From the NCBI GenBank assembly GCA_038049695.1, contig CP142459.1, positions 64,658,001 to 64,722,000 on the forward strand: a DNA stretch of 64,000 nucleotides. The letters are read 5' to 3'. A program made the position numbers and the translations under genes. This document shows, piece by piece, positions 1 through 64,000 of this stretch. A model generated the notes under the pieces. It made no database searches, was not told where the DNA came from, and saw only the letters and a list, made by a program, of their open reading frames with translations. How positions within the stretch are numbered: the stretch's first letter is position 1; every line of letters begins with the position of its first letter. Origin of the DNA: Cinnamomum chago. Its lineage: Eukaryota > Streptophyta > Magnoliopsida > Laurales > Lauraceae.

Positions 1-690
1 TACACTAGTGTCATGTGATGTTGCACACAACCGACCGTGAAATATCTTAGGACAGTACGATATCACATGTATCCACATGTGTGATATTCTAGGACCATGT
101 GATACCATACCATTTTTGTTTGAACAACTCTACGAAAAATAGTTAAAATTTCACCTATTATGAAGCAAATTCCATATTTAAAGACACTTGCACGGACAAT
201 ATTCCTATATATTAATTAAGAAAACAAGAGAGAAAGCATCACACCAAGGCTACCATGTATTTGTGTGTATGGGCAACTTTTTTTTTTTTTCAACTTGCTC
301 TCAATTACATGGTTGTGTTTGCTTTAAAAAGAGAATTATTGTATGATAAGCAATTTGAGGTTGGGCCCACCTTAAGGATGATTTAGTTAGATCGAAATGG
401 ATTTTACAAGCTCCACCTATAATACATTACTCACAATAATGATGTCTCCCAGGACATGGAGAAAGCCACTCTGTGCAACTCCAAAGTACAAACCAATTTC
501 CAAAATTTTAAAGTCTAAGTCTTTCCAAATCTTGCCGTTCCAAGACCCTCAAATTCATGTAACCCAAATGGATAGATCATGCCCCAAAAATTAACCCATA
601 AGTCAATTTACCAATATAGACCATCAATTGTTTTTCATTACTCCATGATGGACAGACCATATATATATATATATATATATATCTATATGG
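1..690. other. Intergenic, no gene seen
   Basis: AT-rich spacer. It ends in a short (TA)n tract at about 660-682 that abuts the first foldback element. Short reading frames here have no recognisable protein features. Confidence 0.6.
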
Positions 691-1056
691 GGCCAGCTCT
701 CCTAAGCTCAAGTTTAGGATAAGATAAGCTCAAGTGTGTGGTGGGACCCACATGGAGATGGGGTTGAGGGGGATTTCAAGGACTCCCTTGGATCTTCCTC
801 TCTACAAAAAATCAGCCCCAAATGAGATTTATATCATCTCCATATGGGCCTAAAAGTTTAATGGTCAACGGTCCATTTGGATTGGTACATAGTCAATCCA
901 ACGGTCAAATAAATTTGGATCTGATCGAAAGTTGGTGGACATGTGTAATTTAAGGAAGTTATGTGTTTGGTCCATTTGGATGAACCAAAGGTGGCCCCAC
1001 AAGCATGAGCTTACGAAATTTTTTTCCTAAACTTGAGCTTAGGAGAGCCTTGCTCT
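690..1056. mobile_element. MITE-like foldback element 1
   Basis: A perfect 23-bp inverted repeat is visible: 697-719 (CTCTCCTAAGCTC... ending TTTAGGA) and its reverse complement at 1025-1047. The similarity continues imperfectly outward into TA-rich flanks on both sides. The roughly 310-bp interior has no coding capacity. Long terminal inverted repeats, small size and TA-rich target fit a non-autonomous DNA transposon (MITE). The superfamily cannot be fixed because TA repeats obscure the target-site duplication. Confidence 0.75.
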
Positions 1057-1078
1057 ATATATATATTTATATATATAT

Positions 1079-1272
1079 AGGGACATTCATGTGCATCCAT
1101 CACTCACCATAGGGTGAGAGACACTTACATGACTTTCCTTCTTTGCACATGAACATTCTTTTTCTATATATTACCATATATGGTTTTTCTTCTTTTGTAC
1201 ATGAATATTTTCAATTATGTAAGTGTCTCTCACCCTATAATGAGAGATGTATACACATGAATATTCTCACAT
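1079..1272. mobile_element. MITE-like foldback element 2
   Basis: A near-palindromic element of about 190 bp. The left arm (about 1082-1130, containing AGGGTGAGAGACACTTACAT) is the imperfect reverse complement of the right arm (about 1217-1266, containing ATGTAAGTGTCTCTCACCCT). It sits between TATATA tracts. It is non-coding and would fold into one long hairpin, as expected of a short MITE. Confidence 0.7.
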
Positions 1273-4200
1273 ATATATATATATGCAAAAAATTTCTCCC
1301 ATTCAGCCAATTGCCAATCCAAACCATCAATCTGTGTGGCCCATAATGGAAAGATAATAGATCATGTCCCAAAAGTTAGTCAATGCTAGATTACATTTGC
1401 ACACCATCCATTGATCCCCTCCTTCCTGTTCCAATGAATGACATGATTCCTCTTTTTCTTCTTTTATTTTTCTCTTTTTTAGCTTCATTGGTGAAGCTTT
1501 TAACCTTATTCCATTAATTCAACGCTGCAAGCACAAAAGATCCAGAGTGCTCATTAGATGGGCCAGCCCATAATGGTAAAAATAATAGAATTGAACAGAA
1601 AAGACTGTAGAAGTCCATACCACTAGATTTGATGAACAAATGAACGGTTAAGAACTAATTGAGACTTAGGCCCAAGGAGTTAGGTATTGGCTCATCAATT
1701 CAAGCCCAAACTCAATTCCTTGAAGGTTATCTAAACCCGAATATGACCTGAATGGAACCCAAACAGCCTCAACCCATAACCCGACCCAGTTTGTAAATGT
1801 CCCGCCCAAATGCATCTCTAGTTGAGCCAGGTTGACTTGGGTCGGGTTGAATATCCATATATTTACAGATAAATGGGCACTCGAATCTAATTCAGGTACC
1901 CGACCTGAACCCGAACCCAAATCCGAATCCGAAACGGTTTGGCGCGAACCAAGTTCCCACCAGGGAAGGCAACAGAGAGGCTAGAGAAGAGTTGTGTGGG
2001 TCCCCTCAGATGGCTCACTGCTGCCCTATTTGATAGAAGAGCAAAATAAATCCCCTTGTCTTATTATTTTCTGCAAAAATACAAACGAAGAGTCTACTCT
2101 CTTCTTGGAATGAATCATGATTGCACCACAAGAAAAAAGGAAGAAAGCACAGCCGACCCAAGAAAGTGTGGTACATAGAGGACAGAATTTAAAAATAAAA
2201 AAAAAGAAAAGAAAAGAAAAGAAAAGGAGAAAAGCTTATTCAAGGAAGAAAGAAACAGTAGCAGGTGATGGCACTTGGCAGTGAGAATCTTGAGCATTTT
2301 TTTTTTTTTTTATTTCTATTTTGTTACCATTCTAAATTATATGAAACTCTAAGCAACTGCCTTGCTTTTGTGTGTTTGTGTGTTAAATATTGAAAAATGC
2401 AATTTTTTAAAAATTTTCTTTCATTTTTTGTCTTATTTTTCTGATTTTGTTTCTTTTTCTTGTGAATTTGAGTCTTTGTGGGGACAGAACTATACAGTAA
2501 TGGATGTTGTTTTGGGTTGGAATGCTAGAAACTGAATGGCTGCTTTGTGTTGAGGTCTTTAGAGAGGGAGGGAGGGAGGAATATGTTTGAATTTGTTTGC
2601 AGGTCCTACTTTCTATCTTTTCTCTTCATGGGCCCCCTTCTTCTTTTTTTGATATGACCCAAATGGAAACAATCATCCTTTCTGTGAATGACCCAAATAA
2701 CTGAACTGGGTAATTCATATAAAAAATTTACTAGGAGATCTTACATGTGATGAGGAAGAAACACATCCAGACTGCTCATTTGATGAATTATGTTGCTCGT
2801 ATGCTCGTTTTCTTTTCTTTTTTCTTTCCTTGATGGAATAGTCTGTTTCTTCTTTTCTTCTTTATCCATCTAATAAGTCTCTAGGTTTTAATTTAGATCT
2901 AGAGGTATGATATGAGTGTGGAATCCTACACTTTTTTTCTTTTCCTTTCTTTCATAAGCTTCTATTTGGAAGTAATGATCAAACTCTTGAAATAAGTAAT
3001 GATTTTCAATCTAGAAGTCAGTGTTTTTCCTCTCACAGTGGGGTATGAATTTGTTGATTTATTTATTAGCAATCAAAACGCATCCATCTTTAATTATACT
3101 AATCATTTAGGCAGTAAAATATTGATATGACTCCAAAAGCCCATCTCACAAAAGTCCCAGATACCTTACTTCTGTTAAAACATGTCCATGATGATGAAAA
3201 ACTGAGAAATGATTATGTCTGCATTAGTTGGAAGTCAATTTCAGACTAATCCAAAGTCTACACAATTATATGACAATGCATCTGTTTTTTAAATTTAGAC
3301 TGGATAGGTATAGGCAGTTTTGGTTTCTTCTTAGACATAGTTATTATATAGTTGAAAAAGGATACTCACTCAATGCATTGATTGGTAAAATAAAACTACT
3401 TTGTTCTTTTGATCAGAACTGACCCCAATCATTTATCTTGTATAATTGGTGTTGCAACTACTTTATTTTCATCTCTATGGTCATAAGATTTTTATTCAAT
3501 TGTTGCAATCTGCTTCTTGAAATAGCATAGATTATGTGACCATTTGCTTTTGTGTTTCTGACAAAAGTTGTGGGGTTCCTTTCAAACAAGGAATTATTGT
3601 AATCATTGAAATGAGAAATTTGAGGAATCGATGTGTTCTTCGCCTCCTGCCATATGCCGAGAATCGCTCACTTCTTTTTTCATGTACCCCTTTGCTTTCC
3701 TCTCTTCAATCATGGTAGCTCTGGCAATGCATATCTGTAAGATCTCCCAACCTTGATTCTTTTCTTTATTACTTCCTCACTGACATCCTTTGCTTGCATA
3801 TGGAATTTAAACAGACTCTTATCTGGGTGTCATTAGAAATTTATAATTGTACTGTGGTGCAGCCTTTGGTGATTTATTTATTACCTCCTCTGGCAGCTTT
3901 TCTTTCTCTGTCTGGTGGTGGATGTGTTGGCTAAACTTTGCTTTTCCATGAAAATACCAAATTGTTCTTGTGCTCCTATTGCTTTTACTTCTAGCAGAAG
4001 TTTGAAATGCACATTAGCTTTTCATTTTACCAATATTGCCATGTTGTGGTGACTTGTGATACTCCCAACAAATGGAACTTCCATCTCTTCCAGGACAAAG
4101 TATAGGATTCACGCAGGCAGACAGAGCAGATAGAAGCCATGGCAATTGGAAAGAGAATACAAATTCCTGAATGTTGGTTTCTACCCCACTCTACCTGGGG

Positions 4201-5459
4201 TCAGTTTCTTCCCTTTTGATGCAATGAGTGATGGGGAAAAAAGTGATTCTCAGTAGGTCATCTATTGGTGATATGAGTTGAGAATTACAATTTTGAGTTA
4301 CATTTCTTGGATTCAGCAACTAGTTCAAGTACTGCCCATGAAAAGTGGAAAAGTAAAAATGTGAATTTGTATGCCTTTGTGGTTGAGTTACAGTTGGGAC
4401 AGAACAAACTCAGATGATTATATGTTCATGGGTTTTGAACTAAACTAGCAGTAGTGCGCTAAATAGCAGGTCACTGTTTCTGATGTTGTTCCTGTCCATT
4501 GAATTTCAGTTGATCACCATCTGTTGAAGTTTAAGATCTTTTGGCTTGTTTAGCTCCAAATCAGAAACTCTATCAATAATGCTCTACCTTTAAGTCACTA
4601 TCATCTCTTTTTTCCTTAGCTGATCCTATTTACTGGCCATGCCTGTGAAACCTCAATTGGGTACATGTGGAATACATATAAAATCAGTGAAAGGTATTGT
4701 TTATTATGAAAATATTTTGAAATGCAGAGGGCAATCTGGACACTCCATGTTTTGCATTTTAGTTGTCTGTTTGTCAGTAAGACTATATATGCTAAACCTG
4801 TGCTGGTTTCTGATGCTAGCTAACATGAAGGCTAGTATATATGCCTCCATGTCATTTCCATTGCTGTTGTGAAGATCATTCCCTTGTGTCGCTTTGTGTA
4901 GCCAGGAGGCCCAACCCAATACACGTCGTTATTTGATTCATTCTCAGCTTTCAGTCTATTCTGTTTTGGAGCTTTCATAAACGCTTTCATGCTTTCAGTT
5001 TAAAGGTACTACTTCCTTGGATTATATTTGAATTCGTAGTGCAATCACAGCTGTAATTCATCAACCTTCACCTTAATGAAATGATCTAATTCCAAAACTC
5101 AAATGCTTCTATCTTTTTCTTATTTTCTTTTTGTCAAGTGTTTAATTTTGGTGTTTGCAGATTCATTCACTGAAGGTGTACCCTTGGGGTGTAATTGATT
5201 GAAGAGAACACCATTTTCTTTTAGCTGATGGGCTGAGTCTTGTCTGTCATTTCTGTCGTCTGTTCAAATCTTATGAGATGAGAAAAAGGGGTTCGAATTC
5301 TGCATCAGATGGCTGTCAATGCATGATTGGGATCTAACTCTTGCTGGGGCCCATTTGATCTGCTGTGACTGAGAAATTCATAAATGGGGTATGTTTCAAT
5401 AGTTTTAACTGAGCTCTAAGACACACAGATCACACCCAACTGTCCAAGAAGGCAAGAAC
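1273..5459. other. Upstream region of the membrane-protein gene
   Basis: No protein-coding exon was recognised. At 1680-1940 there is DNA rich in ACCCGA/ACCCAA words, typical of a degraded plant repeat. From about 1980 the sequence becomes leader-like: purine-rich stretches, an AAAAG run near 2200-2225 and many CT-rich tracts. The 5' UTR of the gene starting at 5460, perhaps with a leader intron, probably lies in this stretch, but I could not place a transcription start or a TATA box with confidence. Confidence 0.45.
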
Positions 5460-7499
5460 ATGGACAATTTTTCCTCAGAAAGATCGAAGTCATGGAACGT
5501 ATACACCAGCGCCAACCCGACTCCATCGCAGACAGCAGCAGATGAAAGCGAGGCTCCTTGGAAGGATTTCGGCCCCTCTGTAAATGCCATCTCTTTCGGT
5601 TTTGTAGCCACTGCAATCTTGATATCTCTGTTTCTTATCATGGCAATATTTGAACATTTGTTGAGCCCAAGATCCTCTCTCCCTTCGACGCAAGATGCTG
5701 CCGAAGGCGCCTTGGAATCAGGCCATATGCGATCTCGAAGGCATATTCTTGAGAAACTTGGCAGTCCACAAATTGTAAGCTTTCTAGTTATCATCCTCTT
5801 TGTTCATCTCTAACTTGCTAATATTTCAGGATTTTAGCATAATGTTGCTAGTTATTGTTTCTTCAAATGCAGAGAGAGAGAGAGCATGAATAAAAAGAGA
5901 TTAGGAGATTAATTTGAACCATCACTATTATTGGTGATCCTAGGCATATGTTTGCAGATTATTGATCAAAGGGTCATGATTGAGTGATTGATCGATAAGA
6001 GTAGTTTGTGGGGCGCGGTCTATCTACTATAGTGTCCATCAGATCAATGGTTTGAATTCAACAAAACATGGGTCCTACTTGTACATAATACATATCTTTT
6101 TTATCTCATTCCTTGATTTAGGATCATATAATTCCTATTTCTTTCAAATGGTACAGCTTCCAGGTTCCATTTTCCTGGTAGCAGCACATGGCTTGTTGCC
6201 GAGCTCCTTGAGAGGTACCCACGTACCCAGGCAGAGTAGTTATGTCCCCTGAGACAAATAAAACACCTACGAAATATCCAAGTGTTTAAGAAGAGTTGTT
6301 CCCACCTAATGTAACCAAGCTCTAACCCTGCCATGTGCAATGTCTGTGTCTACTAACTTTCTCTCTCTCTTTATCTGACAATCCAACTTCCAGCACTGTT
6401 TGTTCTATTCATGGCTTGGATTTATAACTTCCATATTCTAAATATATGATAGAAATGTAGTCACTTGACCCCTTGTAACATTCTGAGTCAAATTACTCCA
6501 AGAGCTTCTTCAGGTATATTTGTTTAAGCCTATCTGATTCGAGTAAAGTCACTTTTCTTTTTTATTTCTTTTTTTATTTATCGATGAACTTGAGGTGTCA
6601 TTGTTGTCAAAATCTTACAATATACAATTTGAATCTTACAATTTGATTAAATTTTATGAAAAAAAAAAAAAGATTTTGAGTCATATTCTTGAATTTCTTT
6701 CTCTAAGAACCCCCATAATTGCTTCGACAAATCTTGCGATTTAGGATTTAAATTGTACAATTCTTAAAATCTTGTGATTCCTTAAAAGAAGTGTCATTTT
6801 TGTACAAAATAGTAAAAGATGGAATGACCTTTTTGTGTTTCTTTCTTTATTTTTTTACCTCAGTTTTTTTCTGGATGCCTTTTAAGCCCAAATAATCAAT
6901 CATAAATTGCTTTGTTAGTCAAAAGATGGCTTACTGCTTGAGTGGTTTGCTAGTTAGGCGTCTCTCCTTCATGGGGAGACCTAGACTTGAACTTGCATTA
7001 GAGACTACCCAAAGCCAGAATAGGAAGAAGAAGAAGAAGAAGAAGCATCATCTCGAAAAGGAGAAATGATAACTAAAACCAATATTAATTTATAAAAATG
7101 TCTTATAGCATGGGACAAGGGTGGTTCCTTATTGGTAGATATTGAACTTCAAAAAGTCTTTGTGCTTTGGAGTCTCATGTATGGTTTATGAACTTCATCA
7201 TTTGCCATTCTTTCCTACTAATTATTAAAACCCATTAGATAATTATTGTGTTTTAATCTGCATCTTGTAAACTGAACTCTTATGGTGTTTGATGACAGGC
7301 AATGACATCGTGCACATCTGATTTCTCTGTGTTGATGCCAGGACAACAGTATCCTACTTTCATCGCGCAACCTGCTCCTCTCCCATGCCCCAGAGAAAGC
7401 ATATGTTGGCCCTCCCATAATGATGGGGTTTCTTTTCCACACCAATCAAATTTAGAGCATGGGCTTGGTTACACTGATAGGTCATTGGATTGTATGTAA
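5460..7499 (+). CDS. Plant-specific single-pass membrane protein, unknown function
   Basis: Two coding exons, 5460-5774 and 7299-7499, joined in phase 0 by a GT-AG intron (donor ATT|GTAAGC, acceptor GACAG|GCA), give 171 aa. The N-terminus is polar (residues 1-40, with SWNVYTSANPTPSQT near 11-25). One strongly hydrophobic segment follows at about residues 42-64 (ISFGFVATAILISLFLIMAIF), then a basic patch (RSRR at 91-94). The C-terminal half is proline-rich, with PGQQYPTFIAQPAPLPCPRE at about 119-138. From memory this arrangement, including the PGQQYPTFIAQPAPLPCPRE-like block, occurs in a conserved land-plant family annotated only as uncharacterised. No catalytic motif is visible, so membrane insertion is the only functional inference. 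I chose the start as the first in-frame ATG that keeps the conserved N-terminus. The gene stands alone; the next gene lies on the opposite strand, tail to tail. Confidence 0.85.
6905..7046 (+). mobile_element. Possible tRNA-derived SINE remnant in the intron
   Basis: Inside the single intron, a segment of about 140 bp has an A-box-like stretch (CTTGAGTGG, about 6937-6945), a B-box-like stretch (GACTTGAACTTGC, about 6985) and ends in an (AAG)n tail at about 7023-7045. This layout fits a SINE remnant. Target-site duplications were not found, so the call is weak. Confidence 0.35.
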
Positions 7500-8655
7500 T
7501 CAATATGGAAATCAAGTTTCACATGTACTTCTCACTCCAGCTCTTTTCATAGTTTGCATATTTCATGCGGCATTTGCAAGTCAGTATGTGAGTTTCTAAT
7601 TTTCCACACTTTTTAAAGCATAATCTTGCAAGGTCTATTTCTGTATCCCCTCCCTTTCCAATGGGTTACTTGTATTTGTAAGTCTCATTCATGGGGTTGG
7701 AAAACAAAACTATAAGCAATGGCTATAGCAGTGCAATGTAGTGAGAAGATTTTTTTTTTTTTTTTATAAGAATGAGATAGAGTGCACTGAGAAGTACACT
7801 GAGGGGGTGTGCCCTTTCTTTCAAATTTTGACCAGTTATTCTCCCCTTTCATTGTGATGATCAACATGCTCCTTCTTGCAAATTGTAATATTTACAAGTT
7901 TATAATGCTGTTGTTATGTTACTTAACACCTCATTTGGCACTTATAAACATTCCTTATCTGCATTTGAAGTTCATCAGATGAAGAAGCATAGGGATCACC
8001 AATCCATGGGCCACATATATAGGGAAACCATGAACAGTTTGAATGAATGGCAATGATGTAGATGATTTACCATCACCACCTAATGACATTTCAGCCTTAT
8101 ATGGCTAGTTTTCCTGTTTAAACAAATGAAGTACTTGAGAAAGAAGTTCCTTCCTATTCAGTTTTTATGTCTGAAAGCATTCATGTACTTATGCTTAAGA
8201 GAAAATTTAGTAGTGCAAATTCATGGCAAGTTTTATCCTATTCATGTTAAGTTTTTCCTTATCATTACTCAGTAAGAAAATTTGGGGTAGATGGCATTGG
8301 CAATGGCACTCACTGCTCCAGTGAGATGGTGCTATTTTGTCATTCCCAGGGCCTCACCTCTTGGACCAACCGTTGAGATGTTGAAGAAGAGCTGGCGGCC
8401 GCAGTGCAGGGACCTGAAGAAGTGACAACTGATTTACCAATGGCTGTGCTTGAGTGTATGGCATTGATATGTGTAAATCATTATTTCGGATTTTGGTATC
8501 ACAGGAAGGAATCTCATAATCTCAACTCACCAGCATAAGAAAATGGGAACGAAAAAACTTCATTTTTCTTAAAAAACAACTTATTGGCACAGTTGTTTCT
8601 TACTTATTTATTTCCTTTTAAAGAATGTCATTTAAATACCCTTGCTTATCTTAAA
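7500..8655. other. Downstream flank of the membrane-protein gene
   Basis: This should include the 3' UTR of the upstream gene. A T-rich tract lies at 7751-7765. A short GC-richer patch at 8330-8430 looks exon-like (an open stretch after CCCAG, then a stop) but could not be tied to any gene. Otherwise no feature seen. Confidence 0.5.
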
Positions 8656-9180
8656 TATAGGCCCTATGTTCGCAATCTCAAAGAATGTAGCCCCACTTTA
8701 TAATTATTAAAAGTGGGTCACATGGTCACAATCACAAAAGGTGGGTCTCATGCCTACAATCATAAAAAGGTAGCCCCATTTTATAATTTTTTAAGATGGG
8801 TCATATGATCATAATCATAGAAGGTGGAACCACATTGTAAATCCTATGAAAGTAAGCCTACATTATAAATACTATGAATGCAGCTCATATTCAAATTTCT
8901 AAAGGTAGATACCACATTGTAATGTTTTAAATGTGCGTCTTGTGTTTATGATTAATTAAAAGATAGCCCCACATTATAATTCCTATAAAAGTATGCCACA
9001 TTACAAATCCTATAAATGTGGACCCCATATTCTAATTCCTAAAAGTGGTACTATGTTGTAATTTCTAAAGATAACCCCATATGGTAAATCCTATGAATAT
9101 GGGTTCCATGTTCTAATTTTTAAAGGTGGGTAGCATATTGTAATTACTACAGGTGGGTCCCATGTACGATAATATTAAAG
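8656..9180. repeat. Degenerate short-unit tandem repeat
   Basis: Many imperfect copies of a unit of about 30-45 bp alternate a GTGGGTCCCAT/TAGCCCCA-type core with an AT-rich spacer (TGTAATTCCTA, TATAAATCC). Copies differ at many positions, so the array is old. It has no coding capacity. Confidence 0.65.
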
Positions 9181-9596
9181 TGACACAAACAATAAAAGAT
9201 GGGTTCCGAATTGTAAATCATATCTCCACTCCTTCATCAAAACTTTTATGATTAATGTTATCAAACAAGTTCCATACAACATATTCTCAGTAGAGTAATT
9301 TGATGAATGTGGACCCCATATTCTAATTTCTAAAAGCGGTACTACGTTGTAATTTCTAAAGATAGCCACATATTGTAAATCCTATGAATATGGATTCCAT
9401 ATTCTAATTTTTAAAGGTGAGTAGCATATTGTAATTACTACAGGTGGGTCCCATGTACGATAATCTTAAAGTGAGACAAACAATAAAAGATGGGTTCCGA
9501 ATTGTAAATCATATCTCCACTCCTTCATCAAAACTTTGATGATTAATGTTATGCAACAAGTTCCATACAACATATTCTCAGTAGAGTACTTTGATG
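9015..9596. repeat. 291-bp tandem duplication
   Basis: 9015-9305 is repeated at 9306-9596. Both copies begin AATGTGGACCCCATATTCTA and run through TACAGGTGGGTCCCATGTAC to ACATATTCTCAGTAGAGTA. They differ by a few percent. The duplication lies over the right half of the older short-unit array. Confidence 0.9.
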
Positions 9597-10299
9597 AAAT
9601 GATGCCGAACAAGTTCTACATAATATAGTCTCAGCACAATTTGATCCAAGCATAAAATTAGGAACAACATAAGAATGATGCCAAACAGGCACTAAGCTGC
9701 TCAACTATAGCCTCTTCTTAATTATGATTATCAATGCCCGGTCTGACAAATGAAAGCCCCGAATAAAATGCAAAAGATACAGAGTACTAGTCCACATAAG
9801 TCATATGGAACACCTTTTGGTGCATATATACTCTGAAATATAGCAAGCTTCACGGGTTGTGTTGTAGGCCAACCAAGTACGTCTGTCACAGGCCACAACA
9901 AAATTATCCAAACAGTGGTTTTGCTATTGGGTGTATTTTTTTTATTTTTTTTTCAGCATTGAATTTGAATATGAATATTTGACACAGCCAATCCATGGCA
10001 GCCATAACAGAGCATCTGGGTTACGGGAAGACATGACGGACATTACCTGCCTGGTGGCTTGGTGGTCGATGGTCAAGGTGTTCTGCTGGCCTGAATTTTA
10101 ATACACACCAAATCTGAGAGAGACAACCATTGCAGAATTCAACTTGGTGGCTGATGAACTATTATACCCAATTTCAGGAATAATAATTACATGATAAATA
10201 CAATTGCAAGAACTATGGTACAATAATAATCCACCTGAGCTTATATGATTTTAATGCAAGTGCACATATATTGCCAAGACACCAGCAAAAAAAATTACC
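9597..10299. other. Spacer and probable 3' UTR of the MACPF gene
   Basis: This is the downstream flank of the minus-strand gene that ends at 10300. The part nearest 10300 is presumably its 3' UTR. No further gene or repeat was recognised. Confidence 0.5.
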
Positions 10300-13200
10300 T
10301 TAAAATGGTGATTCTCCTAGCATCCCGTCGTCCTCGGGTAACAATGCTGTCAAGAGAGAATATTTGACTTTGAGCGAAATCTTTCCCTTCTCTACAACCA
10401 GCCTAGCACCAGAAACAACCCAGTACCCGGGATTATTTTCAGGACCTCTGCACATCTCTCTTGTGTTCACAAATTTCAGCAGCTTGGGAGCCTGGGTGGG
10501 CACAGGTGGTCGACCAGGGAAAACAGCTGAGTTGATAATCACGTCAGCTGGCTGTGGGGGTTGCTTCTGGGCCGTTGTGAAGTGCCCGCTCATCAACATT
10601 GACATGAGGCCGGACTTTTGAGCGTGACCTGGGGAACCATCCCACTGAGGTTGCTTGACCACGGCAGCTGCTGAGACTGTTGAGAAGTGGAGGTGTAAAA
10701 AGAGAATGTTCTTCAGGCCATAGTTGCGCACCCGGAGTTGTGCACCAGTGACAATCGCAAGCTCATCATTTGACTCAACAGGAGCAGTGCAGACATGAGA
10801 AAAGTGCTTCCTTTGAACCGGCTCAAAGTAATGGTGGTCTGGTTCCCGAGGGAAGTTCCCACCTGGATCATCATAGAGCTGGAAGCTTTTTGGAAGGGAG
10901 GAGAGATGCTGAAGGTGGATTGCCAATCTGTTGCATTTTTTCCCTTCAAGATACAGTCGGAGACCAGTCACTGGCCTCTTCCCCACATCAATCTGTTGAC
11001 AGAATGGATCACAGATAAGTTAACAGAAACTAATAGATACGGGTAAACATAAATCTGCAGGACTTCATACCAATATAATGAATTATTATTGTAATTAATT
11101 AATAAAATAATATTATTTACATATTGATAATGGAAATTTGGTTCTTTTAGCCAGGCAACACATTACAAATACATTGAATTTATCACAATGTGAATGCTGA
11201 TGATGCCTTAGAAGAGGTCGCGGAGTCAGTTTACTACACAACTGTACAAACCTCACATGCACATCTTAGAATTTACAAAGTTGTTGCTGCTCGTATTTCA
11301 TTGACTTGTCTCTCATGTAAAGACTTCATGGATGTTTTTTTGGTCTCAAAATCAGTGACTAATTTTATTACATAGATAACATCCATTAGGCTATAATAGC
11401 CACAGTGATCATTAAGCCATTAAAAAAATATTGGAAGTGGGATCTGAATACCAGATCAGACGGCTCAGCAGTTATTCCCATTGTTTTTGGAATAGTATAC
11501 CAGCAACTGTCGGTGGGATTAGAATTTAGACTAAAACAAACTTGACATTTTTTAATGTCTCATGGTACAGGCACCGATTTTTGTCGGTATGGTAACGTCC
11601 ATTTGCTCACATTAGACCAATAGTGTGACAAGGGACTTACAGGCATTGTGTTTATGTAAAGCTTGGGACCCATGAAGCTGAACTGTAGAGATGCATTGCC
11701 ATATTGCTTGCGTTGGGGACCAAGGGGAAAATCACCAAACAATGGCGCCCACTGTCTTGGTAGTTGAAACTCCAAAAACTGATGGAGTTCTTCAGGTGGT
11801 GGTTTGTCTGCAAGCAAAAGCATTAAGGTTAATGAAGAAGCTGGATGAAGCCTTTTCTATTATGTTCTTAGCATGTTGAAGATATGGACAAGAAACTAAA
11901 TATTGTTCAGCAGGCCCCACTGTAATCAATTCATGCTAATTGAAGATCTTAAATAAGGTGGTAACATAGGTACATTAAAAGGAGACTGAAATTCCAGATG
12001 CTTAACAGAGTAGTAGCTCCAAATGCAGCATGCCGTATCAAAAACGCTTTTGCTTGTAGTTTGGAAGAAACAAACAGAAAGCTGAATCCATTTGTTCATA
12101 AAGAGTTTCAAGTAAGATTAGGAATAGCTACGCTCTTAGCCATGGGTTCAAGATTCCAGTCAAGCTGTCAGTTTGGTTGCAGTTTTTTAGATTAAGGTAT
12201 TCTTGCAAAGATATTTAGGTTGCAATTTTTTTAAATTTAGGTGTTCTTGCAAAGATATTTAGGTTGCAGTTTTTTAGATTTAGGTGTTCTTACAAAGATA
12301 TTTAGGGCCTGTTTGGATGTAGAGAAAACAGGTGGAGAAAACTCAGGGCACAAATATGAACTACAACAATTTTCTTCACCTTTTCCGACATCCAAATTGG
12401 CCCCTGGGTTTTAAGTCTTTCTAGGTCATTCGATTTAAGTTTTTCAGTTTTAGTTTCCAATAATAATAATAATAATAAAACTTAAGTACACAGTGCAGAC
12501 AGTAGTAACCATTATTTTCTATTTTAAAACAAGAACAGCACCAATTGTAGCAGATAGTCAACATTAAACTAAATCTTTTGCATGGTACCAAAATCTTCAA
12601 GGAACATTCCCTACTCCAGATCTTTCCTTAATACTTCCATCCATGTCCCAACTACGTTGAGGTAAGCTTGAATTTTGTTTATTTGTTCTGGACTATCCTG
12701 AGCCAAATCCTCAAATAGGTTGCAGTTCTTCAGATCTATCCTTAAAACTTTCCATCCATGTTCTCTTCAGCCTATCCCTTGTCCTTCAAGGGCCATCAAT
12801 CTAAATAGAAAAACTCTTGCTCACCGGAATCATTGCTAGCCTGTTTGGACATGTCCAAACCATTTCAAACAAGTCTCTCTTAATTTATGACCGATTGATG
12901 CTACTCCTAAATGCACCCCAAATATACTCTTCTTATTCTGTCTTTCCTAGTTTTACAGCTTTGCCAAATATCCATCCAACATTCTCATCTCTACTACATA
13001 TTTTTTGCACTTGTTTCCAAATATAAAAGAAACGCATGAGTTCAATATAATACATCCATCATTATTGACATAGACACATGGTGTCAAACATGATGGTCAT
13101 GGAGAACATGACACTGTAGCATGTACTTGCATGTATATGATAAAATCACAGCATATGATTTCATATCTATGACAATTTATTAAAGAACAGAATATACAAA

Positions 13201-16200
13201 AAAAAAAAAAAAAAAATGTGATGCACACTAGACATATGAGCTACAAAATAGACTAGATGTAATATAGAGAAATGAGTTCCAAATGTTCTCGCTTTTCTCC
13301 TCTTCTGATCCTTAAAAGTTAAATGGACATTAATGTCTTTGATGTAATAACAGATGACATCTGTGATTTGATGCAACTCTTTTTCCTATAAAGCACAAAC
13401 ATGTGTCTGATACTTTGATTCACATAGAATTGTCTAGGATGTAACAATATCTGAAAAAAAAAAATGTCTTTGTTGCATAAGTAGACATCTATAAAATTTT
13501 CAAAAAACAAAAAAGGTTAGCAATTTCATGAGTGAATTTCACAGATGTCATCTAAATTAAGGTTCAGGACACCACTAGAGTGAATTTCATGAGTTAGCAA
13601 TATTTGTTAATATCATCATCACCATTGCCATCCAATCCTTATCCCATTTATCTAAGATCAGGCTTTGTGAACTCCACTAGTCCACTTTTCCACTCAACCT
13701 TGTGTATAGCCATAGATTTGGACTAAAACAATGACTGTTCTACTTGGAAATTGGAGAGTTGGGTATATAAATTGGAAAGGATGTTTGCTTTGGAACTACA
13801 TTATGACTCTCCCCAGTCCCCTTCCTCCCTCTCAGTGTTCGTAACAAGACTCAAACAAGCACCTTTCAACTAGGCTACAGGCTCTTGCTTTGGTCCTGAT
13901 TAGAAAGAGATAATCAGATATTCAACAATAAATCCAATACAACCATTTCTGAATTTGGGTGTCTCCATTTCTGAATTTAAGAGGGGTTGGATGAATTGTT
14001 GCAGTCTCTTTAAACAATTGAGAGATTAGTGTTAAGAATCTTTCTGAATTTTAGCCATGCCATGATTTTATTTTCTTGACTCATTATAGTTTCTGATTTT
14101 TGGAGGGGTTGGAATGGATTGTTGCACTCTCTTTAAACAATTGAGAAATTAGTGTTAAAATATTTCTGAATTATAGTCTATGGGCTTGTACCGTGATCGT
14201 ATTTTCTTGACTCATTTATAGAGAGTAGCCTATGTGATTGTACCGTGTTTCATTTTCTTCTCTTCTACAGGTAATAGTAGCAATGAAAGAAGAAGCAGAA
14301 GTTCCCATCTCCAAAACTTTCAGTAGGCCTTAGCTATTGGTGGATCACAAGAAGTTCCCATCTCTAACACTTTCAGTAAATCTTAGCTATTGGTGGTGGA
14401 TCACATCTTCTGAAATGGGCAAATCAAGTTTCAAAAAATATAAGTTGTCCCTAACAGTCTCTAATAGATTTCTCTCATCTAGAGAACATCTTTTCACAAT
14501 AAAAGCATGATCATGTAGATGTGCGATGAGTGCATGTGTGTGCGCGTATGTGCACAATGTACAGTTTAGATCACCGCTCTTACTTACAACGTAGATAGAG
14601 ATTGATGGCATGGCTCAAGAATCCACTCCCAGGAACTCCATTCAAGAGCGACGTAATGGGAACAAAGGCCATCGAGACCACATCAGGTTTAGACTGGATA
14701 GTGTCTAACCACTCATCGTGAGCCAGGAACTTATCTCTAATTCCCCCTTTTCTATTGTATTTAACTGTGAGATCCTGTTTAAAATATAAAGGCAAAGAAA
14801 AACAATGTAAGATATCTGGGAGGAGGCCTTCGGCTCATTATCATAAAAAAAAAAGATATCCTACACTTACATCCTCGCTTGCGTAAGACCTTGAAGGGCT
14901 GGAGTCTGCCAACCTCAGTCGTATGTCCCTGGTATCAGACTGGAAAAAAAAAAATGCATACAGATTGAGACAATCTATACAAAAAACATGCGTAGATATT
15001 CCCTTCCAAATTGACTGCAAATTAATAATGTTGAGTCCCAACTTAAAAATGACAAATCATATATTCAAAGCATGCTTGGCTAGAAGAATTTCATGTAAGC
15101 ACTTGTGATTCTCATTGTCGTTGTAGTCATTTTCATCCTGGTCTTTCTTCTTTCCTGAAGGATATAAGTTCGGTATAGAAGCTATACCATTAAAGAATGT
15201 CACTCCTTAAGTGCAATTCTTCAGGAACGAACAGTGGATCATGTACAGTGAATCCCAATGAAAGACTGCAACTAGTACACTTGAGGTAAGCATGAAGCTT
15301 TGTGATCTGAGTAACGGTAACCCGGATCTCCACATTACAGCTAGGGGTCCATGGCCCGCATTTCGCATGATGCACAACAAAACGAATTAAATAGGGTAGG
15401 ATGCAGTAATTCATTTGAATGGCGTACTTGGTTCTCAGCCTTTAGTTTAGGTCAAAAGCTCGCTAGCCTGGATTACTAGCTTTGGCTCATTTAGTCAACT
15501 CTCTTTATTTGCTCCATTATCTACATTTTAGTTTTCCTTGGTCCTCAACATTCATTTGTTTAGCTCATATTAATATTACAGTCAATCTTCTTTGTCTGAC
15601 GTCGCTAACTGCGGGATTCTTATCAAAATCTTTTACTACAGAAAAGACACAGTTAAGGTAGTTATGACTTACCCAATAATGGGTCATGGTTAATTTAAGT
15701 ATGGACATGAGTTACACGATTCCAAACTGGGACCTATGTGAATTGGGTTGCAACCCATATAATTTTGGGTTGTAATCTGTATTTGCTCATTTCTACAATC
15801 TTCATTGTTAGTTTTGGTTTTATTTGCTCCATTATCTACATTTTAATTCTCCTTGGTCCTCAACATTCATTTAGTTCATATTATAGTCAGCCTTCTTTGT
15901 ATGATGTCTCTAAATGCGGTATTTTTATCAAAATCTTTTACTAGAGACAAGACACTGTTCCTGTGGTTATGACTTAACCAATAATGGGTCATAATTAATT
16001 TAATTATGGTCATGAATTACACGATTCCAAATTGGGAAGTGAATTGGATTGCAACCCATATAATTTTGGGTTGTGATGCATTTCTACAATCAGACCTTTT
16101 ATGGTCAGTTAGTTTGGTTACCCCTAAAAGTACTTCTGAAAAAGGATTTCCAAAAGTTGCCATCTAGCTACACAGTTTTAGTATTTTCTAGTTTGACTTG

Positions 16201-19200
16201 AAAAATTTTCTCAATGCTTTTTTTTTTAATTTCTGGAAAGAACTTTTCAATAATTTCCATTCAAAAAGATCTATAATATCAAATAGATCGATCACCACAC
16301 TGAGAACACAAATCTTTTGCCTCCACTTTGTTTTCATGACTCCATGTTCATTTGGTCCAACTGAATGGCCATAAAACAAATCTAATCCTGACCATTTTCC
16401 TCTGTGGCATACAAATGGGCACTAGAATGCAAACATAGAGACGGTTCACATTCAACTAGCAAAAGCCAATCCATTGGGTGGTTCAGATCTTTTAACTAAA
16501 GATGTAAACAGGTCAAGTTTGGGGTACCCAGACCCGTACCTGAGTATATATTTAGAGGACCAATATAAGGGCTCGAATCTTGCTAACATACACAGACATG
16601 AACCAGACTCCTACGGTCCAATGAAGTGGACCCAAAAAAATCTAGCTCATGGAAACATAGTCCCACTATCTTGAGATATTTGAAAAGAGCTCCAGAGCGA
16701 GGTATTTTATACTCATGTTATAATACATGGATACTCTAAAATAAGCAACATATCACATCGTATCGTATCCAATACTTCACTTTTTTATGTGTAAAATCCA
16801 TGTCCTTGCCATATCCATCATGTGTCCCTACCGTATCCATGTTGTCTCTAGGCATCATAGCACATGTGACATGCCATGGACACTTGATTGTGGAAGTGCA
16901 TACAGATACTAACTGGGCAGGGCAAGTTCCAAGACAGATGAGCGATCCACTACTAGGTATTGTACTTATGTTGGCAGAAAGTTGGTCTTGTGGAAAAGTA
17001 AGAAACAGCCAGTAGTCCCATGATCAAGCTCTGAGGCTACGCATGGAGCACTGGCACATGGAAGTTGCGAGTTACTATGTTTGAAAATTTTACTACATGA
17101 TTAGGCTCTAAGAAAAAGTGATGCAATCCTAGGGTTAGGATCACAGGTGCCGCAGGCACAATTACGGTTTCCGCAGAAACAATACACGATGAAGACACTC
17201 TCCTAATATATACCCATGCAAGGAAATTCTATTAACTCCAAAATCTGAGATTACAAATCTCTACAATGTTGTATATATAATAAAAGAAACTTAAGGGCTA
17301 AGAAAACAATCCTAATTAAACTAGGAAACAAGAATAAGAATCCTATCAAAATTAGAAAGCCTTCCTAATTACAACTCCTAAAATTAAAAAAATAATAAGA
17401 AAATAAGAAAAACTCTAGATTTCGTTGGGTCCCACATGTGGCCCACTATTGTGTCTTAACGTTGTGTAGTGATGCTTCTGCATCATTCCCCCTAGGTTAG
17501 AAAATAGTTCGGCCTCAAACTCAACTTTTCTTGATATTGCTTTTCTAGACATTATGCACTTGAAGCGCGTCCTAGTTGGGACGAGATCTTGATCCTTTCT
17601 TTGGTGGTGCCGGCTTCATAGGATGAAGTGTGACTTGATTTTCACCATGCATGAATGTGTGTAAGAAGGCCTAGAATCAACAGATCCACATGCATGCATC
17701 CAGTTATCTCGAGGAATCAAGGAGGGCTTTACGATAAGGTATCTCATCCACCAGGTTTTTTTAAACTAATTCTAAATTCATACGTGCATAGACAATAGAT
17801 GAATGAGTCAACACTCACCTTATCCTTCGCAAAAGCTTCATCTGACTTTGAACCACATTGTGCAGACACATTGAGGAACCTTTTATCCGCTATTTCCTTC
17901 AACTTTCGCTGAACATCTGCAGGTTGAAGTTTTGATGAGTGCTGCTGCTTCACATAAACTACATCTCTCCCTCCCATCTTTACACCCACTACAATATGGG
18001 TTCCATAACTTCGGATAAAACTGGGAAAAAAGAAGGACACAAATCAAAGCTCATCATCAGACATAATCACTGTACATGCGATAAAAGAAAACCTAAAAAC
18101 TATGGGCAAGTCTCTTGTGCTCCGAGCTTACACACGGCCACAGTCTATCCAAATCCAACATTACTTGTTCAATTAACTGAATGGGGGCATGCCTTTTCAA
18201 GAAATATCATCTAATAAGCCTATTAGTCACTGTGCCTTTCTTTTTCTATTTTATTATGGTGAATAAGAAATAAAATAACTGCAGCATCACTACAAACTAA
18301 AATATATATTATGTTAAGTTAGTTTATTTTCTGAGCTTTTTCCATTTTTTACTCTTTTTGTTTGTGCCTTTTCTAGAATGGAATTTCTAAGGGCTGAAAT
18401 TTTCCATTTCCAGAAGCAAAACAAAATGGAATCGACAACTATGATTCTAAGGCTTAACCATTCTAAATAAGTAACAGAGACAATGTGACTGGTCCATGCT
18501 AAAAGATGCAAGACTTCACCTGGCCAATGCATCAGGATCCCATGATGATGGAACAGCGCTTTTGACATGATCACGCAGAACAATCTGGGATTTTGCCAAT
18601 GCAACAGTGTAGAGTGTGATGAACCACCCATCAAAGGCAAGGGCTTTAGTATTCGCTGCATCTTTCTGCCAGCAGCCAGAAAAATCGAACATAGCATTGA
18701 ACATGCCTGAAGGAATTTTACCAGACAATGATAATTCCTGGTTTATTTGCTCCGACATCTGGAAAGAAAAAAAAAAATGCCCATGGTTGTTAAAAATGAG
18801 AAAACAAAGAAATGTCAGGTAAAAAAAAACCTGAAAATAACATGGTTTTGCATTGGTGCTTTGTTCATATTTTCATATTTCAACACCCAACTAGTTTAGG
18901 AGAAGCAGTAAATCTCTCTTTCGCGATCCCACCGACGTCACGCCAAGGGCTGTGATAACATCACACACTACCAAGATAAAGGAGAAGCCCTTAACAATCA
19001 CAAGAAACTTCATTATACTATTGCTCACCATATACATCATGCCTTTTAAAGACTTTTGGACATATGACTATGAGAGGATCAAGAATCCTCTTTTTTGCAC
19101 AATCAACCACTATAGAACCTATCTTTCTTAGAATCAACCACTATAGAACCTATCTTTCTTAGACTCAACCACTATGGAAGCTTTCTTTACACAATCAAAC

Positions 19201-19518
19201 CTTTGAGAAGAATGAATCAATCTAAATTCAATACCAGAACCAGACAGATTGCAAAATGAAAAAGCGAACCTGTTGAAAGGATAGCACGTCGGACGTGAAT
19301 CGCATCCGTTCCCCTTTATCGCACTTGATCGACGTGGAAACATTAGGGATGCAAACGCCACCAGGAAGGACAACATCTCGACCTTCACCATCATCAATCT
19401 CAATCAAGCACGGATCCGAAAGATCCCTCTTACAGTACTTGAGCCGAAGATCTGCAGCAATATCATATCCGAGCCCGATCGATCTAATAGCAAGCTCGGC
19501 AGATTTCGCTGTGACCAT
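10300..19518 (-). CDS. MACPF (perforin-like) domain protein, CAD1/NSL1 family
   Basis: Seven exons on the minus strand: 19518-19270, 18758-18520, 18020-17819, 14939-14871, 14774-14588, 11807-11641 and 10992-10300. All have GT-AG boundaries, compatible phases and no internal stop, giving 601 aa, the usual length for this family (about 600). The N-terminus has the conserved block LRLKYCKRDL. The MACPF signature YGTHIVVGVKMGG (Y-G-T-H-x6-G-G) is at residues 168-180. The core continues through ITSLLNGVPGSGFLSHAINL, QFLEFQLPRQWAP, GPQRKQ and a family-typical C-terminus (GYWVVSGARLVVEKGKISLK). Plant members such as CAD1 and NSL1 restrain salicylic-acid-linked immunity and cell death; this sequence looks closest to the less studied At4g24290-like branch (from memory). 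Its role here is inferred. Residue 163, formed across the exon 2/3 junction, is Ser where I recall Arg in relatives. Start: GGAATGG at 19518, immediately before the conserved N-terminus. Confidence 0.93.
12175..12303. repeat. Three tandem copies of a 43-44-bp unit
   Basis: Copies start at 12175, 12218 and 12262, each beginning GGTTGCA and ending CAAAGATATTTA, inside MACPF intron 5. Confidence 0.88.
12304..12409. mobile_element. Small MITE-like foldback
   Basis: About 105 bp with imperfect inverted ends: GGGCCTGTTTGGATGT at the left and ACATCCAAATTGGCCCC at the right. It directly abuts the 43-bp triplet repeat. No clear target-site duplication is visible. Confidence 0.5.
13981..14220. repeat. 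122-bp tandem duplication in MACPF intron 5
   Basis: 13981-14102 and 14103-14220 both begin GAGGGGTTGGA and share TCTCTTTAAACAATTGAGA and ATTTTCTTGACTCATT. Divergence is moderate. Confidence 0.85.
14297..14405. repeat. 53-bp tandem duplication in MACPF intron 5
   Basis: Two adjacent copies begin AGAAGTTCCCATCTC and end near TTAGCTATTGGTGG, at 14297-14349 and 14350-14405. Confidence 0.85.
15503..16100. repeat. 315-bp tandem duplication in MACPF intron 3
   Basis: 15503-15817 and 15818-16100 share TTTATTTGCTCCATTATCTA, CCTTGGTCCTCAACATTCAT, ATCAAAATCTTTTACTA and CAACCCATATAATTTTGGGT in the same order, with about 10% differences by eye. Confidence 0.88.
16885..17102 (+). pseudogene. Ty1/copia RNase H fragment (decayed)
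   Basis: Read across two frameshifts, the + strand gives VHTDTNWAG, then RSTTRYCTYVGRKLVLWKSK, then KKQPVVP, SSSEATHGALA and ELLCLKILLH. This is the order of the copia RNase H region (D-x-DWAG ... STSGYC ... WKSKKQ ... SSAEAEYRA ... ELLWLK-like). There are stops and frameshifts, and the fragment ends just before the LTR at 17119. It is a dead remnant in MACPF intron 3, opposite in strand to the host gene. Confidence 0.75.
17119..17485 (-). mobile_element. LTR of a decayed Ty3/gypsy-like element
   Basis: A 367-bp segment is bounded by the inverted ends TGATGCA (17119-17125) and TGCATCA (17479-17485). On the minus strand it is immediately preceded by a purine tract (CTAGGGGGAA) that looks like a polypurine tract. 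Upstream of that (17490-17545) is a reading EFEAELFSNLGG, resembling the C-terminus of a gypsy polyprotein. It is therefore probably the 3' LTR of a minus-strand element whose remaining body is lost or too decayed to see. Confidence 0.65.
17486..17640 (-). pseudogene. Polyprotein tail and polypurine tract of the same element
   Basis: The minus strand shows a short open stretch ending in a purine-rich tract next to the LTR. No complete domain remains, and exon 3 of the MACPF gene begins shortly after, at 17819. Confidence 0.45.
19101..19195. repeat. Three tandem copies of a 31-bp unit in MACPF intron 1
   Basis: Copies start at about 19101, 19132 and 19163, each like TCAACCACTATAGAACCTAT with small changes. 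Confidence 0.85.
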
Positions 19519-20100
19519 TCCTCAATTCCAAAATCTCCTCACAAGCCAGATCCGAATCCCAGATTCCACCGAGTTTTCAATAGATCTGAAACCGAGCAGA
19601 AACCCTAGATTCTGCGAATTTGGCGGAGGAAACTGATCTGAACCCTATTTCAGACCGAGAAAACCTACCGGTATCCTCCGAGTTTTCACGGAGAAGGGAG
19701 TAAAAGAGGAGATTGGGAGGAGAATTTATGGAGATTTCAGGGCATGAAGATTCCGCAAAATCCACGTATCGTGGAAAATCGAGAGAAGCGAAGGGGGAAG
19801 CAGCTGAGCCGCTTTGCAAACTGGAAATAGAAAGGCCGAAGTGGAAAAGGCTTTTGAAGAGAGTCATGGTCAAAGGCGGGAGAGGGTAGCCGAGTAGAGA
19901 TGCCCAATTTCGCGGCAGATTCAGCAATGGGATTTTTCTACTGGCAGGAGGAGCAGACCAGACCCCCCAGTCTCAGGTCTCAGCTGTCAAATTTGGACTT
20001 GTGGAGAGTTTTGAAGAAGCCTGTCGACATAGCTCAGCTGGGTGGACACGTTTTTAACACAAAGGGGGCCACTCAAATGTGAGTTTGCCAATGGAAGGAG
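19519..20100 (-). promoter_or_regulatory. 5' UTR and promoter region of the MACPF gene
   Basis: The sequence directly upstream of the ATG at 19518 is GC-richer than the surrounding spacer, as expected of a leader and proximal promoter. No clear TATA box was placed. Short + strand frames here overlap exon 1 and are shadows. Confidence 0.45.
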
Positions 20101-23100
20101 GGCAGATGTAAATGACTCAGTGGCAGAAAGGAAGAAAAATTACCACATTAAATTATCTTAGCGCTTGATTTAACATTTTTGAAATTTAATGGCATTTTAA
20201 TAATTGATATGGACATGATGATGTTAAATCCAAGTTTTCTTTGGACATTTGAAAGATCTATATTTGGCCATTATAAATCATTAATAATTGAAGCAGTTGG
20301 AAATCCTACATTATATAAGGGTTTTCAAATTTCATTTCGATCGTAGGATTTGTAAATCCTCGATTTTGCGAATATGCACAATAATATCTTCTTCTTATTT
20401 AGTTATGCATATATATATATATGCATTGATATGTAGGTGAGATCCTACGTCAGGTCCTTAGAAAGAAAGGAGTCATCAAATCAATGAGAAATTTCTAAAT
20501 TTCTAAATACCCCATCTGCTAGTCTGCTACCAAACTTACCCTAATAAGAGTAGAAAAAAAAAAAAAAACTAATTTTGCATGAGAAATCATTTTCTATGGG
20601 TTGAAATCACTTCCATGCATCTTCGAATTTTATCATTGTATGGTAAATTTTATTTTCTTAGAAATAGTTGCACTTTCTACTAATGAAAAATCATTTCCTA
20701 AAGTGTTTTATTCAAGAGAAAGAAGATTTTTGGAAGAGAAAAAATTGAACTAAGCTTTAAAAATGGGTTTATAAAGATGTCGAAATCACTTTCGTCAATA
20801 AAACAAAATTGCAAACACAAAAATTCTTATTTAACACAAGCATATTTCATATAATGATACGGCAAATGGCAGAAAGAAGGGAATCTCTTCTTTTTTTTTT
20901 TTTCCTTCGTTAAGATCAAGTGTAGTATGTGTTCTTATCCATATAATAAGAGAGAAGAAGCTAAAGACTGTAATTTGTTATTTAGCTTTAGACGAGTGTG
21001 ACCCCATCTTTATTATTTGAAAGGCCAGATTTCAAGATTAGCTAATGTGACTGAACAGTGAATAATCTGTACCTAATATCCTTTCAAAGTCTTAAGAGAA
21101 GACTTTTGTAAAAGGGATTACGTCTGCCGTTACTTGTAAGGTAATCCGTGGAAAAGGCAGTACCTAGTCAAATCAACAAAAAAAACACCCTAAACCCTAA
21201 CCAGCTCAAATTGGGCGTGCGCTCAGGGACAATTGTGCTTCACGTGTAGCGTGCTTGGTGCGGTGAGATTAAATTTGGCTGCATGCCCCATATATGCTTT
21301 GATGTTGGTTTTGACTATTATCACCCATTGGATTTGGGGTTAAAAAAGGAAGGTATTGGAGCACTGACTTTTATAATTTACTAGTGGAGCCCTGCATGTG
21401 CTGAACATAATCTTTCAGTGTGATAATCTAGAAAAATAAAGTTATTGAAAAACTCAATATTAACAATCCTAACGGAGAATGATCAGTTTACATATAGCTC
21501 ATTTTTTTAGCAAATTAAACAATTTACAATCACTAATTGTTCTTATGAAATTCAGTAGAAGCTTCAATAGAAAAAAAGTAAGAAGAAGATGGAATAATAA
21601 GATATATGGAAGGAAACTACCGGCCTATTTCCCGTTAAAATTTGTCTAAAACCTAGCGCCAAATACATACAAAATTCATGTTGAGAGGCACCGAATGATA
21701 GTAATATCAATACAAAGAAATTTGAATATCATGTAAAGAAACAAGATTGATATGTCAAGATGAGGGCCAAATCAACAACTTAAAAAGCTTTCTTGAATTA
21801 AGATGACACCACTACCAAATTTTGAACCATATACATTTGTGGCACTTCTGTTTGTTTTTTATGTATCCTAAATCAGTTATATTACATTCTAATTTTGTAG
21901 TAAGTGAATCTTTAAAACAAATATCATAATTTGAAGCAAGAGAACCAACTACAAAGAGATCTTTAGGCATGCACTCTCAAGGTGGGTACAACTACTTCCT
22001 TCAAACTTTCTAAGAAAATTTAATGGAAAATTCATTATCCTAGCATTATAGTAATGTGGTTGCAATGTTGGACATGAATCAAGTCTAAGAGTAATACTGG
22101 TTCGACCTAAGATGATGCATTGGATGAAGCATGCAAAATCATAAAGAAAGACAATTAGCACCCTTAAACACAATTTAGCACGTAGAATGATAATGAAGGA
22201 ATGCATGTTGCCAGAATTGCCTAAAACAAAAAAAAAACAGGGGCACTAAAGCAATCTCTTCAAATCAACATAAGAGGATGGATCTAAAAACATGAGTCGG
22301 CATATCAAAATGATAGGTTCCATTGCATCATACTCATTAAAACTTGAAAGGAAAAATAAAATACCTTATCATAATTCAAGAAATAATAAGACAAGCCATT
22401 AGCCACTTGCATTGGATGTTGGTTTGATATATAGTAATAAAATTTAAAAGAAAACCAGCTTACATGGAATGAAGAAATCAAGAAAAGGCTTACATGACAA
22501 AAATCTGCAAACGCTTGCATATTAAAAAAAACACACTTTCATGACACCTCGATTATCTGGCTACTAAGAAAATGAAGCATTTAAATAGACCTTAAGCCTC
22601 TCCACAGCATCTCCGTATCTTTGGCTAGTGCACCCACACGTCAATGAAATATCTTCCTCGTTTCAACCCACTAATGTCACCCAAGTCCTCTTCACTAAGC
22701 ATGAAAACACCATACTTTCTTAGTAAATGGGAAATATATATATATATGTCCAGTATTTCTTTTTCTGATCTAACACAAGCTACTATCAAACCACATAAAT
22801 TATTTTTCTATACTTTTTAGAGTGACTATTTGGTTAGATCTACTCTTGCATAGTTTTTTGTATCGATTGCAGATTTCTACTGCACCCTAACATATTTGCT
22901 AGTATATACATGATTTCATAGTGAAATAAGCTTTGCTTAAAGATTATTAAAAAAGTGAGAGGTGAGAAACACGAGGTTATGAATGCAAAAGGGAACTTGA
23001 CCATCGTGGGATTTGAGTTCCAGGGTGATGGATGAGCATTCATCTCTCATTTTTCCTCAAATCAATTTCCATTAAAAGAGAGGTTATTTGATTGCCATTT

Positions 23101-23949
23101 TTTAATATTCATGTATGATTTTACATTTTAACCACTAATGAAAATATGAAGCCCTATAACTCTTAGGAACTACATGAACGATTTTATGTCATTCCTTATA
23201 AAGTTTGATGCAGTAAAATGTGTAACATGTTACAATTATTTTTTTTTCTTTTTTTTTTTCCCAGAAAGAGGGGAACGCATTAAAAGATTAAAAAACAATC
23301 ATAAATGAGTCAAACCTTCTGCCAAAACCACTAATGTCAAAGATGACATACAAGATAACCAATCCACCAAGCTGGCTAATACAACACAAAAACAAAAACA
23401 AAAAAACCCCAACTGGTCACTACCTCCCCTGAATGTTAAAATTCTATTCATTTCTAACATTGCTGGTCATTTTTTTATATTCAACTTTTCTTCATTTTTA
23501 ATGGCTTATAAAAATTTAAAATAAATTTCACTATTTCAGTAACATAAAAAAAGGCCCAACATTAAAAAGAGATTTTCTATTGTCATAAAGTTCACTTTGT
23601 CGAATATTGTTGGAGCACTAAATGTTTAAAATGTCACAATTCTATTTTACATATTTCATTTCTAGCATTGAAAATTCAATGAAACAAAATACTAACCAAC
23701 CAGAATAGTCCCCAACTCATAGCTTTAAACGGATCAACAACAAATCATAAGGATTCCAAGCAATCTTTGGCATTCTCATATCTTTCTCTGACAAGCAAAT
23801 CGTGTCTTTGCAGACATTGAGATCGAAGTTGAGATTTTCTACACATGAAAATCTCAATTGAAAATTTTCATTTGAGTTCTTGTAGCGAATGTACAAATTC
23901 TTCAAACACAACCCTTTACATGAACATTTGTGCTAAGCATTTCATCGAA
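20101..23949. other. AT-rich intergenic spacer
   Basis: No gene recognised. Visible items are a perfect ATGCATATATATATATATGC-type palindrome near 20404-20425, an A-run near 20553-20568 and T-rich tracts near 20890 and 23240-23262. The stretch after 23260 could be the decayed tail of a minus-strand retroposon. Reading frames are short and compositionally random. Confidence 0.55.
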
Positions 23950-24860
23950 ATATAATAATACTAAGTGGGGCCCACAGATGTGTTGTTCTCTTTGATTATA
24001 TATATAATATAATATAATAATACTGAGTGGGGCCCACATATTTGTAGAGAAAAAGCATGACAAGTTTTACTAAGTGGGGCCCACAAATGTGAAGTTCTCT
24101 TTCATTATATATATAATATAATAATACTAAGTGGGGCCAAAATATGTGTAGATGTAGAGAAAAAGCATGACAAGTTCTTCTACTAAGTGGGGCCCACAGA
24201 TGTGTAGATGTAGAGACAAAGCATAATAAGTTCTTCTACTATGTGGGGCCCATAGATGTGTAGTTCTCTTTTATTTTATAAATATAATAATAATAATAAT
24301 AATACTAAGTGGGGCCTACAGATGTTATAATAATACTAAGTGGGGCCCACAGATGTGTAGAGAAAAAGCATGTTAAGTTCTTCTACTAAGTGGTATAATA
24401 TAATAATACTAAGTGGGGCCCACAGATGTGTAGATATAGAGAAAAAGTTTGACAAGTTCTTCTACTAAGTGGGGCCCACAGATGTGTAGTACTCTTTTAT
24501 TTGATACATAGATATAATATAATAATACTAAGTGAGGCCCACAGATGTGTAGTTCTCTTGTATTATATATATAATATAATATAATAATACTAAGTAGGGC
24601 CCACAGATGTGTAGATGTAAAGAAAAAACATGACAAGTTCTACTAAGTGGGGCCCACAGATGTGCAGTTCTCTTTTATTTTATATATATATATAATATCA
24701 TAATACTAAGTGAGGCAAATAGATGTGTAGAGAAAAAGCATGACAAGTTCTTCTCTTTCATTGGGGCCCATATATGTATAGTTCTATTTTATTTTATATA
24801 TATATAATATAATAATACTAAGTAGGGCCCACAGATGTGTAAAGAAAAAGCATAACACTT
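23950..24860. repeat. Minisatellite block A (AAGTGGGGCCCACAGATGTG core)
   Basis: About 16 imperfect units of 50-70 bp (counted by eye). Each has an AT-rich part (TAATAATACTAAG), the core GTGGGGCCCACAGATGTG and a variable arm such as TAGTTCTCTTTTATTTTATA or AGAGAAAAAGCATGACAAG. Units lose or gain arms. It is non-coding. Confidence 0.9.
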
Positions 24861-24869
24861 TCTTCTCTT

Positions 24870-25922
24870 TTATAATAAGGGTATAGATATTATATTATTA
24901 TTATCATAATATAATAATATATTATTATATTATATTATAATATTTAGGGGGGCCCACAAAGGTGTAGTGAAGAGTATGCAACCTCTCTTCTCTTTTATAA
25001 TAAGAGTATAGATGTTATATTATTTTATAATATTTGGGGGTGGGCCCCACACAAGTGTAGTGAAAAAGTTTACAATTTCTCATAATAATATATTGTTATA
25101 TTATATTATAATATTTGGGGTGGGCCCCGCAATGGTGTAGTGAAAAAATTTACAATTCTTATAATAATATATTATTATATTATATTATAATATTTAGGGG
25201 TGGGCCCCACAAAGGTGTAGTGAAAAAATTTGCAATTTCTCATAATAATATATTATTATATTATATTATAATATTTGGGGGTGAGCCCCACAATGGTGTA
25301 GTGAAAAAGTTTACAATTTCTTATAATAATATATTATTATATTATATTGTATTATAATATTTGGGGGTGGGCCCTACAATGGTGTAGTGAAAAAGTTTGC
25401 ATTATAATATTTGGGGGTGGGCCCCACAAAGGTGTAGTGAAAATTTTTGTAATTTCTCATAATAATATATTATAATATTTGGAGGTGGGCCCCACAATGG
25501 TGTAGTAAAAAAGTTTGCAATATCTCTTCTTTTATAATAGTAGATAGATAGATAGATAGATAGAAGTATAGTATATATAGATACTAATAATAATATATTA
25601 TTATAATATTTTGGTGTGGGCCCCACAATGGTGTAGTGAAAAAACTATGCAACATTCATTCTTTTATAATAGTGTATAGAATAGTGTATAGAAGTGTATA
25701 GATGTATAGATGTATAGATATAGAGATAGATAGATAGATAGAAGTATAGTATATAGTAGATGATAATAATAATATATTATTATATTTTATTATAATATTT
25801 TGGTGTGGGCCCCATAATGGTGTAGTGAAAAAACTATGCAACATTCCCTCTTTTATAATAGTGTATAGATGTATAGAATAGATATATATATATATATTAT
25901 ATTATATGAGTGGGGCCCACAC
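24870..25922. repeat. Minisatellite block B (GGGTGGGCCCCACAATGGTG core)
   Basis: About 10 units of 70-190 bp. A near-palindromic TAATAATATATTATTATATT tract precedes TATTTGGGGGTGGGCCCCAC and TGGTGTAGTGAAAAAGTTT. Some units carry an extra (ATAG)n tract (25545-25564, 25724-25742). It is related to block A, but the G/C core is written as its reverse complement (GTGGGCCCCAC against GTGGGGCCCAC). The last core, at about 25912, reverts to the block A form. Confidence 0.9.
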
Positions 25923-27283
25923 AAGTTATGTCATTTGTTCTGAAGTGGGCTAGGTGCGTAATGAAAGCAAAGTGGATTTTGTTGTCTTTTATAAGAGTAG
26001 ATCGATAGATAGATATACAATGTGGCCACAATGTGGCTTTTTCAAGGGAATGACTAGTTTGATTGGACAAATTAAACATGATCTCGTTATTTTCAAGTGC
26101 CATGAGTATAGTGCTGACTTCAATAGTGGAGTAGGTAGCAATTCAAGTGCCACGGTATCCTTTTCAAGGACCCTTCTTTATTAGAATTTATTACTAGATT
26201 TAAAGAATTTGAAAATTTCTTGACATGATGTGACATCTTATTCCCTACATTTGAAATGCTTTTCGGTAGAATTTCAAATTTCAACTATCAAAAAGATCTT
26301 TTGAAATTCCACTCTCTATACCATTTGCTGGAATTTCAAATCCTCCATAAAAAAAGAGGAATTTAGAATTCCACTTAAAGGAACAACTTTTGGAGGATTT
26401 GAAATTCTCCCATACATGAATTCTTGAAATTCTGAAGTAAATTGTGAATATTGGAGAAAAAAAAGGTAGATAAACACAAGTAGTTCGTGCATTTTTTTCT
26501 TTTTCTTTTTCCTAACTTAACTAGATGGATTGTGTTGGGATATGTCTTGTATTCTGTTTTAGCGAGATGAGTCCGTCTATGTTAGCCATGGCTGGGGGAG
26601 GGGGGTGTGTGGAATAAACGAACTATTTCCCATGAATGTAAGCCCGCTTGACGAAGTACATATAATTTGTTGTGTTCATTGTGTGTGCCCTGTGTATCTG
26701 GTGGTATTGATCGTAGATTTATTTTCCACTATGAGTTTATTTTGAACCGCTCATTTACCTACCCAAGGAGGCAGTAAACCAATGTAAAGTAAGTGGGGAT
26801 ACAAGTTGAAAGAGGGAGCCCGTCCGGCTTCCAAAATTGAGCCCCTCTAAGTACTACCTTTTCTTTTCTTTTCTTTTTTTGCCCTTTTGTGGGCCCAAAT
26901 TGATAATCCGAGCAATTCATCTTATTTATTGGTCTAAATTTTGAGAAACCTGATTTCACATCTTAAATCTTCATGATTTTTGGAAAATTTGTGAAAGATA
27001 TTAAAAACATCTCAACCTATAGATTTAAGTCTTTGCACTTTAAAAACTGCTACCCAAGTGGTAATAGATGTGATCTCTTAACCTGTATATCCTGGGTTCA
27101 ACCTGATGACCATGCTATCTCACCCAAAGTCTTCTTCCTTCACCTCACCAAAGGGCTCAGACACAAGCCCCCTAAGCCGGGTACCACCAAAAATGAAAAA
27201 ATAAAGGTCTAGATAATTTACAGTATGAGAATTAATGTTGAACAAAGTGTACCCAGAATGAAGTACAAAATAAAGATTACACA
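25923..27283. other. Intergenic, repeat-rich
   Basis: 26260-26450 has several GAATTTCAAAT/ATTTGAAATTC words in both orientations, consistent with a decayed foldback element. 27040-27205 has a tRNA-like B-box stretch (GGGTTCAACCTG) and an A-rich end, a possible SINE remnant. No gene recognised. Confidence 0.45.
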
Positions 27284-27291
27284 CATGACCT

Positions 27292-28349
27292 AGGGCTGCA
27301 CAGAACCGGACCGCAGACCGGACTGGACCGCAAAACCGGACCGGATTTGAAAAACCGGTTATATCCGGTCCGGTCCGGTCCAGACCTTTTAAAAACCGGT
27401 CTGGACCGGACCGGACCGGATTATATATATATATATTTTTTTAATACAAAATTCCTAAGTCATGTCAAATAGAGTGTGATGTTTTAGTAGATCCATGGTG
27501 CCCTTGCCAAGGGTCTGTTGACTGTAGAAACAACCAATTCTGCTAGTGATGAAGAGTAACAGTGTTTTGTTATTGCTTGAAATGCATTCAGATGCTCTCT
27601 AAATGCTATCAAATAGGTATTATTGAGAGAATGCAAACAAAGCATTGTCTGCCTCTTATCCTAGTAGAAGTTGGAATGGCTGATGGTGCCTCAATGGAAC
27701 ACTTATTAGGAGGGACGCATTTAGAAAAGAGAGATCATATGCTTTGAATAATTGAGCTTTTCTTGTTCATTGATGGTTGATGTCAACAATATCTTTTTCC
27801 ATCAATAATGAGTTTTGAGATTTTATATTTTGGTTGATCGAGGCTATAATGTGGACCATCTATCAATTTGAGTCTAGTGGATTGGATAAATTGCCAGAGC
27901 ACAACAATCCTCAGTTTGGTTTTCCCTAAAGAGGGACACATACATAAAAATACGTCATAGACTTTGATTTTACATTAACAATCTTCTCCATATTTTACAT
28001 CGACTGATTTTACAACGTGTCAGTTGTGGCTATACATTTCAGTTATTGCCGTATTTGTTTACATATATTTATGTTGGTCGTCTTAATATAGAGACTAATA
28101 ATGCTAATGATCCAACAATTTCATCAAAATTTTGCTCAGAAAAAAATAACATAAAAGCTCAGAAAAAAAAAAAAAAAAAAAAAAAAGAAACCGGTTTGGA
28201 CCACTTGGTCCAGACCGGACCATTTTAGACCGGACCGGACCACTTATAAGTGGTCCGGTCCGGTCCTCACATTTAAGCCGGACCGGAAATCCGGTCGGAC
28301 TGGATTCCGGTCCAAAAACCGGACCGGAAATGCGGTTGGGCAGCCCTCT
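27292..28349. mobile_element. hAT-like non-autonomous element with CCGGACC arrays
   Basis: The ends read AGGGCTGCAC at the left and GGGCAGCCCT at the right, imperfect inverted repeats. A direct repeat CATGACCTA flanks the element (27284-27292 and 28350-28358), close to the 8-bp target-site duplication of hAT transposons; two extra bases (CT) lie between the right inverted end and its repeat. Both subterminal zones (27300-27420 and 28190-28335) are packed with ACCGGACCGG/CCGGTCCGGT words. The AT-rich middle contains no transposase, so it cannot move itself. Subterminal motif clusters are typical transposase-binding regions in hAT elements. Confidence 0.8.
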
Positions 28350-28357
28350 CATGACCT

Positions 28358-31300
28358 ACCCGCCCCTCTCTCTCACACACACACCCACAGGGCCACACCA
28401 CAGCAACAAAGCATACTGGTTTGTGCTCGGAACTGGCCACACTTGAGGTTCTGGCCTGGGCACATACCTACAATGGGGCAGAGGAAAGGGGTCATCTGTG
28501 ATTTTGGTATTTGCAAACAGTGCATATTGCATGCAATCTAAACCTTTAGCACTTGATTTTAAAGACCTCAAAGTGAGCTTTTATATTTTTTTTAAGATTT
28601 GCGTCCCAATCCAAGGATGGTACTTCCGAAGCCGAAGGCCAAGGTTCGAGCACTAGTTGATACCCTCAAACTGAGGTGTCTTAGGGCTAAGCTATCAGTG
28701 ATTTGGAACACTAAGACAACTTATAGTTAGTAGATAATATAAAACATTTTCAAAATCTTTTCAAGGTCAACTCAAGGGTTATTAAAAATACATAGACTCG
28801 AGTTGATGAGGCAGGAGTGCTTATGGGTGGGGCCAGCTTAGGTAGGCGGTAGGCCGGCCGCTTTGGACTGAGTTCCGGCTTGGATTTTAGTATTCGGGCC
28901 AGGCTTGGATCTAAAACTTGAGCCAGTTTAATATTTAGATTGGGCTTGGACTAAATGATTTAAAGCCCAAAGCCCGGGCCAAATAATCACTTCTAGTAGT
29001 TTAAGGACTGATTTGTACAAACAAGTGATGGAAAATCTTGCCAGCCTTACTCGATTGATTAAATGGGTGTGCTGACATAGTCAGGGGGATCGGGCTCAAG
29101 CCAAGAACTCACAATCGGTGTAAGGCTTAAGAGTTATGCATGTGAATCATTTATATATGCAAACAAATGACCCCTTAGTTTTTCTTCACTTTTCTTTTTA
29201 TGATAGTCATTTTCTTCAATTTCTCCCTGTTGGTTTGCTTGGAGAGCTGCTTCTTGTTAAGTCTTTATATGCTTTTTGTGTTGATCAAGCTGCTCACGGA
29301 TACTCATGAATACAAAGTTTCATCGTAAAATTTCCCTTTATTGTAAAAGCTATAAGTACAATGATTTTGATTGATTTGGATTTCAAAATTTGGCCCATTA
29401 ATAAATTTACAGCAGTGGCCTCGAAGAATCCTTGACCCATGCCCTCACACAACCAAGGCTGGGCACCACTTTATTTGATAATTGTCTGTGACCATTTTGG
29501 CTCAAAATTTTGCAACTGGGACCACGTATGGATCCCACCGCATGAGACAAACCGTCAAAATGAAAAAGTTTGCATACCATTCAAGGCCTTGAGTTAGCCT
29601 TGGGCTAGGGAGCCAACAAGATTTGATAGACTTTAGTTTTTAAGTGGTTGGCTAAATTCCAAAAACCTCTATTATTTCATAGGTCAATCTACGCGGCAAA
29701 CTTCTTCATGAGTCATATTGCATAACACATACAATCTGAACTTGATAATTATTATTATTTTTTATACTAAGGGTATTCTATTAACGGCGGACCTGGATTT
29801 TCATTTAGGGGATGCAGCCAAGGTCAAGTTAAGAAGTTAAATAAGAAATTAAAATATTTTAAGGTATTATTTAAGTAATTTTTTGAATCTCAAACCCACA
29901 TCGGAACACATAGGTCCGCCCCTGTTTAATCTTATGCCACCCAACTTTATGGTCCATGTCTTTGATCCGCGTTTGACATGCATTGCCAATCCTTGGAGTA
30001 CAACACATTGCCCAACACACGTGTACCAGGCAATGCATTGGGTCTCCGTGAAGTTCCAAAACCAGGACCTCAAAGCCCTTGGCCGCATGCCCTTTTCCTA
30101 CCCCTTCACGGCTTCACCCAGGTGAGCTGGGCAACTGCACTACCATAAGTTGGTTAACTTGATGATTGGTATGATACTTGGTTCTTATTATTATGTCTAG
30201 ACCCTTCATTCTTTAGTCAATCTATACAACATTCTAAAATATGTATGAGTCTATAGAGTCCACTGATCTCGCCAAAATTGATGATATGAGGGTCTCCCCA
30301 TCTACAAAAAGATTAGGTTTAATGGATGTTGATAATCATTATAATATATTAAAGGCAAGGCTTTTAAATTTAATGTTGACTGGCACTTTTAATTTTGACA
30401 GTTATGTTTCTTTTTCTTTTTTCAATTGTGCTGTATTCTTTATCCACTACTCATGTAACTACTTGCTTATTATTTTCTTCATCAAACCACTCACGTTTCA
30501 ATTCTTCCTTTTTGTAACTATTCTCTTTTTGCTCCAAATTTTCTAATTCTATTTTATGCAATTGCTCTATGGAAAGAGGTATTTGTTTTAATGTATGGTT
30601 ATTTATTTACAATGCATGGAGATACTGAGCATGGGTTATTATGCTAGTTCAATTTAAGACGAACGTGCCTTCCTTCTTAAATTGGGTGGTTGATTTCTGT
30701 CTTAAATAGAACAGTTATTATTGTCCGTCACAAACCTTTCTTGTATTTAGTAAGTATAATGCATCTGGATAGTTTGCCATGCATACCATTTTAAAATTAA
30801 TATACGATGAAGAATAGAGCTCCAAATTTATCTCGGTGTGTCAATCATGCATAAAACCATTTTATGAGGTTTGGCAAGTATGTGGTGCTAGCTTGAAGGA
30901 GGGCTTTAATTTCATCACAGCCTTCATTAAAATGGTTTAATCTCACTAGACATTCGGGTCCATTGAAGTCTGAGTCTACCCTACACAATAAACCCCATTC
31001 AAACGTTAGTCATTTTGGACTAGGCCAATAGAACCATACCCAATTTCATTCTGCATCCTCATTGGGACCCTCGCCTGTTTGCTGAAGCTCCCCTATTTTA
31101 ACCTGCAGAAATCCTGAGTATTCCCTCTTCTTCTATTTTTCTTCCGAAAATCATAAGCTAAAGGATGGGAAGTCAACATTTAAACCAATCTATTGCAATT
31201 TAAGCTGTTCAAATTAAACACCCTCCTTTGGCTATCATCAAATTTTACTTCAATATGAATTTATCCCATTGTTCGAATTCACTGTTTAATGAAAAACATG

Positions 31301-32045
31301 ACAATGGATCCCATAAAACTGTCTTAATCATCTTTTTCAATCAAACAATCAATCTAAGGATAGAAAGAACTCGAATTCACATTAAAATCTGAAGATACTC
31401 GTATTCTGAACATTTCTTGCTCGTTTAGTAAAAAAAGAGTAATTATTTGTCCAATTCATTGGTTCCTAGGAACCATGCTATCCTCTCTAAGGACTTTTAA
31501 TAAGAGGAGTCATTGCATTCTAAATTTGGAAAACACCTAGGATAAGTCACTCTTTGTAACTTAGTGTTTCTTTTTGCCTTCGTGGATTTACAAAATTCGA
31601 TGGGAAAGATGGAGACTGATGAATCAATGGAAAAAAGGATTATGGATGGATTTGAAGGATTTAGAAAATCCTCTCTCGCTCTCTCTCTCTTTAACCAAAC
31701 TTGAATTTTTCATTAGATTATCCAAACATGACCTTCATGCGTTAGTTGGTGCCCAGTTTCACTTTTTTTTTTTACCAGACCCATCTTACTTTCTTACTTC
31801 AAGAGCGACCCTTTTTTCAATTCACACACTGCAAGTGAATTACCCAGACAGGCCATTTACCCATTTTCGGTTTCTTGGGGAGGGAGTTTGGTTTTTGGGT
31901 ATGGATGCATTCTGCTGTAAAAGACAGAAATCTCACGCGAATTCTTTTCATTTAACTCCTTCTTCCCCTCTCACTCTCCTTCTTCCTCCCAACTTATAAA
32001 TGGCAGGAGACGAAGATTAAGAGAGAGACTGAGAGAAAGTGAAAG
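28358..32045. other. Intergenic spacer upstream of the F-box gene
   Basis: Contains a (CA)n patch near 28374-28385, a GGCCGGC-rich repeat-like patch at 28830-28980 and otherwise AT-rich DNA. CT-rich DNA at 31670-31695 and 31955-31990 just upstream of the F-box gene may belong to its leader. No additional gene recognised; the longest frames (for example 30241-30546) have no family features. Confidence 0.5.
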
Positions 32046-32110
32046 CCCATTTCCCAGAAATCGAATTCCATGAGAAGACCCATTTCCCAGAAATCGAATT
32101 CCATGAGAAA
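32046..32110. repeat. 33-bp tandem repeat duplicating the F-box start codon
   Basis: CCCATTTCCCAGAAATCGAA... at 32046-32077 is repeated at 32079-32110, an exact shift of 33 bp. Each copy includes an ATG (32070 and 32103) in the same reading frame. Confidence 0.95.
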
Positions 32111-33194
32111 GCGAAACAGAATTCCCAGCCTTCCTTCCGACATCATCTTCGAAATCCTCCTCCTTCTCCCACCCGAATCCCTCCCGGACCTCAAACGCGT
32201 CTGCAAGCAATGGAAAAACATCATCTCCAGCACCCTTTTCATCGAAACCCAACTCCATGGATCCAACTGCGGGATAATCTACCAGACCCTCATTTCCGAA
32301 GGCAGCTACAAAACCCACTTCGTAGAAATCCAAGAAGGTGGAATCATGACCCGGGATATCGACACAGGTTGGCTAGGCCGCGTTCGAGCTAGCTGCAATG
32401 GCCTCTTGCTGATGGAATGCAAGCCTGATCTCTACATCGTCAATCCCATCACTAAGCAATGGGTAAGGCTTCCTCGTTGTGATATCTCTGACAAATACCC
32501 TCTCCAATATGAAACATATGGGCTTGGATTCAATTCTGAAACTAAAGAGTTTAAAGTAGTGCATTTGTGTGAGTATAAGAAGAAACCTTTTATTGGCTGC
32601 GAGATAATGACAGTTGGGTCTGATTCTTGGAGGGATATTTGCGGACCCTTCTATGGGATGACTCAATTGAAGATTCCCATTACAGCAAATGGGGTTCTGT
32701 ATTGGGCGATGGGGAAGGAGTACTTTGTCTCTATGGATGTGAGTAATGAGAGGTTTTTCAAAATTCCTTTCCCAAATTGCAGATTGGATAGCTATCATAT
32801 GTTGGAATGGGGGGATACTCTGTCTTTGGCAAGTCGTGTGGCGTTGGACCGGATTGATATGTGGGAGTTGAAGGATTTTCATGATGGGAAGTGGGTGAAA
32901 CGGCTGAGCATTGGTGTGGAATGCTTAACAAATTTGGGTTCACTTCCGTTTGCGTGGAGAGCTCCAGGCGTGGGACAGTCCCTTGATCAGGTCTTCCTTC
33001 TTGGGAATTTGAAAGACAGGGAAGTGATCCTCTTTGAGAGGATTCATGGCAGTGGCATTTACGCATATGATTTCAAGAATCAGATAACAAGAGAGTTTGA
33101 AGATTGCATTCATCTGTGTGCATTGAATACATCATCTTGTCCTCTTCATGTCAGTAGCCTCATCACCTGGAGACCTTCCAACAAACTCAAATGA
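32070..33194 (+). CDS. F-box protein with F-box-associated C-terminal domain
   Basis: A single uninterrupted exon encodes 374 aa. Residues 19-60 (PSLPSDIIFEILLLLPPESL then LKRVCKQWKNIISS) form a canonical F-box, which in this family binds SKP1 in an SCF ubiquitin ligase. Residues about 107-330 have the F-box-associated pattern: SCNGLLLMECKPDLYIVNP, TKQWVRLP, YGLGFNSETKEFKVVHL, GSDSWRDI, ANGVLYWAM. This domain recruits the substrate, which cannot be predicted. Intronless F-box genes are common in plants. Two in-frame ATGs arise from a 33-bp duplication, so the protein may begin at 32070 or 11 residues later at 32103; the F-box is intact either way. No close neighbour suggests a pathway. Confidence 0.93.
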   Translation: MRRPISQKSNSMRKRNRIPSLPSDIIFEILLLLPPESLPDLKRVCKQWKNIISSTLFIETQLHGSNCGIIYQTLISEGSYKTHFVEIQEGGIMTRDIDTGWLGRVRASCNGLLLMECKPDLYIVNPITKQWVRLPRCDISDKYPLQYETYGLGFNSETKEFKVVHLCEYKKKPFIGCEIMTVGSDSWRDICGPFYGMTQLKIPITANGVLYWAMGKEYFVSMDVSNERFFKIPFPNCRLDSYHMLEWGDTLSLASRVALDRIDMWELKDFHDGKWVKRLSIGVECLTNLGSLPFAWRAPGVGQSLDQVFLLGNLKDREVILFERIHGSGIYAYDFKNQITREFEDCIHLCALNTSSCPLHVSSLITWRPSNKLK

Positions 33195-34660
33195 GAAGGA
33201 GGTTAACTGATCTTTCTCTTTTCTTTGTAACTGGGAGGGAGGACATTTATACTAGTAGCCTTTTTCAGGAAGAATGCTTGTCCCTTTTTTTACGTTTCTC
33301 ATATGTTTTAGAACTTGACTCTGTTTAGTTAAGGTGTTACATTGTTTTTTCTGGTTATCTACATCTGTTGTCCTGATGACTTTCTTTTAGAAGAAATGTG
33401 ATGTTGAAGTATGTCTCTGTCCTTTTTCTTTTTCTCCTTTCTGCTGGAAAATTCTTACGTCCTGATACACTGATACACTGGTAGTTCAGCGGTGAGGCAC
33501 CTCCCTTTACAAAAACATCCATGGATCAATCCATGGTTGTACCACTGATGCCGATGCCGATGCCGAGGGAATTGGGTGAGTGTGGGTGTGTGAGTATTTT
33601 GCAGAAAAAAGAAGGTACATCTAATCTAATTGAGTTATCTATAATCATAGTTGGCACACCTCTACTTATCAAATTGATGATCGGTGCCTAACTTTATACC
33701 ACATCTTTGCTTGGTTCCCCTTGGTTTGACTTAACTAGGGAACATGTTATTAATAATACACAACCAAATAAGAATCAGGGGCTGGGCAAAAATAACATTA
33801 TACATCTAAAGATTAGAGATTCCTCGCTGAGGATTTGTATAGCTAAGGACTTCACATCAATATCATTGCATATTGATTATATAGCTCAGAGAAATTGGTT
33901 TAAGTGTGCAAAATCTGCAAAAGAAAGGATTTTAGGAGGAGGTTGGACCTGAAATCCTCAGTCTAGATCATTGGGGATTTACAATTGCCAAATGTGGGTT
34001 TTCCATGTCTTGTGGAAAGTGGAAATCTTTTCCTCAAGGATTTGGTTGCCAAACGTGATCTTAGTGTCTATGATGGGATATGTTGCTTAATAACATGATT
34101 AACATGAGTAATGTTGAGATGGTTAATTGTTGAATGAATATTATCAGTCAAGTGTCTCCTCAAACAAATGAGGTCCTCAAGACCATGTATGTTTTCAAGC
34201 AAAAAAAAAAAAATCTATAGTGTTAAGCTTGACATTGAAGATTTGGGAGTGTAGAAGAAAGGCATCACTGGGTGTGTGTGAGCTGAATCCTGGCATATCA
34301 TCAATTTGAGAAAGAAAGTACCTTGTTTGACCAAGCACCTACCTTGACGCCAAGAAACTAGTAAAGTTGTCCAAGATTTTCCTTAGGGTCCATTTCTAAT
34401 TGGTATACAGTTCCTAGGAATCTCTACTAAGGGAGTTCTGTAGGTGTATTATAGAGGTGGGTTTTCATCTTTAATCCACCATTTCTAATCCCTTTAATAG
34501 AAAGGCATTGCTTAAAATCCTAGAAATTTGAAAATTAAACAAACAGACCCTTATGGAAATGGTGATGAACTGATAATGGTCCTATTTGAGGTTTGGATGG
34601 TTTTATTCATACTGCCCGAGGTCACAGGCATAAACCACATCTCATGCTCTCTTGGAAATT

Positions 34661-34663
<3 letters not shown>
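33195..34663. other. Downstream of the F-box gene
   Basis: The first 200-300 bases are presumably the 3' UTR. At 33475-33615 there is a possible SINE remnant: an A-box-like TAGTTCAGCGG, a B-box-like GGATCAATCC and an A-rich end. The rest shows no recognised feature. Confidence 0.45.

Positions 34664-34749
<86 letters not shown>
34664..34749. repeat. (GA)n microsatellite, about 42 units
   Basis: An uninterrupted GA dinucleotide tract of about 84 bp. It creates artificial Glu-Arg reading frames. Confidence 0.98.
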
Positions 34750-35103
34750 CAATCTATTGGATTTCAAAGGGTGACAAAACTAGGCCAATCTCTGGGGGAT
34801 GGACTTGGATTTCCTATTTGATCAGTGTAACAGGGCATATGCCAACCATCCAAGTCTCCTTGACTGACCCCTCTAAATGCATGAAAAAAGTACTCATCGG
34901 CGTATGTCTTTCAGATAACATTTGGTTAAATTATGAATTTCTGTGTTCAAATCTTTCTGGCTTCCTGTTTGGCAGATAATATGGCTGGAGATTTGTAACT
35001 CCACAGAAGGCACTTGTTTAGTTTGGTGCTGTCAGGGTTCTTTGGAAAATTTCATCTTTTATATGGTTGTTTGTTGCGACCTTCTCCACGAAAATGTGAG
35101 ACA
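34750..35103. other. Spacer between the microsatellite and the LINE
   Basis: AT-rich DNA; nothing recognised. Confidence 0.5.
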
Positions 35104-36100
35104 TTTTTTTTTATTTTTTTAATCGGTAACAGAAACTTTCATTAAGAGAAGGAGAGAATACAAAAGGACAAACAACAATGAGGCAAGAACACATAAAAGA
35201 AAGAGAAAAGAAAATCAAACTAAAGGGTACAAGAGCATTGTACCTCATCCAACCCCAATTACATAATAAAACCCTCCCAATGATAGCTTCTCTTCACCCC
35301 TTGCTTGGCTAAAGCATCAGCTATATTGTTGGCTATTCTAAGCTCGTAACAAAGGACAACATTACTTGTAGTAGTGAAAGATCGAATTTCGTTAAAGAGG
35401 AATTGAAATTTCCAAGTAAAAGGCTTCCTATTAGACACCCAAGCAATCGCATTAGATGAATCACTCTCCACCATAAGATCACCTTGGAAGCGTCTTGAAA
35501 AGCATTGGAGGGCTTCCAAAATAGCCAAAACCTCCGCTTCATTAGAATCACAAACACCCACATGCTTTGAAAACATAAACAAGACCTCCCCTTTGCTATT
35601 CCGAATAACACCTCCAATTCATGCCAACTGTAGCACCATCCACATTAAACTTCAACACACTAGAAGAGGGTGGAGACCAAAGAACAACTCTCCTCACTTT
35701 ACTCAATCTGCAACCCATGCACGCTTCCCAATTTAGAAGGATATCATTAAGACTAAAATCGGAGCACTTTTTTTTATGATCAAAGCCCACTTAGCGATCC
35801 TCATAGTTATTCTATTGATCAACACCGAAAGGGAAGAAAAGTTACCCTTAAAAATCCTATCATTCCTTTCCCTCCAAATGGACCATAAAATAACAAAAGG
35901 AATCATTCTCCAAAGACTATGACCACTACCAAGAAAATGTCATCCCATCCACGCCTCCGTTGCCTCTGCAATCTTTTCCAGGCAACACCGCACCTACCAA
36001 TGAAGTGGCCCCAAACACCTGCCGACACCTCACAGCGAAGAAAAAGGTGGTTAACTGATTCCTCCTTCAGTGAAGAAGAAGGTAGTTAATTGATTCTTCA
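35104..36100 (-). pseudogene. 5'-truncated LINE (L1-type) with RNase H and zf-RVT remnants
   Basis: Read on the minus strand, 36060-35800 resembles the zinc-binding region that follows reverse transcriptase (PFVILWSIWRERNDRIFKG). 35790-35596 gives PPSSSVLKFNVDGA, and after a frameshift 35617-35259 gives GGVIRNSKGEVLFMFSK, SNEAEVLAILEAL, VESDSSNAIAW and NNIADALAKQG. This is the RNase H-like (RVT_3) fold with its acidic residues. The element ends in an A-rich tail (T-rich on the + strand, 35104-35121). It lacks the reverse transcriptase core and contains frameshifts, so it is dead. Near 36030-36100 a block of about 35 bp is duplicated. Confidence 0.8.
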
Positions 36101-36266
36101 TTCTCTTCACACATCACACATCACACATCACGCAGAGATCTGAGATACTGGACGACGTTAGCCCTCTTCTTCTCAAGTTGAGATATTGTTATTAAACACA
36201 TTATAATGGACAATCGTCCCCCCCCCCCCCCCGCTCATTCTATAATTTCGTGTAACTTATAGGATG

Positions 36267-36887
36267 TGTTGAGGTCAACGTCTACCCTTGCTCCTGAGCG
36301 GTCATAATTGCCGTCTAGCCCTCGTGCTCACCATAAAACAATTGTTGTGCCATTTTCTATCACCAATTGTTTTTTGGATAAGTGGTAGCTCAATGGGGTG
36401 TAAGATCCTACAAGTGGTATTAGAGTTGCCTCGTAGGTCGGGTGTTCGAGTCACGGGACACGCGAGTTGCGCAGCAAGAGTCGCGGCGGGTGTGCTGTTG
36501 AAGGAGTGATTGTTGAGGTCAACGTCCACCCTCGCTCCTGAGCAGTCATAATTGTGGTTGAGCCCACGCCCTCACTATAAAACAATTGTTGTGCCGTTTT
36601 CCATCACCAATAAATTTTTTGGATAAGTGGTAGCTCAGGGGTGTAAGATCCTACAAGTGGTATCAGAGCCTGGTAGGTTGGGTGTTCGAGCCACGCGACA
36701 TGTATTTTGCGAGTTGCGCAGCAGAGTCGCGGCGGGTGTGCCGTTGAGGTCAACGTCCACCCTTATCCTTGAGCGGTCATAATTGTGGTCGAGCCCTCGC
36801 CCTCACCATAAAACAATTGTTGTGCTGCTTCTTATCACCAATTGGTTTTGGGATAAGTGGTAGCTCAATGAGGTGTAAGTTCCTACA
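36267..36887 (+). mobile_element. TRIM-like element with three LTR-like segments (copy 1)
   Basis: Three near-identical segments of about 146 bp, 36267-36412, 36511-36655 and 36743-36887, begin (TG)TTGAGGTCAACGT and end TCCTACA. Each of the first two is followed after AG by TGGTATYAGAG, the classical primer-binding site complementary to initiator tRNA-Met. The 98-bp internal part ends in a purine-rich GGAGTGAT just before the next LTR. Flanks GGATG and TGATG differ at one base and may be a target-site duplication. There is no coding capacity. A plain 244-bp tandem repeat is the alternative. Confidence 0.75.
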
Positions 36888-39800
36888 TGATGCTTTTTTA
36901 GAGTACATGAGTTTGTATATTTCTTGTGTCCTGATTCTTCATCATACTGGCTTTTAGACTAGTGCAGTTATTCTTATGCCTACATGTTATTTAAATGCCA
37001 ACATAGATGGCCAGAGATCTATATTTGACCATACATTTTGTCTTTCTTTTCCTCTTTTTTAGGTGTCGACGTTGTTGCTGCTACACAATGTGGTATTAAA
37101 GTTGCAAGAATTCCTGGCAAAAATTCAGCATCATGTGCTGAAATGGCCATCTACTTGATGTTGGGCCTTCTTAAAAAACAAGTTTGTTCTTTTTCCTCCT
37201 ACTGATACGTGTCATAATGTATTGCCGTTCACTTCAAAGATTTACATGGCAATGATGTGTGCCCTTTTGGTGTCAGATGTCATTGTAATCTTATATGCAT
37301 TCAAGAACTCATGTCCGGTTTAGATTGAGAACGAAGCTGAAACTGAAGAACAGACAAGGGATCACCCCTTTGCAGACATCACAGCCGATCTAAATAGGTT
37401 TCCTCATCTAAGCTAAATGCAATTGGAAACTATAGATCAGCATGGCATATCAGGAGGATGACAGATATTTTGTTTTTAACTGATTTCTTTTATGCATTAC
37501 TAAAAGATAGGGCCTTATAGGCAGTTGTCACAAATAATCTTGAATGGCTAATAATGACTGAGTTACTGAGTGGAGATTTAAAAACTTCGGTTTTTTATCT
37601 GGTTATTGAAAGGAAAATATTACAGAAGATAAGAACATCTGAATATTATAATATGTATATAAAATAACTTCCTTCCTTTTTGTGTATCAATATAAACACA
37701 GTATAATTTTCTGTACTCTATCAGCAATTCTGTTTTATTATTGTTGAAATGAAGGCAACTAATTATTCTTAACTCAGCTTTAACTGTATGATGGGTCACT
37801 GCACTTGCTCTTTTTTTGCAACAAATTTGTTACATGTTCTCTCTCTTTTTGGTTGTAACTGTTACATATGCTTGAGAACTGATTTTCAACCATGTACTAT
37901 ACTGCTACAGAAGGAGATGGAAGCTGTTTTAAAGATGAAAAGGTTAGGTGAACCAGTTGGTGAAACTCTCCTTGGAAAAACGGTGGGTCATGTTTTCTCA
38001 TGTTTTTTCTGCTGTTTAAGTTTTCTTTGGGTTTATTTTGTCATCTTGAACCGTTACATAATTTCATAACCAAAGTACCAAACAGCTTTAACAGCATCTG
38101 ATTTGTTGGTTTTGCAATTTACCTGTGACGACTTAACTATGTTACAAAGTTGGTAACGGAGAATTGTCGCAAATGTTAATTTATAGTTCAAAAAACTTGG
38201 TGGATTACCAATATAAAAAAAATCTTGGTGGATCTGCAGCATGTACTGCACTTGTATCTTCTGGAACCAGCCTGAACCATTGGACCATAGTATTCTGTAC
38301 GCTCGCTTGCTCTGAATTGGATGATCTGCATCTCCGCGCTTGTTTTGCGTGCATGCATACTTGATATTGATGTTTGTACATGTGCATTGCATGCTGAGCG
38401 CATATTCATGCATTGTATGTTTTTTATGCATTCATGTGCACATTCCACACGCACATCCTTGTTTGTGCGTGCACAGTACAACACTACATTAAAATAGAAA
38501 AAAGTGAGAGTAGTTTAAAGCTAACTAACATAAACTACTTTATTCACTTCATTGTAAAAAAATCTAGAATAAAAAATGTTGCTCATACATGTCAAATAAT
38601 TTATGTCATGAAAATGGAGTCTTGGCCCCAAGTATTTAACATACAAAGTGTTAAATAACATAAGATGGTCACAACCACAAATCAGTCAACACACAATAAG
38701 CATATAGATGGTGATTGTTTAAACTTACTCACCGTTCCAAGAAAAAGGAGGTTCCCTTAATTATTATTTTTTCTTGTATAAGATATTTTCCTAATTGAAT
38801 TGAATCCTAATGAGGTGTGGATTGATATAAATATAGTTATTTTGTCAATCCTGCTACTGTATCTGAAAGAGTAGTTTGGAGTTTTGAATAAAAATGAGTG
38901 AAGGTTAAAGTGACTAAACACTAAAAGCAATGTTTTGAAACATCGGGGCATGACGTGGCATTTCCAATTGCCCAAAGCATGATGTGCAAGCCGTGGGGCA
39001 GCCGTATAAGCATGTAGCGGTGGGCCTAGGACTTATGGGAGCCACTATGTAGAAAATTACAAATGGCCCCTTCCCATTTCTCTTAAAAACAAGATGTGTT
39101 ACTGGGATATTTGCCCCCCATATGGAGTTTGCTTGAAGGATGCCCTTCATCTAGGGCCTACATTTCAAATATCACACATAGTGAGTTATATGCCCCAAAT
39201 ACAAGTCACACCTCATACTTAAGCCCCTGGGTATTTTGGTGATATTTCATGCCGAGCTCAAGGCATAAGCCCCAAATACTTGAAAAAGTACTAACTAGTG
39301 GTAAAAATTGAACCAACATTGCACTACATTGGGCTAACCAATGAAGTTCAATAATCTTCAACAGTACTTGAAATCAGCTGTTTTAGACCCTCCCATATGA
39401 TTTGAGAGAGTGAAAACATGTGTGTGCATTTAATAGTAGAAAATTAAAAATGAAAAAGAGCAACTGAAAGGTAAAGCACAATACATTTTCAGCCATCATA
39501 GACTGCCCTATTCTGGCTGGAATGGACTGAAACCAGGAACAGAAGTTTGTTTTTGTGTTCCGTTCTGGATTCCCTCTGGGATATATTAATTTGGCTAAAA
39601 ATGGCCAGGAATTACCTACTACAAGTTGGAGACCAACCTGCAACTCATGTGCCTACTTCTTTTGCAACCACTTGAGGAAATGTTCTTAACTGCGATCTCC
39701 CAACTAAGGTGATTGGTAAGCTGCACTTTTCACATTCTCCAGATATGCGCCAACATGCCATATGATTTAGCCTGTGCTGCACTAGTATGGACGTGCTTCA

Positions 39801-40017
39801 GAATTTAACACCTGTATCCTTTTGAAAAGCCACAAAAAATTCATATTTTTTTTATTCAGCCTTTATATATACCAAGTTTTAAACATTGGAAAATTTGTAT
39901 AATACTAGTATTGTATTGAATTCTACAATGATAGCTTTCATGGGGTTCTTATTGAAATAGATGGAACACAATTCCAATATGTGTGAATTTATGTTCTCAG
40001 AAATTACAGAAAAAGAA

Positions 40018-40197
40018 CCCTGAGGGGTAGCTCAGTTGGCCTAGGACCACAGTTTGCACCCGGAGGTTGTGGGTTCGAAACTGCACTACCACACTGGGGT
40101 AACAGGGGAATTTTATCTGGCTTTCTCTCCTGGGCCCATAGAGATTATTCTGGCCTAAAGGGCTGGGAACCTGCGTTATAAAAAAAAGAAAAAAAAC
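40018..40197 (+). mobile_element. tRNA-derived SINE (copy 1)
   Basis: 180 bp with an A box (TAGCTCAGTTGG, 40027-40038), a B box (GTGGGTTCGAAACT, about 40069-40082), a non-tRNA body and an A-rich tail. It is flanked by an exact 11-bp target-site duplication CAGAAAAAGAA (40007-40017 and 40198-40208). It lies in intron 4 of the pseudogene. Confidence 0.9.
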
Positions 40198-43100
40198 CAG
40201 AAAAAGAAAAGATAAACAAAAAAACTTTTATGTCAAAATCTGTGGGTTGCTAGATTACAAACTTGTCTATTACAAGCATTTTCACTGTTCGACTTATGAA
40301 TCATTGCAATGTAGAGTATAGGGAATGACTTGCTGTTGGAATAACTCTGTTGCTTCATCAGCCATTTTTTCTTAAAAATTTAAAGCTTGGAGCAGGTCCT
40401 ACCTACATCTAAAACCATGATAGAAACTGTCACAAACTGTAACAGTTTGTGAAACTGTCATCTCAAGGGCATCATGCTTACCCCCTACCTCCTTGGATCT
40501 TATTGCATTCAACAATAATAGAAACTGTCACAAACAGTTAACAGTTTGTGAAACTGTTATCTCAAGGGCACCATTTACAATGGCATCACCGTTACACCCT
40601 ACCTCCTTGGATCTCATTGCATTCAACAATTCCATTTGGCCAGGCTGCCCTGATGATAGATGCCATACTACTGGCTTTTGTGTATACGTGGACACATTCT
40701 TATAACTTGGAGTGCAAAGAAACAAGCAACTGTGGCCTGATCCAGCACTGAGTCCGAGTACTAATCCCTTGCTGCCTTGCATTCATTGTGGCCGATCTAG
40801 CTTGGATTCGAACTCTTCTCAAGCATCTCAATATTTAGATTCCCACCGGTTATTTGGTGTGATAACATCAGTGCAATTGCCTTGACGGTCAATCCCGTTT
40901 ATTACTAACACAAAACACACTGAAATTGATTATCATTTGATTGAATGTGTTATTCGTAGAGATCTAAATGTTTGTTTTGTTTCTTCTCAAGACCGGGTCG
41001 TTGGATATAATTACCAAGGACTTCCATGCCCCAAATTTTTTATATTTGGGACAAGCTAACCCTGAAGGACCTCCCTTCTAGCTAAAGGGAGTATCTTGGA
41101 GCAGATCCTGACTAGTTTAAAACTGTAAAAGAAACATTCACAAACCACAACTGTTTCTGAAGCTCTCACACATTTCTCAACTGTGACTAACTGTAACAAT
41201 TTCTGAAACTGTTTCCTCTATATATACTGTGTAGCACAACAGGCTTTTTGCATTTCAATGCAGTGAATTTTATTGTGTCTAGTCTTATTATAAAGAAGTC
41301 AGAAATTGATATTCATAGCTGTCTTTAGCCATTGGCCCTTTTATAGTTAATCACTTATATATTGATTTCATTTCATGTAATACTATGAATTATGTAACAG
41401 AGATTCTGTTTCGCCCCATGTAGGTCTTTATTATGGGATTTGGAGCTATTGGGCGTGATCTGGCCAAGCATCTGCGGCCATTTGGGGTGAGGATCCTTGC
41501 AACTAAACGGAGCTGGGCCTCAGAACAGCCAGAATCTAACCAATCAAATGGTATGAGACAAGTATTTATATCAGCTATAAAGTGAGTTGCGACAAGAAAC
41601 ATGACATGGAACCTCTGATTCACTATTTATTAGGTTCTGCTGTTAGATCTGCCACTTTGAGCATGGAAAGTGATGGCAATGATAATCTGGTTGATAAGAA
41701 AGGTGGCCCTGAAAATCTTTTTGAATTTGCCAGGGAGGCAGACATAGTTGTTACTTGCTTGGCCCTGAATCCTGAAACGGTGAATTCCATGTCCTTTATA
41801 TTTTTCCTTCCTTTTCTTTTACATGCCACAATACATCCATTATGTTACTGTCTGACACCCAAGTACATGTGGCCGATTCAACTTTTAGGCGGGCATAGTG
41901 AACCAGAAACTCCTCTCGTCAATGAGACAGGTTTGCAATTTATAACTTCACCAATCTTTTATCCGTTTCCATAACTTCAGTGATGCATATGAATAGAGTA
42001 ACCTTATGTTTATATTTTAAGGCTTCCACTTTCTGAACATGGAATTTGATTGGAACAGAAGAAAACGTCGGAAACTGGTTTATGTTAGCATTTACTTGTG
42101 TCTGCACTCAGAAGCTTATCTGCTCACGCCCACAAATGCTTTCTACTACTATTTTTCTTTTTAATAAAAAAGAGAGTAAACTACCATGCATCAACGAAAG
42201 CATGGTCAATGTTCTGATATGGTAAAAGGCATATGCATATTTTTGATAGGGCTATTCCCACGGATGTGTAGTCTGACAATACTTGTTCAACATCGCCAGA
42301 GGCCTTTTCTGATCAATTTGGGGCCGACTAAAAGATTTCTACTCTAAAAACTCCCAACCAAGCAATGACCACAACATATGTGAATGATATTGCCATGGTT
42401 ACGTTGAAAATCCTACTGATGCTTCCCTCCGGAGGTGGAGGCCATTTAACTAGTATTCAGCCAATGGGGAATACCCACCCAATAAATGGGAAAAGATGAA
42501 CACGCTGTGCTGTTTATTAAATGAAAAGCATAATGTTGTTTGTGCTTGAAACAATGAGAAACGATCATATCTTGACACAAGGACCATCCTAATGATTGTC
42601 TGTTTGACAAGTGGAGGGCTCACCTTTGGTTGGTTCAACCCATTCAACTCACATCCACTCCTTGTATTAACGCTGGTCCAAATTTCACTCTGACCAAAGT
42701 GATTTATGCGGTTGGATTGATCAGGTCTTATAACCTCTGATACCCAGATACTTGCAAATGGGCAACGTATCTTGTTTGATATGTATATGATACCTCACTT
42801 TTTGTGCAAAAGCATGTCCCAAATCCTTGGCATGTCCCTGCCACATCCATGATCCATGCCATATGTGAGCACCCTAGCTTATAACTATACTCTGAATAGG
42901 TGTAGATTGTGACGTGGTGGATGCTATGAAGTGGTCACCATGACTCATGTAGCTTATATGCAGACTTATCTTCGGAGAAAGTATTCTTTAGCTTATTTGA
43001 AAAAGTGCTCCTCATATTTATTTTGGACAAGTTGGCTGATCTAGATCAATCCAACCCTCAAAAACACCCATCCTCTATGAAGTGGTCATCATAACTCATG

Positions 43101-43595
43101 TAGCTTATATGCAGGCTTCTCTTAGGAGAAAATATTCTGTAGCTTATTTGAAAAAGTTTACCTATTTATTTTAGACAAGTTGGCCGACCCATGATGAATC
43201 CAACCCTCACAAACACCTATCCTCTATGAATTGGTACCTAACCAAATTGGATAATCATCTAACTATGGATTCACAAGAAAGACTTCACTTACTAAACCAA
43301 TAAAATTTGAAGATCCTGAGATCAAGGGTGAGGATCATTTAATTGGAAGGTATTTGGCCAACTCCTATTCCACATCAAGCCCTTTATTCTCCTACCCACT
43401 GATAGGGTGAGGTGGGGTTTGGAATAGGTTGCCCGTGCTTGTCATTTTTTCATTGTTTGGTGCAGCGCTTTTCCGCGCAAGAAGAGGAAAAACTGAACTA
43501 TTTTTTCCTTTAAATATGTAGAAAACCATTTCCTGTGTAAGGGAGTAGGAATTCCTATTCCGCGGCATCATGGAAAAGGAATTCGTGGTGCCATA

Positions 43596-45262
43596 TGTTG
43601 GAAGTAGGTGGGCCTCGTGAATAGGTTTTCAAAACTTTTGACCCACTTAACTCAGGGATCAAATACCCATAAGGCCATAAACCACATCCAGGATCCAATC
43701 CCTCCGTCTCATTAATCATGTACAGTAATAAATTCTATCTAGAAGATAGAAATCAGCAATACCATGCAACAAAAAACAATCCACAACAAATAAAGAGGTA
43801 GATTATACCTTTGGAGCCCGGTAGTGCTCTAATGGAGAAGAAGACTTGCTTGATGAAGAAACTATTTCTTTTTAAGCAACTTAGGATCTCCAAGACCTCT
43901 TAGCCTTCCACGCTATGACACGTATCAGATCTCTTTTCTCAAGAAAATTGGTGGAAACTCCAAGAGAAAACCAACTAGAAACTCTAAGGAACTAGAAGAG
44001 AGAAGAGGAGAGAGGGGCGTGCAACAACTTGCACTGGGCGTGGGATCCAAGTGTGTACGTCCAAGGGGTCTCCCTCCTCTATTTATAGCACAAAGCAACC
44101 TCCTCTTACTAATTAAAATAGAAGTCCAACTTCCATTAAGAATTAGTAACCATCTCATTTCTAATTATTATAGAAGTCTCACTTCCACAACAATTAGTAA
44201 ATTACGATTACCACTTCAAATAGAAATAGTAACTTTCTAATTCCTTCCTTTTAGAGTTCAAGTAAGATTAGTATCTTTCTAATAACTTGGGCTAGCGTGG
44301 GGACCATTAGGGATTCCATAGAAAGCTGGCTCCAATTAGGACATCGCGACCCCACATCTCATGTGCAATCTGGGCCCACAGTTAATTGCAAATAACACCA
44401 CTATATAAATGCAATTGCACTCCAGTCTTAGGAATATATTACAATGAAGACCCTAAACTTCTCAATTACCACAAGTAGGCCTCTCTATCAATATCCATGG
44501 ATCAATTGGATTAAATCCGTCACTTTCAATCTTAGATCCATATCTTATTATCCTTGAGCCCCAATTAATCACAGCGATCATCAGTATAATCCAATTAACT
44601 CTTAATCGAGATGGGTGCGCACTTACTAATGATAAAACCATTAATTGACACAAGGGGATAATATAGATAGATTCTATCTTGACCATTGGATGTTCTCACA
44701 GTCGTACTACTACGTACTCAAAACACCTAGCTGTTAACCTACAGTTGGCCTCACTCATTGGTGTCTCAAAGCAAATGAATAGATAGAAACTTAAGTTCAT
44801 CAATGTCTCAAGATTGAGAGCCTATTGCTTAGGGAATTATGAGAGCAGACTTTAAAATCGAGACAATATTCCATAAGGTGCTTCTCATGATCATTCAATA
44901 CATCTAATGTACCAACACCATGATCCAGAATCTTATATTCTGATGATCGAGACAAATCATACTATCTCATAGTGATCAAAGATGATATGTCCAGTCTCAT
45001 CACTGGTTGTGAAGATATTTAAGTATAAGATTTGTGACACATGTCTCCCGTATGTGGATCTCATCCATACACATATATCACATCTAATATACTAATGGGA
45101 CTCGGTTCATCCCATAAACTATCATGTCATATGTATTGGTCATGTGCATTAAGTAATAAAACATCATTCATCTCATGAAATGAAAGCATGATTTTATTGA
45201 TAAATAAAGAAATTAATCAATTTATTACATCATCTGATGGATTGAGTCCATACAATCTAACA
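43596..45262 (-). mobile_element. Solo LTR of a copia-type retrotransposon
   Basis: 1667 bp, absent at the matching point of copy 2 (57410-57416, GTGCCACAGAG). The ends are TGTTGGA and TCTAACA. It is flanked by CCATA (43591-43595) and CCACA (45263-45267), a 5-bp target-site duplication with one substitution; copy 2 keeps CCACA. On the minus strand a TATA box (CTATAAATAG, about 44080-44090) lies roughly two thirds of the way in, as expected of an LTR promoter in that direction. I saw no internal coding region or repeated LTR. It sits between exon equivalents 7 and 8. Confidence 0.85.
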
Positions 45263-46284
45263 CCACAGAGTTTCAGCTTTGCACAAATGTGCCCTTAGTG
45301 TAGTCTAGATGCATGTATGGTTTAGTTGGATAGGAAGGGATTGCATAAATCGCATCTGGCTCACATATCATTTTGTTCCGTTGATCATAACCATCTCATG
45401 TGAGCTCCTTGAGATGATAACCAGCGATTCAACCATAACTGCTCCATGATTTTTTGGTAAAATCATTTAAATAATTTGAGAAGTGTTATCATTTGATTGT
45501 AACGATATGCTTGCTCTTACAATTCTAGATCTCACACTCTAATCTGCTAGATCATACATTACCTAATCTAGCTTTTGCTTTGTCTCCAGGGTTCCCTCCT
45601 AGTAAATATTGCTCGAGGAGGTCTCCTGGACTATGAGTCTGTCAAACATCATCTTGAGTCTGGTCACTTGGGTGGATTAGCCTTTGATGTTGCCTGGACG
45701 AACCCTTTGATCCCGAGGATCCAATACTGAAGTTTCCAAATGTTCTAGTCACACCTCACGTCGCTGGTATCACTGAGTTTTCTTACAAAACAATGGCTAA
45801 GGTATTGTCTAAGCAATCTTTATCGTGCTTCAAATTTTTTATGGTTATGTTGCACGTTTTAGTCTCAGTCGTTAGCTTCGAAGGGCCAGAGTACAAAGTT
45901 GGAATTTCATTGACAGGCTAGCTACTGCATTCAGTTATCAAAAAGGTAATCATGGAAAAAGGAATTTATGTGGCTTCAAGGTAGAACTTTTCAAAATTAA
46001 CAAAAAGAAAAATGGTAAAAAGTGTGAAATACCCTCGCTGAGGATGGGGTGCTTCGTTCTTCTTTATCCTTTGATGTATAGTTTGTATCGAGATTTCTTG
46101 TGTTTTTTGTTCTTTTGGGTTTTCCCCTCTTATTAATAAATTTTACTGTTTTTTTTTTTTTTTTTTAATGTGAAATACCCAGGCCATGAGGTCAACAAGA
46201 TGATAGAAAGTAGATACTAAACTACCATGAGATGTACGCCTTATGAACTTGGCTGCTATGCTCCCTTATTTTAAATAATATATA

Positions 46285-46420
46285 TACACTGGTTTATAGA
46301 TACTAATACTACTACTATCGCTGTAGTTGTCGGTGGTGTTGTGGTTGTGGTTCTTTGTGCTGCTGTTGTCTTGACTCTTGTGGTTCCTGTTGTTTTTGTT
46401 GTTGTTGGTGGTTGGGGACC
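46285..46420. repeat. TAC/GTT/GTG-rich simple repeat (copy 1)
   Basis: Interrupted trinucleotide-like DNA in intron 8 of the pseudogene. The matching tract at about 58445-58565 differs in length by short slippage changes. Confidence 0.7.
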
Positions 46421-47152
46421 ATGCACTTGAACTGAGCATAATGTTGATACTGAAAAGTCAGAAATTGTAATGCCAGAACAATAAGGTTAATGTGGGATTG
46501 GGTGCTTTTCTCTATATATCCCGAACTGGTAGTCTCATTCTCATTGGATACATCGATGCATTCTTCTGATTTTTTTTTCTTCTAGTCACTGACATATCTC
46601 AAAGCAAAGTACTTTCCATAAAATCTATCATTTAGACAGGTGCAGGTGTATCCCGATGAGGCAATGGCGAAGTCGCTGCTGCTTCTGATTGTTTTCTTCT
46701 TTCAATGTTGCAGGTAGTTGGTGATTGCGCTCTTCAACTTCATGCAGGGGATCCACTGACTGGAATTGAGTTTGTGAATTGAAGAAGAAACTGCAAAGTA
46801 CAAGGATCCCTGACTTACTGTTTCAATTCCCATTACCAATTTACCCTGGAAACATGAGGATGTATTTGGTGAACGCTGCCCATCCCATGCAGATTGTGAA
46901 TTGGATAAATTACTAAAAGCATGTACTTCTTGTTCTGACTCCCATTTACCAATTTACTATGAAACAAAGAGAATATTTTTGATTAACAATCTCATACCTC
47001 TTTCTGAACAACCTGGTTAAGTGAATGTAGAAGTAATTCTCATTGAAAAGTTGTCTTGGGGCATAAACCATTTCAGTACAACCATGTAAATCTATCACAA
47101 CTGGAAGTCTTATCATTATTGTTTCCTTTTACGAAATTTCTTACCATTGTTC

Positions 47153-48454
47153 TACCTCGCACGGGTCCACCACCTACTGAATCACCCATGGGTCCTCCTT
47201 CGAATCCACGGGATCAGATGGGTAATCGGGTGACCCACCTGGAACCCGGTATCAATGCAAGAAAATCAAGGTGGACCGTGCGTAAAATAGGGTGTTGCTA
47301 GTTTCAAACTATGCTAATGACCACTTGGAAATGATTCTGGCTTCCCCCCTCATTTCTGATTACTGTCAACAGCAGTCATTATCATTGCCATATCAACTAT
47401 ACTGTAACTATGTCAAAATGACTATTGCCTTGGGCTCCAGTATTATCTAATTAACGCATCCTTTACATTAATGTTCCAAAACCGATTGTCTCTTATCCAT
47501 GAAATGAAGATCTATTCAGGGAACATTATTGATCTTGCACAGAAAATCTCAGACTTAATTTCTATAATAGGAGGCATACAAAATCATCATCAATCTGTAA
47601 GATGATTGGCAAGCGACAACCCACGACCACCCAGTATGATCCCAAGTGCCTTTTCTGTTAATCTCTAATTAATACCTCCCCACTATCCTTCTGTACATGA
47701 TACAAATTTTAGGTCAGCCAGATTATTAATACTTACTGTTGAACTGAATAAATATAGAAGATGTGGCTAAATTGTTTTTATCCAATCTAGTGGTAAACAT
47801 AATTCTAATTGAACTGATATGCTTAAAGGTAAGTGGGGGATAAAATTACACTTTTAATGAATATTTTGGATTTCCATAAGGTATGTCTCATTGTGTGTGC
47901 AAAAAATTTTAGTTAAATAATGAGTGCTTTAACAATGTTTTTTTTTCCTTCAGTTCAATGGTTTTCTGAACCTCCAAATTAAATTAGACATCCGCCTAAA
48001 TTTTTCCAAACCATCTAAAAAATCTATAAAAAATAGTCAACAAACTCATGGTTGACGACTCTAGATCCCGCTATCGCATGGAAACAAGGGAACGGCGTAA
48101 TAAATGCCGGGATCTCCATTGTGAAGCCCTAATCTAGACCGTTTAAAATGAATCACGTCCCTTTTAAGAGAATATCATCACATTTCAATTCAATAGGAGT
48201 GGACCCCATGGTTCGATAGAGCACATGATGAATGCCACATCAGTGCCCAATCACATTCTCAATCATTTGTTGAATTTTACTGTGGGGCTAGGCCTGTCAA
48301 TGGGCCGGGCCCGGCTTGGCATGGGTCGTTCAATTTTGTCTCTAAAATTGGACGAGGCTGCGGGACTTTCCAATCCCAACTCTAAATTGAATTGACTGTT
48401 ATCAAATCCCATCCCATGCCAATTGAGACCAGACACAGAGACAACAACAAATAA
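47153..48454. other. Spacer between the two dehydrogenase copies, left part
   Basis: 47155-47290 is GC-richer and similar, in reverse orientation, to 63150-63300 (a dispersed repeat). 48290-48360 has a GGGCCGGGCCCGG patch typical of hAT-like subterminal DNA. No gene seen. Confidence 0.5.
47155..47290 (-). repeat. Dispersed repeat, member 1
   Basis: Its reverse complement shares with 63165-63270, in order, CCAGGTGGG, CACGCGAT/CACCCGAT-like, CGTGGAT, CGAAGGAGGACCCA/GGAAGAGGACCCA and GGGCGA/GGGTGA. The identity of the element is unknown. Confidence 0.5.
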
Positions 48455-48463
48455 ATAAATAAA

Positions 48464-49228
48464 GGGATTTTTACCATACGAAATATAAAAGATTACGAAT
48501 TTCTCAAAATGGTGTTGATTAAAACTATATCCCAATTGTGGGTACTATATAGGGGACTCCAATTTCTTTTTCCAATTATATCAATTTTGTGCAATATCGT
48601 ACAATCTATGCGCTATTGCACAAATTGTTCGATCTTCCTCCTATATTTTATTCCGTTCCTATCTCCTAAAGAACTAAGCTTTTTTTTTTTTTTTTCTAGC
48701 GACCTTCCCGTTCCTATGATTTTCTCGATCGTTAAAAAAGGTCCTAAAAAAGAGTATAGTCTTTCATTCTGTTCACCTAAAGATAATTCATGAGAAGCAA
48801 TTCACAAAAGGCGTACATAGACCACAAAATTTTGCAGGGTATTGATATTGTGGATCCATCCCTTGTCCTTAGGGTAAAGTTATCACAGCAGTACAATGAT
48901 CAAATGGAAAAGAAAAATGAAGAAGAGTTGTGGAAAAACTTTGATATACTTTTGGATAAATGGAAAAGTAATGGAGATACGTTATAGAAAACCTTTTTTT
49001 AATAATAGATGAAGTAGTGAGAACGAAGAAAGTCGTAGGAAGAAATGGAGATTTAAATATAAGAGAAAAATCAATTATTTTTACTTTCAGTTTGTGTGAT
49101 ATCGCAGATTGGTAGAATTGAAAAAAAAATTTAAAACTCCATGTATTGTATGTATATTTGGAATATAATTTTTGTCAACACCATTTCCAAAAATTTATAA
49201 TCTTTTAGTCCGCTTATGCAAAAATCCC
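48464..49228. mobile_element. Mutator-type non-autonomous element (long TIR, 9-bp TSD)
   Basis: The first about 70 bases (from GGGATTTTTACCATACG through AATGGTGTTGATTAAAACT) are the imperfect inverted repeat of the last about 70 (AATTTTTGTCAACACCATT ... GCAAAAATCCC). An exact 9-bp direct repeat ATAAATAAA flanks it (48455-48463 and 49229-49237), the size expected for Mutator elements, though this repeat lies in simple ATAA-rich DNA. No transposase is encoded. The interior holds a small open frame (48790-48987, 65 codons, KILQGIDIVDPSLVLRVKLS) that may be captured DNA; I could not identify its source. Confidence 0.8.
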
Positions 49229-49237
49229 ATAAATAAA

Positions 49238-49823
49238 ATATTCTTCCCTCCAAGTGCGAGATTCTTACGTACCAGGTTCGGTGTCTTCCTACCAAACCCT
49301 GTCTCTTCTCGAATCTCGATCGAATGCATCGTCAAATATTAAGGCTGCTCAAACCCCCAAAACCTCACCTGCCTTCCCTTCTCTCTCTCTTTCTTTCAAG
49401 GTAATAGAAGAAGAAGAAGAAATGCAATATCATCTATAAAATCACTCATTTCTTTCTCCTCTTTGTCGATTGACCTCATAAATCTCTCGATACTTTTTCC
49501 TCTTCTTCTTCCCCAAATTTGTATCCTTTGCGTTTTAGGTCAGACTCGAAAACCAAATTAGTCTATAGGTCAATTCATTCTGTCTTTAGTAATGGAGTTA
49601 TTGTATGCTATAACATGAATTTACCTCTTCATCTCCAAAATGCCAATGTCCTGAAACTAAAACTACAGAAGTAGCGGCTTTCAATCTTTTCCTTTTTAAA
49701 ATTTTTTTTTTTTTTTGGGGTTCTTCTTTTTAAGCAGCACAAGAAAAACCATTGTTGCTGGATATTTAAGCTTTATAGATGATGTTCCAGTGCAGGTTTT
49801 CAAACCAAGTTGAGATTGAGAAA
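49238..49823 (+). promoter_or_regulatory. Promoter and leader region of the dehydrogenase gene
   Basis: CT-rich DNA (49379-49395) is followed by a possible leader-exon end at TCAAG|GTAATA (49400/49401). A possible acceptor GTGCAG|GTTTTC at about 49795 would leave a short leader before ATG 49824. The promoter begins almost directly at the end of the Mutator-type element. The transcription start was not placed. Confidence 0.45.
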
Positions 49824-52800
49824 ATGGCAGGGAACAGTGACAATCACATCACCCAAGTTCTCTTTTGTGGGCCTTATTGGCCTGCTTCTCAAAATTACAC
49901 AAGAGATTATTTGCGGAGTTATCCATATATTCAGGTAACCTGACATACCCATTGCTTTTTTCTTTAAAATCATCTGCCCAAGAAAATCTGATCCATCGAA
50001 AGCCCATTTGATAGCACAAATAGAATGTTGCCTTTCAATATTCCTCCTTCACCCTGTATCTTCTCACCCAGTGTGCAGAAGAGAACACTTCTGCTTCTTT
50101 TCATGGTATTATCTTTGATTGAAAGGAGAGTAATAGATGTTTGATGAGATGTGTTTTGCAAATGTTTGGTTCGAGCAGCGACTGTTTGTTATTTCTTTTT
50201 TCAATCTCCTGCATGTTAGAATTTCACGAGGCATTGTTTATTTTATGCTTTTATTTGCGTGAAATGTAAGTCATGGCTAGGTTCTTTGGTTGTGAATTGG
50301 TTCTTCAAGTGTTGCAGGTTGATGATGTGCCCCTGAATGATGTGCCTGATGTTATTGACAAATACCATCTTTGTGTGGTAAAAAACCTGGGGCTGGATTC
50401 ACAAGTAATCGCTCGTGCAAAACAGATGAAGCTTATAATGCAGTTTGGTGTTGGACTGGAAGGTTACCCCCCCCCCCCCCTCATTCTATAATTCTGTGTA
50501 ACTTATAGGATGTGTTGAGTTCAACATCCACCCTTACTTCTGAGCGATTATAATTGTGGTCGAGCCCTCACTCTCACCATAAAACAATTGTTGTGCCGTT
50601 TTCTATCACCAATTGTTTTTTGGATAAGTCGTAGCTCAATGGGGTGTAAGATCCTACAAGTGGTATCAGAGCCTGGTAGGTCGGGTGTTCGACACGCGTT
50701 TTGCGAGTTGCATAGCAGGAATCGTGGCGGTTGTGCCATTGAGGGAGTGATTGTTGAGGTCAACGTCCACCCTTGCTCTTGAGCAATCATAATTGTGGTC
50801 GAGCAGTTATTCTTATTTCTACATGTTATTTAAATGCCAACATAGATGGCCAGAGATCTATATTTGACCATACATTTTGTCTTTCTTTTCCTTTTATTTA
50901 GGTGTTGACGTTGTTGCTGCTACACAATGTGGTATTAAAGTTGCAAGAATTCCTGGCAGTGTGACTGGAAATTCAGCATCGTGTGCTGAAATGGCCATCT
51001 ACTTGATGTTGGGCCTTCTTAAAAAACAAGTTTGTTCTTTTTCCTCCTACTGATACGTGTCATAATGTATTGCCGTTCACTTCAAAGATTTACATGGCAA
51101 TGATGTGTGCCCTTTTGGTGTCAGATGTCATTGTAATCTTATATGCATTCAAGAACTCATGTCCGGTTTAGATTGAGAACGAAGCTGAAACTGAAGAACA
51201 GACAAGGGATCACCCCTTTGCAGACATCACAGCCGATCTAAATAGGTTTCCTCATCTAAGCTACATGCAATTGGAAACTATAGATCAGCATGGCATATCA
51301 GGAGGATGACAGATATTTTGTTTTTAACTGATTTCTTTTATGCATTACTAAAAGATAAGGCCTTATTGGCAGTTGTCACAAATAATCTTGAAAGGCTAAT
51401 AATGACTGAGTTCCTGATTGAGGATTTAAAAACCTCGGTTTTGTATCTGGTTATTAAAAGGAAAATATTACAGAAAATAAAAACATCTGAATATTATAAT
51501 ATGTATATAAAATAACTTCCTTCCTTTTTGTGTATCAATATAAACACAGTATAATTTTCTGTACTTTATCAGCAATTCTGTTTTGTTATTGTTGAAATGA
51601 AGGCAACAAATTATTCTTAACTCAGCTTTAACTGTTTGATGAGTCGCTGCACTTACTCTGTTTTTGCAACAAATTTGTTACATGTTCTCTCGCTTTTTGG
51701 TTGTAACTGTTACATATGCTTGAGAACTGATTTTTAACCATGTACTATGCTGCTACAGAAGGAGATGGAAGCTGTTTTAAAGATGAAAAGGTTAGGTGAA
51801 CCAGTTGGTGAAACTCTCCTTGGAAAAACGGTGGGTCATGTTTTCTCATGTTTTTTCTGCTGTTTGAGTTTTCTTTCGGTTTATTTTGTCATCTTGAACC
51901 ATTACATAATTTCATAACCAAACAGCTTTAACAGCATCTGATTTGTTGGTTTTGCAATTTACCTGTGACGACTTAACTATGTTACAAAGTTGGTAACTGA
52001 GTATTGTGGCAAATGTATATTTATAGTTCAAAAAGCTTGGTGGATTACCAATAAAAAAATATCTTCGTGGATCTGCAGCATGTACTGCACATGTGTCTTC
52101 TGAAACCAGCCTGAACCATTGGACCATAGTATTCTGTACACTCGCTTGCTCTGAATTGGATGATCTGCATCTCCGCGCTTGTTTTGTGTGCATGCATGCT
52201 TGATATTGATGTTTGTACATGTGCATTGCATGCTGAGCACATATTCATGCATTGTATGTTTTTTATGCATTCATGTGCACATTCCACACACACATCCTTG
52301 TTTGTGCACAGTACAACACTACATTAAAATAGAAAAAGTGAGAGTAGTTTAAAGCTAACTAACATAAACTACTTTATTCACTTCATTGTAAAAAGATCTA
52401 GAATAAAAAATGTTGCTTATACATGTCAAATAATTTATGTCATGAAAATGGAGTCTCGGCCCCAAGTATTTAACATACAAAGTGCTAAATAACATAAGAT
52501 GGTCACAACCACAAATCAGTCAACACACAATAAGCATATAGATGGTGATTGTTTAAACTTACTCACTGTTCCAAGAAAAAAGAGGTTCCCTTAATTATTA
52601 TTTTTTCTTGTATAAGATATTTTCCTAATTGAATTGAATCCTAATGAGGTGTGGATTGATATAAATATAGTTATTTTGTCAATCCTGCTACTGTATCTGA
52701 AAGAGTAGTTTGGAGTTTTGAATAAAAATGAGTGAAGGTTAATGTGACTAAACACTAAAAGCAATGTTTTGAAATCGGGGCATGAGGTGGCATTTCCAAT

Positions 52801-55800
52801 TGCCCAAAGCATGAAGTGCAAGCCGTGGGGCGGCCTTATAAGCATGTAGCGGTGGGCCTAGGACTTGTGGGAGCCACTATGTAGAAAATTACAAATGGCC
52901 CCTTCCCTTTTCTGTTAAAAACAAGATGTGTTACTGGGATATTTGCCCCCCATATGGAGTTTGCTTGAAGGATGCCCTTCATCTAGGGCCTACATTTCAA
53001 ATATCACACATAGTGAGTTATATGCCCCAAATACAAGTCACACCTCATACTTGAGCCCCTTGGTATTTTGGTGATATTTCATCCCGTGCTCAAGGCATAA
53101 GCCCCAAATACTTCAAAAAGTACTAACTAGTGGTAAAATTTGAACCAACATTTCACTACATTTGGCTAACCAATGGAGTTCAATAATCTTCAACAGTACT
53201 TGAAATCAGCTGTTTTAGACCCTCCCATATGATTTGAGAGAGTGAAGACATGTGCGCACATTTAATAGTAGAAAATTAAAAATGAAAAGGAGGTAAAGCA
53301 CAATACATTTTCAGCTATCATAGACTGCCCTATTCTGGTTGGAATGGACTGAAACCTGGAACAGAAGTTTGTTTTTGTGTTCCATTCTGGATTCCCTCTG
53401 GGATATATTATTTTGGCTAAAAACGGCCAGGAATTACCTACTACAATTTGGAGACCAACCTGCAACTCATGTGCCTACTTCTTTTGCAACCACTTGAGGA
53501 AATGTTCTTAACTGCGATCTCCCAACTGAGGTGATTGGTAAGCTGCACTTTTCACGTTCTCCAGATATCCGCCAACATGCCATATGATTTAGCCTGTGCT
53601 GCACTAGTATGGACGTGCTTCTGAATTTAACACCTGTATCCTTTTGGAAAACCACAAAAAATTCATATTTTTTTTTATTCAGCCTTTATATATAGCAAGT
53701 TTTAAACATTGGAAATTTTGTATAATACTAGTATTGTATTGAATTCTACAATGATAGCTTTCATGGGGTTCTTATTGAAATAGATGGAACACAATTCCAG
53801 TATGTGTGAATTTATGTTCTCAGAAATTACAGAAAGAGAACCCCGAGGGGTAGCTCAGTTGGCCTAGGACCACGGTTTGCACCCGGAGGTTGTGGGTTCG
53901 AAACTGCACTATCACACTGAGGCAACAAGGGAATTTTATCTGGCTTTTTCTCCTGGGCCCGTATGGATTATTCTGGCCCAAAGGGTTGGGAACCTTGCGT
54001 TATATAAAAAAAAAAGATAAACAAAAAACTTTTATGTCAAAATCTGTGGGTTGCTAGATTACAAACTTGTCTACTACAAGCATTTTCACTGTTCGACTTA
54101 TGAATCATTGCAATGTAGAGTATAGGGAATGACTTGCTGTTGGAATAACTCTGTTGCTTCATCAGCCATTTTTTCTTAAAAATTTAAGGCTTGGAGCAGG
54201 TCCTACCTACATCTAAAACCATGATAGAAACTGTCACAAACTGTAACAGTTTGTGAAACTGTCATCTCAAGGGCATCATGCTTACCCCCTACCTCCTTGG
54301 ATCTTATTGCATTCAACAATAATAGAAACTGTCACAAACAGTTAACAGTTTGTGAAACTGTTATCTCAAGGGCACCATTTACAATGGCATCACCGTTACA
54401 CCCTACCTCCTTGGATCTCATTGCATTCAACAATTCCATTTGGCCAGGCTGCCCTGATGATAGATGCCATACTACTGGCTTTTGTGTATACGTGGACACA
54501 TTCTTATAACTTGGAGTGCAAAGAAACAAGCAACTGTGGCCTGATCCAGCACTGAGTCCGAGTACTAATCCCTTGCTGCCTTGCATTCATTGTGGCCGAT
54601 CTAGCTTGGATTCGAACTCTTCTCAAGCATCTCAATATTTAGATTCCCACCGGTTATTTGGTGTGATAACATCAGTGCAATTGCCTTGACGGTCAATCCC
54701 GTTTATTACTAACACAAAACACACTGAAATTGATTATCATTTGATTGAATGTGTTATTCGTAGAGATCTAAATGTTTGTTTTGTTTCTTCTCAAGACCGG
54801 GTCGTTGGATATAATTACCAAGGACTTCCATGCCCCAAATTTTTTATATTTGGGACAAGCTAACCCTGAAGGACCTCCCTTCTAGCTAAAGGGAGTATCT
54901 TGGAGCAGATCCTGACTAGTTTAAAACTGTAAAAGAAACATTCACAAACCACAACTGTTTCTGAAGCTCTCACACATTTCTCAACTGTGACTAACTGTAA
55001 CAATTTCTGAAACTGTTTCCTCTATATATACTGTGTAGCACAACAGGCTTTTTGCATTTCAATGCAGTGAATTTTATTGTGTCTAGTCTTATTATAAAGA
55101 AGTCAGAAATTGATATTCATAGCTGTCTTTAGCCATTGGCCCTTTTATAGTTAATCACTTATATATTGATTTCATTTCATGTAATACTATGAATTATGTA
55201 ACAGAGATTCTGTTTCGCCCCATGTAGGTCTTTATTATGGGATTTGGAGCTATTGGGCGTGATCTGGCCAAGCGTCTGCGGCCATTTGGTGTGAGGATCC
55301 TTGCAACTAAACGGAGCTGGGCCTCAGAACAGCCAGTATCTAACCAATCAAATGGTATGAGATAAGTATTTATATCAGCTATAAAGTGAGTTGCAACAAG
55401 AAACATGACATGGAACCTCCGATTCACTATTTATTAGGTTCTGCTGTTAGATCTGCCACTTTGAGCATGGAAAGTGATGGCAATGATAGTCTGGTTGATA
55501 AGAAAGGTGGCCCTGAAAATCTTTTTGAATTTGCCAGGGAGGCAGACATAGTTGTTACTTGCTTGGCCCTGAATCCTGAAACGGTGAATTCCATGTCCTT
55601 TATATTTTTCCTTCCTATTTTTTTACATGCCACAATACATTCATTATGTTACTGTCTGACACCCAAGTACATGTGGCTGATTCAACTTTTAGGCGGGCAT
55701 AGTGAACCAGAAATTCCTCTCGTCAATGAGACAGGTTTGCAATTTATAACTTCACAAATCTTTTATCAGTTTCCATAACTTCAGTGATGCATATGAATAG

Positions 55801-58800
55801 AGTAACCTTATGTTTATATTTTAAGGCGTCCACTTTCTGAACATGGAATTTGATTGGGACAGAAGAAAACGTCAGAAACTGGTTTATGTTAGCATTTACT
55901 TGTGTCTGCACTCAGAAGCTTATCTGCCCCCCATGCCCACAAATGCTTTCTCCTACTTTTTTTTTTTTTTTTTTTTTTTTATAAAAAAGAGAGTAAACTA
56001 CCATGCATCATCGAAAGCATGGTCAATGTTCTGATATGGTAAAAGGCATATGCATATTTTTGATAGGGCTATTCCCACGGATGTGTAGTCTTGACAATGC
56101 TTGATCAACATCGCCAGAGGCCTTTTCTGATCAATTTGGGGTCGACTAAAAGATTTCTACTCTAAAAACTTCCAACCAAGCAATGACCACAACATATGTG
56201 AATGATATTGCCATGGTTACGTTGAAAATCCTACTGATGCTTCCCTCCGGAGGTGGAGGCCATTTAACTATTATTCAGCCAATGGGGAATACCCACCCAA
56301 TAAATGGGAAAAGATGAACACAATGTGCTGTTTATTAAATGAAAAGCATAATGTTGTTTGTGCTTAAAACAATGAGAAACGATCATATCTTGACACAAGG
56401 ACCATCCTAATGATTGTCTGTTTGACAAGTGGAGGGCTCACCTTTGGTTGGTTCAACCCATTCGACTCACATCCACTCCTTGTATTAACGCTGGTCCAAA
56501 TTTCACTCTGACCATAGTGATTTACGCGGTTGGATTGATCAGGTCTTATAACCTCTGATACCCAGATACTTGCAAATGGGCATTGTATCTTGTTTGATAT
56601 GTATTTGATACCTCACTTTTTGTGCAAAACCATGTCCCTTCCAAATCCTTGGCACGTCCCTGCCACATCCATGATCCATGCCATATGTGAGCACCCTAGC
56701 TTATAAGTATATTCTGAATAAGTGTAGATTGTGACGTGGTGGATGCCATGAAGTGGTCATCATGACTCATGTAGCTTATATGCAGACTTATCTTAGGAGA
56801 AAATATTCTTTAGCTTATTTGAAAAAGTGCTCCTCATATTTATTTTGGACAAGTTGGATGATCTAGATCAATCCAACCCTCAAAAACACCCATCCTCTAT
56901 GAAGTGGTCATCATAACTCATGTAGCTTATGCAGGCTTCTCTTAGGAGAAAATATTCTGTAGCTTATTTGAAAAAGTTTTCCTCATTTATTTTAGACAAG
57001 CTGGCCGACCCATGATGAATCCAACCCTCACAAACACCTATCCTCTATGAATTGGTACCTAACCAAATTGGATAATCATCTAACTATGGATTCACAAGAA
57101 AGACTTCACTTACTAAACCAATAAAATTTGAAGATCTTGAGATCAAGGGTGAGGATCATTTAATTGGAAGGTATTTGGCCAACTCATATTCCACATCAAG
57201 CCCTTTATTCTCCTACCCAAAGATAGGGTGAGGTGGGGTTTGGAATAAGTTGCCCTTGCTTGTCATTTTTTCATTATTTAGTGCAACGCTTTTCCGTGCA
57301 AGAAGAGGAAAAACTGAACTATTTTTTTCTTTAAATATGTGGAAAACCATTTCCTGTATAAGGGAGTAGGAATTTCTATTCCGCGGCATCATGGAAAAGG
57401 AATTCGTGGTGCCACAGAGTTCCAGCTTTGCACAAACGTGCCCTTAGTGTAGTCCAGATGCATGTATGGTTTAGTTGGATAGGAAGGGATTTGCATAAAT
57501 CGCATATGGCTCACATATCATTTTGTTCCGTTGATCATAACCATCTCATGTGAGCTCCTTGAGATGATAACCTGTGATTCAACCACACCTGCTCCATGAT
57601 TTTTTTGGTAAAATCATTTAAATAATTTGAGTAGTGTTATCATTTGATTGTAATGATATGCTTGCTCTTACAACTCTAGATCTCACACTCTAATCTGCTA
57701 GATCATACATTAGCTAATCTTGCTTTTGCTTTGTCTCCAGGGTTCCCTCCTAGTAAATATTGCTCGAGGAGGTCTCCTGGACTATGAGTCTGTCAAACAT
57801 CATCTTGAGTCTGGTCACTTGGGTGGCTTAGCCCTTGATGTTACCTGGACTGAACCCTTTGATCCTGACGATCCAATACTGAAGTTTCCAAATGTTCTAG
57901 TCACACCTCACGTCGCTGGTGTCACTGAGTTTTCTTACAGAACAATGGCTAAGGTATTGTCTAAGCAATCTTTATCATACTTCAAATTTTTTATGGTTAT
58001 GTTGCACGTTCTAGTTGTTAGCTTCAAAGGGCCAGAGTACAAAGTTGGAATTTCATTGACAGGCTAGCTACTGCATTCAGTTATCAAAAAGGTAATCATG
58101 GAAAAAAGAATTTATGTGGCTTCAAGGTAGAACTTTTCAAAATTAACAAAGAGAAAAATGGTAAAAAGTGTGAAATACCCTCGCTGAGGATGGGGTGCTT
58201 CGTTCTTCTTTATCCTTTGATGTATAGTTTGTATCGAGATTTCTTGTGTTTTTTGTTCTTTTGGGTTTTCCCCTCTTATTAATAAATTTTACTGTTTTTT
58301 TTTTTTTTTTTGAATGTGAAATACCCAGGCCATGAGGTCAACAAGATGATAGAAAGTAGATCCTAAACTACGATGAGATGTACGCCTTATGAACTTGGCT
58401 GCTATGCTCCCTTATTTTAAATAATATATATAAACTGGTTTATAGATACTAATACTACTACTATCGCTGTAGTTGTCGGTGGTGTTGTGGTGGTGTTGTG
58501 GTTGTGATTCTTTGTGCTGCTGTTGTCTCGACTCTTGTGGTTCCTGTTGTTTTTGTTGTTGGTGGGGGTCCATGCACTTGAACTGAGCATAATGTTGATA
58601 CTGAAAAGTCAGAAATTGTAATGCCGGAACAATAAGGTTAATGTGGGATTGGGTGCTTTTCTCTATATATCCTGAACTGGTAGTCTCATTCTCATTGGAT
58701 ACATCGATGCATTCTTCTGATTTTTTTTTTTCCAGTCACTGACATATCTCAAAGCAAAGTACTTTCCATAAAATCAATCATTTAGATAGGTGCAGGTGTA

Positions 58801-58923
58801 TCCCATGGCGAAGTCGCTGCTTCTTCTGATTGTTTTCTTCTTTCAATGTTGCAGGTAGTTGGTGATTGTGCTCTTCAACTTCATGCAGGGGATCCACTGA
58901 CTGGAATTGAGTTTGTGAATTGA
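49824..58923 (+). CDS. D-isomer-specific 2-hydroxyacid dehydrogenase (At1g72190-like)
   Basis: Nine exons: 49824-49934, 50318-50462, 50902-51029, 51759-51830, 55228-55354, 55438-55583, 55693-55734, 57741-57953 and 58855-58923. All junctions are GT-AG and in phase, giving 350 aa. The Rossmann NAD(P)-binding motif GFGAIG is at residues 157-162. The catalytic triad of the family is present: Arg266 (NIARGG), Glu295 (TWTEPFDPDDP) and His314 (TPHVAG). The C-terminus is ALQLHAGDPLTGIEFVN. It resembles the plant family typified by Arabidopsis At1g72190 (from memory), oxidoreductases of 2-keto/2-hydroxyacids with no firmly known substrate. There is no obvious transit peptide, so it is probably cytosolic (inference). 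Start: AAAATGG at 49824, the first ATG ahead of the conserved TQVLFCGP. Exon 7 is only 42 bases. A truncated tandem copy lies upstream and a decayed one downstream. Confidence 0.94.
50513..50806 (+). mobile_element. TRIM-like element, shortened (copy 2)
   Basis: One full LTR-like segment (50513-50658), a primer-binding site (TGGTATCAGAGCC, 50661-50673), the internal part, and a second LTR-like segment starting at 50752 that is cut at about 50806. The cut joins sequence equivalent to about 36964 in copy 1, at a shared GCAGTTATTCTT. The element therefore predates the duplication, and copy 2 later lost part of it. It lies in intron 2. Confidence 0.75.
53841..54014 (+). mobile_element. tRNA-derived SINE (copy 2)
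   Basis: The same SINE as at 40018, in intron 4, with A box TAGCTCAGTTGG and B box GTGGGTTCGAAACT. The right target-site duplication has been lost by shortening of the A-rich tail. Confidence 0.85.
55959..55980. repeat. Poly-T tract
   Basis: A run of about 22 T in intron 7. The matching place in copy 1 (about 42150) is a mixed TTTTTCTTTTTAAT, so the tract expanded or contracted after duplication. Confidence 0.8.
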
Positions 58924-59294
58924 AGAAGAAACTGCAAAGTCCAAGGATCCCAGACTTACTGTTTCAATTCCCATTACCAATTTACCCTGGAAACATGAGG
59001 ATGTATTTGGTGAACGCTGCCCATCCCATGTAGATTGTGAATTGGATAAATTACTAAAAGCATGTACTTGTTGTTCTGACTCCCATTTACCAATTTACAA
59101 TGAAACCAAGAGAATCTTTTTAATTAACAATCTAATACCTCTTTCTGAACAACCTGGTTAAGTGAAGGCAGAAGTAATCCTCATTGAAAAGTCGTCTTGG
59201 GGCATAAACCATTTCAGTACAACCATGTAAATCTATCACAACTGGAAGTTTTATCATTATTGTTTCCTTTTACTAAATTTCTTACCATTGTTCG

Positions 59295-61059
59295 CAGGCG
59301 TATTTGGCAATTAACTTGTTAATTTAAAGTAAAGAAATGATAAGGGGTCACATCAAAAGTGAACAATTTCAAAATTACCTCCAAAATTTTTAAAAAGAGT
59401 AAAAAAAGCAACCTTCATTCTCCACTAAAAGATAAAATACCTCCACTTTTCTATAAAAAAAAGTCAAAAAGGTTTCATACCAAACAGTTAAAAACAAAAC
59501 GTCATCATAACATCTTATATTTTATTATCTTTTGATTTGATGCTTCATCTTACCATACTTTAATTCACCGTACATCCAAACAAAAGTAGACCTTGTTTAG
59601 TTTGGCAAGTGTTACTGTCCGCTGCCTCTACTTAACAGGCACTATGAAATTGAGGATACTATGAAGTTGAGGATCCAATGCACAGGGTATGAATCGATTA
59701 AACAGTTTGTGTATATTTATACAGCCTTATGGCACCATCTTATGATCATCAATTAGTGAGAATCTGATATGAAAGCACCCATTTCTTTGGTGTGGGAGGT
59801 GTAAATGGTAAATCTTTGTCCAAATCGAAGAGGTATTGTGCCATGAACCATATATAAAATATTAGCATTATTTCCTCCCTTTGATGGCATTTGCAACCCA
59901 GTTGTAGGTGTTAAGAGGAGAGGTTATATAGATTTGATCAAGTTGGATGATAAATTGGGTAGGGCTGCAAACCGATATCCGATTATTTGGGGTCTACGAC
60001 TCGGGAAAAAAGGGGATTGGGAATCTAATTTTGGTTCTAAAAAAAAAAAATGGGAGTTAGATTTGGAACATAACTTGATCAGACGATCCATACATGTTTT
60101 TTGACCCAAGGATCTGAACCCAGACTTGTTCCAAATGCATATTTAAGACTTGTTTTGAGCCCCAATCCTCAAATCCGCCACATAGAGTTGGAATCAGAAC
60201 CGGGTACTATTTTTGGTCTGGTCTGGAATCGAAATTGGACCCTTCATTTTTTTGTTATCCACGAATTTGGATATATCTGATAGGCTGTGTGCCATATCAA
60301 ACGGGACAGAGAATAGTTTCACCCGTGACCTGACCTGCTTCCAAACCAGCATCATGAGCCTCACCCTTAGCTTTGGCTTATAGGATTTTAACCCAATCTG
60401 GCCGCACTATTTTAAAATGCCTCATGTGAGGTTAAGGCTAAGGTCGCACTTATTTATATCCAAGATCAGGAATAAGATGTTTCCAATGTGAGACATACAC
60501 TTCTACATACTTCGTCTTTAAGAGTTTTTCCCGCCCTCTCTCTCTCTAGAGACAACGCCCTTCTACAAGGAGCCATATGCGTGGAGGTTAAACATGAATC
60601 ATCCTAAATGAGGGGGCCCCTCATTCACAAAATTAACTTGATAGAACAAAGGGTTTTGAACCATGCTCAACCCGTGGGCAATCAATCTGCCAGCCACTAT
60701 GGCAGCCTACAAAAGAAAATGTCAAAGTTTGTTCTAAAATGCAATATTTTGTGGCTTCATATCACAAGGTTTGAATGAATGGAGGCCAATTCTTTTAATC
60801 TAGCTCTGATCCATTTGATACCCCTTCACATCCACCACCCCCACCTTGTTCTCATCCTGGTGGACCCTACAGAAGTCACACCATTGTACCATTTCTAGAC
60901 CTTGCATTTATTGAGATGTCAACCTCAAATAGCATGTTAGCAAGTATGGTTTCCTGTACTACATCCAGCTTGTGTGAGGCAGGCAGGCATCTTACTGTTT
61001 CTTTTTTATAATTTTGATGTCATGTTCCCAACAAGGCTATGTTTGAAAAAGAACATGAA
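59295..61059. other. Spacer downstream of the dehydrogenase gene
   Basis: 59958-60290 begins with AGGGCTGCAAACCGATATCC and is rich in ATCCGA/GAACCC words, resembling a decayed hAT-like element. The rest shows no recognised feature and no gene. Confidence 0.5.
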
Positions 61060-61830
61060 TTGCCTGTCCACTCTGGTTTTTAAGCAAAATCATTTAAATG
61101 ACTGGAGAAGCATTGACATATCATCTTTTCCTGTATGTTTAATTCTAATTTGATAGATAGCATATTAGATAATCTAATCTAACTTCTGTTTTGTCTCAAG
61201 GTGAATCAGGTCATTTGGGTGTCTCAGGCCTTGATGATACTTATTATAACCACCTTCAATGTTTTATTTCTCTGAACCCTTTCTTATTGTCCTACTTTGT
61301 CGTCGAGTTCGACAAGTTCAATGAATTAATTCTAGTCTATGGTTTTGGTAATTGGTATAATATATATTTAAGAAAACCAACACCATTTAAACTAAGATGG
61401 TCCAAGAGATGTCCCTTTAGCAACCTGAAAAAATACTAAGCACTCTTTCGCGAATTGGGATGAATTGGTTCAATCTGGCACCATGGACTTGGACAAATTC
61501 ACTAGCAAATTGTTTAAGTAAAATGATTGGTAGCTTCAGATCTATTTGCATGAATCAGGAAACCATGATTCGAAGCCTTGGTGCATAATTTATGTATTTA
61601 CAAATATCTAAATGTGCCCTATGAACGATCATGAGCACATAAAAAGCCCAAAGTACTTACCTCATCCACCCAATTAGTTAGGTACAAGCATACCCCAACA
61701 ACAAAGTAGTTGAGCCCTAGCTTTATCTCCTGAATGTTTTGTACTTCCAAAGATGCATGTTGTTGGTTATTGCTGTCTTCAACTTCATCCCGGGATCCAT
61801 TGAGAGGAATTGAATTTGTCATCTGAAGAA
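61060..61830 (+). pseudogene. Old decayed third copy of the dehydrogenase 3' end
   Basis: Around 61080 the sequence AAAATCATTTAAAT matches intron 7 of the intact gene, followed by TTTTGTCTCAAG in the acceptor position. 61201-61242 then reads ESGHLGVSGLDDT, matching ESGHLGGLALDVT of exon 8. 61759-61829 matches exon 9 nearly base for base (TCTTCAACTTCAT, GGGATCCA, GGAATTGA, TTTGT), with stops. The first about 70 bases of exon 8 and most of intron 8 are missing. Divergence is far higher than between the two large copies, so this is the oldest duplicate. Confidence 0.75.
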
Positions 61831-62212
61831 TTTTTTTTTTTTTTTTTTCTTCCCAGCTAAGGGGCTTAGGCATTGTGAAACTTACAAATGCGAGGTGACG
61901 GGAACTCGCGCATGCAAGGAGACACAACTCACACATGTGAAATAATAGCAACTCACAAAAGCAAGGAGCGGGGAGGCCAAATTTTTTTATTTATTTATTT
62001 TATAACAATAAAATTTTATTTCAACGCAAAGGGGAATTACAAGGACAAAATGGCAAACTAAATGAGGGACAAAAAACAAAAAAACAACGTTAGATATGAT
62101 CAAAGGAGGGCAGAGGCCAACTTTGAAGCTTGGACCTCCCAATGACAACAACCACTCCCTACGACCGGGGTAAGGTTCTCTTCTCGAAGAACCAATTTAA
62201 CAGCCAAATTGT
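61831..62212. other. Repeat-like spacer
   Basis: A T-run (61831-61849) and, at 61985-62210, A/T-rich then purine-rich DNA that looks like the 3' end of a minus-strand retroposon (T-rich start, TTTCAACGCAAAGGGGAATT). No gene seen. Confidence 0.4.
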
Positions 62213-64000
62213 AAGATCCCGGCCCTACTTCTAATAATTTTATTATATTTTAATTAAAATAATACTATTGTTTTAATTAAATGTATTTTAGTTATTTAAG
62301 TGGTTAGGATTAAGTGGGGCACACGTTAGACTAGATGCGTGGTTTGGTGAGTTGGGTTAGTGGGTAGGTGACTTGACCCATAGTCGACCCAATGACTTAA
62401 GCCCAGAGAATATTCCCTCTTTTAACCTAATCCCCTTTATTACGAACGCATGTCTTTATTCTTTCCCACTTATCTCTGCAACTCTTCACGTTCGTCTTCT
62501 TCCTCTTTCAACTTCCCAAGCCTCTGCAACTTTTGGATCCAACCATCAGAATCAAGATCTGAAGACACAATCATTCTTAGCTCAACTTTCTTATCTTAGG
62601 TAACCATCTCCTCAAACCCTTAAGAGTAGATCTGTACTTTTAGGTTACATTCTTAATCTTTCCAATATGGTGGATTTGGGTAAGAGAACCATAGATCTGT
62701 TCATCTGAGCATTCCTTTTCCATATTCTCTGTCAGATTGGTGATAGGATTATTCTCGAGTGTTGTGGGAATCTCGGTTTGGGTTTAGGTCAGCATCTGTG
62801 CATTTTTCAGCTCCGGTAAAAGGCAAGTACCTAAACATAATTTGTGAATCTAATGCATGTGTTTCTCGTTGATTCCAATATGGATGCATGTAGAAACCCT
62901 TTTATGCCTCTTCTGAAGATAATCTTGCAATGCGATTTTGTTTGATATGAGATATGGGGATGACCCAATCGATTTCCTCACATCGATGTTACTGTTGTAA
63001 ATGTCTATTACTCGCAACACTTTTGTTTGGATTTCAAAACCCCTTTTTCACCTTTTGTTGCTTGGTTTTAAAACCCCTATTTTTTTAATCCTCCAAGATT
63101 ATGTTAATTGTATGTTGGAATTGAGATTCTAGAAACCCATTGAGAAACTAGAGGATACCAGCAGGTCTCGGACTGTACCCGTGTTTTTGACCGTGGGACC
63201 CAGGTGGGCCACGCGATGATGAATTTGGTCCGTGGATCCGGAAGAGGACCCACGGGCGACCTTGAAGGGGCTGGTCCCATAGGCAGTGGACACCCCTGGC
63301 CCACCATCCATTAGATTGATCAGAGATGGCGTGATTGAGGGAAATAATTAGTTTTGGACATCAGGCGGTTGTGGGACCCATGATCTGATCATAGATCTGG
63401 TCAGTTCATCGGGCTGGACGTCGCGGGGCGATCTTAGAGATGTGGACCTGTGTGAGGTGGACCCCTCTTGGTTCACCATTTGAGAGATTACAGCGTTGGG
63501 GCGTGAGACACTTTCGAAATTGCTTCGTTATGAGATATGATAGTGGGGCCAAAGGATGAGACCTGATGACCAATCCGGGCCATAGATCTTACACTAGGGC
63601 CCTGGATGACCTTATTGATGAAGGTTGATCGTGGGCTTTGGATCAGGGGGCCACTAACCAAAGTGCACAGAGGCACAATGCTGTTGACGATGAGCTACAG
63701 CAGAACTGGTTCTGTTACTTCTGTAATATGAAAGAAAGGAATGGAGATGACAATGATGTCATCCCATGTCACTCCCATGTGACATTAGTACACTACAGAC
63801 TTGATGGGATGAATGGAGGGTGGAATTTGGTGGTCCAAGAGTGCATGAAAAAAAAATGTATCCATCACCCATGTATTGATTTGACTTTTAAGTTATGTTA
63901 AATTTTGCACCTTGTCCCTTTTAGTTTGTGGAAATTAGGAAAAAGACCTTGGTTGTTTTATAAACCTAAATTATAAACTTTTACTATCTTTGATGTGTTA
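62213..64000 (+). mobile_element. Possible LTR-retrotransposon DNA running off the window
   Basis: Begins TGTAAGATCCCGGCCC and continues with ATTTTAATTAAAATAAT, a style I associate with long Ty3/gypsy LTRs. 63165-63270 is a GC-richer dispersed repeat shared with 47155-47290. No paired LTR, primer-binding site or protein domain is visible inside the window. The frame 63638-63901 (87 codons, with C-x2-C and H/C residues) has no recognised homology. Confidence 0.3.

Follow-up and report, generated by a model that had tools for sequence, protein, structure and literature searches.

A 1.1-kb identical tract in a dehydrogenase gene and its truncated neighboring copy, very probably left by recent gene conversion

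The window analyzed here, a 64-kb stretch (C9:64658001-64722000) of a 14-contig, 1.06-Gb assembly whose gene content points to a plant, contains two copies of a dehydrogenase gene, A and B, which lie 13.8 kb apart in the same orientation. Self-BLAST of the window aligned A 36964-43593 with B 50803-57414 at 96.2% identity (block 1) and A 45263-47152 with B 57412-59293 at 95.1% identity (block 2), in both cases on the same strand, and a further stretch at the left ends of the two copies matched at 87% identity. Over the 6582 aligned columns of block 1, copies A and B differ by 178 substitutions and 16 gaps. The features of the two copies are as follows.

36218-47152, plus strand: copy A, a duplicated block with a predicted 5'-truncated pseudogene (self-BLAST, exon comparison, junctions)
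40015-40200, plus strand: tRNA-derived SINE-like element in intron 4, present in both copies, left of the identical tract (sequence, bins)
43596-45262, no strand assigned: solo-LTR-like element inserted in intron 7, restricted to copy A (1667 bp, TG...CA ends)
49824-58923, plus strand: copy B, a predicted gene of nine exons encoding a 350-aa D-isomer-specific 2-hydroxyacid dehydrogenase (open frame, borders, Pfam)
49824-49934, 50318-50462, 50902-51029, plus strand: exons 1 to 3 of B (open frame)
51759-51830, 55228-55354, 55438-55583, plus strand: exons 4 to 6 of B (open frame)
55693-55734, 57741-57953, 58855-58923, plus strand: exons 7 to 9 of B, the last with the stop codon (open frame)

According to our analysis, copy B is apparently a working dehydrogenase gene. 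Its frame is open across all exons, AG/GT borders are present at all eight introns, and its protein matches the Pfam families 2-Hacid_dh_C (PF02826; 1.1e-41, 142.6 bits against a curated cut-off of 25.1) and 2-Hacid_dh (PF00389; 2.4e-13, 50.4 bits against a curated cut-off of 24.6). Among solved structures, the closest in sequence are glycerate dehydrogenase/glyoxylate reductases and phosphoglycerate dehydrogenases. Exon 1 of B with its borders (window 49718-50120) also occurs at four other genomic places at 98-99% identity, among five matches listed including the locus itself, with match lengths of 403 bp on contigs C6 and C9 and 390-391 bp on C8 and C4. Each of these additional matches sits in a larger repeated stretch common to these places, one end of which follows a TA repeat at three of the four loci and AT-rich sequence at the fourth. 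One repeat copy harbors a SWIM zinc-finger open reading frame (L039:8422-9306, minus strand), which we take to fit a Mutator-like transposase, and the exon 1 repeats look like the capture of a gene fragment by a DNA transposon.

Copy A, instead, is deemed a pseudogene, since it is without exons 1 and 2, which were sought there and not found, is shorter than B by 9 bp in exon 3 and by 1 bp in exon 8, a frameshift followed by stops, and is interrupted by the 1667-bp insertion; its exons do not form one open frame. The original prediction, made from the letters of the window, had described A and B as two diverged paralogs; the divergence holds, whereas a second working paralog in A does not, the intact gene being B. 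The insertion is flanked by the 5-bp sequences CCATA and CCACA, which differ at one base, is absent from B near position 57414, and is probably a solo LTR, a label that we assume from its structure. The element at 40015-40200, presumed to be a SINE from its tRNA-like head and A-rich tail, falls in the 200-column bin with the highest divergence (15 substitutions), and its counterpart in B matches dispersed places which, self excluded, are 73-93% identical among the matches listed.

The edges of copy A are a poly-C run on the left and position 47152 on the right. The poly-C run that opens the copy (36218-36232) matches the poly-C at 50467-50480, just inside intron 2 of B; these two are the only runs of at least nine C or G in the window, each at the left edge of a duplicated block. 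Tandem units of about 240 bp occupy the left ends, an estimated 2.7 units in A (36221-36887) and 1.3 in B (50467-50804). One unit of A and one of B contain TGGTATCAGAGC, which we take to resemble the primer-binding site of plant LTR elements. Upstream of copy A lies an F-box gene (32130-33195) with F-box-associated/beta-propeller domain matches, and beside its left edge, on the minus strand at 35259-35618, a fragment of a reverse-transcriptase-like/RNase H domain (RVT_3), which is probably a retroelement relic.

Within block 1, one stretch stands apart, and a shorter one was considered as a second candidate.

40385-41469, no strand assigned: putative converted tract in copy A (1085 bp, 0 differences to 54189-55273)
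54189-55273, no strand assigned: the same tract in copy B (identity to A, exon comparison)
40295-40384, no strand assigned: stretch by which the tract may extend to the left (its single difference is at 40384; where the HMM puts the left edge varies with the settings)
37134-37415, no strand assigned: second candidate tract, the end of exon 3 and part of intron 3 (282-bp identical run)

The longest identical run in the A/B alignment, 1085 bp, contains neither a substitution nor a gap, although about 35 differences would be expected over its columns, and it covers the 3' portion of intron 4 and reaches 46 bp into exon 5. The next-longest runs of block 1 measure 282, 161, 138, 135, and 127 bp. 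Outside the tract, blocks 1 and 2 pooled give 235 substitutions in 7365 columns, about 3.2% (3.26% as the A-B distance). An identical stretch from about 40387 to 41469, mostly intron plus the start of exon 5, with only two differences between 40269 and 40386 and recurrent differences beyond, had been predicted from the sequence. The run indeed spans 40385-41469 against 54189-55273, with only 46 bp exonic; the bordering differences fall at 40270 and 40384 on the left, with 41470 the first on the right, and differences return to their ordinary density from there and left of 40200. Divergence along the aligned copies, a check that the same prediction had proposed, is not uniform, since the 1085 columns of the tract hold no difference and every 1085-column stretch wholly outside it (left, right, or in block 2) holds 24 to 49 substitutions. 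In both flanks the divergence is back at 3%, and the solo-LTR-like insertion and the truncation remain confined to A. At 39%, the GC content of the tract falls between the 36% of the left flank and the 40% of the right one. With hand-chosen rates and transitions, a two-state HMM assigned the tract peak posteriors exceeding 0.99 under each of nine settings, with the left edge at 40295-40394 and the right edge at 41447-41449. The right border of the tract is sharp, and the left one is placed within about 100 bp.

A search of the genome with the tract returned itself, its partner, a partial third copy (C) and another small piece, both on contig C2, together with at least 36 weaker matches of 66-81% identity among the 40 matches listed. 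Copy C (C2:24576843-24577697, minus strand) aligns without gaps to A 41012-41866 and so covers 458 bp of the 1085-bp tract and 397 bp to its right. It provides, within the same genome, the comparison copy proposed by the original prediction, with ordinary divergence from A and B over the 458 bp. The bases private to A, B, and C number 0, 0, and 10 in the covered tract and 5, 5, and 5 in the flank. Changes private to A and B taken together are therefore depleted in the tract (0/458 against 10/397 in the flank; Fisher P = 4e-4), whereas those private to C are not (10/458 against 5/397; Fisher P = 0.43), and the 10 positions at which A and B agree against C compare with about 11.5 expected under conversion. 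Since the divergence of C is no lower in the covered tract than in the flank, the identity of A and B there is not attributable to selection or to a low mutation rate, and the covered part of the tract is, on this sequence comparison, neither slow nor constrained. The relation among the three copies is star-like and fixes the place of C in the tree only loosely. We also sought the direction of conversion by means of copy C, but because A and B are identical throughout the tract, neither is singled out as the donor.

Copy C looks like a dead fragment and apparently sits inside an intron of an unrelated gene. Two of its ten private bases fall at the acceptor border of exon 5 (41423-41424), at which the AG is intact in A and B. 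About 640 bp from C, the second piece (L010:8334-8497, minus strand, 164 bases) matches window 41242-41407; as it carries both C-private bases within its range (41275 and 41280), it probably arose by local copying of C or stems from the same source. The 40 kb around copy C contain two C or G runs of at least nine (L010:6625-6651 and 8110-8131), both about 420 bp or less from the larger fragment, and four other loci (40 kb) contain one. The duplications may have been set off by breaks at runs of this kind.

Recent gene conversion between A and B, as originally predicted, is very probably the best explanation of the 1.1-kb tract, and it is supported by the tract statistics and by the ordinary divergence of copy C. 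That the differences simply cluster by chance is a negligible prospect: there is moderate clustering outside the tract (variance/mean of 1.6 per 100 bp), but when the 178 differences of block 1 were permuted, the longest run had a median of 201 and a maximum of 545, and none of 20,000 permutations reached 1085. The same held for an overdispersed null with gamma-distributed rates, fitted outside the tract at three block sizes with 3000 simulations each, where the largest run was 868 and none of the simulations reached 1085 at any block size (0/9000 in total). It is also highly improbable that strong constraint or a mutational cold spot holds the tract identical. The tract does touch exon 5, which we take to code for the glycine-rich nucleotide-binding motif; however, of the 458 tract positions covered by copy C, 10 are changed in it, a share no lower than in its flank, in line with the original argument that selection does not explain identity in an intron. 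Moreover, all but 46 bp of the tract is noncoding, and A, a predicted pseudogene without exons 1 and 2 and with a frameshift, is not expected to be under selection.

An artefact of assembly or read correction, in which 1.1 kb of one copy would have been assembled or corrected with reads from the other, is unlikely, if less so than chance or constraint. Copies that are 96% alike and 13.8 kb apart are a setting prone to such an error, yet the ordinary density of differences is kept on both sides of the tract. False haplotype duplication was rejected, as the copies differ in their neighbors and in structure, A being without exons 1 and 2 and carrying the solo LTR. We likewise discarded a mobile element with one end at the left border, suggested by CTTGGAGCAG at 40386, which recurs at 41095, because the identity continues into exon 5, because A and B have both repeats at matching places, and because C, starting at 41012, has the right-hand repeat.

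Under gene conversion, a block of about 8.8 kb would have been duplicated to a same-strand site 13.8 kb away, after which a divergence of about 3% would have built up between the copies. Later, a break in either copy would have been repaired with the other as template, on the same chromatid, the sister, or the homologue, so that 1.1 to 1.2 kb (part of intron 4 and the start of exon 5) were pasted one way without exchange of the flanks. Double-strand break repair from an ectopic template leaves one contiguous patch with its flanks kept apart. We infer both this non-reciprocal repair and the recent date of the event. The divergence accumulated since then has a 95% upper bound of 0.28%, or about 8.5% of the A-B distance of 3.26%; with assumed rates of 1e-9 to 7e-9 mutations per year, the duplication would date back some 2-16 million years and the conversion less than 0.2-1.4 million years. 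The age that divergence gives for this duplicate depends on which part is used. Possibly, although we lean against it, pseudogene A was the donor, in which case about 1.1 kb of the working gene B (part of intron 4 and the start of exon 5) would have been overwritten without breaking the gene, and the locus would offer one case of a pseudogene acting as a live sequence reservoir.

The 282-bp run may represent a second, smaller conversion event, for which the evidence is suggestive only. The original prediction had noted an identical stretch at 37133-37414; its identity stands, with coordinates shifted by one (37134-37415), whereas a conversion event is not established, the run having P = 0.066 under a uniform null, 0.013 under the same null with the main tract removed, and 0.10-0.29 under the overdispersed nulls. 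It is thus significant only with the main tract removed, and clustering of the differences can account for a run of this length. Its HMM posterior ranges from 0.32 to 0.88 and exceeds 0.5 in six of nine settings.

Gene conversion is a well-known process, and the A/B event, which opens no new question, is an ordinary example of it, although with a tract that is long for a plant. A rice survey (Xu et al. 2008, PMC2277409) detected 377 conversions among 626 families, with tracts averaging 130 nt (range, 4-1237); pseudogenes took part in 28 of 50 LS-family and 70 of 327 HS-family events, which we sum to 98 of 377. Like these interlocus (ectopic) conversions, the A/B event left one identical tract in diverged copies, on the same chromosome, at short distance, and with a pseudogene partner; unlike the cases as described there, its tract lies near the top of the length range and is mostly intronic. 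Passages in a review (Mansai et al. 2011, PMC3924818) quote average tract lengths of about 200-500 bp for yeast and 287-296 bp for rodent cells; the A/B tract, at about 1085 bp, is longer than these, while resembling the paralog conversions treated there as the copy-and-paste of one contiguous stretch. In contrast to the rice survey as described, a third, independent fragment of the genome served as a check on the A/B tract, and the locus offers a clean, single-event conversion between a gene and a pseudogene with an internal control copy elsewhere in the same genome.
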